From Nocardioides humi (GTDB lineage: Bacteria; Actinomycetota; Actinomycetes; Propionibacteriales; Nocardioidaceae): a stretch of 64,000 nucleotides of DNA. The notes beneath the pieces were generated by a model, which worked only from the letters and a program-made list of their open reading frames with translations, did not search any database and was not told the origin of the DNA. Shown one piece after another: positions 1 through 64,000 of this stretch. The stretch's first letter is position 1. Every line of letters begins with the position of its first letter. The stretch spans positions 186,001 to 250,000 of the forward strand of contig NZ_CP041146.1 of the NCBI RefSeq assembly GCF_006494775.1, written 5' to 3'. Made by a program: the position numbers and the translations under genes.

Positions 1-884
1 TGGCGCAGCGTCGCGGCGTTGCCGAAGCCGACCTCGCCCGCGATCCACTCCACCGGCTGCTCGGTGCGCTCCAGCAGCTCCTCCGCCGCGGCGACCCGCT
101 GGCGGGTGACCCAGTGGTGCGGCGTCGTACCGGTCTCCTCGCGGAACCGGCGGGCGAAGGTGCGCGGTGACATCAGCGCGCGCTTGGCGAGCGCCTCGAC
201 GGAGTGGTCCTCGCCGAGGTTCTCCAGGATCCAGGTGAGCAGCGGGCGCAGCGTGTCGGCGTCGCAGTCGGGGACGGCGCGGGCGATGTACTGCGCCTGT
301 CCGCCGTCGCGGTACGGCGGCACGACCGCCCGGCGCGCGATCACGTTGGCCACGGCGGCGCCGTACTCCTGGCGCCAGATGTGCAGCGCTGCGTCGAGGC
401 CGGCCGCGCTGCCCGCGCCGGTGACGACCTGGCCGCTGTCGACGTAGAGCACCTCGGGGATCACCTCGGCCTCGGGGAACTGACGCTGCAGCTGCTCGGT
501 GTACATCCAGTGCGTCGTGCACTCGCGGCCGTCGAGCAGCCCGGCCGCCCCCAGCGCGAAGGCGCCGCTGCAGACCGACAGCAGGCGGGCGCCGCGGTCG
601 TAGGCGTCGCGGATGGCCTGCAGCACCTCCTCCGAGGGCAGGCCGCCGCGCGGGATGGCGGGGATGCCGACCAGGTCGGCCTGCGCGACGCGGTCGAGGC
701 CGTGGGCCGCCTGCAGGGTGAAGCCCATCGAGGTCCGCATCGGGCGGTCGTCCTCGGCGCAGACGGCGAAGTCGATCGCGGGCACGCCGTCGGCGGTGCG
801 GTCGATCCCGAAGGCCTCGCAGAGGATCCCCAGCTCGAAGGGGGCGACGCCGTCGAAGGTCAGCACGGCCACATTGGTCAGCAC
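1..884 (-). CDS. GlxA/AdpA-type AraC-family transcriptional regulator (3' end cut by window)
   Basis: Reads GTG at 884 towards position 1 with no stop, so the C-terminus is outside the window. The first ~180 residues (VLTNVAVLTFDGVAPFELG, then a nucleophile-elbow-like LLSVCSGAFALGAAGLLDG) form a DJ-1/PfpI-like domain. Residues ~215 onward carry the AraC/XylS DNA-binding domain (SPRTFARRFREETGTTP, then VEWIAGEVGFGNAATLR in the second helix-turn-helix). This is the architecture of GlxA and of Streptomyces AdpA, which are DNA-binding regulators; the amidase-like domain is usually non-catalytic. The start is supported by GAGGG about 8 nt upstream. It diverges from a small membrane protein gene, and four operator-like half-sites lie between them. 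The regulon cannot be told from sequence. Confidence 0.93.
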   Translation of the reverse strand, partial: MLTNVAVLTFDGVAPFELGILCEAFGIDRTADGVPAIDFAVCAEDDRPMRTSMGFTLQAAHGLDRVAQADLVGIPAIPRGGLPSEEVLQAIRDAYDRGARLLSVCSGAFALGAAGLLDGRECTTHWMYTEQLQRQFPEAEVIPEVLYVDSGQVVTGAGSAAGLDAALHIWRQEYGAAVANVIARRAVVPPYRDGGQAQYIARAVPDCDADTLRPLLTWILENLGEDHSVEALAKRALMSPRTFARRFREETGTTPHHWVTRQRVAAAEELLERTEQPVEWIAGEVGFGNAATLR

Positions 885-905
885 GGCACCACCCTCGCAG
901 CCCGC

Positions 906-978
906 TGGCAGGAAATCAACGCAAACCGGCTTTTCTGCCACTGGTGGCAGGAAATGGCTGAGAGCATGATTTCTGCCA
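906..978. promoter_or_regulatory. Array of four operator half-sites between the GlxA-type regulator and small ORF
   Basis: TGGCAGGAAAT occurs at 906-916 and 945-955. The inverted form ending TCTGCCA occurs at 931-940 and 969-978 (the latter reads ATTTCTGCCA). The pattern is two copies of a unit, half-site, 13-14 nt, inverted half-site, repeated every 38-39 bp. The core resembles the remembered AdpA consensus TGGCSNGWWY apart from A at position 5 and A at the last position. Since the adjacent gene encodes an AdpA/GlxA-type protein, autoregulation and control of the divergent gene is the natural inference. Confidence 0.7.
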
Positions 979-1100
979 TGGCTACCGCACTGATCCTTCT
1001 CCTCCTGGCACTCATGCTCCTCGCGGGCCTCTCCGCCCTGATCACCTGGGCCCGCCACGACCGGCTGGCCACGCCTCGGCAGCCGGCCTGGTTCGACTGA
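978..1100 (+). CDS. Small single-pass membrane protein, 40 aa, unknown function
   Basis: ATG at 978 gives 40 residues beginning MATALILLLLALMLLAGLSALITW. This is one hydrophobic helix followed by a short basic and polar tail (ARHDRLATPRQPAWFD). An in-frame ATG at 966 would add MISA, but the inner start leaves the operator half-site 969-978 outside most of the gene. It is divergent from the GlxA-type regulator and shares its control region, so it is probably regulated by it. No family was recognised. Small size makes it less certain than its neighbours, but the membrane helix with positive-inside tail is not what a random reading frame gives. Confidence 0.5.
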   Translation: MATALILLLLALMLLAGLSALITWARHDRLATPRQPAWFD

Positions 1101-1138
1101 GCGCGCCGGCAAAGCGTCCGTCCAGCGGTCCGAAAAAG

Positions 1139-1164
1139 GTTGCGGTTTGGTCCCAAACCGCAAC
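1139..1164 (-). terminator. Perfect 12-bp stem-loop with T-run on the minus strand
   Basis: GTTGCGGTTTGG, a 2-nt spacer (TC), then CCAAACCGCAAC. Read on the minus strand the stem is followed by CTTTTTC, the form of an intrinsic terminator. It lies about 130 nt past the rpsA stop as a second barrier, and faces the end of the small plus-strand gene. A dyad operator is an alternative. Confidence 0.7.
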
Positions 1165-1239
1165 AATTCGGGCCCAGGACATGCAGTCTCTGCCCAATCG
1201 GCGCACGTTCCGCGGACCCGATCCCCCTTCGAAAAGCCC

Positions 1240-1269
1240 GAAGGCCCCGACCGTCAGGTCGGGGCCTTC
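1240..1269 (-). terminator. rpsA terminator
   Basis: Perfect 13-bp stem (GAAGGCCCCGACC and its complement) with a 4-nt loop, 24 nt downstream of the rpsA stop codon. On the minus strand it is followed by GGGCTTTTC. Classical strong GC stem. Confidence 0.85.
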
Positions 1270-1292
1270 GTGCGTGCTGCGGAGCCGGTGAC

Positions 1293-2768
1293 TCAGTTGC
1301 CGCCGGTCAGCTTCTCGCGGAGCGCCTGCAGCGCCTCGTCCGAGGCGAGCGAGCCGCCGCTGGTGTCCTCGGCCGGGGCCGAGGAGTAGGAGCTGGCGTC
1401 GCCGGCCTCGATCTCGGCCTGCTTGGCGTCGGCCTGCTGCTTGACGTGGGCCTCCCAGCGAGCGTGCGCCTTGGCGTACTGCTCCTCCCACTTCGCGCGC
1501 TGCTCGTCGAAGCCCTCGAGCCACTCGCCCGTCTCCGGGTCGAAGCCCTCGGGGTAGATGTAGTTGCCCTGGTCGTCGTACGTGGCCTCCATGCCGTACA
1601 GCGTCGGGTCGAACTCCTCGACGTCCGCGGCGGCGGCGGTCTCGTTGGCCTGCTTCAGCGACAGCGAGATCCGGCGACGCTCGAGGTCGATGTCGATGAT
1701 CTTGACCATGACGTCGTCGTTGACCTGGACGACCTGCTCGGGGATCTCGACGTGGCGCTCGGCCAGCTCGGAGATGTGGACCAGGCCCTCGATGCCCTCC
1801 TCGACCCGGACGAACGAGCCGAAGGGCACCAGCTTGGTGACCTTGCCCGGCACGATCTGGCCGATCTGGTGGGTCCGGGCGAAGTGCTGCCACGGGTCCT
1901 CCTGGGTCGCCTTCAGCGACAGGGAGACGCGCTCGCGGTCCATGTCGACATCGAGGACCTCGACGGTGACCTCGTCGCCCACGGTGACGACCTCGGACGG
2001 GTGGTCGATGTGCTTCCAGGACAGCTCCGAGACGTGGACGAGACCGTCGACGCCGCCGAGGTCCACGAACGCGCCGAAGTTGACGATCGAGGACACGACG
2101 CCCTTGCGGATCTGGCCCTTCTGGAGCTGGGTGAGGAAGCCGTGGCGGACCTCGGACTGGGTCTGCTCGAGCCAGGCGCGGCGCGACAGGACCACGTTGT
2201 TGCGGTTCTTGTCGAGCTCGATGATCTTGGCCTCGAGGGTCTGGCCGACGTACGGCTGCAGGTCGCGGACGCGACGCATCTCCACCAGCGACGCCGGGAG
2301 GAAGCCCCGGAGGCCGATGTCGATGATCAGGCCGCCCTTGACGACCTCGATGACGGTGCCCTCGACGACGCCGTCGGCCTCCTTGATCTCCTCGATCGTG
2401 CCCCAGGCGCGCTCGTACTGGGCGCGCTTCTTGGACAGGATCAGGCGACCCTCCTTGTCCTCCTTCTGGAGGACCAGGGCCTCGACCTTGTCGCCGACCT
2501 CGACGACCTCGGACGGGTCGACGTCGTGCTTGATGGACAGCTCGCGCGAGGGGATGACGCCCTCGGTCTTGTAGCCGATGTCGAGCAGGACCTCGTCCCG
2601 GTCGACCTTCACGATGGTGCCGTCGACGATGTCGCCGTCGTTGAAGTACTTGATGGTCTGGTCGATGGCGGCCAGGAAGTCCGCCTCCGAGCCGATGTCG
2701 TTGACCGCGACCTGGGGCGCGTTGTCGTCGTAGCTGCTCGGGAGCGGGGTCGAGAGGGTGCTCGTCAT
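1293..2768 (-). CDS. rpsA: 30S ribosomal protein S1
   Basis: 491-residue S1 protein, the usual actinobacterial length. Four S1 RNA-binding domains are visible at about residues 45-114, 132-198, 219-287 and 304-372, each with the FG.FV.L..G..GLVH.SEL-type core in the later two. A hydrophilic tail follows, rich in Asp, Glu, Gln and Ala. It binds mRNA on the 30S subunit and helps initiation. The chosen ATG at 2768 is preceded by AAGGA 12 nt upstream. An open frame continues upstream but lacks family similarity. Downstream there is a strong terminator. In M. tuberculosis rpsA and polA are near neighbours; here a cell-envelope cluster separates them. Confidence 0.98.
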   Translation of the reverse strand: MTSTLSTPLPSSYDDNAPQVAVNDIGSEADFLAAIDQTIKYFNDGDIVDGTIVKVDRDEVLLDIGYKTEGVIPSRELSIKHDVDPSEVVEVGDKVEALVLQKEDKEGRLILSKKRAQYERAWGTIEEIKEADGVVEGTVIEVVKGGLIIDIGLRGFLPASLVEMRRVRDLQPYVGQTLEAKIIELDKNRNNVVLSRRAWLEQTQSEVRHGFLTQLQKGQIRKGVVSSIVNFGAFVDLGGVDGLVHVSELSWKHIDHPSEVVTVGDEVTVEVLDVDMDRERVSLSLKATQEDPWQHFARTHQIGQIVPGKVTKLVPFGSFVRVEEGIEGLVHISELAERHVEIPEQVVQVNDDVMVKIIDIDLERRRISLSLKQANETAAAADVEEFDPTLYGMEATYDDQGNYIYPEGFDPETGEWLEGFDEQRAKWEEQYAKAHARWEAHVKQQADAKQAEIEAGDASSYSSAPAEDTSGGSLASDEALQALREKLTGGN

Positions 2769-2861
2769 GAAGTCGGTCAGTCCTTGGGGTGGGCAGATGT
2801 CGTCGGGATGGAACGTGTGCGCCCGCGCCGGCACACGGGCAGGCGTGAACGCAGACGTTCT

Positions 2862-2892
2862 AGAGTACGCGCCGCCGCACGCGTGAGTCCAA
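2862..2892 (-). promoter_or_regulatory. Possible rpsA promoter
   Basis: On the minus strand, TTGGAC (2892-2887) and TACTCT (2867-2862) with a rather long 19-nt spacer, about 95 nt before the rpsA start. The resulting leader contains a GC-rich inverted repeat (GTGTGC...GCGCACAC). Confidence 0.4.
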
Positions 2893-2903
2893 CCGGCGAC
2901 CAC

Positions 2904-2909
2904 TATCCT
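2904..2909 (+). promoter_or_regulatory. -10 element of a probable leaderless promoter (methyltransferase)
   Basis: TATCCT ends 8 nt before the GTG start at 2918, with no Shine-Dalgarno between. Confidence 0.5.
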
Positions 2910-2917
2910 CGGCAAGC

Positions 2918-3736
2918 GTGCAGGAATGGCCGCATCCCCCCGTGACCGCCCACCGCCGTCCGGCCGACGAGCGCGAGTCGCGCCGGGCGAACGGCGCCGA
3001 CTGGGACCGGTACGCCGACGAGTACCAGGCCACGCACGGCGGCTTCCTCGGCGACGTCGGCTTCGTGTGGGGTCCCGAGGGGCTCACCGAGGCGGCGGCC
3101 GGGATCCTCGGCGAGGTCCGGGACCGCGACGTCCTCGAGGTCGGCTCGGGCGCCGGCCAGTGCTCGCGCTGGGTGCGCAGCCGGGGTGGCCGCGCGGTCG
3201 GCCTGGACCTGTCCCACCGCCAGCTGCAGCACTCGCGGCGGATCGACGAGGCCACGGGCGTCGTCGTGCCGAGCGTCCTGGGCACCGCCACCGCGCTCCC
3301 CTTCGCCGACGCCAGCTTCGACGTCGTGTTCTCCTCCTTCGGGGCGCTGCAGTTCGTGGCCGACATCGACGTCGCGGTCGCCGAGACGGCGCGGGTGCTG
3401 CGCCCGGGCGGGCGGTTCGCGTTCTCGATCACGCACCCGACCCGGTGGATGTTCCCCGACGACCCCGGCGAGGAGGGGCTCACCGCGACCCAGTCGTACT
3501 GGGACCGCACGCCCTACGTCGAGGTCGACGACGAGACCGGCGCGACGTCGTACGTCGAGCACCACCGCACCCTCGGCGACTGGGTCGCGCTCCTCGCGGA
3601 CGCGGGCTTCCGGCTGACGACGCTGCTGGAGCCGGAGTGGCCGGAGGGCCACGAGCGGCTGTGGGGCGGCTGGTCCGGCACCCGCGGCCGGCTCACCCCC
3701 GGCACGGCGGTCTTCGGGATGGACCTGTCGGGGTAG
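2918..3736 (+). CDS. Class I SAM-dependent methyltransferase
   Basis: 272 residues. The SAM-binding motif I is VLEVGSGAGQCSRW at residues 72-85. The acidic end of strand 2 is AVGLDLS. Motif II/III (FDVVFSSFGALQFV and VLRPGGRFAFS) follows, giving the Methyltransf_11 fold. Substrate unknown; the long C-terminal part (W-rich, RLWGGWSGTRGRLTPG at the end) resembles actinobacterial family members of unassigned function. Start GTG 2918 is preceded by a -10-like TATCCT and no ribosome site, so the message is probably leaderless. It diverges from rpsA. Confidence 0.93.
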   Translation: MQEWPHPPVTAHRRPADERESRRANGADWDRYADEYQATHGGFLGDVGFVWGPEGLTEAAAGILGEVRDRDVLEVGSGAGQCSRWVRSRGGRAVGLDLSHRQLQHSRRIDEATGVVVPSVLGTATALPFADASFDVVFSSFGALQFVADIDVAVAETARVLRPGGRFAFSITHPTRWMFPDDPGEEGLTATQSYWDRTPYVEVDDETGATSYVEHHRTLGDWVALLADAGFRLTTLLEPEWPEGHERLWGGWSGTRGRLTPGTAVFGMDLSG

Positions 3737-3890
3737 ATCCCGGGTGAGAGGTCGGTGTTCCCGGATCCGATACGGGACGAAATCGGCGAACCGTCGTTGA
3801 TCCCGGCACGGAGGGAGCAGCCACGGGTGAGGGCCTCGGGGCGCTTGGCAGGTGCTGCCTTCGGCATGTCACCGACCACAGGAGCACCTC

Positions 3891-6467
3891 ATGCCTCACA
3901 CCACCGTCCGTCGTGGACGCCTCGTGCGGGCTGCCCTTCTCGGAACAGCGGCGACGACCGCGGCGGCCTTCGCCGTGGCCCTCCCGTCGCCCTCCGTGAA
4001 CGCAGCACCGCTTCCCGCCGAGTTCTCGGGCTCGGCGCACGCCGACCTGATCGACCTGCCGGCCGACCTGCTCGACGCCGCGGCCGCACGGGTGCCCGTC
4101 GGGCACTCCGCCACGGCCGTCGACAGCGCCGCGGCGTCCGGCAATGTCACCGCCGCCGCCGCGAACGTCGACGCCGACCTGATCGGCATCCCGGTCACGC
4201 TCGACGACATCAGCGTCACCGCACCGCCGTCGGCCTCCGACGCGGGCACGCTGCTGCCGCTCGACCTGCCGGTCCTGGCGAGCCTGGGCGTCATCAGCGG
4301 TGAGGTGGAGGCCGACTACGTCAGCGCCACCGAGTGCCCGACCGCGATCGGCGGCGAGCGGCTGCTGGGCCGCTCGACCACCTCGGTGGCCGGGCTGGGC
4401 CTGCTCGACGGCGTCGCCAACATCGGTGCCGTCCAGGCGACCACGACGACCAAGCTGGTCGACGCGGACGGGGACGGCGCCTCCGACGTCGTCTCGGAGA
4501 CGAGCACGACGGTCGGGGACATCAGGCTCCTCGCCAATGTCGCCGGCGGCATCACCGTCCGTGTCTCGGACGCCGTGGTCACCCGCGCGACGTCCGACGG
4601 CAGCACCGGCACCGCCGGCCTGGTCAACAGCAACCTCACCGCGCAGGTGCTGGTCGCCGGCGTGCCGATCGCGACCGTCCCCGCGGGCACCGGCATGGTG
4701 AACGTGCCGATCAACCTCGGGGTCGCCTCGGTGACCCTGCGGATCGGGCTCGCGAACTTCGCCGACGCCTCCGACGGCGCCACCGGCGAGGGCTCGCTCG
4801 ACGCCGTGCTCCGGATCCACCTCAACGCCACCCTGCTCGGGAACACGCTGGCGAACCTGGACCTGGCCGTCGGCCCGGCCCACGTGGAGGCCACCGCACC
4901 GGAGGGTGGCATCGAGTGCGACGTCGTCGCCCCGGCCGACACGGTGATCACCGCGCCCGCGGACGGCTCGACCACCGGTGACGCCACGCCGACCATCACC
5001 GGCACCGGCGAGCCCGGCTCCACCGTCACCCTCACCATCGACGACCAGGACCCGGTCCAGGTCGTCGTGGACGAGGACGGCAACTGGCGCCACACCCCGG
5101 CGACCGCGCTGGCCGACGGCGAGCACACCGTCACCGCCGACGGCGACGCCGACGGCGCCGGCGTGGACGACACCGTCACCTTCACGATCGACTCGACGAC
5201 GCCGCCGGTCGACACCGACGGCGACGGCCTCACCGACGACGAGGAGGCCATCTACGGCACCGACCCCACCAACCCCGACACCGACGGCGACGGGATAGAC
5301 GACGGTGACGAGGTGACCGGCGCCGGCAACGAGTACGACGGCAGGCCGACCGACCCGCTCGAGGCCGACACCGACGGCGACGGCCTCGAGGACGGCGAGG
5401 AGAACACCCACGGGACCGACCCCAACAACGCCGACACCGACGGCGGCGGCGTCAACGACGGCGACGAGGTCGCGAACGGCACCGACCCGCTCGACCCGGC
5501 CGACGACCAGCCGGTCGTCACCCCGGCCGACACGGTGATCACCGCACCCACCGACGGTGCCACCGTCACCGATCCCACCCCGACCATCACCGGCACCGGC
5601 GAGCCCGGCTCCACCGTCACCCTCACCGTCGACGACCAGGAGCCCGTCGAGGTCGAGGTCGACCAGGACGGCAACTGGACCCACACCCCCACCACCGACC
5701 TCACCGACGGTGAGCACACGATCACCGTCGACGGCGACGCCAACGGCACCGGCGAGGACGACACCGTCACCTTCACCGTCCAGGTGCCGACGGCGCCGAC
5801 GGACACCGACGGCGACGGGGTGCCGGACGACGAGGAGCAGCAGAACGGCACCGACCCGAACAACCCCGACACCGACGGGGACGGGCTGAACGACGGCGCC
5901 GAGACGTCGGCGGGGACTGACCCGACGAACCCGGACACCGACGGCGACGGGCTCAAGGACGGCCAGGAGGTCTTCGGGCCGACCGCGTGCATCACCCCGG
6001 CCGGCGTGGCCGGCAGCACCGACCCGCTGAAGCCCGACACCGACGGCGACGGGCTCACCGACGGCCAGGAGGTCAACGGCGTCGACGTCCAGCAGGTCTA
6101 CTACACCAACCGCGGCAAGCCGCGGAAGGCGAAGACGATCGGCCTGGTGCGGACCAACCCGTGCAACAAGGACACCGACGGCGACAAGCTGACGGACTTC
6201 CAGGAGGTCACGGGCATCAAGATCGGCCAGAAGATCGTCCGGTCCAAGGCCAACGGCGGGAAGTACAAGATCAAGGTCCGGATGACCGACCCGACCCGCA
6301 AGGACACCGACGGTGACGGCCTGACCGACTACCAGGAGGTCACCGGCAAGAAGAACAAGCGGTTCAAGAGCCGGAAGACCGACCCGACGCAGGCCGACAC
6401 CGACTGGGGCGGTGGCCGCGACGGCAAGGAGATCAAGCAGAAGCACGACCCGAGCCGCCACGGCTGA
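3891..6467 (+). CDS. Secreted multidomain protein with Ig-like and thrombospondin type 3 (DxDxDG) repeats
   Basis: 858 residues. Signal peptide 1-38 ([11 protein letters not shown]..., cleavage near SVNA|AP). Residues ~40-340 are a beta-rich, Ala/Thr/Val/Asp-rich domain resembling the 'choice-of-anchor' families of Actinobacteria. An Ig-like domain at ~346-435 and a near copy at ~544-633 both contain [22 protein letters not shown]. Eleven DTDGDG-type calcium-binding thrombospondin-3 repeats follow in two blocks, ~441-530 and ~637-850. The last repeats are interrupted by lysine-rich spacers and the final one is degenerate (DTDWGGGRD). There is no LPXTG motif or C-terminal membrane helix, so it is probably released or held non-covalently. 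Start ATG 3891 has AGGAG 7 nt upstream. Role in adhesion or surface structure is inference. Confidence 0.9.
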
Positions 6468-6481
6468 TCGGCGGGCGTGAC

Positions 6482-6521
6482 GACAGCGGTCCCGTGGGCG
6501 CCTGCCCGCGGGACCGCTGTC
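6482..6521 (+). terminator. Stem-loop terminator of the secreted repeat protein
   Basis: 13-bp perfect stem (GACAGCGGTCCCG and its complement), extended inside by GGGC/GCCC. It starts 14 nt after the stop. There is no T-run. The next gene's -10 box begins 2 nt after the stem, so the terminator also forms that promoter's upstream region. Confidence 0.7.
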
Positions 6522-6523
6522 AC

Positions 6524-6529
6524 TAGGGT
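6524..6529 (+). promoter_or_regulatory. -10 element of a probable leaderless promoter (methyltransferase 2)
   Basis: TAGGGT, 6 nt before the GTG at 6536. The 15-nt string from this box through the start codon is identical to that before pyk. Confidence 0.6.
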
Positions 6530-6535
6530 GGGCCC

Positions 6536-7234
6536 GTGGATGCGGAGGAGATCGCCAAGTCGGCCGCGCTCGAGCACCGGCACTGGTGGTACGCCGCCCG
6601 CCGGGCGCTGGTCTGTCGCACCGTCCGCGACTGGCCGGCCGGCCGCGCGATCGACGTGGGCTGCGGGATGGGCGGCAACACCGCGGTGCTCCGCGCGCTC
6701 GGCTGGCAGGCCGTGGGCGTCGAGTACACCGACACCGGCGCCGGCATCGCCGCCGGCCGCGGCATCCCGGTGGTCCGGGGCGACGGCCGCCACCTCCCGA
6801 TCGCCGACGGGTCGGTCGACCTGGTGATGTCGACCGACGCCTGGGAGCACATCGACGACGACGCGGCGGTGGCCCGAGAGACGGCGCGGGTGCTGCGCCC
6901 CGGGGGCCGCGTCCTGGTGGCCGTGCCCGCCGGCATGGCCCTGTGGAGCGGCCACGACGTCGCGCTCGGGCACGTGCGCCGCTACGAGCGGCAGCAGCTG
7001 GCCGACCTCGTCACCGGCGCCGGCCTGGTCATCGACGACCTCTGGTCGTGGAACGTCCTGCTCCGGCCGGTGGTGCGAGCGCGCCGCCGCAACAAGCACG
7101 CCGCCGAGAGCGAGATGGAGGAGGTCCACCCCGTCCTCAACGCCGGCCTGCGCGCGACCCTCGCGGTGGAGCGGGCGCTGCCGGTCAGGCGGCTGCCGGG
7201 CGTCAGCCTGGTGGTCCTGGCCCACCGGCCGTGA
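6536..7234 (+). CDS. Class I SAM-dependent methyltransferase
   Basis: 232 residues. Motif I is AIDVGCGMGGNTAVL (39-53), motif post-I AVGVEYT, then VDLVMSTDAWEHIDDD and VLRPGGRVLVAVPA. It is of the type that methylates sugars, lipids or quinones, and the N-terminal EHRHWWYAARR element is common in methyltransferases of glycan clusters. Its stop overlaps the GTG of the next gene (GTGA), so the two are translationally coupled. Expression probably starts from the adjoining leaderless promoter. Substrate not deducible; the surrounding envelope genes suggest a glycan or glycolipid. Confidence 0.92.
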   Translation: MDAEEIAKSAALEHRHWWYAARRALVCRTVRDWPAGRAIDVGCGMGGNTAVLRALGWQAVGVEYTDTGAGIAAGRGIPVVRGDGRHLPIADGSVDLVMSTDAWEHIDDDAAVARETARVLRPGGRVLVAVPAGMALWSGHDVALGHVRRYERQQLADLVTGAGLVIDDLWSWNVLLRPVVRARRRNKHAAESEMEEVHPVLNAGLRATLAVERALPVRRLPGVSLVVLAHRP

Positions 7235-8253
7235 GCGGCCAGCGGCCCTGGGTCGCCGATCCCCGGATCGGCTGGCGGATCCTGCTCACCGCCACCCTCC
7301 CCCAGCCGCCGCCGGCGGAGCTCGCCGACCGGCTCGCCGCGCTCGCCCGCGACCAGGGCTGGCCCTCCCGGTCGCCGCTCGCCGCGCCGAGCCTCGCCCA
7401 CCTGCGTGCCCGGCTCGTCGCCGCGGCGCCCGAGCCGCTGCTCGTCGGCGTCCACGACCACGAGCTCGTCGTGTCGGCCCACCACGGCGCACTCGACGGG
7501 CTGAGCCTGCTCGCCGTCCTCGACCGCCTCGGCCTCGGCCCGGCGACGTCGTCGGCCCGCGGCGTCGGCGACCGTACGACGACCGGCGGCCTCGTCACGA
7601 CCGTGGCCCACCGCCTGGGCGAGGTGGCGCTCCGCCCACCCGCCCGGGTGACTCCTCCCGCGGCGCCGGTGCCGGAGCCCGGCGACGTGCTCGTGGACGC
7701 CGAGCTCGCGGGCAGCGTCCGGGTCGCTCCCCTGGTCCACGCGGCCGCGCAGGCCGTGGGGCGCCACCAGGCGACGCGCGGACGGCGGGCCCGGCACGTG
7801 GCGGTCGCCGTCGGCGCGGTCCGCACGCAGGGCGCCGCGCGCGGGCTCGGCGACCACAGCGTGCTGCTGCGGCTGCGCGACGTCGAGCGGCTGGACCTGG
7901 CCGGGGTCGCCGAGGCGCTCGGCAGCGCCCCGGTCGTCACACCGCCGGCGCCCGGCGCCGACCGGCCCTGGACGCCGCTGCTCGGCCGGGCCACCGCCAC
8001 CGGCCTGCGCGTGCTGGCGCCGCGACTCGGCTCCACCCTGCTGGTGTCCCATCTCGGCGAGGTCGACGCGCCGGCGGTGGAGCGGCTCGCCTTCCACCCG
8101 GTCACCGCGGGCGGCACCGGGATCTCGCTCGGTGCCGTCGGCCACCGCGGCCGCACGGTGCTGACGCTGCGGGCCCGCGCCGCGGAATGGAACGACAACG
8201 GCCTCGAGCAGCTGCTCGAGGCCGTCGTCTCCCTCCTCAGAGAGGAGTCCTAG
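7231..8253 (+). CDS. Condensation/PapA/WS-DGAT-superfamily acyltransferase-like protein
   Basis: 340 residues, starting at GTG 7231 in a 4-nt overlap with the upstream methyltransferase. The only clear signature is SAHHGALDGLSL at residues 82-93, the HHxxxDG active-site motif of CoA- and carrier-protein-dependent acyltransferases (condensation domains, PapA, wax-ester synthases). It is shorter than typical two-domain members (~420-450) but has a matching C-terminal half (GSTLLVSHLGEVD, then GGTGISLGAVGHRGRTVLTLRARAAEWN) like the second chloramphenicol-acetyltransferase-like lobe. It probably acylates a lipid or sugar acceptor. It converges on the glycosyltransferase operon. The specific substrate is unknown. 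Confidence 0.7.
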   Translation: MSGQRPWVADPRIGWRILLTATLPQPPPAELADRLAALARDQGWPSRSPLAAPSLAHLRARLVAAAPEPLLVGVHDHELVVSAHHGALDGLSLLAVLDRLGLGPATSSARGVGDRTTTGGLVTTVAHRLGEVALRPPARVTPPAAPVPEPGDVLVDAELAGSVRVAPLVHAAAQAVGRHQATRGRRARHVAVAVGAVRTQGAARGLGDHSVLLRLRDVERLDLAGVAEALGSAPVVTPPAPGADRPWTPLLGRATATGLRVLAPRLGSTLLVSHLGEVDAPAVERLAFHPVTAGGTGISLGAVGHRGRTVLTLRARAAEWNDNGLEQLLEAVVSLLREES

Positions 8254-8255
8254 GG

Positions 8256-9224
8256 TCAGGCGTCCACGAGCGCCTTCTCGTCCCGGTGCGCGGCGCGATC
8301 GTGCCGGGCGCTGCGGCCCAGGAGCAGCCCGGCCGCGAGCAGCGCGGCGCCGAGCAGGACGAGGACCAGCGGGAAGAGCAGCTTCATGCCGCCCAGCAGC
8401 GTGGCGTTGCTCTTGGCGTCGCCGACCAGGTCGTCGACCTGCGCCTGGGTGTAGTGGACGGTGCCCACGAACGCGGGGACCGTGACGCCGTCGTACCGCA
8501 GCTCCTGGACGCGGTCCTCGACCCGGTTGACGGGCGAGCCGGTCTTCGGCTCGACGTAGAACGTGCGGGTCATCTCGTACCACATCTCGGCGTCGACCGA
8601 CGGCTCGTCGACCCCGAAGACCGAGCCGGGCACCTCGCGGGTCTCGATGACGCTGGGCTCGACGTGCTGGACGAACTTGTAGACCGTCAGGCCCTGGATG
8701 GTCTCCTCGCCCTCGAACTCGGCGTCGACCGCCTCGCCCACGTTGTCGTCCCAGACCGGGTAGTCCTTCTTCTGCGTGTCGAAGGGGAACTTGTAGATCT
8801 GGCCCTTGCGGACGGCCGGCTCGCGCTCGCCGGCGGCGACCTCGGTCCAGGAGTCGCACTCGTCGCAGTCGACCGCCGCGCCGCTGGTGCCGTCGAAGGG
8901 CGCCCGCTCGCGGGACTGCTGGAAGACGGTGCCGTCGGCCCGCTTCACCGTGGTCGAGTTGACCCACACCACGACGCCGTCGGGCGTCTTGGCGCCGCTG
9001 TCGGCGATGGTGCGGGAGCTGATGTCGAGATCGGTGGTCTCCGGCGCCAGCACCTCGGGGTCGGAGTTGAAGATCTCGGCGTCCTCCGCCGAGAGCTTGG
9101 TGACGCCCTCGTAGTCGGGTGGGACGGTGGCCAGCACCGGGTAGGCGTAGAAGCGGACCAGGGCGGCCGCGACGATCAGGAAGACGCCGAGTCCGACGGC
9201 TACGGCGGCGAGCTTGCTGCGCAT
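8256..9224 (-). CDS. DUF3068 family membrane-anchored protein
   Basis: 322 residues. An N-terminal transmembrane segment (AAVAVGLGVFLIVAAALVRFYAYPVL), a ~250-residue exported beta-rich domain and a C-terminal helix (LLFPLVLVLLGAALLAAGLLLG) with a short basic, charged tail. This is the DUF3068 architecture found in mycolic and non-mycolic Actinobacteria close to envelope glycosyltransferases; biochemical role unassigned. ATG 9224 has AGAGG about 10 nt upstream. It is the last gene of a minus-strand run of glycosyltransferase genes, 14 nt behind the GT4. Recognition of the family is from overall layout and motifs such as VWVNSTTV and TFYVEPKTG. Confidence 0.85.
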   Translation of the reverse strand: MRSKLAAVAVGLGVFLIVAAALVRFYAYPVLATVPPDYEGVTKLSAEDAEIFNSDPEVLAPETTDLDISSRTIADSGAKTPDGVVVWVNSTTVKRADGTVFQQSRERAPFDGTSGAAVDCDECDSWTEVAAGEREPAVRKGQIYKFPFDTQKKDYPVWDDNVGEAVDAEFEGEETIQGLTVYKFVQHVEPSVIETREVPGSVFGVDEPSVDAEMWYEMTRTFYVEPKTGSPVNRVEDRVQELRYDGVTVPAFVGTVHYTQAQVDDLVGDAKSNATLLGGMKLLFPLVLVLLGAALLAAGLLLGRSARHDRAAHRDEKALVDA

Positions 9225-9238
9225 GGGCGTTTGACCTC

Positions 9239-10438
9239 TCAGACGGCCACGCGGGCGTCGCGTGGATGGTGACGGTCGGGCAGCGTGGACACGTGCCCGA
9301 GGAGCTGGGCGGTCAGCTCGCGCGCCTGGGCGCGCATCTGTGACCAGTCGAACCGGTGGGACCAGGCCAGGCACGCCTCGGCGCGCAGCACCCGGCCGCC
9401 GGGGTCGGCGGCGTCGGCCAGCGCACCGGTCAGCGCGTCGGCGAGCCGGTCGACGACGGCGGCGGGGTCGTCGCTGTCGGGGACCAGCCAGCCGCTCTCG
9501 CCGGGCCGGATGGAGTCCCGCAGGCCCGGGACGTCGCGCGCCACGGTCGGGACGCCGTGGGCGGCCGCGTCGATCACGGCCTGGCCCCAGCCCTCGGCGT
9601 CGGAGGCGCACGCGTGCACCGCCGCCCGCGCGAGCAGGGCGTCCTTCTGCGCCGCCGGCAGGAAGCCGTGGAAGGCGACCCGGTCCGCGAGGCCGAGCTC
9701 GGTGGCGAGCGCGACCAGCCGGTCGTGCTCGGGTCCGCGTCCGATCACGTCGACCCGCAGCCGGCGGCCGGCGAGCTCGGGGCGCGCCTGGACGCGGCGT
9801 ACCGTCTCCAGGACGAGGTCGACCCGCTTGTGGGTGACCAGGCGGCCGAGGACGACGATCCGGTCGGGGTCCTTCGCGGCGGCGTCGAGCAGGCCGGCCG
9901 GTGGCAGGTCGGCGCCGTTCTCGAGGATCCGGATGTCGCCGGTCCAGCCGAGCTGGTCGCGCATCTCGGCCACCGTCGACGCGGACACCGCCGCGGTGAC
10001 GTGGTGCCGGTAGACCCGGCGCATCGCGACCCGCTCCATCCAGCGGCCGAAGGCGGCCACCGGAGCCGGGAAGTGCACCGCGAACTGGGCCTGGTGGACG
10101 TGGTGGACGATCAGCAGGGCCGGCGTCCCGCGGCGCAGCACCAGCGGCGAGAAGGACGGCAGCCCACAGGCCGGGTCGATCACGGCGTCGATCCGGCGGC
10201 GGTGCCTCAGCAGCCAGGCCAGCGCGAAGAGGTAGAAGGTCAGCGCGCCCCCGCCCCGCCGTACGGCGATCCCGTCGCGGACCTCGCGCGCGGCCTGGCC
10301 CTCGTCGCGGGCGGTCACGAAGGTCACCTGCATGCCGCCCTCGTGCAGGGCACGGGCGAACTGCCAGGCGTAGATCTCCGCGCCGCCGGCCAGCGAGTGG
10401 TCCAGGTCACGCCAGTTGACGACGACGACCCGGGCCAT
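9239..10438 (-). CDS. Family 4 glycosyltransferase (GT-B)
   Basis: 399 residues. The N-terminal domain has the acceptor-side glycine loop LAGGAEIYAW. The C-terminal Rossmann domain holds the nucleotide-sugar motifs: VVLGRLVTHKRVDLVL, VDVIGRGPEHDRL, VAFHGFLP and the E-x7-E-like region ASDAEGWGQAVIDAAAHGVPTVA. It is a retaining cytoplasmic glycosyltransferase using a nucleotide- or lipid-linked sugar. Its ATG shares one base with the stop of the upstream GT2 (TGATG), so the two are coupled. With GT2 and the downstream DUF3068 gene it forms one transcription unit. Confidence 0.94.
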   Translation of the reverse strand: MARVVVVNWRDLDHSLAGGAEIYAWQFARALHEGGMQVTFVTARDEGQAAREVRDGIAVRRGGGALTFYLFALAWLLRHRRRIDAVIDPACGLPSFSPLVLRRGTPALLIVHHVHQAQFAVHFPAPVAAFGRWMERVAMRRVYRHHVTAAVSASTVAEMRDQLGWTGDIRILENGADLPPAGLLDAAAKDPDRIVVLGRLVTHKRVDLVLETVRRVQARPELAGRRLRVDVIGRGPEHDRLVALATELGLADRVAFHGFLPAAQKDALLARAAVHACASDAEGWGQAVIDAAAHGVPTVARDVPGLRDSIRPGESGWLVPDSDDPAAVVDRLADALTGALADAADPGGRVLRAEACLAWSHRFDWSQMRAQARELTAQLLGHVSTLPDRHHPRDARVAV

Positions 10439-11202
10439 CAGTGGCCCCCCGCGATCGCCGCGGCGGCCGGGACGGCGACCGGTGCCGGACGGTCCAGGGC
10501 ACGGCAGCGCCAGGCGATCCGGGCCAGCTCGGCGAACGCCCCGGCGCCGTGCCGGGACGGCACGAAGGTCGATCCGGGCACGTCGGTCCAGGTCACCGGG
10601 ATCTCCTGGACGTGGGCGCCGGCGGCGCGCAGCCGGACCAGCAGCTCGACGTCGAAGGAGAACCCCGGCGTCTGCAGGCGGCGCGCGACCTGGCGGGCCA
10701 CGCTGCCCCGGAAGACCTTGAAGCCGCACTGGGTGTCGGCGATGCCGGGCACCAGCCGCCCGGCGAGGCGCCGGTACGCCGCCGCGCCGACCGAGCGGGT
10801 GCGGCAGTGCCGCGCCTCGGTCTCGCTCGCAGCGAGCGCGCGGGACCCGATCACGACGTCGGCGCCGAGCAGCATCTGCCGCCAGGCCGCCTCGATCGCG
10901 TCGAGGCCGGTCGCGCCGTCGGCGTCCATGAAGCACACCAGGTCGGCGTCGGTGGCCAGCAGCCCCGCACGCACGGCGGCGCCCTTGCCCCGGCGTGCGC
11001 AGCGCAGGACCCGCACCGGCAGTGCCGCCGTGTCGGCGGCCCGCGCGACCTCGGCGGTGCGGTCGGTGCTCGCGTTGTCGACGACGAGCACCTCCACCCG
11101 GCCGAGCACCCCGCGGTGCTCCGTCACGTGGCGGCGCAGCTCGCGCAACGTGCGCGGCAGCCGGCGCTCCTCGTTGTACGCCGGTATGACGATCTGCAGC
11201 AT
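10438..11202 (-). CDS. Family 2 glycosyltransferase, dolichyl-phosphate-sugar synthase type
   Basis: 254 residues. GT-A fold motifs are VIPAYNEERRLPRTL, VLVVDNASTDRTAE, the catalytic metal-binding VCFMDADGATGLD and DTQCGFKVFRG. This is the pattern of dolichol/polyprenol-phosphate mannose or glucose synthases (DPM1-like, no C-terminal membrane helices). Such enzymes make polyprenyl-phosphate sugars that are the donors for GT-C glycosyltransferases, three of which are encoded just upstream. That fits a complete donor-to-transfer pathway. The sugar is unknown. Confidence 0.93.
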   Translation of the reverse strand: MLQIVIPAYNEERRLPRTLRELRRHVTEHRGVLGRVEVLVVDNASTDRTAEVARAADTAALPVRVLRCARRGKGAAVRAGLLATDADLVCFMDADGATGLDAIEAAWRQMLLGADVVIGSRALAASETEARHCRTRSVGAAAYRRLAGRLVPGIADTQCGFKVFRGSVARQVARRLQTPGFSFDVELLVRLRAAGAHVQEIPVTWTDVPGSTFVPSRHGAGAFAELARIAWRCRALDRPAPVAVPAAAAIAGGH

Positions 11203-11298
11203 CGGACCCTCCCAAGCCGTCTGCTCAACCCGTCCCTCGAGGGGACGTACGACGAACCGCGCTCCCGGCCGCGAGGGCGCGGGGTTGCGGCGAGGGAC

Positions 11299-11430
11299 CT
11301 ACTGGTCGGCGTAGCTGTAGAGCTTCTCGTTGCTGACGGGCTTGTGCTCACCCTGCGCGGCGTTGACGCCGGCGACGAGGACGACGGTCGAGGCGAGCGC
11401 CCCGACGACAGTGGCGATGATCGTGTTCAT
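11299..11430 (-). CDS. DUF2613-like small secreted/membrane protein, 43 aa
   Basis: ATG 11430 with GGGAGGGG about 8 nt upstream. Protein MNTIIATVVGALASTVVLVAGVNAAQ... is a single hydrophobic segment or signal peptide with a short polar C-terminus (SNEKLYSYADQ). It matches in size and layout the DUF2613 family. In mycobacteria a small protein of this type (Rv0236A) lies beside aftD (Rv0236c); here an AftD-like gene is three genes upstream. The neighbourhood therefore supports the assignment more than the short sequence does. Function unknown. Confidence 0.7.
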   Translation of the reverse strand: MNTIIATVVGALASTVVLVAGVNAAQGEHKPVSNEKLYSYADQ

Positions 11431-11500
11431 GCGACGGTCCCCTCCCAAAGACCGGCACCCGGGCGGCACTCCCCCATGACCCTCATGAATGTGACGCCCG

Positions 11501-13164
11501 TTACTCCCTACTGGCGAGTATCCATGCAACCCCCAGCAAGAGCAAGAGAATCGCGCAAGAATGCCCGATCGTTACGAGAATCTGCCGGTCCAGGCCGGCC
11601 GACGCCCCACGGGACGCGACCGGGCCACCGGCGGCGAGGTCGACGAGCAGCAGCCCCCGGCGTCGTACACGACCGCGCCGACGGGGACGTCGGGCTCCCC
11701 CATCCCGCGCTCGACGAGCACCCAGCGCACGCCGTTCGCGCGCAGCGCCCCGGCGGGATCCGGGTCGGCCAGGGCGAGGGTCGCCGCCACCACCCGCGGG
11801 TCCTCGGGCGGCACGACGCGGTCGCCCAGCAGCACCCGGTCGTCCACCAGCACCTCGCCGGGCAGCAGCCGGGGCGCGGGGTCGAGCACGGCACGGCGGT
11901 GGTTCCACGGGTAGCCGCGGTAGGAGCCCTCCCACGGCAGCACGACCGTGGTGTCGCCGGACCCGACGAGGTCGGCGACGTCCTCCCACGCCTGCGGGTA
12001 CGACGAGCGCTGCAGCTCGCCCAGGGCGCCCCAGGCCAGGCTCGGCAGCAGCAGCACCGGCGCCACCACGACGAGCACGATCGCGCTCCACAGCGCCTGC
12101 GTCCCGGGGCGGATCCGGGAGCGCAGGGCAGTCACGGCGTGCGCGGCGCCGACGGCCAGGACGAGGCCGAACGGGGCGAGGAACCGGTGGGAGTCGCGGA
12201 GCAGGGCCAGCCCGGGGACCGGGTCGGCCAGGCGCTCCAGCAGGTCGCTGCCGCCGGGCACGGCCGGGGCGAGCGCCAGGACGAGGGCGGCGGCACCGAG
12301 GACCGCCCAGCGGCGGCGGTCCGGCCCGCTCCGGGCCAGCCCGGCGAGGGCCACGAGGGTCAGCAGGCAGGAGAGCAGGACCAGCACCGCGCTGGTGCGC
12401 TCCTCGGGCAGGATCGAGGTCTTCCAGATGCCGCCGAGTGAGAGGACGCTGGCCGCCGTACCGGCTGCGGACTCGGCGCGGGCCGCGAAACCCTCGAAGA
12501 CCCCGTCGGTCGTCACCCGCGTGGTGGTCGCGGTCAGGGCGGGTGCCGCCCAGGTGAGGTTGGCGCCGACGGCCAGGACGGCGCATCGCGCCCAGGTACG
12601 GGGGTTCCGGCCCAGTGCGAGGACGCCGAGCACGCCGATCGCCATCACGCCGCTCGACGGGCTGCACACCGCCGACAGCACGAGCACGACCGCCGCCGGT
12701 CCCCAGTCGCGAGGGTCGGCGCGCAGCCGGAGCGCGGCGCGGGCCACCCACGGCAGCAGCAGGTAGCCGAGCAGGATCGCCCACTGGCCGATCAGGAGCC
12801 GCTCGTGGACCCAGGGGTTCCAGCAGAAGAGCGTGATCGCGGCGGCGCGGGCGTACCACCGCTGGTCGGCCACGAGCCGGGCCACGCCGAGACCGCCGGC
12901 GAGCAGGCCGCCCGCCAGCAGGAGCCGCTGCACGACGCCGCCGGGCACCACGTGGGTGGCCAGGGAGACCAGCGCGTCCATGGGGACCGCGCGCGGCAGC
13001 GAGCCGTCCAGCCCGAGCCAGGCGCTCTTCCAGGGCTGGCGCGGGACGAAGACCATGTCGCCGAACAGCCAGTACCCACCGCCGGCCAGCAGCGGCCCCA
13101 GCACCACGACCGTGACCGCCGCGGTCACGGCGAGGTCCGGCCCGGCCGTCCGTCGCAGGATCAC
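11501..13164 (-). CDS. Polytopic GT-C-like membrane protein (3' end frameshifted)
   Basis: Starts at GTG 13164 in a GTGA overlap with the upstream gene. As sequenced the frame stops at 11572 (530 aa), its last ~28 residues being low-quality text (CCSSTSPPVARSRPVG). The next frame continues sensibly from a CTGCTGCTC stretch as LLLVDLAAGGPVASRG and ends with a membrane helix (HSCAILLLLLGVAWILASRE) at 11501. One G missing from the minus-strand G5 run at 11654-11658 would join the frames into a 554-aa protein. The body has at least ten hydrophobic helices and motifs such as FGDMVFVPRQPWKSAWLG near the N-terminus. This resembles GT-C membrane glycosyltransferases; exact activity unknown. Confidence 0.8.
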
Positions 13165-14920
13165 GGCTGCTCCGGCAGACCGGCCTCGACGCCGGTGACG
13201 CAGACCGTCGCCCGGCCGTCGCCCCGGAGGGCGAGCGCGTCGACCCGGCCCGGCAGATCGGGCAGCACGAGCCACATCTCGTTCGGCCCGCGGGTGGCGA
13301 GGAACTCGGCGTCCCAGCCGCCGGCCGTGACGGTGACGGTGGACTCCCGCGACGTGAAGTAGGAGACGCGGACCAGCAACCGCCCGTCGAGGGGTACGAC
13401 GAACGGCACGGTCTGCGACGCGCTGTCGACCTCGTAGCCGCACTCCCCGTCCGGCCCCTCCTCCGCGGGGACGGCGCCCGCGAGCTCGACCGGGTGCAGG
13501 CTGCCGTCGTCCGCGACCTGCCGCAGCCGGGCGGACGGCTCGTCGAAGCGCAGGTGCTCGGGCAAGGGGGCGAGGATCCGCGACAGCTGGGAGTCGGCGC
13601 CGACCAGCGGCAGCACGACGTCGCTGGGCGCGAGCCGGTCGAAGAGGACGACGGTCGGGTTCGCGGCGAAGTCGGCCCGCAGCGTGGTCACGAACGCCCT
13701 GTCCTCGGTGTTCTGGAAGTGCGGCACGAGCAGCGCGGTGCCGGCGGCCGACGCGGCGCCGTACAGGACGACGACGCCGGCGACGACCGTCCCGCGCAGG
13801 CGCGCGGACGCCGACGCCAGCAGGCCGAGCCAGGGCGCGGAGCCGCGCAGGCAGAGGGCGACGCACAGCACGGCGGCGTGCACGGTGTCGGAGGAGTAGC
13901 GCGGGTCGAGGCCGATGATGGAGCCGAAGCCGGCGCGCCCGGACAGCAGCAGCGCGAGGTCGGCGGCGACATAGCCGGCCAGGAGCGCCAGGCCCCAGCG
14001 GCGGGCCGGCCCGCCGCGCAGGAGGAGCAGCACCGCGCCCGCGAGGGCCAGCAGCAGGGACAGCACGACCACCCACACCGCCGGCCGGACCGCGCCGCCG
14101 TCGAGCTCACCCGTCCACGGCCCGCCGAGCAGCCCCGGCACGACATTGCGGCCGAGGAACGACCAGCTCACCTCGAGCCGCTGCCGCCAGGTGCTGTCGC
14201 CGCCCTCGACGTCGGTGAGCAGGCCGTGCGCCCCGAGGAACCCGGCCAGGAGCAGCACCTGCGCGGCCCACAGCCAGCGGAACCGCGTCAGCGCCGCCCA
14301 CAGCCGCCGCCAGCCGGTCGCCTCGTCGGCGAGGGCCACCGCGACGCCGTACAGGACCGGGGGATGAGCACCGCGCGCTCGTGCCAGAGCAGGCCGACCA
14401 CGGTCGTGGCGACGATCGCGAGCACCGCCAGGAGCGGGCGCGCATCGCCCTGCCGCCAGCGGACCAGCAGCCAGACCGCGAGCAGCGAGCAGAGCACGTG
14501 CGGCCACAGGCCCATCGCCGCGCTCCACCACAGCGTCGTGGCGAGGGTCAGCGGCGCCCACGCGAAGACCGCGAGGAGGACCACCCGGCTCCACCGCTCC
14601 CCCAGCAGCCGGGTCAGCAGCAGCCACATCACCACGGTCGCCGCGGTCTGCAGGAGCAGGACGAAGGTCGCCACCGTGCCCCAGCTGTACGGCGCCAGGT
14701 GGGCCAGCAGCCAGTACGCCAGCTGCTGCAGCGGGTTCACGTGGCCCGCGGTGTCACGGACCAGGAACTCCGGGGTCAGGTCGGCTGCCGCGGCCCGGCC
14801 CGAGAGGTAGAAGTCGTCCTGGTTGAACCAGGAGCCCGCCAGCAGCACGGCCCTGCCGACCACCATCGTCAGCAGGACGGCGATCGCCGCGGCTCCCTGG
14901 CGTCCGCGCCACGCGCTCAT
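13161..14920 (-). CDS. GT-C-type membrane glycosyltransferase-like protein (frameshifted)
   Basis: ATG 14920 overlaps the preceding stop (ATGA). The first ~187 residues run MSAWRGRQGAAAIAVLL... with the acidic first-loop motif WFNQDDFYLSGR typical of GT-C enzymes and several helices up to LLWHERAVLIP. The frame then goes wrong at the C5 run (plus-strand G5, 14359-14363). With one extra C it continues PPVLYGVAVALADEATG... through further helices to a soluble C-terminal domain ending at 13161. Restored length is 586 aa. It likely uses a polyprenyl-phosphate sugar on the outer membrane face. The family is not further identified. Confidence 0.8.
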
Positions 14921-17900
14921 GGCGCCACCTCCGCCCGGCGCCGGGGTCGGGGCCGGCCGAGGACGAGGCCGGCGACCAGGCCCACCGCGAGCGCGGCGGC
15001 GACGTCGGCGCTGCCGGTGACGAACCGGGACCCGCCGAGCGCGTCGAGCAGACCCGAGGCGGCCGCCAGCGCCAGCACGGCCCCGCCGACCACCACCGGT
15101 GCCGGTCCGTGCGGGGCAGGAGCGCACCGACGAGCAGCCCGGCCGCGGCGACCGGGCCGAGCAGGACCAGGGCGACCCCCAGGGCGGCCGCCCACCAGCC
15201 GGGCGCCGGCCCGGCGCCCGGCGGCTCCGGCCACGGTCGCCACGGCGTGCGCGAGCGCCGCCGGACGAGGAGCAGGACCAGGCAGGCCGCGCCGGCCAGG
15301 AGGACGCCGCCGCTCACCGCGAGGCCGAGGGGCAGCACGACGCCGTACGTCCGCTCGGGGGCGTAGCGGAGACGGACCGTCCCGGCGTCGCCCGCGGGCA
15401 GCAGCCAGCCCTGCTGCCAGCCGTCGACCCGGATCGGCTCGAGCCGCCGCCCGTCGAGCTCGGCGATCCAGCCGGCGTTGGCGTTCTCGGGGAGCCAGAG
15501 CACGGCGTCCGGGCCGCCGCCGACCCGGACGGTCCGGCGGCCGCTGTCCCAGTGCTCGACGGCGACGTCGCGATCGCGGACCTGCGCCGTGGCGGCGTCC
15601 GTGGCGGCGTCCGTGGCGGGCACCAGCGCGACATCCGCGACGTCGAACTCGGGCGTCGGCCGGACGCCGAGGTCGTGCTCGCCCGCCGGCAGCCGGACCG
15701 TCCCGGCCGCGTCGTCCTCCTCGGGGTCGCAGCCCTCGAAGGCCAGCGGCGTCCCGTTGACCAGGTCGGCCATGGTGCCCGTCACCCGGGTCGGGACCCG
15801 GCGGCCGGCGACCTCCACCACCGGGCCGAAGCCGCACACCGCACCGGTCGGGGCGCCGGCCACGAGCGGGCGGGTGAGGTTGACGCCGGACAGGGCGATC
15901 TCGGGCACCACGACGTGACGGGAGTCCGGCGCCTTCTCGAACCGCACCTGGAGCCGGTTGGTCCGGACCGGCTCGATCTCGACCGGGTCGTCGGTGTCGA
16001 GCACCACCCGCTGCGTGTCGTCGCCGGAGGTGACGACGGCGGCGACCGGCGCGCCCGCGACACCGCCGGAGCGGACCGCGAGCGCGGTGATCGTGCGGGT
16101 CCGGCGCCACTCGAAGGTCAGCGTGGGGTACAGGTCGCTGTCGTCGGAGACCCATGCGGTGGTCGGCTGGCCGTCGTACGCGAACCGGCCGGCGACCTTG
16201 GGGTCGCCGCCGTAGGACGAGGTCACCTCGACCGGGGGCCGTCGCTCGACCTGGTCGAGCAGCCGCGCCGCCTCCGGGGTGTTGCGCACGACGACGTGCC
16301 CGGAGACGCGGTAGGAGCCGGCCGCCGAGAGCCCGAAGGAGCGGTCGAGCCCGCCGCCCTCCTCCGGTTGCCGGATCCGGGTGACGTCGCAGTCCGGCAC
16401 GGTCAGCGTGATCAGGCAGGCCCGGCGGCCCGGGACCGTGCCGAACACCAGGGCGCCGTCCGGCCCGGTGGCGCCGGGGACCGCGAAGGTACGGCGGGGC
16501 CGGAGCCCGTCGACGGCCACCTCCCGCAGCCCGACCCGCGCGGAGCGGGACGCCGTGGCGGCCTCGACCACGCGGACCTCGATCCGCTCGACCTCGCTGC
16601 CGTCGAGGGCCACCCGCACCGGTGCCCCGGAGGCGCCGACGCGGGCGCGGACCCGCTGCTCCCCCGCGACGACCTCGATGGTGCGGACGGGGACGACCTG
16701 CGCGTCGTCGGCGACCGGCGTCACCGTGACCTCCCGGACCGCGCGCGGCCCGTCGAGGTCGAGCCGGAGCCACTGCCGCTCGGGGTCGCCGGCGGCGGAG
16801 CTGATCCAGCGGGTGTCGAGGTCGCCGTCGACGGCGGCGTAGGGGCCGGAGGCGGTCACGACCGGGCCGAAGTTGTCGGCGTACCCCTGGGCCGAGGAGG
16901 CCGCGAGGCCCGTCAGGCCCACGTAGCGGGCGACCACCTGGTCGCCGCCGGGACCGCCCGGGAAGTCGTGGGCGGCCCGCTCGACCCGCCACGGCTCGTC
17001 GGCCGTCATCAGGGCGGAGACGCCCTCGTCGTTGTTGCCGAATGCCCGCTCCCGGCGCTGGTCGGCGTCCGTGACCAGGTCGGCGGGGCGCTCCCAGCCG
17101 GGCTCGCCCTCCAGGACGGTCGGCTGGTCGGGCCGGACCTGGCCGGACGCCTGGGCCAGCAGGACGCTCTCCGCCGCGCCGCGCACGGTCACGACGTCGT
17201 CGACCGCGCTCGCCCGGACCAGCGGCAGCCGGCGCGGGACCCGGAAGACCTCCACCGCGGCCTCGCCGTCGGCGCCGGTCCCGAAGCCGGCCACCCGCTG
17301 CAGGCCCGCCTTCGCGAGCGCGACCGCCGCGCCGCCCGGATGCGGCGAGCGGGTGAGCCCGCGGAGCAGGTCGCGGCGCAGCACCACATGACCGATCCCG
17401 GCGCGGGCCAGCTGGTCCGTGAGCGCCGGGGTGACCCGACCGGTGACGATGGCCTGGTCGAGCGCGGAGAGGTAGCGGATCGACTCCCCCGGCACCAGCG
17501 GGACCTGGGTCCGGCTGACCAGGTCGACGCCGCCGAGGATCGCGAGCGGCTCGTCGAGGGTCCAGCCCCAGTCCTGCTGGGCGAAGCTCGAGCCGGGTAC
17601 GACGAGGGTGCGGTCGCCCTGCCGCGGCGCCTCGCCGCGCCGCTCGGCGGCCAGGTAGTCGCGGGCCTGCTGCCAGGGATCGGAGATCTCCGTCCACCCC
17701 GGCGTCCGGGTCTGGCCGCCCAGGAACGGCTGCCCGAGCAGGGCGACCAGCAGCAGCGGCACCAGGAGCAGCGCGCCCCGGGCGGGCTCGAGCCGGGGCC
17801 GCAGGGCGACCAGGCGCGCGACGCCGGCGGCGACCGCCGTACCGAAGCCGAGGGCGAGGGGGAGCCGCACCACCGGGTCGATCTTGTGGACGTTGCGGAA

Positions 17901-18971
17901 GATCTGCAGCGGCCCGTCCAGCAGGCCGCGGACGGCGTCCGCGACCGGGGCGCCCGCAACGCCGCCGTGGGCGACGGTCAGGCAGCCGAGGCCGAGCAGC
18001 GCGGCGAGCAGCAGCGGGCGGCGGACCGGGCTGTCCATGAGCACCAGCCCGGCCAGCCCGACGCCGGCGAGGACGGCCGCGACCACGATCAGCACCGGGT
18101 CGGTGGCCAGGTCGAAGGCGGCCGGCCACCAGGGACGGTCGCCGGAGAGCAGGTAGCCGAGCCAGGAGGAGTCGCCGCGCGCCGCCTCGGACCAGCCGAT
18201 GAGCGAGGTGGTGTCGCGCGCGCTCTCGACGTACTCGAAGAACGGCGGGGCGTAGCGCGCGAGCACCGCCAGCGGCAGCGCCCACCACAGGCAGGCCGCG
18301 CCGACCGCGGCCGCCCAGCCCGCCGCCCAGCGCCACGACGCCAGCCGGGCACGGGCTCCCCAGAGCACGAGCAGGGCGGCGAGCGGGAGGCAGGCGGCCG
18401 TCTCGACCGCGTTGACGCCACCCATGCACACGACCGCCGCGCCGCTGAGCAGTGCCGCCGACCGTCCCGGCAGGCGGCCGCGCAGGTGCAGCACGACCGG
18501 CAGCACCAGCCAGGGCATCACCGCACCCGGCAGCGACTCGGCGGTCTGCACGGTCACCGTGCCGAGCAGCCGGGGCGAGAGGGCGAAGAAGGCCCCGGCG
18601 AGGAGCGCCGGCAGGTCGGCGAGCCCGACCGCGCGGGCCACCCGGCGCGCGCCCTCGCAGGCCACGATCAGGATGAGCGCGGACCAGAGCCGCTGGCCGA
18701 CCCAGTCCGGCACGCCGAGCAGGTCGGCGAGCCAGAACCAGGTGCCCTGCGGGAAGAGGTAGCCGTAGGCCTGGTTCTGGAACTCGCCGAAGTTCGACTC
18801 CGGGTGCCACAGCGAGAACGCGCCCGCCAGGAAGCTCCCGGGACGCTCGGTCAGCTCGGCGCGGGTGTCGTACGTCGTCGTGCCGGGCTGCTGCAGCAGC
18901 ATGAGGACCGCGACGACGGCGTACAGCGTCACCGCCACGCCCGTGCCCCGCGGTGCGGACGTCTCCCTCAT
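14917..18971 (-). CDS. AftD-like (DUF3367) alpha-(1->3)-arabinofuranosyltransferase family protein (3' end frameshifted)
   Basis: About 1351 aa when restored. The N-terminal GT-C membrane domain (residues 1-~430) has the AftD-type first loop: YDTRAELTERPG, then FSLWHPESNFGEFQNQAYGYLFPQG. Two discoidin/F5-8C-like carbohydrate-binding domains follow (around FGPVVTASGPYAAVDGDLDT and KVAGRFAYDGQPTTAWVSDD). C-terminal helices come last. After GALLP the sequenced frame becomes low-complexity. One missing C in the minus-strand C4 run (15113-15116) restores PVVVGGAVLALAAASGLLDALG...RRRAEVAP and a stop at 14917 that overlaps the next start by 4 nt. ATG 18971 has GGAGG 4 nt upstream. In mycobacteria AftD makes arabinan; this organism type is not known for arabinogalactan, so the sugar is open. 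Confidence 0.85.
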
Positions 18972-19003
18972 CGCACCTCCCTCCCGACCGAGTGCCCGGC
19001 GTC

Positions 19004-19009
19004 ACTGTA
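19004..19009 (-). promoter_or_regulatory. -10-like element before the AftD-like gene
   Basis: TACAGT on the minus strand, 32 nt before the ATG at 18971, leaving a short leader carrying the GGAGG ribosome site. It lies back-to-back with the flippase promoter. Confidence 0.4.
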
Positions 19010-19064
19010 GGAGACGCGCGGGCGCCGCGACCGGGTCGGCTTCGGTTCGGGCCGGTCGTCCCCC

Positions 19065-19070
19065 TAACCT
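19065..19070 (+). promoter_or_regulatory. -10 element of a probable leaderless promoter (flippase)
   Basis: TAACCT, 6 nt before GTG 19077, with TTCGGT 18 nt further upstream as a possible -35. Confidence 0.55.
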
Positions 19071-19076
19071 GCTCTG

Positions 19077-20333
19077 GTGACGACGACCACCCACTCCGCG
19101 GGCTCGCGCCTGGCCCGGCTGCTGCGCAGCAGCGCCGGCATCGCGATCGCGATGGGGGTGATGAACGTCGGCACCTACGGCTTCCAGATCGTCTCGGCCC
19201 GGCTGCTCGGCCCCGGTCAGTACGGCGCGCTGGCCGGCGTCCTGGCGCTGCTGCTGGTCCTCTCCGTCCTCCAGCTGGGCCTGCAGGCGACCTCCGCCCG
19301 CCGGATCGCCGCCGACCCGGAGCACGTCGCCGCCGTCGAGGCCGCGGCCCTGCGCACGGGCTGGCGCGCCGCCCTCGTGCTCGGCGCGGTCATGGTCCTG
19401 GCGGCGCCGCTCGTGACCAGCCTGCTGCGCCTCGACGGCCTGCTGCCCGCACTGCTCCTGGGCCTGAGCGTGGTGCCGGTGACGGTGATGGGCGCCCAGG
19501 CCGGCGTCCTCCAGGGCGAGCGCCGCTGGCTCCCGCTCAGCCTGGTCTACCTCGCCGTCGGCATCCCCCGGGTGGTGCTCGGGATCGCCTTCCTGCTCGC
19601 CTGGCGCTCGGAGACGAGCGCGATGCTCGCCATGCTGGTGGCGTCGTGGGTGCCGGTCTTCGTGGGCTCCTGGGCGCTGGGCCGGCACCCGCGCCGTACG
19701 ACGAGCGTGACGGAGTCCGAGATCCGTCACGACGTGCTGCGCGAGACCCTGGGCAGCTCGATCGCGCTGCTGGCCTTCTTCGCGATCGCGAACCTCGACG
19801 TCGTCGTCGCCCGGGTCACCCTCGACGAGCACGACGCCGGCCTGTACGCCGGCGGTCTGATCGTCACCAAGGCCGTCCTGTTCCTGCCGCAGTTCGCCGT
19901 GGTGGTGCTGTTCCCGTCCATGTCGGAGGGCACCGGGAGCCGGGCCGCGCTCGCGAAGGGCCTGGCGTTCCTGAGCAGCCTGGGCGCGGTCTGCGTCGGC
20001 GCGACCTACCTCCTCTCCGATCTCGCCCTCGTCTTCATCGGCGGCAGGGACTACGCCGGCGTGCAGGACCGCCTGTGGATGTTCGCCGTGCTCGGCGCGC
20101 TCCTCGCCCTGCTCCAGCTGCTCGTGTACGCCGGCCTGGCTCGCCGCGGGGCCTCCACGAAGTACCTCGTCGGCATCGGCGTGCTCACCCTCGTCGGCGT
20201 CGGCTCCACCGCCACCTCGGTCGCCGGGCTCGCCACCCGGGTCGCCTGCATCGACCTGGTGGTGCTGGTCGTGCTGGTCGTGCTGCAGGTCGCCCGGCAC
20301 CGCCGCGACGACGAGGACGCCTCCGCCGCCTGA
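19077..20333 (+). CDS. Polysaccharide biosynthesis flippase (MOP/Wzx-like)
   Basis: 418 residues with about 12 hydrophobic helices and the MOP-superfamily N-terminus (GIAIAMGVMNVGTYGFQIVSARLLGPGQYGALAGVLALLLV), in which the RLLGPxxYG motif is characteristic. Such proteins flip polyprenyl-linked oligosaccharides across the membrane. It diverges from the AftD-like/GT operon across 105 bp. It is therefore a likely partner of that pathway, moving the lipid-linked glycan built by GT2/GT4 to the GT-C enzymes. Ends 14 nt before the convergent polA stop. Confidence 0.9.
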   Translation: MTTTTHSAGSRLARLLRSSAGIAIAMGVMNVGTYGFQIVSARLLGPGQYGALAGVLALLLVLSVLQLGLQATSARRIAADPEHVAAVEAAALRTGWRAALVLGAVMVLAAPLVTSLLRLDGLLPALLLGLSVVPVTVMGAQAGVLQGERRWLPLSLVYLAVGIPRVVLGIAFLLAWRSETSAMLAMLVASWVPVFVGSWALGRHPRRTTSVTESEIRHDVLRETLGSSIALLAFFAIANLDVVVARVTLDEHDAGLYAGGLIVTKAVLFLPQFAVVVLFPSMSEGTGSRAALAKGLAFLSSLGAVCVGATYLLSDLALVFIGGRDYAGVQDRLWMFAVLGALLALLQLLVYAGLARRGASTKYLVGIGVLTLVGVGSTATSVAGLATRVACIDLVVLVVLVVLQVARHRRDDEDASAA

Positions 20334-20347
20334 CGTCAGGCTGACCA

Positions 20348-23032
20348 CTAGTGCGCCGCTTGATGCCAGGACCGGCCGGTGCCGACGGAGACGTCGAGCG
20401 GGACGGTGAGGTCGGCGGCGCCGGCCATCTGCTCACGGACCAGGGTCTCGAGCGCCTCCCGCTCGCCCTCGGCGACCTCGAACACGAGCTCGTCGTGGAC
20501 CTGCAGCAGCATCCGCGAGCGCAGCCCGGCGTCGCGCAGGGCGGCGTCGGTGCGGAGCATGGCGACCTTGATCAGGTCGGCGGCCGAGCCCTGGATGGGG
20601 GCGTTGAGCGCCATCCGCTCGGCGGCCTCGCGACGCATCCGGTTGTCGCTGGTGAGGTCGGGCAGGTAGCGGCGCCGGCCCATGATGGTCTCGGTGAAGC
20701 CGGTGCGGCGGGCCTCGTCGACGACGCCGGTGAGGTAGTCGCGGATGCCGCCGAAGGTCTCGAAGTACTCCTCCATCAGCCCGCTGGCCTCCTTCGGCTC
20801 GATGCCGAGCTGCTGGGAGAGGCCGAAGGCGGACAGGCCGTAGGCGAGGCCGTAGTTCATCGCCTTGATCTTGGCCCGCATCTCCGGGGTGACCTCGCCG
20901 GGCGCGACGTCGAAGACCCGGGAGGCGGTCTCGGCGTGGAAGTCGCGGCCGGTGCGGAACGCGTCGATGAGCAGCGCGTCCTCCGAGAGGTGGGCCATGA
21001 TCCGCATCTCGATCTGGCTGTAGTCGGCCGTCATCAGCTCGGCGTACCCGCTGCCGACGACGAAGCTCTCCCGGATCCGGCGGCCCTCCTCGGTGCGGAC
21101 CGGGATGTTCTGCAGGTTGGGCTCGGTGCTGGAGAGCCGGCCGGTGGCGGCGATGGTCTGGTGGAAGGTGGTGTGGATCCGGCCGTCGGGCTGGACCGTC
21201 TTGAGCAGGCCCTCGATGGTCTGCCGCAGCCGGATCACCTCGCGGTGGCGCAGCAGGTGGAGCAGGAACGGGTGCTCGGTCTTGACGTAGAGCGCCTGCA
21301 GCGCGTCGGCGTCGGTGGTGTAGCCGGTCTTGGTGCGCTTGGTCTTCGGCATGTCGAGCTCGTCGAAGAGCACGACCTGCAGCTGCTTGGGCGAGCCGAG
21401 GTTGATCTCCTTGCCGATGACGGCGTACGCCTCCTCGGCCTCCTTGCGCACCTCCTCGCCGAAGTGCGCCTCCAGGCCCTCGAGATGGTCGGTGTCGATG
21501 GCGATGCCGGTCTGCTCCATCGCGGCGAGGACGCCGACGAGCGGCATCTCGACCTCGGTCAGCAGCGAGCGACCGCCGGCCCTCTCCACCTCGTCGGCGA
21601 GCTCGGCGGACAGGTCGAGGGCGGCGCGGGCCTGGACCATCGCGCTGTTGGCGGTGTTGGCGCCCTCGTCGAAGAGCATCCCCTGGTCGTCGTCGCCGGC
21701 CGGGGCCAGCTCGCGGTGGAGGTAGCGCAGGGTGAGGTCGGCGAGGTCGTAGGAGCGCTGGTCGGGGGCGACGAGGTACGCCGCGAGGGCGGTGTCCTCG
21801 ACCACGCCGGCGAGGGTCCAGCCCTGCGCGGCGAGCGCCAGCAGCGGGCCCTTGGCGTCGTGGAGCACCTTCGGGCGGGCGGTGTCGGCGAGCCACGCGG
21901 CGACCGCGGCGTCGTCGGCGGGGCTCATCGCCTCGACGTCGACGTACGCCGCCCGGCCATCGGCGAGGGCGAAGGCGAGCCCGGTCACCCGGCCGGTGCC
22001 GCTGCCCCAGGCGCCGCGGACGGACAGGCCGACGGTCGCGTCGCCGATCTCGTCGAGCCAGGCGCCGACGGCGTCGGGGGCGAGGGTCGTGCCGTCGAGC
22101 TCGACGCCGGTCTCGACCGGGACGTCCTCGCCCGGGGCGACGACGTCGAGGATCCGGGTGCGCAGCTCGCCGCGGAACTCCAGCTCGTCGAGGAGCTCGA
22201 GGGCCGACGCACGGTCCCACTCCCCCAGGACCAGGTCGTCGACCGCCACGCCGAGGTCGAGGTCGCGGACCAGCGCGTTGAGCCGGCGGTTGCGGATGAC
22301 GTCGCCGAGGTGCTCGCGGAGCGCCTCGCCCTTCTTGCCGGTGATCTTGTCGGCCTGGGCGATCACGTTGTCGAGGCCGTCGTAGGTGTTGATCCACTTC
22401 GCGGCGAAGCCCGCGCCGACGCCGGGCACGCCCGGCAGGTTGTCGGAGGTCTCCCCGACGATCGCGGCGAGCTCGGGGTAGCGGTGCGGCGGGACGCCGT
22501 ACTTGTCCTCGACGTAGGCGGGGGTCATCCGGGCCAGGTCGGAGACCCCGCGCATCGGGTAGAGCACCGTCGAACGGTCGGTGACCAGCTGGATGGAGTC
22601 GCGGTCGCCGGTGAGGATGAGCACCTCCAGACCGCTGGTCTCGTCGGCGAGCGCCTGGGTGACCAGAGTGGCGATGATGTCGTCGGCCTCGTAGCCGGCG
22701 TGCTTGATGTACCTGATCGAGAAGCTGTCGAGCATCCGCTCGATCAGCGGGAGCTGGCTGCTGAACTCGCCCGGGGTCTTGTTGCGCTTGGCCTTGTACT
22801 CGGAGTACTCCTCGGTGCGGAACGTCTGCCGCGAGACGTCGAACGCGACGGCGACGTGGGTCGGCTGCTCGTCGCGCAGCACGTTGACCAGCATCGAGGT
22901 GAACCCGTAGACCGCATTGGTGTTCTGGCCGGTCGCGGTCGAGAAGTTCTCGACCGGGAGGGCGAAGAAGGCGCGGTAGGCCAGCGAGTGGCCGTCGAGG
23001 AGCAGCAGACGCGGACGTGAGGACTCGGGCAC
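20348..23032 (-). CDS. polA: DNA polymerase I
   Basis: 894 residues. The 5'-nuclease domain (1-~300) includes LLLDGHSLAYRAFFAL, EADDIIATL and GDRDSIQLV. The middle domain lacks the DxE exonuclease motif, so proofreading is probably absent, as in other actinobacterial Pol I. The polymerase domain has motif A DYSQIEMRIMAH, motif B RAKIKAMNYGLAYGLSAFG and motif C VHDELVFEV. It performs repair and Okazaki-fragment processing. GTG 23032 sits 6 nt behind TAGAGT with no ribosome site, suggesting a leaderless message. It is divergent from the thioesterase gene with only 41 bp between the two start codons. Confidence 0.98.
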   Translation of the reverse strand: MPESSRPRLLLLDGHSLAYRAFFALPVENFSTATGQNTNAVYGFTSMLVNVLRDEQPTHVAVAFDVSRQTFRTEEYSEYKAKRNKTPGEFSSQLPLIERMLDSFSIRYIKHAGYEADDIIATLVTQALADETSGLEVLILTGDRDSIQLVTDRSTVLYPMRGVSDLARMTPAYVEDKYGVPPHRYPELAAIVGETSDNLPGVPGVGAGFAAKWINTYDGLDNVIAQADKITGKKGEALREHLGDVIRNRRLNALVRDLDLGVAVDDLVLGEWDRASALELLDELEFRGELRTRILDVVAPGEDVPVETGVELDGTTLAPDAVGAWLDEIGDATVGLSVRGAWGSGTGRVTGLAFALADGRAAYVDVEAMSPADDAAVAAWLADTARPKVLHDAKGPLLALAAQGWTLAGVVEDTALAAYLVAPDQRSYDLADLTLRYLHRELAPAGDDDQGMLFDEGANTANSAMVQARAALDLSAELADEVERAGGRSLLTEVEMPLVGVLAAMEQTGIAIDTDHLEGLEAHFGEEVRKEAEEAYAVIGKEINLGSPKQLQVVLFDELDMPKTKRTKTGYTTDADALQALYVKTEHPFLLHLLRHREVIRLRQTIEGLLKTVQPDGRIHTTFHQTIAATGRLSSTEPNLQNIPVRTEEGRRIRESFVVGSGYAELMTADYSQIEMRIMAHLSEDALLIDAFRTGRDFHAETASRVFDVAPGEVTPEMRAKIKAMNYGLAYGLSAFGLSQQLGIEPKEASGLMEEYFETFGGIRDYLTGVVDEARRTGFTETIMGRRRYLPDLTSDNRMRREAAERMALNAPIQGSAADLIKVAMLRTDAALRDAGLRSRMLLQVHDELVFEVAEGEREALETLVREQMAGAADLTVPLDVSVGTGRSWHQAAH

Positions 23033-23038
23033 CCGGCG

Positions 23039-23065
23039 ACTCTACCGATGCCCTCCGACTATCGT
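23039..23065. promoter_or_regulatory. Interleaved divergent leaderless promoters of polA and thioesterase
   Basis: TAGAGT on the minus strand (23044-23039) is 6 nt before the polA GTG. TATCGT on the plus strand (23060-23065) is 8 nt before the thioesterase ATG. The -35 position expected for each (17-nt spacer) falls on the other's -10, so both cannot be occupied together. Confidence 0.55.
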
Positions 23066-23073
23066 CGGGCCCC

Positions 23074-23496
23074 ATGACCACCACTGACGAGATCGCCGAG
23101 ATCATGCGCGCGCACATGGGCGCGCTCAACGAGCGGATGGGCATCGAGCTCGTCGAGGTCACCGCCGACCGGGTCGTCGCGACCATGCCGGTCGAGGGCA
23201 ACACCCAGCCCTACGGCCTGCTCCACGGCGGAGCGTCGGTCGTGCTCGCCGAGACGCTCGGCTCGGTCGCCGCCGCGATCCACGCCGGCCCGGACCGGTT
23301 CGCCGTCGGCACCGACATCAACGCGACCCACCACCGCTCCGCGACCTCGGGCGTCGTCACCGGTGTCGCCACGCCCCTGCACCGCGGCCGGACCATGGCG
23401 AGCTTCGAGATCGTCGTCAGCGACGAGGCGGGACGCCGGGTGTGCACCTCGCGGATCACCTGCGCGATCCTGGAGCGCGACCCGGGCCGGAAGTAG
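23074..23496 (+). CDS. PaaI-type hotdog-fold acyl-CoA thioesterase
   Basis: 140 residues, a single hotdog domain. Key motif is QPYGLLHGGASVVLAETLGSVAA (residues ~49-71), with the HGG loop and catalytic-type Glu. Then GTDINATHHRSATSGVVTGVATPLHRGR. These enzymes hydrolyse aromatic or medium-chain acyl-CoA thioesters. The neighbourhood with polA is conserved in many Actinobacteria, without a known functional link. ATG 23074 chosen because the -10 lies 8 nt upstream and the family begins here; a longer upstream frame runs through the promoter. Confidence 0.92.
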   Translation: MTTTDEIAEIMRAHMGALNERMGIELVEVTADRVVATMPVEGNTQPYGLLHGGASVVLAETLGSVAAAIHAGPDRFAVGTDINATHHRSATSGVVTGVATPLHRGRTMASFEIVVSDEAGRRVCTSRITCAILERDPGRK

Positions 23497-23531
23497 GCGG
23501 CCGGAAGCAGGCGGCCGGCAGGAGGCGCCGG

Positions 23532-24122
23532 TCAGGCCTGCTCGGGCTCGGGCAGCGACAGCCGCTCGGCCCGCGCCCGCCGCAGCGAGCGCCGCGCCGC
23601 GAGCACCCGGCTGCGGCTGCCGTCGACGCCCAGCTGCGGGCGCTGCGGCGAGACCCGGCTGCGGAGCAGGGCGGTCGGGGCGACCCGGTACATCACCACC
23701 GGCGCCAGACCGAGCCGGGCCATGAACCGGTTGGACTCGCGCGAGGAGTGCGGGACCGCGGTGACGACGTGCAGGATGCCGTTCTCCTCGGCGAAGGCCG
23801 TCGCGGCCTCCATCAGCGCGTGGCCGACGCCGTGGCGGCGGCAGTGGTCGAAGACGCGCGGGTGGATCGACTGGACGCAGGGCTCGAGGTTGAGCGGGGA
23901 CAGCGTGGTGATCCGGAGGTAGACCGCGCCGGCCACCTGGCCGTCGTACTCGACGACGACGACCCGCTGCTCCGGCGACGCCTCCGCGCCCTTGACGATC
24001 AGCTCGATGTCGGCGACCTGCTCGGCCGGATCGGCGCGGCGCACCGCGTCGCTCCACAGGTCGGCGAGAGCGGTCGCGTCATCGCGTGTGGCGATCCGCG
24101 TCGTCAGCGAGTAGCGACTCAT
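23532..24122 (-). CDS. GNAT family N-acetyltransferase
   Basis: 196 residues, ATG 24122 with an AGGGA/GGAAGG purine run upstream. GNAT features are the N-terminal RIATRDDATALADLWSDAV, the strand-4 VVVVEYDGQVAGAVYLRIT, the acetyl-CoA loop CRRHGVGHALMEAATAFAEENG (motif A, R/QxxGxG) and the ESNRFMARLGL motif B. The substrate is unknown. The C-terminal 50 residues are Arg-rich (SRSRVLAARRSLRRARAERL), which is unusual for the family and may interact with nucleic acid or be disordered. Confidence 0.88.
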   Translation of the reverse strand: MSRYSLTTRIATRDDATALADLWSDAVRRADPAEQVADIELIVKGAEASPEQRVVVVEYDGQVAGAVYLRITTLSPLNLEPCVQSIHPRVFDHCRRHGVGHALMEAATAFAEENGILHVVTAVPHSSRESNRFMARLGLAPVVMYRVAPTALLRSRVSPQRPQLGVDGSRSRVLAARRSLRRARAERLSLPEPEQA

Positions 24123-24268
24123 CCGGTCCCTGCCTTCCTCGTTCCAAGACGGGGACCGCACGGCATCGGGCGGTCCGGTTGGACAGACTACGCTCACCCG
24201 CACTCCCCCGACAGGGGGATCCTGCAGTTCACCCCCGCCCTCCCCCGATCTCCGCCCAGGAGTCCCCC

Positions 24269-25012
24269 GTGATCCCCGGAACCGGCACCGCGGTCAACGC
24301 CGCCGCCGTCCTCGTCGGCGCCACCCTCGGCCGCCTCGCCGGCGACCGCCTGCCGGAGCGCACCCGCGCGCTCGTCACCGACGGCCTCGGCCTGGTCACC
24401 CTGCTCATCGCCGGTACGTCGGCGATGGCGGTCCTCGACCCGGAGCTGTCCGACGCGGTCGGCGACAGCGCCCCGATGCTGATCGTCCTCGGCGCGGTCC
24501 TCCTCGGCGGCATCGCCGGGTCCCTGCTGCGCCTCGAGCAGCGCGTGGAGGCGCTCGGCGCCTGGCTCCAGCGCCGGCTGGCCGGCGAGACCGGCAGCGA
24601 GGAGCGCCGCAGGTTCGTCGAGGGCTTCGTCATCGCCTCGCTCATCTTCTGCACCGGGCCGCTGACCATCCTCGGCTCGCTCAACGACGGCCTCGGCAAG
24701 GGCGCCGACGAGCTCTACCTCAAGTCCGCGCTCGACGGCTTCGCCGCGATCGCCTTCGCCGCGGCGTTCGGCTGGGGCGTCGCCGCGAGCGTGCTCACCC
24801 TGGTCGTGATCCAGGGCGGCCTGACCGTCGTCGGCCTCGCCCTCGGCGACGTGCTGCCGGCCGCAGAGCTGGCCGCCCTCACCGCCACCGGCGGGCTGCT
24901 GCTCGTCGGCGTGGCCCTCCGGCTGCTCGACATCAAGCCGGTCGCCGTCGCGGACCTGCTGCCCGCCCTCGCCGTCGCACCGCTGCTGACCGCCGCGGTC
25001 GCGGCGCTGTGA
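24269..25012 (+). CDS. DUF554 family membrane protein
   Basis: 247 residues beginning at GTG 24269 (VIPGTGTAVNAAAVLVGATLGRL), with AGGAG 6 nt upstream. Six or seven hydrophobic helices. Conserved DUF554 pieces include GTAVNAAAVLVGATLG, FVEGFVIASLIFCTGPLTILGSLNDGL and KSALDGFAAIAFAAAFGWGVAAS. It is a putative inner-membrane transporter of unknown substrate. It stands alone between the divergent GNAT gene and the amino-acid ABC transporter. Confidence 0.9.
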   Translation: MIPGTGTAVNAAAVLVGATLGRLAGDRLPERTRALVTDGLGLVTLLIAGTSAMAVLDPELSDAVGDSAPMLIVLGAVLLGGIAGSLLRLEQRVEALGAWLQRRLAGETGSEERRRFVEGFVIASLIFCTGPLTILGSLNDGLGKGADELYLKSALDGFAAIAFAAAFGWGVAASVLTLVVIQGGLTVVGLALGDVLPAAELAALTATGGLLLVGVALRLLDIKPVAVADLLPALAVAPLLTAAVAAL

Positions 25013-25084
25013 CGCCGAGGTCACGATCCTGGAACAACCCGCCGCCCTCCTCGCGGGATCCTCGTCAAGGCTCCCGAACAGGCC

Positions 25085-25090
25085 TACAGT
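25085..25090 (+). promoter_or_regulatory. -10 element of a probable leaderless promoter (amino-acid transporter)
   Basis: TACAGT, 6 nt before the ATG at 25097. Confidence 0.55.
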
Positions 25091-25096
25091 GCCGCC

Positions 25097-25888
25097 ATGC
25101 AGAAGTCGCGTATCTCCGCCCTCGCCCTGACCAGCATCGCCGTGTTCGCACTCAGCGCGTGCGGCTCCGACGACAGCGCGACGTCCGCGACCGGCGCCGA
25201 CCTGGTCAAGGCGGACACGCTCACGGTGTGCTCCGACGTGCCGTACCCGCCGTTCGAGGACTTCGACAAGTCCAGCGACAGCGGCTACAAGGGCTTCGAC
25301 GTCGACATCGTCTCCGAGGTCGCCGAGCGGCTCGACCTCGACCTGGCGATCAAGGACTCCTCCTTCGACGCGCTGCAGAGCGGACAGGCCCTCAACGCCA
25401 AGCAGTGCGACCTGGCCGCCTCGGCGATGACGATCACCGAGGACCGCAAGAAGAACCTCGACTTCACCGACGGCTACTACGACTCCAAGCAGTCCCTGCT
25501 GGTCCCCGCGGACAGCGACATCGCCTCGATCGCGGACCTCAAGGGCGTGAAGGTCGGCGTCCAGCAGGGCACCACCGGCAAGAGCTACACCGAGGAGAAC
25601 GCCACCGGCGCCGAGGTCGTGACCTTCCCCAGCGACGCCGAGATGTTCCAGGCGATCAAGGCCGGCCAGGTCAAGGCGCTGCTGCAGGACCTGCCGGTCA
25701 ACCTCGACCACACCACCGACGGGGCGTTCAAGGTCGTCGAGACCTACGACACCGAGGAGCAGTACGGCTTCGCCATCAAGAAGGGCAACAGCCAGCTCGT
25801 GGAGGACGTGAACGGCGCACTCGCGGACATGCACAGCGACGGCACGTACGACGAGATCTACAACAAGTACTTCTCGACCGAGGGCTGA
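25097..25888 (+). CDS. Amino-acid ABC transporter substrate-binding lipoprotein
   Basis: 263 residues. Lipoprotein signal MQKSRISALALTSIAVFALSAC with the lipidated Cys at 22. Bacterial family-3 solute-binding fold: LTVCSDVPYPPFEDFD, YKGFDVDIVSEVAERL, FDALQSGQALNAKQCDLAASAMTIT, KGVKVGVQQGTTG, and the C-terminal DGTYDEIYNKYF. It binds a polar amino acid outside the membrane and delivers it to the permease encoded next. First gene of a three-gene uptake operon; a higher need for this protein fits its promoter-proximal position. Confidence 0.95.
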   Translation: MQKSRISALALTSIAVFALSACGSDDSATSATGADLVKADTLTVCSDVPYPPFEDFDKSSDSGYKGFDVDIVSEVAERLDLDLAIKDSSFDALQSGQALNAKQCDLAASAMTITEDRKKNLDFTDGYYDSKQSLLVPADSDIASIADLKGVKVGVQQGTTGKSYTEENATGAEVVTFPSDAEMFQAIKAGQVKALLQDLPVNLDHTTDGAFKVVETYDTEEQYGFAIKKGNSQLVEDVNGALADMHSDGTYDEIYNKYFSTEG

Positions 25889-25901
25889 GAGGCCCCGACC
25901 G

Positions 25902-26704
25902 GTGACGCGGAGGGAGCGCGCGCTCCTGGTCCAGGTCGTGCTGTACGTCGTCCTGGTGGCGGCGGTGGTCGCGCTGGCGCTGGTGGCGGACTGGCCGACG
26001 ATCAGGGAGAACTTCTGGAATCCCGACGGCGTCGGCTGGGCCGACGGCAACTGGGGCGACCTGATCGCCACCGGCCTCGTCAACACGGTCAAGTACACCG
26101 CGATCGCGTTCGTGGGCGGCTTGGCGCTGGGCCTGGTGCTCGCGCTGATGCGGCTGTCGCCCGTGGCGCCGTACCGCTGGCTGGCGACGGCGTACATCGA
26201 GTTCTTCCGCGGGCTCCCGGCGCTGGTCGTGATGATCTTCATGGCGACCGGCCTGCCGATCGCCTTCGGCTGGACGCCGCCGGGCGGCACCGTCGGCGCG
26301 GGCCTGATCGGCCTGATCATGGTGGCCGGCGCGTACATGGCGGAGACCCTGCGCGCGGGCATCCAGGCCGTCCCGAAGGGGCAGACCGAGGCCGCCCGGT
26401 CGCTGGGGATGCGGCCGGGGGCCACGACGGTGAAGGTCGTGCTCCCCCAGGCGTTCCGGATCGTGATCCCGCCGCTGACCAACGAGTTCGTGCTGCTGAT
26501 CAAGGACACGGCGCTGCTGTTCCTGCTCGGCGCCGCCGCGAGCGAGCGGGAGCTGACCTCGGTCGCCCGGGACTTCCTCACCAGCGGCCCGTCGGCCGGC
26601 ACCGCGACCAGCCTGATCCAGGCGGCCCTGCTCTACCTCGTCATCACGCTGCCCCTGACCCAGCTCGTCTCGTGGCTGGAGCGTCGCCAGAGGAGGTCGG
26701 TCCG

Positions 26705-26708
<4 letters not shown>
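25902..26708 (+). CDS. Amino-acid ABC transporter permease
   Basis: 268 residues, HisMQ-type permease. About five or six helices with [28 protein letters not shown], the family box [16 protein letters not shown] and the EAA loop [35 protein letters not shown]. It forms the membrane channel; since there is one permease gene it is likely a homodimer. GTG 25902 lies 13 nt after the binding-protein stop. Its stop overlaps the ATPase start (ATGA), giving translational coupling. Confidence 0.95.
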
Positions 26709-27481
<773 letters not shown>

Positions 27482-27501
27482 GCCGGAGTTGTTGACCTTC
27501 T

Positions 27502-27541
27502 CCTGCGCTTGTTGACCGTTGCAACGGTCAACAAGCGCAGG
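27502..27541. terminator. 40-bp perfect palindrome downstream of the amino-acid transporter operon
   Basis: 20-bp arms with no loop: CCTGCGCTTGTTGACCGTTG and its complement. It starts 20 nt after the ATPase stop and lacks a T-run. Its right end shares bases with the 8-bp target duplication of the adjacent insertion sequence. It probably acts as a bidirectional terminator; an operator or a recombination site is possible. Confidence 0.55.
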
Positions 27542-27546
27542 AATCA
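27539..27546. repeat. Left target-site duplication of the IS
   Basis: AGGAATCA, identical to 28992-28999; 8 bp is the usual ISL3-family length. Confidence 0.9.
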
Positions 27547-27580
27547 GGCTCATCGCAATCGAGGGTGTAGTTGGGGTCTG
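27547..27580 (+). repeat. Left terminal inverted repeat of the IS
   Basis: Begins GGCTCATCGCA, includes GAGGGTGTAG and GGGTC. About 26 of 34 positions match the inverted right end. It includes the transposase stop codon (27550-27552). Confidence 0.85.
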
Positions 27581-28938
27581 AAGCCGCCGGTCTCTAGCAG
27601 GGATCGGGCGATGTAGTTGGTCAGGTTGCGGAACCCGAGCGCTGAGCCGCGGAGGTGTTCGAGGCGGCCGTTGAGTGCCTCGGTCGGCCCGTTGGACGTG
27701 CCGGGCCGGTCGAAGTAGGCCAGCACGTCAGCGGCGCGCTTCTTCAACGTCCGCCCCAGCCTGGTGACCTCGACCAGCGTCTTCGGCACACCGGTGCTGA
27801 CCGACTCGATCAGCTTCACCATCAGGTCCCGGCCACGGCGGGGGTCCTCGTGCCGGTAGGCCGCGATCATCCGCTGGTAGATCCCCCACGTCGCCTCGAC
27901 CTCGACATGGGCATCCTCGGCGAACAGCGCGTTGAGCCTGGCGATCTGCTTGTCGGTGAGCAGGTCGGCACCGGTGGACAGGGTCCGTCGCGCAGCGTAC
28001 AGCGGGTCGCCCTTCCTACCGCGGTGACCGTGGATCGCTTGCTGGATCCGGCGCCGGCACTCATCGAGAGCATCACCGGCCAGACGGACCACGTGGAACG
28101 GGTCCATCACCGCGACCGCGGCAGGGACCTCCTCCGCGGCGGCGGTCTTGAAGCCGGTGAACCCGTCCATCGCGACCACCTCGACACCGGCACGGAACGC
28201 CTCGGTCTGCTCAGCGAGCCAGGTCTTGAACACCGACTTCGAGCGGCCCTCGACCATGTCCAACAGCCGTGCCGGGCCGGTGCCGTCGCGCACCGGGGTG
28301 AGATCGATGATCACGGTCACGTACTTGTCGCCGCGATCACCTGGCCGGGTGTGTCTCCACACGTGCTCGTCGATGCCGAGCACACGGACGCCGTCGAGGC
28401 GGTGCTCGTCGTTGATCAGCACCCGTCTGCCTTCGGCCAGGACCGCATCGTTCGCGGTGTTCCACGCGACCCCGAGACCCTCGGCGACACGTGCGACGGT
28501 CAGGTGCTGCACCACGATCCCTTCCAGCGCCCACCGCAGCCCCCGACGCGACAGCTTCGCCCGCGGCTCGGCCGCCAAGCTGGTGTCCTGGCGCCACACC
28601 TGGCCGCACTCGCGGCACCGGTAGCGACGGACCGCGACTTCGAGGGTGGTCGGGCGCCAACCGAGCGGCTCGTGCGCGAGTCGACGGACCACGGTGTCGC
28701 GTGCCAGTCCCTCCCCACCGCAACCGCGGCACCACCGGTCGTCATCGACGACCCGGCAGGCGAGGACAGCACGATCAGGTTCGAGCCGCTGCCCGATCAC
28801 AGCCAGGCCGAGGCCGTCGAGCCGGGCGAAGGTAGTCAGATCGGGGTGGCCGAACCCGGCCGGCGGGGTAGCGTCAGGCATGTCGAGGTCTTCTGGATGG
28901 GCGGCGTAGGAACCTCCATCCTCGGGAGACCTCGACAC
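27550..28938 (-). CDS. ISL3 family transposase
   Basis: 462 residues from GTG 28938; an inner ATG at 28881 (MPDATPPAGFGHPDL) would give 443 and may be the true start. N-terminal zinc-binding region has paired cysteines (CRGCGGEG, then RYRCRECGQVW). A helix-turn-helix follows (VARVAEGLGVAWNTANDAV). The DDE catalytic core has VLGIDEHVWRH and the second Asp region VVAMDGFTGFK/VMDPFHVVRLAG. The C-terminus carries the family-typical FDRPGTSNGPTEALNGRLEHLRGSALGFRNLTNYIARSLL. Catalyses cut-and-paste transposition of the surrounding element. Confidence 0.95.
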   Translation of the reverse strand: MSRSPEDGGSYAAHPEDLDMPDATPPAGFGHPDLTTFARLDGLGLAVIGQRLEPDRAVLACRVVDDDRWCRGCGGEGLARDTVVRRLAHEPLGWRPTTLEVAVRRYRCRECGQVWRQDTSLAAEPRAKLSRRGLRWALEGIVVQHLTVARVAEGLGVAWNTANDAVLAEGRRVLINDEHRLDGVRVLGIDEHVWRHTRPGDRGDKYVTVIIDLTPVRDGTGPARLLDMVEGRSKSVFKTWLAEQTEAFRAGVEVVAMDGFTGFKTAAAEEVPAAVAVMDPFHVVRLAGDALDECRRRIQQAIHGHRGRKGDPLYAARRTLSTGADLLTDKQIARLNALFAEDAHVEVEATWGIYQRMIAAYRHEDPRRGRDLMVKLIESVSTGVPKTLVEVTRLGRTLKKRAADVLAYFDRPGTSNGPTEALNGRLEHLRGSALGFRNLTNYIARSLLETGGFRPQLHPRLR

Positions 28939-28957
28939 CTATCCCAGGACCGACGCG

Positions 28958-28991
28958 CCGACCCGACCTACACCCTCATCTGCGAAGAGCC
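28958..28991 (-). repeat. Right terminal inverted repeat of the IS
   Basis: Read inward on the minus strand it begins GGCTCTTCGCA and contains GAGGGTGTAG, the typical ISL3 end. Confidence 0.85.
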
Positions 28992-29020
28992 AGGAATCAC
29001 CGCCTCAGCGGTGATTCCTG
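28991..29020 (-). terminator. Hairpin after livF, cut by the IS insertion
   Basis: 13-bp stem (CAGGAATCACCGC and its complement) with a 4-nt loop, 10 nt past the livF stop. Removing the IS and one target copy would extend it to a 16-bp stem starting GCGCAGG. The IS therefore inserted within the original stem, and the duplicated target preserves most of it. Confidence 0.65.
28992..28999. repeat. Right target-site duplication of the IS
   Basis: AGGAATCA, identical to 27539-27546. Confidence 0.9.
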
Positions 29021-29030
29021 CGCTCGCAGA

Positions 29031-29750
29031 TCAGACGTCGCCGCCGAGATAGGCGGCCTTGACCGCCGGGTCGACCGCGAGGTCCGCACCCTTGCCGGAC
29101 CGGACGATCTCGCCGGTCTCGAGGATGTGGGCGTCGTGCGACCTCTTGAGGGCCTGAGCGGCGTTCTGCTCCACCAGCAGGACGGTCGTGCCCTGCTGGT
29201 TGATCTCCGTGACGATCGAGAAGATCTGCTGGATCAGCTTCGGCGCCAGGCCCATCGACGGCTCGTCGAGCAGCAGCAGCCGCGGCCGGGACATGAGCGC
29301 CCGGCCGATCGCCAGCATCTGCTGCTCGCCGCCGGACATGGTGCCCGCGACCTGGTCGATGCGCTCCTGCAGCCGTGGGAAGAGCGTGAGCACCCGCTCC
29401 ATGTCCTCCCGGTACGCCGCGGACTTGCGGTCGTTGCGGGTGAACGCGCCCATCTCCAGGTTCTCCCGGACGGTCATGCCGACGAAGCAGCGCCGTCCCT
29501 CCGGGGACTGCCCGATGCCCAGCTTGACCCGGTCGTACGGCTCCACGGACGTGATGTCCCTGCCGTCGAACCGGACCGTCCCGGCCCGCACCTTCCGCAG
29601 CCCCGAGATGGTCTTCAGCGTCGTCGTCTTCCCGGCGCCGTTGGCGCCGATCAGGGTCGTGACGGTCCCCTCGGGGACGCTGAAGCTGATGTCACGGATC
29701 GCCTCGATGTGCCCGTAGTTGACACAGAGGCCCTCGACCTCAAGAAGCAT
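29031..29750 (-). CDS. livF: Branched-chain amino-acid ABC transporter ATP-binding protein LivF
   Basis: 239 residues, Walker A GANGAGKTT at 35-43, VNYGHIEAIRDISF at the N-terminus, GQSPEGRRCFVGMTVRENLEMGA (LivF-type Q-loop region), signature MSGGEQQMLAIGRAL, Walker B LLLLDEPSMGLAP and VLLVEQNAAQAL. Last gene of the livKHMGF operon; its start overlaps livG by 11 nt. Energises import of Leu/Ile/Val or related substrates together with LivG. Downstream lies a hairpin and then the IS. Confidence 0.96.
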   Translation of the reverse strand: MLLEVEGLCVNYGHIEAIRDISFSVPEGTVTTLIGANGAGKTTTLKTISGLRKVRAGTVRFDGRDITSVEPYDRVKLGIGQSPEGRRCFVGMTVRENLEMGAFTRNDRKSAAYREDMERVLTLFPRLQERIDQVAGTMSGGEQQMLAIGRALMSRPRLLLLDEPSMGLAPKLIQQIFSIVTEINQQGTTVLLVEQNAAQALKRSHDAHILETGEIVRSGKGADLAVDPAVKAAYLGGDV

Positions 29751-30519
29751 CTTCTTCGTCCACTCCCAGGTAGGCGGCGATCACCGCCGGGTTGTCACGG
29801 ATGTCGGCCGGGGTGCCCTCGGCGATCTTGCGCCCGAACTCCAGGACGACGATCCGGTCGGTCACGCCCATGACGAGCTTCATGTCGTGCTCGATGAGCA
29901 GCACCGTGTAGCCCTGGTCGCGGACCCGGCGGATGAGGTTCATCAGCTCGATCTTCTCGGCCGGGTTGAAGCCGGCCGCGGGCTCGTCGAGGCAGATGAG
30001 CTTCGGCCCGGTGGCCATCGCCCGCGCGATCTCCAGGCGCCGCTGGTCGCCGTACGACAGATTGGCGGCCAGCTCGTCGGCCTTGCGGTGGATGCCCATG
30101 AACCGGAGCAGGTCCATCGCCCGGTCGTGGCCCTCGTGCTCCTCGCGCCGGTGCTTCGGCAGCCGGAACAGGGCCGAGAGGATGCCGGTGCTGTGCTGGG
30201 CGTCGGTGCCGACGAGCACGTTCTCCAGGGCCGTCATGGTCGGGAACAGCCGGATGTTCTGGAAGGTGCGCGCGATCCCCTGCTGGGTGATCTTGTGCTT
30301 CTTCAGCCCGACGATCGAGCGGCCCTGGAAGACGATGCCTCCGCTGGTGGGCCGGTAGACGCCGGTGACCGCGTTGAAGCAGGTCGTCTTGCCGGCGCCG
30401 TTGGGCCCGATCAGGCCGAGGATCTCGCCCTCCTCGATGTGGAACGACACGTCGTCCAGCGCGGTGAGTCCGCCGAACCTCAAGGTGAGGTTCTGGACCT
30501 CGAGAATCGCCTCAGGCAT
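29740..30519 (-). CDS. livG: Branched-chain amino-acid ABC transporter ATP-binding protein LivG
   Basis: 259 residues. Walker A GPNGAGKTT at 38-46, the LivG-specific IARTFQNIRLFPTMTALENVLVG, signature LSYGDQRRLEIARAM, Walker B LICLDEPAAGFNPAEK and VLLIEHDMKLVM. Partner of LivF in the asymmetric ATPase pair. Overlaps livM by 8 nt and livF by 11 nt, so the genes are translationally coupled. Confidence 0.96.
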   Translation of the reverse strand: MPEAILEVQNLTLRFGGLTALDDVSFHIEEGEILGLIGPNGAGKTTCFNAVTGVYRPTSGGIVFQGRSIVGLKKHKITQQGIARTFQNIRLFPTMTALENVLVGTDAQHSTGILSALFRLPKHRREEHEGHDRAMDLLRFMGIHRKADELAANLSYGDQRRLEIARAMATGPKLICLDEPAAGFNPAEKIELMNLIRRVRDQGYTVLLIEHDMKLVMGVTDRIVVLEFGRKIAEGTPADIRDNPAVIAAYLGVDEEDAS

Positions 30520-31642
30520 GGGCGGTCTCCTCCTCTTCCCCGGTACCTTCCTCGAGCTCCTCGAGATCGTGCTCCAGCTTTCTGGCCCGGACCGTACGCC
30601 GCGGTGGCAGCAGGCCCTGCGGGCGCAGGGTCGCGAGCAGCACGAGCGCGAGACCGAAGACCAGCACCCGGAAGTCCTCCACGGGGCGGAAGCGCTCGGG
30701 CAGGTAGGCCACCAGGAAGGCGCCCAGCAGGACGCCCCAGCGGTTGCCCTGACCGCCCACGACGACCGCCGCGAGGAAGAGGATCGAGTAGAGGAGCAGG
30801 AACGACTGCGGGTTGATGAAGCTCTGCCTGCTGGCGAACAGCGCGCCGGCGAGACCGCCGACGAACGCGCCGGTCGCGAAGGCGAGCAGCTTGAACCGGA
30901 ACGTCGGCACGCCCATCAGCTCGGCGGCGTCCTCGTCCTCGCGGGTGGCCTCCCAGGCGCGGCCGACCCGGCTGCTCTTGATCAGCACGTCCGCGCACAG
31001 CACGACGATCACCGCCGTCAGGCCCACCCAGTAGAAGGGCACCGCGTCGGCGTAGCTGAAGATCAGGAACTTCGTCGGGCGCGAGGTGTCGAGCAGGACC
31101 GTGCCGTCGCCCCAGAACAGGTGGGGTACGCCGAACAGGCCGGTGCTCGGGTCGCCGATGTTCGGCGGCCGGCCGATGTTGTTGATGCCCTTCGAGGCGC
31201 CCAGCCAGTCGGTGTTGAGCGCGACCAGCCGGATGATCTCGCCGAAGCCGAGCGTGACGATGGCGAGGTAGTCGCCGCGCACGCGCAGGGTCGGCGTGCC
31301 CAGGAGGATGCCCGAGACCAACGAGGCGGCCACCGCGACCGGGATGGCCAGCAGCAGCGGCCAGCTGGCGTGGAACGAGGTCAGGATCGCGACCGTGTAG
31401 GCGCCGACGGCGTAGAAGCCGACGTAGCCGAGGTCCAGCAGGCCGGCGTACCCGACGACGATATTGAGGCCGAGGGCCACCAGGCAGTAGATGCTGACCG
31501 TGAACAGGACGCTCGCGAAGTCCGAGTCGGGCGTCGAGAGCAGCGGCAGCTCGAGGAGCGGCAGCGCGTAGGCGAAGAGCGCGACCAGGACCCAGAGCAG
31601 GATCTTGACCGGCTTGGGGAGGGCGTTCAGCTTGTTCTTCAT
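30512..31642 (-). CDS. livM: Branched-chain amino-acid ABC transporter permease LivM
   Basis: 376 residues with about 9-10 helices. Characteristic pieces are YCLVALGLNIVVGYAGLLDLGYVGFYAVGAY, TPTLRVRGDYLAIVTLGFGEIIRLVALN and GRAWEATREDEDAAELMGV (EAA-like loop). The C-terminal tail is acidic (LEHDLEELEEGTGEEEETAHA), longer than in enterobacterial LivM. ATG 31642 overlaps the livH stop (ATGA). Confidence 0.95.
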   Translation of the reverse strand: MKNKLNALPKPVKILLWVLVALFAYALPLLELPLLSTPDSDFASVLFTVSIYCLVALGLNIVVGYAGLLDLGYVGFYAVGAYTVAILTSFHASWPLLLAIPVAVAASLVSGILLGTPTLRVRGDYLAIVTLGFGEIIRLVALNTDWLGASKGINNIGRPPNIGDPSTGLFGVPHLFWGDGTVLLDTSRPTKFLIFSYADAVPFYWVGLTAVIVVLCADVLIKSSRVGRAWEATREDEDAAELMGVPTFRFKLLAFATGAFVGGLAGALFASRQSFINPQSFLLLYSILFLAAVVVGGQGNRWGVLLGAFLVAYLPERFRPVEDFRVLVFGLALVLLATLRPQGLLPPRRTVRARKLEHDLEELEEGTGEEEETAHA

Positions 31643-32634
31643 GCCCGTGCCTTTCCGAGAGACTCACCCAGCAGGCCGGTCGGCCGGAAGAGCAGGATCA
31701 GGACCAGCAGCACGAACGCGATGACGTCGCGCCACTCGCTGCCGATGATCGCCTGTCCCCAGTTCTCCGCGACGCCCAGCACGAGGCCGCCGAGCAGGGC
31801 GCCGCGCAGGTTGCCGATGCCGCCGAGGACGGCGGCGGTGAACGCCTTGACGCCGAGCAGGAAGCCGACGTCGAACTTGGTCGTCTCGATCTTCAGCATG
31901 TAGAGGAAGGCCGCGATGCCGGCCATCAGACCGCCGATGAGGAAGGTGATCTGGATGGTGCGGGTCGGGTTCACGCCCATCAGCGCGGCGGTCTCGGAGT
32001 CCTGGGCGGTGGCCCGGATGCCCTTGCCGAGCCGCGAGCGGCGGACGAACTGGTCGAGCAGGATCATCATCGCCAGGGCCGCGACCACCACGATGACGTC
32101 GATGGAGGAGATGTTGACGCCGGCGACATGCCAGCGCGGTGCCTCCACGACGCCCGCCATCGAGTTGTTGATCTTGGCCTTGCCGACGTACTCCCGCAGG
32201 TTGTCGTCGAGGCCGAACCAGCCGGCGATCTTGTTGCGCAGGCCCATCAGCTCGGCGAGGAAGAACGAGCAGCCGATCGCCGAGATCAGCGCGATCAGGC
32301 GCGGCGCGTCCCGCTTGATGAGCGGTCGGTACGCGATCCGCTCCAGGGCGAGCGCGATCAGCGCCGACATCGCCATCGCCGCGAACAGCGCCGCGATCAG
32401 GATCGCGATCAGCTGGATCCCGCCGGCATCGCGGCCGCCCAGCGCCATCACCGTCCACAGCATGGCGAAGGTGCCGTACATGAACACCTCGGAGTGCGCG
32501 AAGTTGATGAGCTGCAGAACGCCGTAGACCATCGTGTAGCCGAGCGCGATCAGCGCGTAGATGGCTCCGAACGCGAGCCCGGTGATGGTGAGCTCGGGCA
32601 GGTTGTTGAAGAAGAATTCGAAGTTCAGGTTCAC
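31639..32634 (-). CDS. livH: Branched-chain amino-acid ABC transporter permease LivH
   Basis: 331 residues from GTG 32634, preferred over a GTG ten codons upstream because AGGAGG stands 5 nt before it. Motifs: LAFGAIYALIALGYTMVYGVLQLINFAHSEVFMYG, GIRATAQDSETAALMGVNPTRTI (EAA-like loop), VKAFTAAVLGGIGNLRGALLGGLVLGVAENWG. About eight helices. Channel partner of LivM. A strong hairpin separates it from livK upstream. Confidence 0.95.
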   Translation of the reverse strand: MNLNFEFFFNNLPELTITGLAFGAIYALIALGYTMVYGVLQLINFAHSEVFMYGTFAMLWTVMALGGRDAGGIQLIAILIAALFAAMAMSALIALALERIAYRPLIKRDAPRLIALISAIGCSFFLAELMGLRNKIAGWFGLDDNLREYVGKAKINNSMAGVVEAPRWHVAGVNISSIDVIVVVAALAMMILLDQFVRRSRLGKGIRATAQDSETAALMGVNPTRTIQITFLIGGLMAGIAAFLYMLKIETTKFDVGFLLGVKAFTAAVLGGIGNLRGALLGGLVLGVAENWGQAIIGSEWRDVIAFVLLVLILLFRPTGLLGESLGKARA

Positions 32635-32667
32635 CCAGGCCTCCTGGCCCCAAGGTCCGGACACTGA

Positions 32668-32698
32668 CGCGGCCGGGGAGATGTGGTCCCCGGCCGCG
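32668..32698 (-). promoter_or_regulatory. Intercistronic hairpin between livK and livH
   Basis: 12-bp perfect stem (CGCGGCCGGGGA and its complement) with a 7-nt loop, no T-run, 29 nt after the livK stop. Such structures commonly protect the binding-protein message from 3' decay or attenuate reading into the permease genes. Function inferred. Confidence 0.7.
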
Positions 32699-32727
32699 CC
32701 ATGGTCATCTGGTCAGCTACCGACGAC

Positions 32728-33876
32728 TCACTTGATCTCGCCCTCGGGGACGATCGCCCCGTCCTTCACGGTGTAGGCGTAGACGTGGACGTCGGCCGGC
32801 TCGCCCTTGTCGTCGAACTTGAGCTGCTTGGTGATGCCCTTCTCGTCGTAGTCGTTGACGAACTTCAGCATGTCCTCGCGGTTGTCGATGCCGTCGCCGA
32901 TGCCGTCGAGGAAGATGCTCGCGGCGTCGTACGCCTCGGCGGCGTAGGTGCCGGGGGCCTCACCGAAGGCGGCCTCGTAGGACTTGGCGAACTCAGCCAC
33001 CGCCGGGTCGGTGTCCGGGATGCACGGGCAGGTGATGATCGTGCCCTCGGCGGCCTTGCCGGCGTCGAGGAACGCCGGGTCCTTCACACCGTCGGCCACG
33101 ACGAAGGTGCCGTCCCAGCCGCCGTTGCGGAGCTGGCCGATGAGGATGGTCGCCTCGGCGTAGTAGCCACCGAAGAAGACGGCGTCCGGCTTGGCGTCGG
33201 TCACCTTGGTGACGGTGGCCGAGAAGTCGGTCTGCTTCTGCTGGATGGTGTCGGTGCCGACGACCGCGTCGCCGAGGTCCTCCTCGACGATGCCGGCCAG
33301 GCCGGCGCCGTACTCGGACGCGTCGTCGATGACGTACACCGTGGACGCCTTCAGGGTGTCCTTGATGTAGCGCGCGGCGGCGGGACCCTGGGTGGCGTCG
33401 TTGCCGAGCGCGCGGTGGAAGGTGTCCCACCCGTTCTCGGACAGCGCCGGGTTGGTCGCCGACGGGCTGACGGTCGGCACGCCGACCTCGGCGAAGATCG
33501 GGCCGGCGGCGGCCGACTCGCCGGAGAACGCCGGGCCGACGACGCCGATGATGGAGTCGTCGCCGGCGACATCGGTCGCCAGCGCCGGAGCGGCGTCCGG
33601 GCTGCCCTGCGAGTCGCGCTTGACGAACTCGACCTCGCAGTCGGAGTGCTCCTCGTTGTACTGGTCGATGGCCAGCTGGGCACCCTGGATGATCGGCTTG
33701 CCGAGGCCCGCCGCGTCACCGGTCTCGGGGCCGAAGAACGCGAGCTTCAGGTCGCAGGCCGCGTCGCCGCCGCTGCCACCACTGCCCTTCTTGTCCTCCG
33801 TGGTGCCGCATGCCGTCAGGCTCAGACCGAGCGCCAGCGCCGCAGCGCCGGCCGCGAATACCTTGTTACGCCTCAA
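32728..33876 (-). CDS. livK: Branched-chain amino-acid ABC transporter substrate-binding lipoprotein LivK
   Basis: 382 residues from TTG 33876 (RRNKVFAAGAAALALGLSLTAC), with lipidated Cys 23 and GAGGAAG 11 nt upstream. A glycine/serine linker (KKGSGGSGGD) precedes a periplasmic-binding-protein type 1 fold: LKLAFFGPETGDAAGLGKPIIQGAQLAIDQYN, GVVGPAFSGESAAAGPIFAEVGVPTVSPSATNP, ADAVPFYW-like elements absent as expected. It captures the amino acid outside the cell for LivHMGF. No ATG or GTG is available near the signal peptide, which makes TTG the likeliest start. Confidence 0.9.
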   Translation of the reverse strand: MRRNKVFAAGAAALALGLSLTACGTTEDKKGSGGSGGDAACDLKLAFFGPETGDAAGLGKPIIQGAQLAIDQYNEEHSDCEVEFVKRDSQGSPDAAPALATDVAGDDSIIGVVGPAFSGESAAAGPIFAEVGVPTVSPSATNPALSENGWDTFHRALGNDATQGPAAARYIKDTLKASTVYVIDDASEYGAGLAGIVEEDLGDAVVGTDTIQQKQTDFSATVTKVTDAKPDAVFFGGYYAEATILIGQLRNGGWDGTFVVADGVKDPAFLDAGKAAEGTIITCPCIPDTDPAVAEFAKSYEAAFGEAPGTYAAEAYDAASIFLDGIGDGIDNREDMLKFVNDYDEKGITKQLKFDDKGEPADVHVYAYTVKDGAIVPEGEIK

Positions 33877-34043
33877 GACAATTCCCGCTTCCTCTGTCGT
33901 TCCGGCAGGCAGCGGTCGCCGCCCCACCGAGTTGTCCTGCCGCGGGAACCTACACCGGCACCGGGGTCCGCGGAAGCAACTCGGTGGTCTGGATCACAAA
34001 TCCTGACGAATCTGTTACCTGAACGACCCCGACGTCGGACGAT

Positions 34044-34670
34044 TTACGCCGAAGGGCTGCCCGGGACGCCGTGCGCGACCACCCCGTCGGCCACCTCGCG
34101 CATCGACATGCGCAGGTCCATGGCCGTCTTCTGGATCCACCGGAACGCCTCGGACTCCGACAGCGACAGCTGCTCCTGGAGGATCCCCTTCGCCCGGTCG
34201 ACCGCCTTGCGGGTCTCGAGCCGCTCGGTGAGGTCGGAGACCTCGCTCTCGAGCTGCCGGATCTCCGCGAACCGGCTCACCGCCATCTCGATCGCCGGCA
34301 CCAGGTCCGACTGCGAGAACGGCTTGACGAGGTACGACATCGCCCCCGCCTCCCGCGCCCGCTCCACCAGCTCGCGCTGCGAGAACGCCGTCAGCATCAC
34401 CACCGGCGCGATCCGCTGCCCCGCGATCGCCTCCGCGGCCGCGATCCCGTCGAGCACCGGCATCTTGACGTCGAGGATCACCAGGTCCGGCCGCAGCTCC
34501 TCGGCGAGCTCGATCGCCTTCTGCCCGTCGCCGGCCTGCCCGACGACGTCGTACCCCTCCTCGGCGAGCATCTCGGCGAGGTCCATCCGGATCAGGGTCT
34601 CGTCCTCCGCGATGACCACGGTGCGGGGCTGCTGGGCGGCGGGCTGCTCGGCGGCGTCGGTCTCGGTCAC
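34044..34670 (-). CDS. pdtaR: ANTAR-domain response regulator PdtaR
   Basis: 208 residues. Receiver domain ~15-135 with VVIAEDETLIRMDL, phospho-acceptor Asp67 in LVILDVKMPVLDG, TAFSQRELVERA and the Lys of YLVKPFSQ. A coiled segment (EIRQLESEVSDLTERLETRKAVDRAKGIL) leads into the C-terminal RNA-binding ANTAR domain (EQLSLSESEAFRWIQKTAMDLRMSMREVADGVV). ANTAR regulators act on nascent RNA to prevent termination. The orthologue in M. tuberculosis is Rv1626, also near pyk. GTG 34670 lies 6 nt behind TAGCCT, so probably leaderless. The partner kinase is not in the window. Confidence 0.96.
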   Translation of the reverse strand: MTETDAAEQPAAQQPRTVVIAEDETLIRMDLAEMLAEEGYDVVGQAGDGQKAIELAEELRPDLVILDVKMPVLDGIAAAEAIAGQRIAPVVMLTAFSQRELVERAREAGAMSYLVKPFSQSDLVPAIEMAVSRFAEIRQLESEVSDLTERLETRKAVDRAKGILQEQLSLSESEAFRWIQKTAMDLRMSMREVADGVVAHGVPGSPSA

Positions 34671-34676
34671 CGGGCA

Positions 34677-34682
34677 AGGCTA
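34677..34682 (-). promoter_or_regulatory. -10 element of a probable leaderless promoter (pdtaR)
   Basis: TAGCCT on the minus strand, 6 nt before the GTG at 34670. Confidence 0.55.
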
Positions 34683-34739
34683 TCGGGCCGGGCGGTGTGG
34701 GACGTCGGGCGCGTCTCGGCTACCGTTTCTGCCGACCCG

Positions 34740-34822
34740 GCCGGGTTGGCGGAACGGCAGACGCGATGGTCTCAAACACCATTGTCCGAAAGGGCGTGTG
34801 GGTTCGAATCCCACACCCGGCA
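34740..34822 (+). tRNA. tRNA-Leu (anticodon CAA)
   Basis: 83 nt. Acceptor arm GCCGGGT pairs with ACCCGGC, discriminator A at 34822, CCA not encoded. D-arm TTGGCGGAACGGCAGAC. The anticodon stem ATGGT/ACCAT closes the 7-nt loop CTCAAAC with anticodon CAA at 34773-34775 (reads UUG). A long class-II variable arm (TGTCCGAAAGGGCGT) confirms Leu, and the T-arm is TGTGGGTTCGAATCCCACA. UUG is a rare Leu codon in such GC-rich genomes. Confidence 0.96.
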
Positions 34823-34882
34823 CCCGGGGCATGCCGGCGCACGCCCGCTCGGGCGCCGGTCGGGCGCCGGTCGGCGCCCGTG

Positions 34883-34994
34883 CTGTAACACGTTGTTCGC
34901 CCCTCTGGCAGCCCCGTGCCTGTGGTAGCAGCCGCGCACAGGGGCCTTGGCGCGAAGTCATGAGGCGGGTAGGGAAGCGAACCACGTGTTACAG
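34883..34994. repeat. 112-bp element bounded by 18-bp inverted repeats
   Basis: CTGTAACACGTTGTTCGC at 34883-34900 matches the inverse of 34977-34994 at 17 of 18 positions. The 76 nt between hold no gene. It lies in the 229-bp gap between tRNA-Leu and the end of pyk; the preceding part (34850-34880) is a tandem CGGGCGCCGGT repeat. Could be a miniature inverted-repeat element, a folded RNA or a long-loop terminator. Confidence 0.5.
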
Positions 34995-35051
34995 CGACCG
35001 ACCGACCACGCCCGAGCCCGCCCCACGGCCGCCCGGAGGGACACCAGCCGC

Positions 35052-36512
35052 TCAGCGCCGCCGGTACGCCGGCGCCACCTCGTTGATCGCGTCCCCCATC
35101 CGGTGCACCCGCAGCGCGTTGGTGGAGCCGGGGATGCCGGGAGGGCTGCCGGCGACGATGACGACCCGGTCGCCCTCCTTGACCCGGCCGATGCGGAGCA
35201 GCTCCTCGTCGACCTGGCGGACCATCTCGTCGGTGTGCTCGACGGGAAGGGTCTTGAAGGCCTCGACGCCCCAGCTCACGGCGAGCTGGGAGCGGCAGCG
35301 GGCCTCGGGGGTGAAGGCGAGGACGGCGATCGGGCTGCGCAGGCGGGACAGTCGGCGGGCGGAGTCGCCGGACTGGGTGAAGGCCACGACGTACTTCGCG
35401 CCGACCCGCTGGGCGACCTCCTCCGCGGCCTTGGTGATGACGCCGGAGGTGGTGTGGGGGTCCCACTCGATGCGGCCGAAGCGGCTGAAGCTCTCGTCGA
35501 CGAGGGCGTGCTCCTCGGTGGCGGCGATGATCCGCGCCATGGTCTCGACGGTGTGGACGGGGTGCTCCCCCACGCTGGTCTCGCCGGAGAGCATGACCGC
35601 GTCCGCCCCGTCGAGGACGGCGTTGGCGACGTCGCTCGCCTCGGCCCGGGTCGGCGCGGGGTTGGTGACCATCGACTCCAGCATCTGGGTGGCGACGATC
35701 ACCGGCTTGGCGTTGCGGCGGGCGGAGACGATGACCTTCTTCTGCAGGAAGGGCACCTCCTCCAGCGGGCACTCCACGCCGAGGTCGCCGCGGGCGACCA
35801 TGAAGGCGTCGAAGGCGTCGATGACCTCGTCGAGGTTCTCGATGGCCTGGGGCTTCTCGATCTTGGCGATGACGGGGACCATGACCCCCTCCTCGCGCAT
35901 GATCACCCGCACGTCCTCGGCGTCGGCGGCGTTGCGCACGAAGCTGAGCGCGATGAAGTCGACGCCGAGCCGCAGCGCGAACCGCAGGTCCTCGGTGTCC
36001 TTGTCCGACAGTGCGGGAACCGACACGGCCACGCCGGGCAGGTTGATGCCCTTGTGGTTGCTGACCTTGCCGCCGACGAGCACCTCGGTGACGACATCGG
36101 TGTCGGTCACCTCGACGACGCGCAGCCGGATCTTGCCGTCGTCGATGAGGATCGGGTCGCCGGGGGCGACGTCCCCCGGCAGGCCCTTGTACGTCGTCCC
36201 GCAGATCTCGTGATCGCCGGGGACGTCGCGCGTGGTGATCGTCCACCGCTGGCCGCGCGAGAGCCCGACGGGTCCGTCGGGGAAGGTCTCCAGCCGGATC
36301 TTGGGGCCCTGCAGGTCGGCGAGGATGCCCACGCCGTGCCCGGAGGCGTCCGAGGCCTCACGCACGAGGCGGTAGGCCTCGGCGTGCTGCTCGTGGCTGC
36401 CGTGGCTCATGTTGAGCCGGGCGACGTCCATCCCGGCGTAGACCAGCTCGCGGATCCTCCGCTCGGAGCTGGTGGCCGGACCCAGGGTGCACACGATCTT
36501 GGCTCTTCGCAC
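35052..36512 (-). CDS. pyk: Pyruvate kinase
   Basis: 486 residues. Converts phosphoenolpyruvate and ADP to pyruvate and ATP. Sequence signs: KIVCTLGPATSSERRI, RLNMSHGSHEQH, ADLQGPKIRLETF, the active-site signature VIAKIEKPQAIENLDE, VARGDLGVECPLEEVP, ATQMLESMVTNPAPTRAEASDVANAVLDGADAVMLSGETSVGEHPV. A C-terminal regulatory domain is present. GTG 36512 lies 6 nt behind TAGGGT with a TTTGAT at the -35 position, so it has its own promoter although only 29 bp separate it from gltD. Confidence 0.98.
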   Translation of the reverse strand: MRRAKIVCTLGPATSSERRIRELVYAGMDVARLNMSHGSHEQHAEAYRLVREASDASGHGVGILADLQGPKIRLETFPDGPVGLSRGQRWTITTRDVPGDHEICGTTYKGLPGDVAPGDPILIDDGKIRLRVVEVTDTDVVTEVLVGGKVSNHKGINLPGVAVSVPALSDKDTEDLRFALRLGVDFIALSFVRNAADAEDVRVIMREEGVMVPVIAKIEKPQAIENLDEVIDAFDAFMVARGDLGVECPLEEVPFLQKKVIVSARRNAKPVIVATQMLESMVTNPAPTRAEASDVANAVLDGADAVMLSGETSVGEHPVHTVETMARIIAATEEHALVDESFSRFGRIEWDPHTTSGVITKAAEEVAQRVGAKYVVAFTQSGDSARRLSRLRSPIAVLAFTPEARCRSQLAVSWGVEAFKTLPVEHTDEMVRQVDEELLRIGRVKEGDRVVIVAGSPPGIPGSTNALRVHRMGDAINEVAPAYRRR

Positions 36513-36518
36513 GGGCCC

Positions 36519-36524
36519 ACCCTA
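36519..36524 (-). promoter_or_regulatory. -10 element of a probable leaderless promoter (pyk)
   Basis: TAGGGT, minus strand, 6 nt before GTG 36512. TTTGAT (36546-36541) lies 16 nt upstream as -35 and overlaps the gltD stop. Confidence 0.65.
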
Positions 36525-36541
36525 TCGGTTATTTGGAACGA

Positions 36542-38003
36542 TCAAACCACCACGGGGCGAGCGCTCGGCGGAATCGGCGCCGGCAGCTGGGTGCTGCCGG
36601 TGAGATAGGTGTCCACCCCGGCGGCCGCGGCCCGGCCCTCGGCGATCGCCCACACGATGAGCGACTGTCCCCGCCCGGCGTCGCCCGCGACGAAGACGCC
36701 CTCGACGTTGGTCGCGTAGTCGTCGTCGCGCCGGATGTTGCCGCGCTCGTCGAGCTCCAGGCCGAGCTGCTCGACCAGGCCGGGCTGCTCGGGGCCGAGG
36801 AAGCCCATCGCGAACAGCACCAGGTCGGCCGGGATCTCCCGCTCGGTGCCCTCGTGCTCGACCAGCTTGCCGCCCTCGAAGGACACCTCGACCAGGCGCA
36901 GCGCCCGGACGTTGCCGTCCTCGTCGCCGACGAACTCCTTCGTGGACACGGCGTACACCCGCTCGCCGCCCTCCTCGTGCGCGGAGGAGACCCGATAGAT
37001 CATCGGGTACGTCGGCCACGGCTGCCCGCTCGGACGGTCCTCCGTCGGCTGGGGCATGATCTCGAGCTGCGTGATCGAGGCCGCACCCTGGCGGATGGAG
37101 GTGCCGAGGCAGTCGGCCCCGGTGTCGCCGCCGCCGATGATGACGACGTGCTTGCCGTCGGCGCGGATCTGGTCCTCGACGCTCTCCCCCAGCGCGACCC
37201 GGTTGGCCTGCGGCAGGAACTCCATCGCCTGGTGGATGCCGTTGAGCTCACGGCCCGGGACCGGCAGGTCGCGCGGGACGGTGGAGCCGATGGCCAGCAC
37301 GACGGCGTCGAACCGGTCGGTGAGCGCCTCGCCGGTGAGCTTGCCCGCGCCGACCTCGACGCCGGAGCGGAAGACCGTGCCCTCGCGCCGCATCTGGTCG
37401 AGCCGACGCTCGAGGTGCTTCTTCTCCATCTTGAACTCGGGGATGCCGTAGCGCAGCAGGCCGCCGGGTTGGTCGGCCCGCTCGTAGACCGCCACGGTGT
37501 GGCCGGCCCGGGTGAGCTGCTGGGCGGCGGCGAGACCCGCGGGACCGGAGCCGATGACGGCGACGGTCTTGCCGGTCAGCCACTCGGGCGGCTGCGGCCG
37601 GACGAAGCCCGAGTCGTAGGCCCGGTCGATGATCGAGACCTCGATGTTCTTGATCGTCACCGCCGGCTGGTTGATGCCGAGCACGCACGCCGTCTCGCAC
37701 GGGGCCGGGCAGAGGCGACCGGTGAACTCCGGGAAGTTGTTGGTCGCGTGCAGGCGCTCGATCGCGCCGTCCCAGTCGTCGCGCCAGACCAGGTCGTTCC
37801 ACTCCGGGATGATGTTGCCCAGCGGGCAGCCCTGGTGGCAGAACGGGATGCCGCAGTCCATGCAGCGGCTGGCCTGGGTGTTGATGATCGGCAGCAGCGC
37901 ACGGCCGGCCCCGCCCGGGTAGACCTCGTTCCAGTCGTGGACGCGCTCCTCGACCGGGCGGCGCTCCGCGACCTCCCGGGTCGCCTTCAGAAAGCCCCTC
38001 GGG

Positions 38004-38011
<8 letters not shown>
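36542..38011 (-). CDS. gltD: Glutamate synthase small subunit
   Basis: 489 residues. N-terminal iron-sulfur domain with [26 protein letters not shown] and [25 protein letters not shown]-binding [17 protein letters not shown] (about 150-166), NADPH-binding [17 protein letters not shown], and C-terminal [23 protein letters not shown]. Supplies electrons from NADPH to GltB for glutamate formation from glutamine and 2-oxoglutarate. Its ATG overlaps the end of gltB by 8 nt, which confirms the frame in which gltB must end. Confidence 0.97.
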
Positions 38012-42610
<4,599 letters not shown>

Positions 42611-42691
42611 CCGACGACCCGGGGGCCAGGAGGGAACGACAGAAGGTGGGGCGCAGGGGACAGCATTGGCCCACGCGGCGGAGCCCTCAGA

Positions 42692-42720
42692 TTACTACAG
42701 TGTCAACGGCGTGTGTTCAA
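42692..42720 (-). promoter_or_regulatory. Promoter of gltBD
   Basis: TTGAAC (42720-42715), exactly 17 nt, then TAGTAA (42697-42692) on the minus strand. It begins inside the lgt stop codon. This leaves a leader of about 75-80 nt before the gltB ATG. It is the best sigma-70-like match seen in the window. Confidence 0.65.
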
Positions 42721-43769
42721 TCGTCGCTCGCCGTGGACGCATCCTCGGTCACATCCTCGGTCTCGGCAGGCTCGTCCACAGGGTCGCCGGCCGGCTCGGC
42801 CGAGGCGTCCCCGGACGGCTCGTCGGCGGGCTCGTCCGCCCGGTCGTCGGTGGAGTCGTCCGCGGGGTCGTTCCGCCCGTCGACGTACACGCTCTCCTCG
42901 CGGCCCGGCCGGTTCCTGCTGGCCCACACGTAGTAGGCGGCGGCGAGCACGAACAGGACGACCGAGGTCCACACGTTGAACCGCAGGCCGAGGACGTCGT
43001 TGAGCTGGACGTCGTCGATCCGGATGTACTCGATCCAGCCGCGGCCCAGCGTGTAGGCCATGACGTAGAGCGCCATCACCCGGCCGTGACCGAGGCGGAG
43101 GCGGCGGTCCAGCCAGATGAGGAGCGCGAAGGCGGCGAGGTTCCACAGGCACTCGTAGAGGTATGTCGGGTGGAAGGTCGCGAACTCCGGGACCAGGCCG
43201 CCGTTGGCGGCGAGCGCGTCCTGGTAGTCCTTGCTGGCCAGGTAGGCGCTGCTGAAGTGGTCGCTGTCGATCTTCAGGCCCCAGGGCAGGTCGGTCGGGC
43301 GGCCGTACAGCTCCTGGTTGAACCAGTTGCCCCACCGCCCGATCGCCTGGCCGACCAGGACGCCGGGTGCGAGGGCGTCGAGCAGCGGCGCCAGTCGGAT
43401 GCCCTTGCGGCGGGCCCCGATCCACGCGCCGACGGCGCCGAGACCGACGCCGCCCCAGATGCCGAGGCCGCCGTGCCAGACGTAGAGGGCGTCGACGGGG
43501 CTGCCGTCGGCGCCGAAGTACTTCTCCCAGTCGGTGGCGACGTGGTAGAGCCGGGCGCCGACGAGGCCGAACGGGACGGCCCAGATCGCGACGTCCTGGA
43601 TCTCGCCGACCCGGCCACCGCGGGCCGCCCAGCGTCGCTCGCCGATCCAGATCGCGACGACGATGCCGAGGATGATGCACAGGGCGTAGCCGCGCAGCGG
43701 GAAGGGCCCGATGTGCCAGACGCCCTCGGACGGGCTCGGGATGCTGGCGGCGATGAGCTCGGGAAGCAC
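42717..43769 (-). CDS. lgt: Prolipoprotein diacylglyceryl transferase
   Basis: 350 residues, seven membrane helices. Catalytic and signature motifs are GARLYHVATDWEKY, WHGGLGIWGGVGLG and the Lgt signature GQAIGRWGNWFNQELYGRPTDLPWGL, then HPTYLYECLWN and LGRGWIEYIRID. It transfers diacylglycerol to the lipobox Cys of prolipoproteins, the first step of maturation for LivK, the amino-acid binding protein and the SCO protein here. The last ~60 residues form a strongly acidic, Asp/Glu/Pro/Ala-rich cytoplasmic tail, common in Actinobacteria. Confidence 0.97.
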   Translation of the reverse strand: MLPELIAASIPSPSEGVWHIGPFPLRGYALCIILGIVVAIWIGERRWAARGGRVGEIQDVAIWAVPFGLVGARLYHVATDWEKYFGADGSPVDALYVWHGGLGIWGGVGLGAVGAWIGARRKGIRLAPLLDALAPGVLVGQAIGRWGNWFNQELYGRPTDLPWGLKIDSDHFSSAYLASKDYQDALAANGGLVPEFATFHPTYLYECLWNLAAFALLIWLDRRLRLGHGRVMALYVMAYTLGRGWIEYIRIDDVQLNDVLGLRFNVWTSVVLFVLAAAYYVWASRNRPGREESVYVDGRNDPADDSTDDRADEPADEPSGDASAEPAGDPVDEPAETEDVTEDASTASDD

Positions 43770-43787
43770 GGCGACTCCTGGGTTCGG

Positions 43788-44381
43788 TCAGTCCTCGGTC
43801 AGCAGGGTGTGGATGTCGGAGGCGAACTCCGTGCTGGAGGTCTCCTGGTTCCACAGTGCGACCGCCTGGTGGCTGCTGTCGATGGCGAGCGTGAAGGTGG
43901 AGTGACCGCCGAGGTCGTAGCCGCCGGAGGGCAGCTCGACGCCGTCGTTCACGTAGACGTGCAGCGGCTCGCCGACCTCGATGATCGTGTCCAGGTCGCC
44001 GGTGAGGCCGATGAAGCCCTTGTCGTAGCCGTCGAGGTAGGTCCGCAGCGTCTTCTCGTCGTCGCGGCTGGGGTCGGTGGTCACGAAGACCACGTCGACC
44101 TTCGCGCGGTCCGCGGCGTCGAGGCGGTTCATCGCCGCCGCCAGGTTGTTCATGACCATCGGGCAGTAGTCCGGACAGTTGGTGTAGCCGAAGAACACCA
44201 CGGTGAGCGCCTTGGTGGTGTCGGCGCCGAGGGAGTACGCCGCGCCGCTGGTGTCGGTGAGCGCGATGTCGGCGGCCTGGTAGGGGTTCTTCAGCCGGCT
44301 GCCCGTGAACTCCTCCGGGTCGTCGCAGGCCGAGACGACGAGGCCGAGCAGCACCACCAGCACCGCGAGGGCCCTAGGCAC
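43788..44381 (-). CDS. SCO1/SenC/PrrC family lipoprotein
   Basis: 197 residues. Lipoprotein signal [19 protein letters not shown] with Cys19. Thioredoxin-like fold with the copper-binding CPDYC at 69-73 (VVFFGYTNCPDYCPMVM), VVFVTTDPSRDDEKTLRTYL, and the third ligand His in LGGHSTFTLAID. SCO proteins deliver copper to the CuA centre of cytochrome c oxidase or act as thiol reductases on the outer membrane face. GTG 44381 overlaps the trpA stop by 8 nt, so it belongs to the trp-lgt transcription unit. Confidence 0.93.
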   Translation of the reverse strand: MPRALAVLVVLLGLVVSACDDPEEFTGSRLKNPYQAADIALTDTSGAAYSLGADTTKALTVVFFGYTNCPDYCPMVMNNLAAAMNRLDAADRAKVDVVFVTTDPSRDDEKTLRTYLDGYDKGFIGLTGDLDTIIEVGEPLHVYVNDGVELPSGGYDLGGHSTFTLAIDSSHQAVALWNQETSSTEFASDIHTLLTED

Positions 44382-45200
44382 GAACGCCTCCGGCCAGGTC
44401 CTCGGTGAGGGCGGCCAGCGCCGCCAGTCCGGCGGTCCGGTCGCCCGCGTGGTCGAGCAGGGTGCGGACGAACGCCGAGCCGACGATCACCCCGTCGGCG
44501 TACGACGCCAGGTCGGCGGCCTGCGCCCCGGTGCTGACCCCGACGCCCACGCCGACCGGGAGGTCGGTGGTCGCCTTGGTCCGGGCGATCAGCGGGGCGA
44601 CGCCCGCGGCCGTCGCCTGCCTGGTGCCGGTGACGCCCATGATGCCGGTGGCGTAGACGAAGCCGCGACAGGCGGCGGTGGTCATCGCGATCCGCTCGTC
44701 GGTCGAGGAGGGCGCGACGAGGAAGACCTTGTCGAGGTCGCGCTCGTCGGCCGCGGCGGTCCACTCCGGCGCGAAGTCGGGCGTGAGGTCGGGGGTGATC
44801 AGGCCCGCTCCCCCGGCGTTCGCGAGGTCCTGGGCGAACCGCTCGACGCCACTGCGCCCATGGCTCCGGCCGCTGACGCGTCCGTAGCTCTCGATCGGGT
44901 TCCAGTAGGTCATCACCAGCGTGGGCGTCCCGGTCGCCGCGACCGCCTCGACGACCCGGAGCACGTCCGTGGTGCGGACGCCCGCGTCGAGCGCCTGCTG
45001 GGCGGCGGCCTGGATGATCGGGCCGTCCATGACCGGGTCGCTGTAGGGCAGGCCGATCTCGATGACGTCACAGCCCGCCTCGACCATGGCCTTCAGGGCG
45101 GCGATGCTGCCGTCGACGTCGGGGAACCCGGCGGGCAGGTAGCCGACGAGCGCCGCACGGCCGTCGGCCCGCGCCTTCTCGAACGCGGTGCTGCTGGCGG

Positions 45201-45204
<4 letters not shown>
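44374..45204 (-). CDS. trpA: Tryptophan synthase alpha chain
   Basis: 276 residues from GTG 45204 in a GTGA overlap with trpB. Cleaves indole-3-glycerol phosphate to indole. Catalytic residues lie in [18 protein letters not shown] (Glu49-type and Asp60-type) and the phosphate loop [11 protein letters not shown]. Oddity: after [10 protein letters not shown] there is an extra ~10-residue [10 protein letters not shown] before GVERFAQDL, at residues 109-119. Most relatives go directly from YG to V(D/E)RFA. The insertion is Ser/Arg/Gly-rich and in frame. It falls before loop 2-type elements contacting TrpB. Confidence 0.95.
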
Positions 45205-46426
<1,222 letters not shown>

Positions 46427-46430
<4 letters not shown>

Positions 46431-47233
46431 TGTCGGATCCCCGTCATCGCCTCCACCGCCCGGCGCGGCGCACCGTCCTTGACCAGCGCCTCGCCGACCA
46501 GCACCGCCCGGGCGCCCTCGGCGACGAAGCGCCGCACGTCCTGCGGCCCGAAGATCCCGGACTCGGCGACCTTGACCCGGTCGTCGGGGATCAGCGGGGC
46601 GAGCCGCCCGAAGGTGCCGTCGTCGACCGCGAGGGTCTTGAGGTTGCGGGCGTTGACGCCGACCAGCTCGGCGCCGAGGTCGACCGCGCGAGCCGTCTCC
46701 TCCTCGTCGTGCACCTCCACGAGCACGGTGAGGCCGAGCTCGCGGGCGTAGTCGTGGAGCCGCGGCAGCAGCTCGCCGGGCAGCGACGCGACGATGAGCA
46801 GCGCCAGGTCGGCGCCGGCGGCACGCGCCTCGAGCAGCTGGTACTCGGTGACGATGAAGTCCTTGCGGAGCAGCGGGACGTCGACCGCGGCACGCACCGC
46901 GCGGAGGTCGTCGAGGCTGCCGCCGAACCGGCGCCGCTCGGTGAGCACGCTGATCGCGGCGGCTCCGCCGGCGGCGTACTCCCGGGCGAGGGCGGCGGGG
47001 TCGGGGATGTCGGCGAGCTCGCCCTTGCTGGGGCTCCTGCGCTTCACCTCGGCGATCACGCTCGAGCCGGGCCCGCGGAAGTGGGGCATCGGGTCGCGCG
47101 GCGGGTCGACGTCGGCGAGCGCGGCCCGCAGGTCCGCCTCGCTGACGGCGGCCCGGCGGACCGCGAGGTCCTCGAGTGCTCCGGCGACGATCCCGTCGAG
47201 CACCGTGGGCTGAGAGGCCTGGGGGGCCGACAT
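46427..47233 (-). CDS. trpC: Indole-3-glycerol phosphate synthase
   Basis: 268 residues, ATG 47233 with GGAGG 6 nt upstream. TIM-barrel motifs: [17 protein letters not shown] (catalytic Lys), [85 protein letters not shown]. Ring closure step of tryptophan synthesis. First gene of trpCBA-sco-lgt. No Trp-rich leader peptide is visible upstream. Confidence 0.97.
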
Positions 47234-47274
47234 CTGACGCCTCCGTGACGTTTCGCAGGTGGGCAGGGCGGGGC

Positions 47275-47303
47275 AGGGTACGACGGCACCGAAACCCGAC
47301 GAA
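47275..47303 (-). promoter_or_regulatory. Promoter of the trpCBA operon
   Basis: TTCGTC (47303-47298), 17-nt spacer, TACCCT (47280-47275) on the minus strand, giving a leader of about 35 nt that contains the GGAGG site. No attenuator hairpin pair seen. Confidence 0.5.
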
Positions 47304-47329
47304 TGGTGTCGAGTGTGGCACGCGGCCGT

Positions 47330-47335
47330 TAGGGT
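47330..47335 (+). promoter_or_regulatory. -10-like element for the DUF4190 gene
   Basis: TAGGGT on the plus strand, about 65 nt before the GTG at 47401, flanked by GTGTGG (47315-47320 area) and CCACAC. It is back-to-back with the trp promoter. Confidence 0.4.
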
Positions 47336-47400
47336 TCCACACACCGCCCGGAACTCGGCCGGGACCCACGACACCTGTAGACCTGCAGAAGGGACTCATC

Positions 47401-47745
47401 GTGAGCTACAACGAGCCGCCCAACTACGGCACCCCGCCGCCCCCTCCGGCCGGCGGCTACGGCGCCGGGGGCTACGGCGGGGGCGACCACCCGCAGGGCA
47501 CGACCATCCTGATCCTCGGCATCCTCGGCCTCGTCTGCTGTGGTCCCCTCGGCATCGCCGCGTGGGTGATGGGCAACAAGGCGATCAAGGAGATCGACGC
47601 CAACCCGAGCGCCTACACCAACCGGGGCACGGTCAACGCCGGCCGGATCTGCGGCATGATCGCCACGATCCTGATGATCGTGGGCATCGTGGCCTACATC
47701 ATCCTGTTCGCGATCGCGGGCTCGATCAGCCTCAGCAGCAGCTGA
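47401..47745 (+). CDS. DUF4190-type small membrane protein
   Basis: 114 residues, GTG 47401 with AGAAGGGA about 6 nt upstream. The N-terminal ~35 residues are Gly/Tyr/Pro-rich ([20 protein letters not shown]). Two transmembrane helices follow ([26 protein letters not shown] and [23 protein letters not shown]) joined by the conserved loop [25 protein letters not shown]. This is the layout of DUF4190 proteins; role unknown. A paralogue follows downstream. Confidence 0.88.
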
Positions 47746-47861
47746 TCGGCCTCCCGGCCGGACACCGGCCGACGAACTCCTCCGGCGGGGTCGGGCGCGA
47801 GCCCCGGCCCCGCCGGCGCGTTCGGGACGACCCGCTCCGAGGACAGACCGGATCCAGGCTA

Positions 47862-47885
47862 AGCCTCGATCCGTGGATCGAGGCT
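47862..47885 (+). promoter_or_regulatory. Perfect inverted repeat just before the second DUF4190 gene
   Basis: AGCCTCGATCC, 2 nt, GGATCGAGGCT: 11-bp arms ending 8 nt before ATG 47894, directly against the AGGA ribosome site. It could sequester the start region as a hairpin, serve as an operator, or end the upstream transcript. Confidence 0.5.
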
Positions 47886-47893
47886 AGGACACG

Positions 47894-48324
47894 ATGAGCA
47901 ACGACGAGCCGCCGCCGTACGGATCGCCGCCGCCGGGCGGCTACGACCCCTACGGCGGCACCGGCGGATACGGCGAGTACGCCGGCCAGGCCGACCACGG
48001 CGGGTACGGCGGCTACGGCCCGCCGCCCCTGGCTACGGCTACCAGCCGCCGCAGCAGTCCGGCCTGGCCACGGCGGCGCTGGTGACGGGCATCCTCGGCA
48101 TCGTCGGCGTCTGCTGCTGCGGGCTGCTCGGCCTGGTCGGCCTGGCCGGGGTCATCTGCGGCGCGCTGGCCCGCAAGGAGATCCAGCAGTCCAACGGCGC
48201 CAAGACCGGCGAGGGGCTGGCCCTGGCCGGCATCATCACCGGCTCCATCGGGATCGTGCTGGGCCTGGGCAGCCTGGTCCTGGCGCTCGCCCTGGGCCTC
48301 TCCGACGGGTTCTACTACCGCTGA
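47894..48324 (+). CDS. DUF4190-type small membrane protein (frameshifted at 48026-48029)
   Basis: Starts ATG 47894. The Pro/Gly/Tyr-rich N-terminus (PPYGSPPPGGYDPYGGTGGYG) runs in one frame to GPPP, then a stop follows in Trp/Arg-rich text. The next frame gives PGYGYQPPQQSGLATAALVTGILGIVG and two membrane helices around the loop GALARKEIQQSNGAKTGEGLA, ending FYYR at 48324. One C missing from the C4 run at 48026-48029 joins both into a 143-residue DUF4190 protein, paralogous to the preceding gene. Confidence 0.85.
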
Positions 48325-48352
48325 GCGAGCGCGCCGGAGCGGTCGGTGCCGG

Positions 48353-48790
48353 TCAGGGCGCCAGCCAGGCCCCCACGGGGAGATTGCGGAGCACGACGAA
48401 GACCACCATCACCGCGATGAGGGCGGCGGAGACCCGGGCGACGGTGCGGCTGTCGGGATTCCACGGACGCCCGGTCCACCGGCCGACCGCCCAGCGCTGG
48501 AACATCCAGAGCACGAACGGGATGGACAGCACGAACAGCAGGTTGCTCGAGGCGGCGTCGGCGAGGCGCAGGTCGGTCAGGTCGTTGACGGCGCGCAGGC
48601 CGCCGCAGCCGGGACAGGAGATCCCCAGCGCCGCCGACGGGCACAGTCCCCAGCTGCCCTGCTCGTGAGGGTCGCGGAGGTGCAGGGCCACGGACGCGAC
48701 GATCACGCCGCCCGCGACCAGGGCCGGCGGCACCATCCGGCGCCAGCGCCCGGGGGCGCTGGTGCGGACCGCTCCGGCCGCCAGGGTCAT
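48353..48790 (-). CDS. DUF2752 membrane protein
   Basis: 145 residues. Motif CPSAALGISCPGCGGLRAVNDL carries the CPxCG(x)xR cysteines that define DUF2752, following a first helix (VAGGVIVASVALHL) and preceding two more (LLFVLSIPFVLWMF and VSAALIAVMVVFVVLRNLP). Function unknown. It frequently neighbours DUF4190 genes in Actinobacteria. It converges on the DUF4190 gene. ATG 48790. Confidence 0.88.
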   Translation of the reverse strand: MTLAAGAVRTSAPGRWRRMVPPALVAGGVIVASVALHLRDPHEQGSWGLCPSAALGISCPGCGGLRAVNDLTDLRLADAASSNLLFVLSIPFVLWMFQRWAVGRWTGRPWNPDSRTVARVSAALIAVMVVFVVLRNLPVGAWLAP

Positions 48791-48809
48791 GCGTCCGCCG
48801 GGGTCACGG

Positions 48810-49010
48810 TCAGTGCCCGGACTCGTGGAGGCCCATCTTGGCCATGACGAGGAACACCACGCCGCCGGCGACGACCACGGCGGTCCCGACCCAGAACAGC
48901 GCCCAGTTCAGCGGGCTGACGGACATCCCGACGGCGCCCACGACGAAGCCGACGAGCGAGACCAGGACGGCGGTCCAGGCCGCGGGGGTGTTGCCGTGGT
49001 TGTCGGCCAT
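48810..49010 (-). CDS. HGxxPAAW family small membrane protein
   Basis: 66 residues, ATG 49010. The defining motif NHGNTPAAWTAV is at residues 4-15, followed by two helices (VSLVGFVVGAVGMSV and ALFWVGTAVVVAGGVVFLVMAKMG) and a His-containing tail. Usually found between the Trp-operon membrane protein and trpC in Actinobacteria. The position is conserved here apart from the three-gene insertion that now separates it from trpC. Confidence 0.9.
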   Translation of the reverse strand: MADNHGNTPAAWTAVLVSLVGFVVGAVGMSVSPLNWALFWVGTAVVVAGGVVFLVMAKMGLHESGH

Positions 49011-49069
49011 GAGTGGGGACTCCTCGCTGGTTCGGGTGGATCGGGAGTGATTCTAGGGGACCACGGAGG

Positions 49070-49672
49070 TCAGTCGTCGGTCGGGTCGCGGCCCTCGTCC
49101 AGGGACTTCCACAGGTCCAGGTGGTCGGTTCCGCGCGGGGCGGGGGCGGCACTCGGGGCGTCGTACCGGCTGCCCATCTCGGGCCAGGCGGGGACCAGCC
49201 GCACCGCCAGCCCGGCGGCGACGAGGGCGACGAGCGAGCAGCCCAGCGCCACCCACAGCCAGGCGCTGCGCTCGACGTCGACCGCCGCGAGGTCCAGGCC
49301 GAGCCGGGTGGCGAGATCGGCCGCGGCGTCGCCGTCCTGGACGAAGCCGCCGACCACGACGACGGCGATGATCCCGGCCGACGCGGCGAGCGCCAGGACG
49401 GCGGCGGCGCGGCGCACGACGCCGCGCGTGACGAGCAGGACGCCCCACGCGGCCAGGGCGACCAGGGCCAGCGCGCCCGCGAGCGGGAACTCCACCGACC
49501 GCTCCTGCGCAGTGGGCGCGATCCCGCCCGCCGCGGTGAGCGTGGCCTCCGGGATCGAGAGCATCTCCTTGTGCCCCGCGACCGCGGCGAAGCCGCTGCT
49601 GGCGAGGCCGACCAGGACGACCGGCCCGAAGGTACGGCGGGCGCCGTCGTCGGCGGGTCGGGGATCAGGCAC
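49070..49672 (-). CDS. Trp-operon associated membrane protein (TIGR02234 type)
   Basis: 200 residues from GTG 49672 ([13 protein letters not shown]), overlapping the hisI stop by 8 nt. Four hydrophobic helices around [58 protein letters not shown] and [19 protein letters not shown]. The [25 protein letters not shown] region is characteristic of the family that accompanies trp genes. Function unknown. trpE, which normally lies between this gene and hisI, is absent. Confidence 0.85.
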
Positions 49673-50009
49673 CGAGCACCCCGTCGTCGAAGCAGGTGCG
49701 GGCACCGGTGTGGCAGGCCACCCCGACCTGGTCGACCTTGACGAGGAGGGTGTCGCCGTCGCAGTCGAGGCGGACCTCCTCGACCAGCTGGGGGTTGCCG
49801 GAGGTCTCCCCCTTGACCCAGTACTCCTGCCGCGACCGGCTCCAGTACGTCGCCCGGCCGGTCGTGAGGGTGCGGTGCAGCGCCTCGTCGTCCATCCACG
49901 CGAGCATCAGCACCTCGCCGGTGTCGTGCTGCTGCACGATCGCGGGCACCAGTCCGTCGGGGGTGCGCTTGAGGCGGTCGGCGATGGCGGGGTCGAGGGA
50001 GGAGGTCAC
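49665..50009 (-). CDS. hisI: Phosphoribosyl-AMP cyclohydrolase
   Basis: 114 residues from GTG 50009, the normal length of monofunctional His[39 protein letters not shown], the metal-binding [14 protein letters not shown] and the zinc-ligand [11 protein letters not shown] are present. Opens the adenine ring of PR-AMP in histidine synthesis. GATAAT lies 6 nt before the start, so it is probably leaderless. The start also overlaps the end of a small upstream frame (GTGA). Confidence 0.97.
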
Positions 50010-50167
50010 GAAGGCATTATCGCGGCCAGGTCGAGGGGGTCCGTGCCGCGGTCGCCGACCTGGACCTCGCCCGTCGGGCTGTCGTCGTCGATGGTCAGCA
50101 GGATCTCCCACTCACGCCGGCCGTCCGCCGCACTGACACATCGACCTCCTCCATTGTGATCGCTCAC
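50006..50167 (-). CDS. Small ORF overlapping hisI start, 53 aa, unknown
   Basis: GTG 50167 to TGA 50006, whose last bases overlap the hisI GTG (GTGA), the coupling geometry used throughout this genome. The product ([20 protein letters not shown], then [33 protein letters not shown]) has the amino-acid mix of a real soluble protein. No membrane segment, no family recognised. The hisI -10 box lies inside its last codons. It may be a real small protein or a leader. Confidence 0.45.
50016..50021 (-). promoter_or_regulatory. -10 element of a probable leaderless promoter (hisI)
   Basis: GATAAT on the minus strand, 6 nt before GTG 50009. Confidence 0.55.
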
Positions 50168-50195
50168 CCCGAGATGGGGGAGTGCCAGGAGCAGA

Positions 50196-52028
50196 TCAGG
50201 ACCCGGCGACAGAACCCCGCTGGGCCACCCAGGAGGCGTGCAGCCGTGCGTACGGCGTGCCGGGCTGCCGCACCAGCTCGGCGTGCGGGCCGTGCTGGAC
50301 GATCCGGCCGCGGTCGACGACGACCACGACGTCGGCCGCCTCCGCGGTGGAGAGCCGGTGCGCGATGGTGACCGAGGTGCGACCGCTCATCAGCCGCTCG
50401 AGGGCGCGCGCGATCCGGGTCTCGAGCTCGGGGTCGACCGCGCTGGTGGCCTCGTCGAGGACGAGCAGGTCGGGGTCGGCGAGCTGGGCGCGGAGCAGGG
50501 CGACCAGCTGCCGCTCCCCCGCCGAGAGCGACTCGCCGCGCTGGCCGACGCGGGTGTCGATGCCGTCGGGCAGTCCGGCCAGCCAGTCGCCGAGACCGAT
50601 CGTCTCCGCGGCCTCCCGGATCTCGGCCTCGGTGGCCCCGAGCCGGCCGTAGCGGACGTTGGCGGCGAGGGTGTCGTCGAAGAGGAAGCCCTCCTGCGGC
50701 ACGAGGACCACGCTGCGGCGCAGCGCGCTCTCGGAGATCTCGCGCAGGTCGATGCCGTCGAGCAGCACCCTCCCCGCGGACGGCTCGAACAGGTGGGTCA
50801 GAAGCCTCGCAAGTGTGGACTTGCCCGAGCCGGTCTCGCCGACGACCGCGACCCGCTGGCCGGCGGGCACCGCGAGGTCGATGTCGGTGAGCACCGGCGG
50901 CCCGCCGGGGTAGGCGAAGGTCACGCCGTCGAAGCGGACGTCGATCGCGCCCTTCGGCAGGCTCCGCCCGTCGGGGCCGGGGTCGACGAGGTCGGCCGGG
51001 GTGTCGAGGATGCCGATCACCCGCCGCCAGCCGGCGATGGCGTTCTGGGCGTCGGTGAGGATCTGGGTGCCCATCTGCACCGGCCCGACGAACAGGGTCA
51101 CCAGGAAGGCGAACGCGAGCACCTCCCCGGCGGTGATCCCCTCCCCCCACGCGAAGCCCTGGCCGAGCCAGATGCCGACGATGAGCACGCCGGCGTTGGC
51201 GAAGCCCGCCGAGATGCCGCCGAGGCTGAACGAGAACGCGGTGAAGCCCTGCGCGCGGGTGCTCGCCGCCTTGTGGGTGTCGATGGCCGCGTCGATCCGC
51301 TCCTGGGTGCGCGCCTCGATCGCGTACGACTTCACGACCGCCGCGCCGACCACGGGCTCCGAGACCGCCGACAGCAGCACGCCGACCTGGCGTCGTACCG
51401 TGCCGTAGGCGGCGGCCAGCTTGCGCTGGAAGTAGCGCAGGCTGAGGAAGAGCGGGGCGAAGCAGACCCAGACCACGATCGCGAGCTGCCAGCTGTAGAC
51501 GACCATGACCACGGTCGCGATCAGCATCTGGCCGACGCTGACGACGAAGATCAGGCCGCCGAAGACCAGGAACTGGCTGACCTGGTCGACGTCGCTGGTG
51601 ACCCGGGAGACCAGCGCGCCGCGGCGCTCGGTGCTCTGGGTGAGCAGCGGGAGGTCGTGGACGTGGCGGAACGCCTTGACCCGCAGCGTCGCGAGGCCGC
51701 GCTCGGCGGAGGTGAACAGCCGCGCCGTCATGGCGTACGACGCCCAGCTGGTCACCACGATCGCCGCGGCCGCCGCCAGCGCGAGCCACGTCGTGTAGGA
51801 GGTGTCCGGGCCGTCCGGGCCGTGCAGCCCCTTGTCGACGGTCTGCTGGACCGCGATCGGCACGACGACCTGTCCGACCGACGCCAGCACGGCCAGGACC
51901 AGCGTCCGGCCGACGCCCTCGACCAGCTCCGGCGAGTGGCGGATGCCGCGCCGGATGGTCTCCCAGGCGCCGATGTCCTCGCCGGTGCTCAGGCGGGTCT
52001 GCTCGGAGGTGCGCAGGGTCGTGCTCAC
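50196..52028 (-). CDS. ABC exporter half-transporter, catalytically complete subunit
   Basis: 610 residues. Six-helix exporter domain (~1-340) then an ATPase domain: Walker A VVGETGSGKST, Q-loop LVPQEGFLFDDTL, Walker B LLVLDEATSAVDPE with catalytic Glu, switch His in TIAHRLSTAEAAD. The signature is non-canonical (SLSAGERQL instead of LSGGQ). Together with the upstream gene, whose own Walker B and switch residues are altered, it forms a heterodimeric exporter of the TM287/288 or BmrCD type. Exports an unknown compound (drug, lipid or peptide). Start GTG 52028 overlaps the partner's stop by 4 nt. Confidence 0.93.
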   Translation of the reverse strand: MSTTLRTSEQTRLSTGEDIGAWETIRRGIRHSPELVEGVGRTLVLAVLASVGQVVVPIAVQQTVDKGLHGPDGPDTSYTTWLALAAAAAIVVTSWASYAMTARLFTSAERGLATLRVKAFRHVHDLPLLTQSTERRGALVSRVTSDVDQVSQFLVFGGLIFVVSVGQMLIATVVMVVYSWQLAIVVWVCFAPLFLSLRYFQRKLAAAYGTVRRQVGVLLSAVSEPVVGAAVVKSYAIEARTQERIDAAIDTHKAASTRAQGFTAFSFSLGGISAGFANAGVLIVGIWLGQGFAWGEGITAGEVLAFAFLVTLFVGPVQMGTQILTDAQNAIAGWRRVIGILDTPADLVDPGPDGRSLPKGAIDVRFDGVTFAYPGGPPVLTDIDLAVPAGQRVAVVGETGSGKSTLARLLTHLFEPSAGRVLLDGIDLREISESALRRSVVLVPQEGFLFDDTLAANVRYGRLGATEAEIREAAETIGLGDWLAGLPDGIDTRVGQRGESLSAGERQLVALLRAQLADPDLLVLDEATSAVDPELETRIARALERLMSGRTSVTIAHRLSTAEAADVVVVVDRGRIVQHGPHAELVRQPGTPYARLHASWVAQRGSVAGS

Positions 52029-53794
52029 GGGGTCGCCTCCACCGGCTCGGCCTCGTAGGCGTTGACGAGCCGCGCGTAGTCGGCGTTGCGGGCCACCAGC
52101 TCCTCGTGGGGGCCGCGGTCGGCGATCCGGCCGTCGACGAGGTAGAGCACCTCGTCGGCCAGGCCGATGGTGGCCTTGCGGTAGGCGACCACGACGAGGG
52201 TGGTCTCCGCGCCCTCGAGGCCCGCGAGGATCCGGGCCTCGACCTCGGGATCGACCGCGGACGTGGCGTCGTCGAGGACGAGGAGCCGCGGGCGTCGTAC
52301 CAGGGCGCGGGCGAGGGCCAGCCGCTGCCGCTGGCCGCCGGACAGGGACGTGCCGCGCTCGCCGAGCCGGGTGTCGAGGCCCTCGGGCAGGGCGGCGACG
52401 AAGCCGTCGGCCTGGGCGGTGCGCAGCGCGGCCCAGACCTCGGCGTCGGCGACCTCGGCGCCGAGGGTGACATTGCCGCGGACGGTGTCGTCGAAGAGGA
52501 AGGCGGTCTGCGGTACGACGGCCAGCACCTCCGCGAGCCCTCCGCGGCGCAGCTCGCGCAGGTCGGTGCCGTCGATCCGGATCGCGCCCGCGTCGACGTC
52601 GACGAGCCGGGCGAGCAGGCCGGTGAGTGTGCTCTTGCCCGACGCGGTCGCACCGACGAGCGCGACGGTGCGGCCCGGGGCGACGTCGAAGCTCAGGTCA
52701 CGCAGCAGCGGGCGCTCGGGGACGTAGCCGAACGCCGCGTGGTCGACCTCGAGCCGGGCGCCGCCGGGCTGCGCGGGGGCCGGCCGGTCGCCGTACTCCA
52801 TGGCGCCGGTGGCGGCCTGCACCGCCGCCACCCGGCGGTACCCGACGACACTGCGCGGGAAGTCCCCCAGCAGCCAGCCGATCGAGCGGATCGGGAAGGC
52901 GACGACCGTCAGCAGGTAGGACACGGTCACGACGTCGCCGGCGACCGTCGCGCCGGAGACGACGCGGTGCACGCCGATGACCAGCACCACCAGCACCGCC
53001 AGGTTGGGCAGCGCCGCGAGCGTCGGGTCGAAGGCCGCCCGGATCCGCCCGACCCGGATATTGGCCTCGCGCAGCTCCGCGGCCTTGGCCCGGAACCGCT
53101 CGGTCTCCTCCGGCTCCCGGCCCAGCGTCTTGACGACGAGCGCCCCGTCGAAGGACTCGTGGGCGATCTCGGAGAGCTCGGCCCGCAGCTCCTGCGCGCG
53201 GGTGGCCCAACCCTGCGCGAGCCGCTGGTAGACGACGTTGACGCCGATGACGAGCGGGAAGACCAGCAGGCCCACCACGGCGAGGACGAGGTCGGTGACC
53301 AGCATCTGCACCACCGCGATCACCATCATCGCGACCGTCCCGACCGCCATCGGCAGCGGTGCGATCGGGCCCCAGGCCGCCTCGACGTCGGCGTTGGCGT
53401 TCGACAGCAGCTCCCCCGTCGGGTGCCGCTGGTGCCACGCCATCGGCAGCCGGAGGTACTGGCGGGTGACCGCACGACGGCTGTGCGCCTGCATGCGGTA
53501 CTGCATGACGCCCGCACCCAGCCGGCGCGCCACGATGCCGACCGCGCGCAGGATCGCGACCCCCACGAAGAGCCCGAGCACCGCCCACAGCAGGCCGGCG
53601 CCGATCTCGCCGTCCCTGAAGGCGGGGAGCACGACGTGGTCCGTCGACCAGCCGAGCACCCAGGCGTCGGCCACGGTCAGCGCGCCGAACAGCAGGCTGC
53701 CGACGGTGGAGACCGTGAAGATCCACGGCTCCCGCTTGATGGCCACCCAGAGCACGCCGAACCCGGCGGACGTCGTACCTGTTCGCGTGCTCAC
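52025..53794 (-). CDS. ABC exporter half-transporter, degenerate-site subunit
   Basis: 589 residues from GTG 53794 (VSTRTGTTSAGFG), with GGGGTGAA just upstream. Exporter helices: WIFTVSTVGSLLFGALTVADAWVLG, VAILRAVGIVARRLG and others. ATPase domain: Walker A LVGATASGKST, canonical signature SLSGGQRQRLALARAL, but Walker B reads LLVLDDATSAVD (Asp for catalytic Glu) and the switch His is replaced by Tyr (VVVAYRKATIG). Its ATP site is therefore degenerate, while its intact signature completes the active site of the partner. First gene of the pair. Confidence 0.93.
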   Translation of the reverse strand: MSTRTGTTSAGFGVLWVAIKREPWIFTVSTVGSLLFGALTVADAWVLGWSTDHVVLPAFRDGEIGAGLLWAVLGLFVGVAILRAVGIVARRLGAGVMQYRMQAHSRRAVTRQYLRLPMAWHQRHPTGELLSNANADVEAAWGPIAPLPMAVGTVAMMVIAVVQMLVTDLVLAVVGLLVFPLVIGVNVVYQRLAQGWATRAQELRAELSEIAHESFDGALVVKTLGREPEETERFRAKAAELREANIRVGRIRAAFDPTLAALPNLAVLVVLVIGVHRVVSGATVAGDVVTVSYLLTVVAFPIRSIGWLLGDFPRSVVGYRRVAAVQAATGAMEYGDRPAPAQPGGARLEVDHAAFGYVPERPLLRDLSFDVAPGRTVALVGATASGKSTLTGLLARLVDVDAGAIRIDGTDLRELRRGGLAEVLAVVPQTAFLFDDTVRGNVTLGAEVADAEVWAALRTAQADGFVAALPEGLDTRLGERGTSLSGGQRQRLALARALVRRPRLLVLDDATSAVDPEVEARILAGLEGAETTLVVVAYRKATIGLADEVLYLVDGRIADRGPHEELVARNADYARLVNAYEAEPVEATP

Positions 53795-53831
53795 TTCACC
53801 CCGCAACCGGACAGTGCGCGGGCCTATTCCC

Positions 53832-54242
53832 TCAGCCGATCGCCATGACGTCGCACAGCGACTGCTCACGACAGGCCCGGCCGAGCCGGAGATCCGTGGT
53901 GATCAGTGCGACGTCGAGGGCCTGCGCCAGCGCGATGTAGTAGGCATCGGCGATGCGCACACCTCGCCGAAGATCCCACACGGCGCCGATGAGCGAGCGC
54001 CCCGGGTGACGCTCGATCGGGAGCCTCGCATATCTCCCCAACGACCGGGCTGCGTGCGGCGCCGTGGTCTCGCCCGCGCGCTCCCAACGAGCAATGGCCG
54101 ACGGTACCTCGACGTCGATCAGGTCGGGCGCGTGGAGCTCGCCGTCCTCGACGGCCCGCGCGACGGCCTCCCCCGCAGCACCCGGGCGGAGCAGGTCGGC
54201 CGCGGCCGAGGCGTCAATCACCAGGCCACGGCCCGAGCTCAT
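53832..54242 (-). CDS. vapC: VapC-type PIN-domain toxin
   Basis: 136 residues, ATG 54242. PIN-domain acidic residues: D10 in LVIDASAAADLL, E45 in LIDVEVPSAI, D99 in RIADAYYIALAQ and D117 in ALITTDLRLGRA. VapC proteins are Mg-dependent RNases that cut tRNA or rRNA when free of VapB. Overlaps vapB by 29 nt. The unit sits beside a truncated DUF222 gene and between the exporter and a lipoprotein, a typical accessory spot. Confidence 0.92.
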   Translation of the reverse strand: MSSGRGLVIDASAAADLLRPGAAGEAVARAVEDGELHAPDLIDVEVPSAIARWERAGETTAPHAARSLGRYARLPIERHPGRSLIGAVWDLRRGVRIADAYYIALAQALDVALITTDLRLGRACREQSLCDVMAIG

Positions 54243-54450
54243 CCTTGACCTCCTCCATCACTCGGCGCATCGCCTCGTCGGAGACGCCCTTCAGCGGCGG
54301 ATCCGCGCGAACCTCCTTCAGCCAGGCGTTCAGCTCGGCTCTGCGGAGCTCGGCTTCGATCGCGTCCTGGGTCAGCCTCGACACGTTGAGTTCCGCCTGT
54401 CGAGCCCGCGCAGCGAGGTCGTCGGGCACGTAGACGTTGAGGCGCGCCAT
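54214..54450 (-). CDS. vapB: VapB-type antitoxin (ribbon-helix-helix)
   Basis: 78 residues from ATG 54450. The N-terminal MARLNVYVPDDLAARARQAELNVSRLTQDAIEAEL is a ribbon-helix-helix DNA-binding domain that dimerises on its own promoter. The rest (AWLKEVRADPPLKGVSDEAMRRVMEEVKDELGPWPGD) is the toxin-neutralising tail. A second in-frame ATG lies two codons upstream. The long overlap with vapC couples their translation, keeping antitoxin in excess. Confidence 0.88.
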   Translation of the reverse strand: MARLNVYVPDDLAARARQAELNVSRLTQDAIEAELRRAELNAWLKEVRADPPLKGVSDEAMRRVMEEVKDELGPWPGD

Positions 54451-54770
54451 ACACACATGCTACACACTTTCGACCGCGCGGAGCCCGCTCGGCCGTTGCC
54501 CGCCGGAGCGGCCCGGCCCAGCCACTCCTCGGTGCCGGTGTCACCCCTGTCATCCGCGACGGCGCGGCGCTCGGCCTCGGCCGCCAGGGCGAGCTCGAGA
54601 GCATCGACCTGGGAACGCAGCGCCGCAGTCCGACGCACCGCATCCTCCAACTGGTCGGAGGTGATCACGCCCAGCGAGCGGTCGGCCGCAGACGAGACCC
54701 GAGCCCGGGCCCCGGCCACATCGGCCAGCAACCCCGCACCCAGGTCCGGAAACGCCACCATCTCGCTCAT
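54372..54770 (-). pseudogene. Truncated DUF222/13E12-type protein remnant
   Basis: From ATG 54770, about 85 residues (MSEMVAFPDLGAGLLADVAG, LEDAVRRTAALRSQVDALELALAAEAERRAV, DTGTEEWLGRAAPAG) resemble the N-terminal part of DUF222-HNH proteins, which are very abundant in Nocardioides-type genomes. After roughly position 54520 the frame loses similarity and runs into the vapB region, stopping at 54372. The rest of the ~400-residue protein, including the HNH nuclease, is absent. The likeliest history is deletion or replacement when vapBC arrived. Confidence 0.5.
54450..54466 (-). promoter_or_regulatory. Direct repeat at the vapB start, possible VapBC operator
   Basis: Minus-strand TGTGTA occurs twice at an 11-bp step (TGTGTAGCATG then TGTGTA), ending at the vapB ATG. 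A one-helical-turn repeat at this place fits autoregulation by VapB. Confidence 0.35.
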
Positions 54771-54880
54771 GGGTCCATGACACACCTCGCCCCCGACACA
54801 ACCCCTGGTCCACCAGGGGACCACCCGGTGCCTGTGGACAACTGGCAGCACGACCGTCCGGAAACAGCGATGCTGCTGAC

Positions 54881-55054
54881 ATGGACGTTCTCGGTACCCG
54901 TCTCGGGGTCCTCTGCCTCACCATCGCCGTGCTGTTGACCGGCTGCGCCGACGCCGGCGCGGACGAGCCCGACCTCCGCACGCCCCCGGCCCGCGACCTG
55001 CCGTCCGATCGCGTGGGCGACCTGGCCGACCGAGGTGCCGGCGGGGTCGGCTAG
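54881..55054 (+). CDS. Small lipoprotein, 57 aa, unknown function
   Basis: ATG 54881 to TAG 55052-55054. Signal region MDVLGTRLGVLCLTIAVLLTGC has a clear lipobox (LTGC, Cys22). It is followed by a short Asp/Pro/Arg-rich tail (ADAGADEPDLRTPPARDLP, SDRVGDLADRGAGG). It is convergent with the 116-aa gene at the end of the his operon (6 nt between stops). No recognisable family; the lipobox makes a real exported product likely. Confidence 0.6.
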   Translation: MDVLGTRLGVLCLTIAVLLTGCADAGADEPDLRTPPARDLPSDRVGDLADRGAGGVG

Positions 55055-55060
55055 CGAGAG

Positions 55061-55411
55061 CTACGGCGCCGCGACCGGGGCGACGAGCCGCACGGTCATG
55101 TGGAAGGTCGTGGTGGCGCCCTCGATGATCACCAGGAACCCGTTGCGGCCGTCGCGGAAGACCTGGCGGCCCTGGGGGGACCACGGATCGGGCGGGTCGT
55201 ACTCCCACGCCGTCTGGTGGGCGGCGCGGAGGGCGGTGAGCCGGTCGTCGTAGGTGGTGCTGCCGATCTGGACGATCGTGGGCGGCTTGGCCTGGCCCTG
55301 GTTGGAGTACTCGACGGCCACCCGCCAGGGGCCGTGGCTGCCGAGCTCGTCGTCGGCGGGCGGGGCGCCGGGCTCGCGTGCGGCGTCCGGCTGGTACACG
55401 TCGTAGCTCAT
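55061..55411 (-). CDS. Hypothetical protein at the end of the his operon, 116 aa
   Basis: ATG 55411 (MSYDVYQPDAAREPGAPPAD), 17 nt after hisF. Soluble, mixed alpha/beta, with PWRVAVEYSNQGQAKPPTIVQIGSTTYDDRLTALRAAHQTAWEYDPPDPWSPQGRQVFRDGRNGFLVIIEGATTTFHMTVRLV. No catalytic motif, signal or membrane helix. Composition and length fit a conserved actinobacterial hypothetical. Its place suggests cotranscription with his genes, but no role in histidine synthesis is known. Confidence 0.8.
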   Translation of the reverse strand: MSYDVYQPDAAREPGAPPADDELGSHGPWRVAVEYSNQGQAKPPTIVQIGSTTYDDRLTALRAAHQTAWEYDPPDPWSPQGRQVFRDGRNGFLVIIEGATTTFHMTVRLVAPVAAP

Positions 55412-55428
55412 GGCCGGACCCTCCCCGC

Positions 55429-56205
55429 TCAGCGGACGGGCACACCTGCCGCGGCGAGGGAGGACTTCACGTCGGCGATGCGCAGCGTGCCGAAGTGGAA
55501 CACCGTCGCCGCGAGTACGGCGTCCGCGCCGGCCTCGACCGCCGGTGGGAAGTGCTCGACGGCTCCGGCGCCGCCGGAGGCGATCACGGGGATGGAGACC
55601 TCCGCGCGCACCTGCCGGATCAGCTCGAGGTCGAAGCCGTCGGTGGTGCCGTCGGCGTCCATGGCGTTGAGCAGGATCTCCCCGGCGCCGAGCTCGGCGG
55701 CGCGGACGGCCCACGCGACGGCGTCGATGCCGGCGGACTGGCGGCCGCCGTGGGTGGTGACCTCGAAGCCGGAGTCGGTGCGTACGTCGGAGCCCGCGGG
55801 CACGCGACGAGCGTCCACGGACAGCACGAGCACCTGGTTGCCGAAGCGCTGGGCGATCTCCGCGATCAGCTCGGGGCGCTTGATCGCGGCGGTGTTGACG
55901 GCGACCTTGTCGGCACCGGCCCGCAGCAGCCGGTCGACGTCCTCGACGGAGGAGACGCCGCCGCCGACGGTGAGCGGGATGAAGACCTGCTCGGCGGTCG
56001 CGGAGACGATGTCCATCGTCGTCGCCCGCCCCTCGTGGGAGGCGGAGATGTCGAGGAAGGTGAGCTCGTCGGCCCCCTCGGCGTCGTACAGCCGGGCCAG
56101 CTCGACCGGGTCGCCGGCGTCGCGGAGCTCTTGGAAGTTGACGCCCTTGACCACCCGGCCGGCGTCGACGTCGAGGCACGGGATGACCCGGACCGCGAGC
56201 GTCAT
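55429..56205 (-). CDS. hisF: Imidazole glycerol phosphate synthase, cyclase subunit
   Basis: 258 residues. TIM barrel with [19 protein letters not shown] (catalytic Asp near 12), [38 protein letters not shown] (second Asp near 130), [24 protein letters not shown] and [15 protein letters not shown]. Uses ammonia from HisH to form IGP and AICAR. ATG 56205 overlaps priA by 4 nt. Confidence 0.98.
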
Positions 56206-56939
56206 ACGAGCCCGCCCCGGGTCAGGGCCAGCGCGTCCTCGAGCGTGAACTGCCCGGTGTAGAGGGCGGTTCCGGCGATCGCGCCCTCGACCCCGATCGG
56301 CACCAGCGCCATCAGCGCGCGGATGTCGTCGAGCGTGGTGACGCCGCCGGAGGCGACGACCGGGCGGGAGGTGGCCGCGCAGACGTCCTCGAGCAGCTGC
56401 AGGTTGGGGCCCTGGAGCATGCCGTCCTTGTTGACGTCGGTGACGACGTAGCGGGCGCAGCCCTCGGCGTCGAGGCGGGCGAGGGTCTCGTAGAGGTCGC
56501 CGCCCTCCTTGGTCCAGCCGCGGGCGGCCAGGGTGCGGCCGCGTACGTCGAGGCCCACGGCCACCCGGTCGCCGTACGTCGCGATCGCCTTCGCGCACCA
56601 CGCGGGCTGCTCCAGCGCGGCGGTGCCGATGTTGACCCGGCGACAGCCCGTGGCCATGGCGGCGTCGAGCGACTCGTCGTCGCGGATGCCGCCGCTCATC
56701 TCGACCTGGATGTCGAGGCGGCCGACGATCTCGGCCTGGAGCTCGCGGTTGTCGCCGTGGCCGAACGCGGCGTCGAGGTCGACGAGGTGGATCCACTCCG
56801 CTCCGGCCTCCTGCCAGCGCAGCGCGGCCTCGACCGGGTCGCCGAACCTCTTCTCCGACCCGTCGATGCCCTGGACGAGCTGGACGGCCTGGCCGCCCTT
56901 GATGTCGACGGCGGGCAGCAGCTCCAGGTAGTCAGACAA
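56202..56939 (-). CDS. priA: Phosphoribosyl isomerase A (HisA/TrpF bifunctional type)
   Basis: 245 residues starting TTG 56939, overlapping hisH by 8 nt. Barrel motifs [18 protein letters not shown] (Asp12), [48 protein letters not shown] (Asp131, Trp142) and [12 protein letters not shown] (Asp172). In Actinobacteria this enzyme isomerises both ProFAR (histidine) and PRA (tryptophan); the Arg/Trp elements and absence of a trpF in the nearby trp operon support that here. Confidence 0.95.
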
Positions 56940-57594
56940 GACTCTTCACCCAGTTCCTCAACAGTTGGGCGCCCGCGTCCCCCGACTTCTCCGGGTGGAA
57001 CTGCGTGGCGCAGAGTGGTCCGTTCTCGACCGCGGCGACGAAGCGGTCGCCGCCCTCCTCGGCGGGCCCGGTCTCCGCCCAGGTGACGAGCGGCCGGTGG
57101 CTCTCGGGGGTGCGGTCGTTGGTGACCAGCGTCCAGTCCCGAACGCCGTACGAGTGCACGAAGTAGAAGCGCTCGTCCTCGATGCCCGCGAACAGGCGGG
57201 TCTGCGGCGGCACCGACACGGTGTTCCAGCCCATGTGCGGGACGATCGGCGCCTGCAGCCGCTCGACGACACCGGGCCACTCGTCGCAGCCCTCGGTCTC
57301 GACGCCGTGCTCGATACCGCGCTCGAAGAGGATCTGCATGCCCACGCAGATCCCGAGCACCGGGCGGCCGCCGGACAGCCGGCGGGCGATGATCCGCTCG
57401 CCGCGGATCGCGCGCAGGCCGCGCATGCACGCCTCGTAGGCACCGACGCCCGGCACCAGCAGGCCGTCGGCCTCCATCGCCGCGTCCAGGTCGCCGGTGA
57501 GGGTGACCGAGGCGCCGGCGCGCTCGACCGCACGTACGGCGGAGCGCAGGTTGCCGGACCCGTAGTCGAGGACGACGACGGAGGGTGCGCTCAC
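56932..57594 (-). CDS. hisH: Imidazole glycerol phosphate synthase, glutaminase subunit
   Basis: 220 residues, GTG 57594 overlapping hisB by 4 nt. Class-I amidotransferase: [21 protein letters not shown], nucleophile Cys83 in [15 protein letters not shown], and the His200/Glu202 dyad in [11 protein letters not shown]. Generates ammonia for HisF. Part of the coupled hisDCBH-priA-hisF operon. Confidence 0.97.
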
Positions 57595-58199
57595 AAGGCT
57601 CCCTTGGTGGAGGGGATGCCGGTCTCGCGCGGGTCGAGCGCGATCGCGTCGCGCAACGCGCGGGCGAACGCCTTGAACTGCGTCTCGACGATGTGGTGCG
57701 GCTCGCGGCCGGCCAGCACCCGAACGTGCAGCGCGAAGTGGCCGTGGAAGGCGATCGTCTCGAAGACGTGCTGGGTCAGCGAGCCGAGGTACGAGACGCC
57801 GGAGCCGCCGAGCTGGACGTACTGCTGACCCTCCGGCTCACCGGTGTGCACGCAGTACGGACGCCCGGAGACGTCGACGACGGCGTGCACGAGCGCCTCG
57901 TCGAGCGGCACGGTCGCGTCGCCGAAGCGGCGGATCCCCTTCTTGTCCCCCAGCGCCTCGCGCAGCGCCTGGCCGAGCGCGATCGCGGTGTCCTCGGTGG
58001 TGTGGTGCGCGTCGATGTGGACGTCGCCCTCGGTCTGGACCGTGAGGTCGAGCAGCGCGTGCCGCGCGAGCGCGGTGAGCATGTGGTCGTAGAAGCCGAC
58101 ACCGGTGGAGATGTCGTGCTTGCCGGTGCCGTCGAGGTTCACCTCGACGAGGACCTTCGACTCGCTCGTCTGCCGCTCTACGCGGGCGGTCCGGCTCAT
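57591..58199 (-). CDS. hisB: Imidazoleglycerol-phosphate dehydratase
   Basis: 202 residues, monofunctional form. Metal-binding motifs [48 protein letters not shown] and [16 protein letters not shown] / [19 protein letters not shown] 58199 overlaps hisC by 4 nt. Sixth step of histidine synthesis; it needs Mn bound by the His clusters, all of which are present. Confidence 0.98.
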
Positions 58200-59320
58200 G
58201 CGCGCTCTCCGTTCGCTTCGGTGCTGACTTCTCGCAGGGCGGCCCGGAAGGCCGCCATCTCGTCCGGGGTGCCGACCGAGACCCGCAGCCAGCCCTCGGG
58301 CCCGGTCTCCCGGATCAGGACTCCCCGGTCGAGGAGACCCTGCCAGACAGCATGACGGTCGGCGAATCGCCCGAACAACACGAAATTGGCGTCGGAGTCG
58401 GCGACGTCGTACTCCTCCGCCCGCAGCCAGCCCACCAGGGCGTCCCGCTCGCGGCGCAGGTCGTCGACCCGGCCGAGCAGCTCGGGCGCGTGGTCGAGCG
58501 CGGCCAGCGCGACGGCCTGGGTGACCGCGGAGAGGTGGTAGGGCAGGCGCACCACGCGGATCGCGTCGCAGATCTCCGGCGCGGCGGCCAGATAGCCCAG
58601 CCGCAGGCCCGCGCCCGCGAAGGCCTTGCTCATGGTGCGGGTCACGACGAGGTTGCGGTACGACGGCAGCAGCTCCAGCGCGCTCGGCACGCCGGTGCGG
58701 CGGAACTCGCCGTACGCCTCGTCGACCACGACGATGCCGTCGTCGCCCGCCGCCTCGCACAGCACGCCCACCGCCTCGGGCGGCAGCGCGGTGCCGGTCG
58801 GGTTGTTGGGGCTGGGCAGCAGGATGACGCTCGGCTGCTCGGTCTTGACCAGGTCGCGCGCGGCGTCGAGGTCGAGCGCGAAGTCCTCGGCGCGGCGGCC
58901 CGCGACCCAGCGGGTGCTGGTGTCGCGGGCGTACTCGGGATACATGGAGTACGTCGGCGCGAAGCTCACCGCGGTGCGGCCCGGCCCGCCGAAGGCCTGC
59001 AGCAGCTGCAGCATCACCTCGTTGGACCCGTTGGCCGCCCACACCTGCTCGGGGGCGATGCCCGCGGGCGTGTCCCGCGACAGGTACGCCGCCAGCGCCT
59101 CCCGCAGCGCCACGAACTCCCGGTCGGGATACCGGTTGAGCGTGGTCGCCGCGGCGGCCGCGGCCGCCGCGATGTCGGCGATGCAGGCGTCGGACGGGCC
59201 GTAGGGGTTCTCGTTGACGTTGAGCTGGACCGGCACGTCGAGCTGCGGCGCGCCGTACGGCTCGATCCCGCGCAGCTCCTCGCGCAGCGGCGGCCAGCCG
59301 CCACCGGCCGGCGCGCTCAT
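58196..59320 (-). CDS. hisC: Histidinol-phosphate aminotransferase
   Basis: 374 residues, fold-type I PLP enzyme: [70 protein letters not shown], and the PLP-Lys box [21 protein letters not shown] 59320 overlaps the hisD stop by 4 nt. Uses glutamate to aminate imidazole-acetol phosphate. Confidence 0.97.
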
Positions 59321-60639
59321 CGCGTCGACCGCACCGTGATGGCGGCGCCGTGGCCGGGCAGATCCTCGGCCTCGGCGAGGGTGACGACGTGGCCGGCGAC
59401 CTCGGCGAGCGCGGCGGCGGAGTAGTCGACGACGTGGACCGACTTGGTGAACGCGCGGACCGAGAGCCCCGAGGAGTGGCAGGCGCACCCGGCCGTGGGC
59501 AGCACGTGGTTGGACCCGGCGCAGTAGTCGCCGAGGCTGACCGGGGCGTGCGGGCCGACGAAGATCGCTCCGGCGTTGCGCACCCGGGCCGCCCACGCGG
59601 GGGCGTCCTCGGTGTGGATCTCGAGGTGCTCGGCGGCATAGGCGTCGACCACCGCGAGGCCCTGCTCGAGGTCGCGGACCAGGACGATGCCGGACTGCCG
59701 GCCGCCGAGCGAGGTGGTGATCCGCTCGCTGTGCTTGGTGGCGGCGACCTGCTGGTCGAGCTCCGCCTCGACGTCGGCGGCGAGCCGCTCGGAGGTGGTG
59801 ACGAGGACGGAGGCGGCCAGCGGGTCGTGCTCGGCCTGGCTGATCAGATCGGCGGCGACGTACGCCGCGTTGCCGGTGTCGTCGGCGAGGATCGCGATCT
59901 CGGTGGGCCCGGCCTCGGAGTCGATGCCGATCTGACCCTTGAGGATCCGCTTGGCGGTGACCACCCAGATGTTGCCGGGTCCGGTCACCAGGTCGACACG
60001 GGCGACGCGCCGAACGGGATCTGCGTCATCGAGGCCGTAGGCGAACATGGCGATCGCCTGGGCGCCGCCGACGGCGTACACCTCCTCGACGCCCAGCAGC
60101 GCGCACGCCGCCAGGATCGTCGGGTGCACGGAGCCGCCGAACTCCTTCTGCGGCGGGCTCGCCAGCGCGATGGACTCCACGCCCGCGGTCTGCGCGGGGA
60201 CGACGTTCATCAGCACGCTGGACACCAGCGGCGCCAGCCCGCCGGGGACGTAGAGGCCGACCCGGCCGACCGGCACCTTGCGGTGGGTGACCCGGGCGCC
60301 GGGGCCGAGCTCGGTGACGGCGTCGGTCTCGAGCTCGTTGGCGCAGGTCGCGCGGAGCCGGCGGATCGACTCCTCCAGGCCCGCCCGGATGTCGGGGTCG
60401 AGGCGGTCCAGCGCCTCCTGCATCGCCGCCGCCGAGACCCGGATGTCGTCGACGCGCACGCCGTCGAAGCGCTCCCCCAGCTCCACGATCGCGTCCAGCC
60501 CGCGGGTGCGGACCTCCTCGCAGATCGCATGCACCGCCGGCACCGCGGCTTCGATGTCGAAGTCGGCACGGGGCACTGCCGCGCGGTAGTCGGTCTCGGG
60601 ACCGGCCTCGCGCAGGTCGATGCGACGGATCAGGGACAT
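59317..60639 (-). CDS. hisD: Histidinol dehydrogenase
   Basis: 440 residues. Signatures: [92 protein letters not shown] (Zn/catalytic His), and [26 protein letters not shown]. Oxidises histidinol to histidine in the final two steps. First gene of the operon; ATG 60639 lies 6 nt behind TAGAAT, so probably leaderless. Confidence 0.98.
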
Positions 60640-60645
60640 GCCCCG

Positions 60646-60691
60646 ATTCTACGGTCGTCGCGCGCGGCGGTGCCGCCGTCCCCGCTACGTT
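60646..60691. promoter_or_regulatory. Divergent leaderless promoters of the his operon and the Lon-domain gene
   Basis: TAGAAT on the minus strand (60651-60646) is 6 nt before hisD. TACGTT on the plus strand (60686-60691) is 6 nt before GTG 60698. Start codons are 58 bp apart, so upstream regions interleave. Confidence 0.55.
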
Positions 60692-60697
60692 GGACAC

Positions 60698-61363
60698 GTG
60701 ACGGACCAGCTCCCGATGTTCCCGCTCAACGCGGTGCTCTACCCGGGGGTCAGCGTGCCGCTGCACGTCTTCGAGGACCGCTACCGAGCGCTCGTGCACC
60801 ACCTGCTCCGGACCGACGACCCGTCCCGGCGGCTGTTCGGCTCGGTCGCGATCCGGGAGGGCTACGAGGTGGGCGACCACGGCAACCAGTCGCTGTACCG
60901 GGTCGGGGTGCGGCTGCAGCTGACCGACGTCGAGGCCCGCCCCGACGGCACCTTCGACATCGTGGCGGTGGGGCGCGACCGGATCCAGCTGGACCGGCTG
61001 CTCACCTCCGGGGACTACCCGGTCGGGGAGGTCACGCTGCTGCCGGGCCAGGAGGCCGAGGTGCCGGCGGAGATCGTGGAGCAGGCCCGGGCCACGTTCA
61101 CCGCCTACCGCCACGTGCTCCGCTCGATCGCCGGCGACCCGCTGCAGGGCGACCTGCCGAGCGACCCGACGTACCTGTCGTGGACGCTCGCCGCGTGCAC
61201 GCCGCTGCCGATGGGCGAGCGGCAGCAGCTGCTCGAGGCGAGCGACGCCGCCGAGCGGCTGGTGCTGGTGACCGAGCTGCTGCGCGCCGAGCTGCGGGCC
61301 ATGAACGTGATCACGTCGCTGCCGGCGACCGAGGTGGCGCGCACCAAGTGGTCCCCGAACTGA
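60698..61363 (+). CDS. LON peptidase substrate-binding-domain protein
   Basis: 221 residues from GTG 60698. N-terminal LPMFPLNAVLYPGVSVPLHVFEDRYRALV is the hallmark of the Lon N-terminal (LON/PUA-like) domain, followed by RLFGSVAIREGYEVGD, VGVRLQLTDVEARPDGTFDIVAVGRDRIQLD and a helical second half. There is no ATPase or protease domain. Stand-alone members are widespread in Actinobacteria with unclear role. Followed 8 nt later by ybaK, probably cotranscribed. Confidence 0.92.
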   Translation: MTDQLPMFPLNAVLYPGVSVPLHVFEDRYRALVHHLLRTDDPSRRLFGSVAIREGYEVGDHGNQSLYRVGVRLQLTDVEARPDGTFDIVAVGRDRIQLDRLLTSGDYPVGEVTLLPGQEAEVPAEIVEQARATFTAYRHVLRSIAGDPLQGDLPSDPTYLSWTLAACTPLPMGERQQLLEASDAAERLVLVTELLRAELRAMNVITSLPATEVARTKWSPN

Positions 61364-61371
61364 GTGCTGCG

Positions 61372-61860
61372 ATGGCGAAGAGGAAGCAGTCCGGCGGGAC
61401 GCCGGCCACCACCGCGCTGACCGCCGCCGGGGTGGCGTTCACGGTGCACGAGTACGCGCACGACGCCCGCGCGGCGTCGTACGGCGAGGAGGCCGCCGAG
61501 GCGATGGGCATCGACCCGGACCGGGTGTTCAAGACCCTGTTCGCCGACGTCGACGGCGCGCTGGTGGTCGGCGTCGTCCCCGTCGCCGGCCAGCTCGACC
61601 TCAAGGCGCTGGCCCGCGCGGTCGGCGGGCGGCGGGCGGCGATGGCCGACCCGAAGGCGGCCGAGCGCGCCACCGGGTACGTCGTCGGCGGGATCTCGCC
61701 GCTCGGGCAGCGCCGGACGCACCCGACCGTGGTCGACGACTCCGCGCTCACCCACGACACCGTGTTCGTGTCGGCGGGCCGGCGCGGGATGGAGATCGAG
61801 CTCAGCCCGGCGGAGCTGGTGCGGCTGACGGCTGCCCGGGTCGCGCACCTGCGTCGCTGA
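61372..61860 (+). CDS. ybaK: Cys-tRNA(Pro)/aminoacyl-tRNA deacylase, YbaK type
   Basis: 162 residues, ATG 61372. YbaK/EbsC fold: TPATTALTAAGVAFTVHEYAHD, SYGEEAAEAMGIDPDRVFKTLFA, LVVGVVPVAGQLDLKALARAVGGRRAAMADPKAAERATGYVVGGISPLGQRRTHPTVVDDS. The conserved Lys (VFKTL) and the GGISPxG motif are present. It removes Cys mischarged on tRNA-Pro. Its 3' end overlaps the convergent membrane-protein gene by 59 nt. Confidence 0.95.
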   Translation: MAKRKQSGGTPATTALTAAGVAFTVHEYAHDARAASYGEEAAEAMGIDPDRVFKTLFADVDGALVVGVVPVAGQLDLKALARAVGGRRAAMADPKAAERATGYVVGGISPLGQRRTHPTVVDDSALTHDTVFVSAGRRGMEIELSPAELVRLTAARVAHLRR

Positions 61861-62365
61861 CCCGCCCGTCCCCGGAGGACGGGACCGGGAAGGACACCAT
61901 CAGCACGAGGTAGGCGAGCATCGCGCCCACCGGCCAGGCGAGGTACGGCGTCCAGCCGGCCACGTGGAGATGGCCCGGGAGGACGTCGCCGACCTGGTGT
62001 GAGGCGACCAGCGTGGCGGGATCGGGCGCGCTGAACGACTCCCCCACCCAGGTCATCGCCGCCGCGGCCAGGCCGGTGCCGACGAGCACGGCCAGCACCC
62101 CGGGAACCGCGTGGTGACGGGCCACCCAGCCGCCGACGAGGCCGAGCAGCGCGGCGAGCCCGAAGGCGACCACGACGTAGGTCGCCGTGCCTCCGAAGTC
62201 GCTGGTGATGCCCTGGTCGAACGGGGAGGGATACCAGGTCGGACCGGCGGGGGTGTCGAAGATCTTGCCGTCCGGCGCTGGACTCCACCAGGTCCACCAC
62301 AGCCAGCCGCCGGCGGCGCCGAGCAGCGCCCCGAGCACGACCGGGAGGGTGAGCGCCCGCGTCAT
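61802..62365 (-). CDS. DUF2567-like four-helix membrane protein
   Basis: 187 residues, ATG 62365 in a 4-nt overlap with the dnaE stop. Helices at the N-terminus (LTLPVVLGALLGAAGGWLWWTWW), YVVVAFGLAALLGLVGGWVA, VPGVLAVLVGTGLAAAAMTWVG and PYLAWPVGAMLAYLVLMVSF. Between the first two is FDTPAGPTWYPSPFDQGITSDFGGTATYV. The layout and W-rich first helix fit DUF2567; function unknown. The C-terminal 59 nt overlap the end of ybaK on the other strand. Confidence 0.75.
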   Translation of the reverse strand: MTRALTLPVVLGALLGAAGGWLWWTWWSPAPDGKIFDTPAGPTWYPSPFDQGITSDFGGTATYVVVAFGLAALLGLVGGWVARHHAVPGVLAVLVGTGLAAAAMTWVGESFSAPDPATLVASHQVGDVLPGHLHVAGWTPYLAWPVGAMLAYLVLMVSFPVPSSGDGRVSDAGARPGQPSAAPAPPG

Positions 62366-64000
62366 CCGGCGAGGCACCCGGGGCCGAGGAGCTGCTTGAG
62401 GTCGGCGAACAGCGCGGACGAGGGAGTCACCCGGAGATTGTCTCCCAGGCGCATGACCTTGGTGGAGTCGCGGCTGAGCAGCTGGAGGCGCACCTCGGTC
62501 AGGCCGGCGTGGGTGGTCAGCACCTCGCGCAGCTGCTGCACCACCGGGCCCGTGCAGCGGGTCGACGGCAGGCTGATCACGACGGGACCGTCGCTGCCCC
62601 GCTCCAGGTCGGGGACGGTCACCTCCTGGCCGCGCAGCTGGGGGGTGTCGCGATCCTTGTCGAGCTGCCCGCGGACCCGGACGATCGCGTCCTCGGTGAG
62701 GTACGGCGCGGCGAGCCGGTAGCTGCTGGGGAACAGCAGCACGTCGATCGCGCCCTCGAGGTCCTCCAGGGTCACGGTCGCCCACGGATCGCCGTTCTTG
62801 GTGATCTTGCGCTGGATCGAGGTGACCAGGCCGGCCACGGTCACCGTCGAGTTGTGCGGCCGGTTCTCGTCGGTGACCAGGTTGCCGATGGTGCAGTCGG
62901 TGCCGTTGGACAGCACGTGCTCGAGGCCCAGGAGCGGGTGGTCGGAGACGTAGAGGCCGAGCATCTCCCGCTCGTGACCCAGCAGCGTCATCTTGTCCCA
63001 CTCGTCGATGTCGGGGATCGCGACGCTCACCCCGAAACCGCCGTCGCCTCCGTCGTCGTCGCCCAGGCCCGCGAACAGCGAGTCCTGGCCGATCGCCTCG
63101 TTGCGCTTGATGTCGACGTACTGGTCGACGGCGGTCTCGTGGATCGCGACCAGGGCCCGGCGCACGTGCTTCATGTCGTCGAAGGCGCCGGCCTTGATCA
63201 GCGAGTCGATGACCCGCTTGTTGCAGACCGTGGCGGGCACCTTGGACAGGAAGTCGTTGAAGTCGCCGAACCGCTCCTTCTCGGTGCGCGCCTCGACGAT
63301 CCCGTCGACCACGTTGGCGCCGACGTTGCGGATCGCGGTGAGGCCGAAGCGGATGTCGCGCCCGACGGCGGTGAAGTTGTGGGCCGACTCGTTGACGTCG
63401 GGCGGGAGGACCTGGATCTTCATCCGGCGGCACTCGTTGAGGTAGATCGCCATCTTGTCCTTGTCGTCCTTCACGGACGTCAGGAGCGCGGCCATGTACT
63501 CGGTCGGGTAGTTGGCCTTGAGGTAGGCGGTCCAGTAGGTGATGACGCCGTACGCCGCCGAGTGGGACTTGTTGAAGGCGTAGTCGGCGAACGGGACCAG
63601 GATCTCCCACAGCGTCTTGACCGCGTCGATCGGATAGCCGCGCTCCAGCATGCCGGCCTCGAAGCCGGCGTACTGCTTGTCCAGCTCCTCCTTCTTCTTC
63701 TTGCCCATCGCGCGGCGCATGTTGTCCGCGGCGCCCAGGGAGAAGCCGGCCAGGACCTGGGCGATCGCCATCACCTGCTCCTGGTAGACGATCAGGCCGT
63801 AGGTCTCGCCCAGCACCGGCTCCAGCGCCTCGGCGAGCGCCGGGTGGATCGGCTCGATCGGCTCGCGGCCGTTCTTGCGGCGGGCGTACTTGTTGTGGGA
63901 GTCGGCGCCCATCGGGCCGGGGCGGTAGAGCGCGGAGACGGCGGTGATGTCGGCGAAGTTGTCCGGCAGCATCGAGCGGAGCAGCGCGCGCATGCCGCCA
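62362..64000 (-). CDS. dnaE: DNA polymerase III alpha subunit (5' part outside window)
   Basis: The last ~546 residues of the replicative polymerase. Visible are VSALYRPGPMGADSHNKYARRKNG (palm/fingers), YGLIVYQEQVMAIAQVLAGFSLGAADNMRRAMGKKKKEE, FNKSHSAAYGVITYWTAYLKANYP, IRFGLTAIRNVGANVVDGIV (helix-hairpin-helix), and the C-terminal OB fold VTVAGLVTSIQRKITKNGDPWATVTLEDLEGAIDVLLFP. A short C-terminal domain ends CLAG. Actinobacterial DnaE1 type. The open frame continues to the window edge. Confidence 0.97.
   Translation of the reverse strand, partial: GGMRALLRSMLPDNFADITAVSALYRPGPMGADSHNKYARRKNGREPIEPIHPALAEALEPVLGETYGLIVYQEQVMAIAQVLAGFSLGAADNMRRAMGKKKKEELDKQYAGFEAGMLERGYPIDAVKTLWEILVPFADYAFNKSHSAAYGVITYWTAYLKANYPTEYMAALLTSVKDDKDKMAIYLNECRRMKIQVLPPDVNESAHNFTAVGRDIRFGLTAIRNVGANVVDGIVEARTEKERFGDFNDFLSKVPATVCNKRVIDSLIKAGAFDDMKHVRRALVAIHETAVDQYVDIKRNEAIGQDSLFAGLGDDDGGDGGFGVSVAIPDIDEWDKMTLLGHEREMLGLYVSDHPLLGLEHVLSNGTDCTIGNLVTDENRPHNSTVTVAGLVTSIQRKITKNGDPWATVTLEDLEGAIDVLLFPSSYRLAAPYLTEDAIVRVRGQLDKDRDTPQLRGQEVTVPDLERGSDGPVVISLPSTRCTGPVVQQLREVLTTHAGLTEVRLQLLSRDSTKVMRLGDNLRVTPSSALFADLKQLLGPGCLAG

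Follow-up and report, generated by a model that had tools for sequence, protein, structure and literature searches.

A variant of the mmpA-pgfA-aftD envelope locus in a Nocardioides-like host in which mycolic-acid genes were not found

What might a cluster of AftD-, MmpA- and PgfA-type genes make in a bacterium in which mycolic-acid genes were not found? The cluster occupies positions 6536-20333 of the window (the whole stretch of DNA analysed, 64,000 nucleotides). The sequence-only reading had taken it for a candidate undescribed pathway, fit to make, flip and decorate a lipid-linked glycan and located between rpsA and polA. Profile searches bore out the gene content, the families, the coordinates and the position between these flanks (Table 1), and the gene set is suited to such a task. 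Among the called genes, the methyltransferase and acyltransferase overlap by 4 bases, MmpA and the second GT-C by 4 bases, and GT4 and GT2 by 1 base. The locus itself, however, is known: the MmpA and PgfA/LmcA families have been characterised in C. glutamicum and mycobacteria, and AftD shares the locus in C. glutamicum. Judged from their sequences, these are genuine genes that together make up a variant form of the tmaT-pgfA-mmpA-aftD envelope locus known from Corynebacterium and Mycobacterium. A lack of conserved gene order in relatives had been named as telling against the proposed pathway; a related order was found, read approximately from stop-to-stop frames.

Table 1. Genes of the locus and its flanks, with positions in the window.
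Feature	Position	Strand	Evidence
rpsA (flank)	1293-2768	-	
Class I SAM methyltransferase	6536-7234	+	PF08241, 70.6 bits
Acyltransferase-like protein, HHGALDG (HHxxxDG) motif	7231-8253	+	no family match; motif
PgfA/LmcA (PorA, DUF3068), short cytoplasmic tail	8256-9224	-	NF053601, 248.4 bits (cut-off 160); PF11271, 231.7 bits
GT4 glycosyltransferase	9239-10438	-	PF00534
GT2, polyprenyl-phosphate-hexose synthase-like	10438-11202	-	PF00535, 90.2 bits
DUF2613-type small protein, 43 aa	11299-11430	-	N. rubriscoriae counterpart (L075): PF11021, 24.6 bits over 22.1
MmpA, AftD-like GT-C protein without carbohydrate-binding modules	11572-13164	-	NF053599, 390.5 bits (cut-off 210)
Second GT-C candidate	13161 to about 14932	-	one ORF in L072, L073, L074 and L040; C-terminal part 13161-14339
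AftD with CBM and F5/8 type C modules	14754-18938	-	PF11847, 575 bits (cut-off 26); CBM_AftD and F5/8 type C matches
Wzx/MOP-type flippase	19077-20333	+	PF01943, 46.8 bits
polA (flank)	20348-23032	-	

By profile comparison, MmpA is homologous to a GT-C domain. hhalign aligned it with the GT-C domain of AftD over 460 columns (E 2.9e-20, probability 99.3), while for the flippase, a membrane protein used as control, the E values were 0.24 with AftD and 0.53 with MmpA. One Asp of MmpA was invariant (42 of 42 rows, including those of Mycobacterium and Nocardia); hhalign did not place it on the Asp of AftD. AftD matched PDB 6w98 over residues 17-1267 (415.6 bits). An Asp-Thr after TM1 was present in all 25 rows of AftD, and its candidate catalytic Asp aligned with 6w98; we take this Asp to be the conserved catalytic Asp in AftD. 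Passages of PMC12041299 describe a conserved catalytic Asp in arabinosyltransferases. PgfA matched the LmcA structure (PDB 7n3v, E 3.3e-14). Its tail extends about 20 residues past the last hydrophobic stretch, so that the long C-terminal cytoplasmic tail of mycobacterial PgfA was not found in the window. The median tail length was 51 in 25 mycolate-named loci; the 33 other loci had a median of 16, and their outliers ranged from 138 to 307.

The remaining genes depart from the mycobacterial pattern. In a quick tree of the GT4 proteins (43 rows) two subfamilies were supported, and the window GT4 fell outside that of the mycobacterial locus GT4, so that orthology between the two was not supported. 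Fifteen of the 17 rows of the window's subfamily came from loci with a GT2, vs. 5 of 26 in the other; subfamily and locus GT2 gave 4 changes on the tree against a shuffled mean of 14.5 (0 of 500 shuffles as low), a clustering of the kind that near-copies raise. One locus, L077, holds a GT4 of each subfamily. The best NCBIfam match of the window GT2 was NF041391 (65.7 bits, under its cut-off of 375), every NCBIfam equivalog stayed under cut-off, and the best PDB match was dolichol-phosphate mannose synthase (5mlz, E 5.2e-12). The locus methyltransferase was rejected as an MtrP orthologue on a quick tree of 55 rows with long-branch warnings, where the window clade (8 rows on a long starred branch) lay apart from the mycobacterial MtrP-type clade. 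As for TmaT, the sole acyltransferase-like gene at the locus matched neither Pfam nor NCBIfam models at E 0.001, and its single match at a limit relaxed to E 5 was meaningless; it carries an HHxxxDG motif, which we presume to be of the CAT/condensation superfamily type. Relatives of this protein were found in 8 other named loci and 5 further ones, with the motif in 4 of each group. The second GT-C family (27 rows) has a conserved QDDF-type motif near the N-terminus and aligned with AftD at E 1.5e-6 (hhalign); PDB profile searches with the MmpA and second GT-C alignments gave no hit up to E 10. Of 80 named loci, 31 had the flippase and 8 the DUF2613-type small protein. The proposal of a DUF2613 protein held in part: the 43-residue window protein gave no direct match to PF11021, but its N. 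rubriscoriae counterpart did.

MmpA has been described in print as restricted to coryne- and mycobacteria. Nevertheless, among 246 Actinomycetes genomes, 92 had an MmpA over cut-off, and 71 of these were without Emb and Pks13. MmpA and PgfA occurred together in 89 of the 246, MmpA alone in 3 and PgfA alone in 29, so the pairing is not a matter of chance. Fifty-four loci were classed as non-mycolate from their record names; in the DNA around them, GT4 was found in 53 cases, AftD in 49 and PgfA in 38. This count includes L147 and L143, the latter a MAG under the name Bifidobacterium breve, both of which were treated as mycolate-type by gene order in the count of GT2 and donor genes given below.

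We then consider which sugar such a locus could use in this host. Neither Pks13 (at the 1e-300 limit used) nor Emb (EmbABC) was found in the host genome, in agreement with the claim that AftD is present here in a genome without mycolate markers. The statement that nothing points to mycolates stood for the product; the ancestry of the locus, by contrast, points to the mycolate lineage. Mycolate traffic in the host was set aside on these two marker genes. Decaprenyl-phosphate phosphoribosyltransferase (DPPRS) gave no match at E 1e-3, and DprE1 none over cut-off (best E 7.7e-14, in a search that also gave below-cut-off matches in E. coli and B. subtilis). Consequently, the known route to the arabinose donor of AftD is missing, and arabinan made by that route was set aside for the host. 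Among 99 AftD genomes without Emb, 65 lacked both donor genes over cut-off. The MptB family comprises polyprenol-phosphomannose-dependent mannosyltransferases; the host carries a member (120.2 bits, cut-off 40), which favours a hexose donor, but searches of 30 genomes gave no MptB in 10, which counts against it.

The reading that we prefer, with a probability of roughly 0.55, is that the locus is a non-mycolate form of the actinobacterial envelope locus, and that it builds a lipid-anchored envelope glycan from polyprenyl-phosphate hexose rather than arabinan. The product would most likely be a lipomannan-like lipoglycan or a related glycolipid. A rearranged mycobacterial/corynebacterial envelope cluster in a Nocardioides-like host, in which mycolic-acid genes were not found, indicates that such a cluster may be used for another surface glycolipid. 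The sequence data show the gene families, their conserved linkage, the failed searches for known arabinose-donor and mycolate genes and the MmpA-AftD homology; the catalytic steps and their order, the sugar and its acceptor are what we infer. In the cytoplasm, GT2 would probably load a hexose onto polyprenyl phosphate, while a lipid-linked acceptor would be the substrate of GT4 and the methyltransferase. The MOP flippase would flip the lipid-linked sugar. Outside the membrane, MmpA, the second GT-C and AftD would transfer sugars from polyprenyl-phosphate donors onto the lipid-anchored glycan, AftD gripping the chain via its carbohydrate-binding modules. PgfA would bind the glycolipid and hand it on, and the acyltransferase would esterify it.

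Three frameshifts weigh against this reading, as the operon may be decayed in this strain. Compared with relatives, which are not frameshifted, MmpA is out of frame at the C-terminus, the second GT-C in the middle (broken near 14361) and AftD at the C-terminus (the stretch below about 15100). Pimelobacter simplex and Nocardioides sp. SLBN-35 are among the relatives in which these genes are open. That the operon is a decaying remnant here is rather unlikely; it is compatible with every other reading, and its odds are not additive with theirs. All three genes are affected within about 3.5 kb, whereas the family-model matches of PgfA, the flippase and polA are close to full length. However, MmpA and the second GT-C each differ by a single isolated base, and an assembly error is as likely; the frame difference in AftD consists of several non-triplet gaps close together. 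Identity to intact relatives is also high: 81-86% for MmpA (to L072, L073 and L078), 81-92% for the second GT-C (to L072 and L073) and 81-85% at the DNA level across the operon.

It is improbable that AftD acts here as an arabinosyltransferase, with its donor coming from a decaprenyl-phospho-arabinose route missed by the models or from an unknown route. The homology to mycobacterial AftD and the CBM matches agree with such a role, while the host searches for DPPRS, DprE1 and Emb speak against it. In other genomes the locus does keep company with donor genes: of the 28 non-mycolate genomes that carry both DPPRS and mmpA, 14 have the two within 20 kb of each other and 18 have them on one contig. 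The locus can therefore go with arabinose, and the AftD donor there may be arabinose. On an AftD tree of 37 rows (six second AftD copies omitted, donor label set by DPPRS alone), donor-positive and donor-negative genomes were intermixed, with 11 changes against a shuffled mean of 12.5-12.6 and 119-121 of 500 shuffles as low. We count this intermixing in favour of the hexose reading, but it fits one common donor as well, and the tree test cannot tell a changed donor from a donor that was never arabinose. Over 90 loci, not de-duplicated and covering about 10 kb on each side, a GT2 (>200 bits) was found in 35, a donor gene in 7 and both in none (Fisher p 0.04, kinship ignored), which is only a hint that the two are mutually exclusive within a locus. 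The GT2 look-up covered part of those 14 genomes whose DPPRS is this close to mmpA, and the genomes of three GT2-bearing loci (L038, L049 and L066) carry DPPRS elsewhere.

Still less probable is that the glycan goes onto secreted proteins or a wall polymer instead of a lipid anchor, as in three-component extracytoplasmic glycosylation. A polyprenyl-phosphate sugar synthase, a flippase and a GT-C enzyme are parts of such systems in the text of PMC11127046 available to us, and the QDDF-type motif of the second GT-C is consistent with this. Nevertheless, PgfA accompanies MmpA in 89 of 92 genomes, and such a protein would not be expected in protein glycosylation; moreover, its relative LmcA has cavities suggesting lipid binding, according to passages of PMC8972800. 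The least probable alternative is that the locus transports a glycolipid of the trehalose type, the task of MmpA in C. glutamicum and of PgfA in M. smegmatis, with an ordinary fatty acid replacing mycolate: MmpA and PgfA score above the equivalog cut-offs of families whose names refer to the delivery of trehalose lipids and the trafficking of envelope lipids, the locus has an acyltransferase-like gene and PgfA acts in TMM transport in M. smegmatis (in passages of PMC9678360), but that gene is not recognisably TmaT, the methyltransferase lies outside the MtrP-type clade, no mycolate synthase was found in the host (Pks13, 1e-300 limit), and loss of NCgl2760 (LmcA) in C. glutamicum affected LM/LAM and left TMCM unchanged (in passages of PMC8698533).

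The preferred reading, a non-mycolate locus working with polyprenyl-phosphate hexose, may be part of a wider picture that we put forward tentatively. The mmpA-pgfA-aftD core could be an old actinobacterial glycolipid factory with a swappable donor module, either DPPRS/DprE1 for arabinose or a GT4-GT2 pair for polyprenyl-phosphate hexose. AftD and MmpA would then be related GT-C enzymes using whichever sugar the module provides, MmpA would itself be a glycosyltransferase, and mycolate bacteria would have re-tooled the locus. MmpA is reported to be essential in M. tuberculosis, and its label so far has been that of a lipid-delivery protein or membrane anchor. The roles given to PgfA/LmcA conflict (LM/LAM maturation in C. 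glutamicum vs. mycolate traffic in M. smegmatis). Relatives in which mycolate genes, and often arabinose-donor genes, were not found separate these functions of MmpA and PgfA/LmcA: the shared core must be able to do its job in the absence of mycolates and, in many genomes, of the known arabinose donor. AftD, MmpA and PgfA should thus not be named arabinan or trehalose-mycolate proteins outside mycolate formers. A non-exhaustive search of the open-licence literature found nothing on the product of the locus outside these bacteria.

Three known systems can be compared with the window. Passages of PMC7775120 assign the MmpA and PgfA/LmcA families of C. glutamicum and mycobacteria to the transport of trehalose mycolates and the maturation of lipomannan/LAM, with AftD in the same C. 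glutamicum locus. That tmaT-pgfA(lmcA)-mmpA-GT-mtrP/aftD locus shares with the window the MmpA, PgfA and AftD families, their close linkage and a membrane glycolipid context. The window differs in a GT4 of another subfamily, a different methyltransferase, a CAT-type acyltransferase-like gene with no recognised TmaT, an added GT2 and second GT-C in the operon, the place between rpsA and polA, and a host in which mycolate and Emb markers were not found. The AftD arabinofuranosyltransferase (PDB 6w98 and 6wbx) has in common with the window protein the GT-C domain, the CBMs and the Asp after TM1; the known donor (DPA) pathway was not found in the host, and the donor of the window AftD therefore differs or arrives by an unknown route. 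The three-component systems (GtrA/GtrB/Gtr*, and the pentofuranose systems) share, by family only, the polyprenyl-phosphate sugar synthase, the flippase and the GT-C transferase, whereas the window locus has a flippase of MOP/Wzx type and three GT-C proteins, and includes PgfA.

Gene calling and family scans confirmed the gene list that the sequence-only reading had given for the interval between rpsA and polA (see table). The second class I methyltransferase adjoins rpsA and occupies the same position in many Nocardioides-type loci. Pieces related to the TSP3-repeat protein were present in only 2 of the scanned set (40 loci plus the window), and also in L076, a locus from another genome. MmpA, the second GT-C candidate and AftD each have one out-of-frame place when set against close relatives such as Nocardioides sp. 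SLBN-35. For the second GT-C this comparison covered four relatives; the ends of AftD and MmpA were checked by eye against SLBN-35 and at the DNA level against up to four. These breaks could be either sequence error or decay.

Genes and frame breaks in the window
Feature	Position or place	Strand	Basis
Second class I methyltransferase	2942-3736		
Large protein, bacterial TSP3 repeats and Ig-like domains	3975-6467, rpsA side, directly upstream of methyltransferase		
Methyltransferase	between rpsA and polA	+	gene calling, family scans
CAT-type acyltransferase-like gene	after methyltransferase	+	gene calling, family scans
PgfA, then GT4, then GT2	after acyltransferase-like gene	-	gene calling, family scans
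43-aa protein	after GT2, before MmpA	-	gene calling, family scans
MmpA, then second GT-C candidate, then AftD	after 43-aa protein	-	gene calling, family scans
MOP flippase	after AftD, polA side	+	gene calling, family scans
Frame break, MmpA	about 11656		close relatives compared
Frame break, second GT-C	about 14361		close relatives compared
Frame break, AftD	about 15100		close relatives compared

In one draw of 246 Actinomycetes genomes, matches over cut-off were obtained for MmpA (92), PgfA (118), AftD (120), decaprenyl-phosphate phosphoribosyltransferase (DPPRS, 82) and DprE1 (78). Emb and Pks13, by which alone "non-mycolate" was defined in this draw, were found in the same 21 genomes, all of which also carried the other five. 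MmpA was present in 71 further genomes, 65 of them with PgfA and AftD too. In the host genus (n = 14, host included), the counts were 13 for MmpA and PgfA, 10 for AftD, 2 for DPPRS and 1 for DprE1. Three loci from other genomes (L045, L048 and L053) hold DPPRS and DprE1 at the mmpA locus, in genomes with neither Emb nor Pks13. Another, L143, from a MAG labelled Bifidobacterium breve, shows the mycobacterial-type order MT-GT4-MmpA-PgfA and is perhaps a mis-binned contig.

The MmpA profile aligned with the GT-C domain of AftD across 460 columns (hhalign, E 2.9e-20, probability 99.3). As a control, the flippase from the same loci, likewise a polytopic membrane protein, gave E values of 0.24 with AftD and 0.53 with MmpA. 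The first-loop Asp of MmpA was invariant (42/42 rows), and in the MmpA-AftD alignment it was not placed onto the AftD Asp. The second GT-C scored more poorly against AftD (E 1.5e-6), and E 5.9e-5 (probability 65) against MmpA. It carries a QDDF-type motif, usual in GT-C enzymes. Distant second AftD-like proteins (about 137-203 bits with the AftD model) were observed in the same loci of L060, L046, L061, L062, L092, L107, L108 and L140, with Flexivirga and Luteipulveratus among the carriers. The excerpt of PMC8698533 mentions, as data not shown, a partial similarity of MmpA to the N-terminal part of AftD, and suggests a membrane-anchor role. Pfam locates the GT-C module in that part of AftD, and we take the similarity to reflect this module.

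Judged from the sequences, the combined set would make a lipid-anchored glycan. GT2 and GT4 would perform the cytoplasmic steps of assembly and the three GT-C proteins the extracytoplasmic ones, with the flippase acting in between, PgfA binding lipid and the acyltransferase carrying out esterification. Our first guess is a lipomannan-like product, because an MptB-family protein is present in the host. A GT2 resembling polyprenyl-phosphate sugar synthases lies inside the operon in the window and in other loci. GT4 forms two subfamilies largely tracking GT2 presence (4 changes on the tree; 0/500 shuffles as low). As a weak indication, donor gene and GT2 occurred together in 0/90 loci within the flanking DNA compared; the genomes of three GT2 loci have DPPRS elsewhere. 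Therefore, the cytoplasmic module varies between locus variants, while MmpA, PgfA and AftD are constant.

Mycobacterial arabinosyltransferases use decaprenyl-phospho-arabinose, made via DPPRS and DprE1/E2, according to the excerpt of PMC11127046. In the host genome, DPPRS had no match and DprE1 none that passed the cut-off, and both were missing over cut-off in 65 of the 99 AftD genomes without Emb. In the AftD tree (37 rows) the donor label, DPPRS presence, was scattered, clustered no more than in shuffles and differed between sister rows. MmpA and DPPRS lay less than 20 kb apart in 14 of the 28 non-Emb genomes having both, which counts against a non-arabinose donor in general and makes arabinose plausible in such genomes.

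A search of the open-licence literature (AftD, lipoglycan, Rv0226c) found nothing on the locus outside mycolate formers. The PMC8698533 excerpt reports no MmpA homology beyond corynebacteria and mycobacteria; this restriction is ruled out by the 92/246 genomes over cut-off. A sequence scan of named records gave at least 593 MmpA relatives, the best 80 including Nocardioides, Pimelobacter, Marmoricola, Mumia, Kribbella, Blastococcus, Actinomadura, Nonomuraea, Flexivirga, Nocardiopsis and Kitasatospora. Among the matches listed, Nocardioides sp. SLBN-35 and Pimelobacter simplex were nearest to the window by MmpA (81-86%). The window MmpA and PgfA scored above cut-off for NCBIfam equivalogs that take their names from the proteins of corynebacteria and mycobacteria. 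For C. glutamicum, the excerpt of PMC7775120 gives the order aftD (cg3161), hypothetical, tmaT, two membrane proteins, putative glycosyltransferase, hypothetical and mtrP; pairing it by order with the PMC8698533 excerpt, we take the two membrane proteins to be NCgl2760 (LmcA) and NCgl2761 (MmpA).
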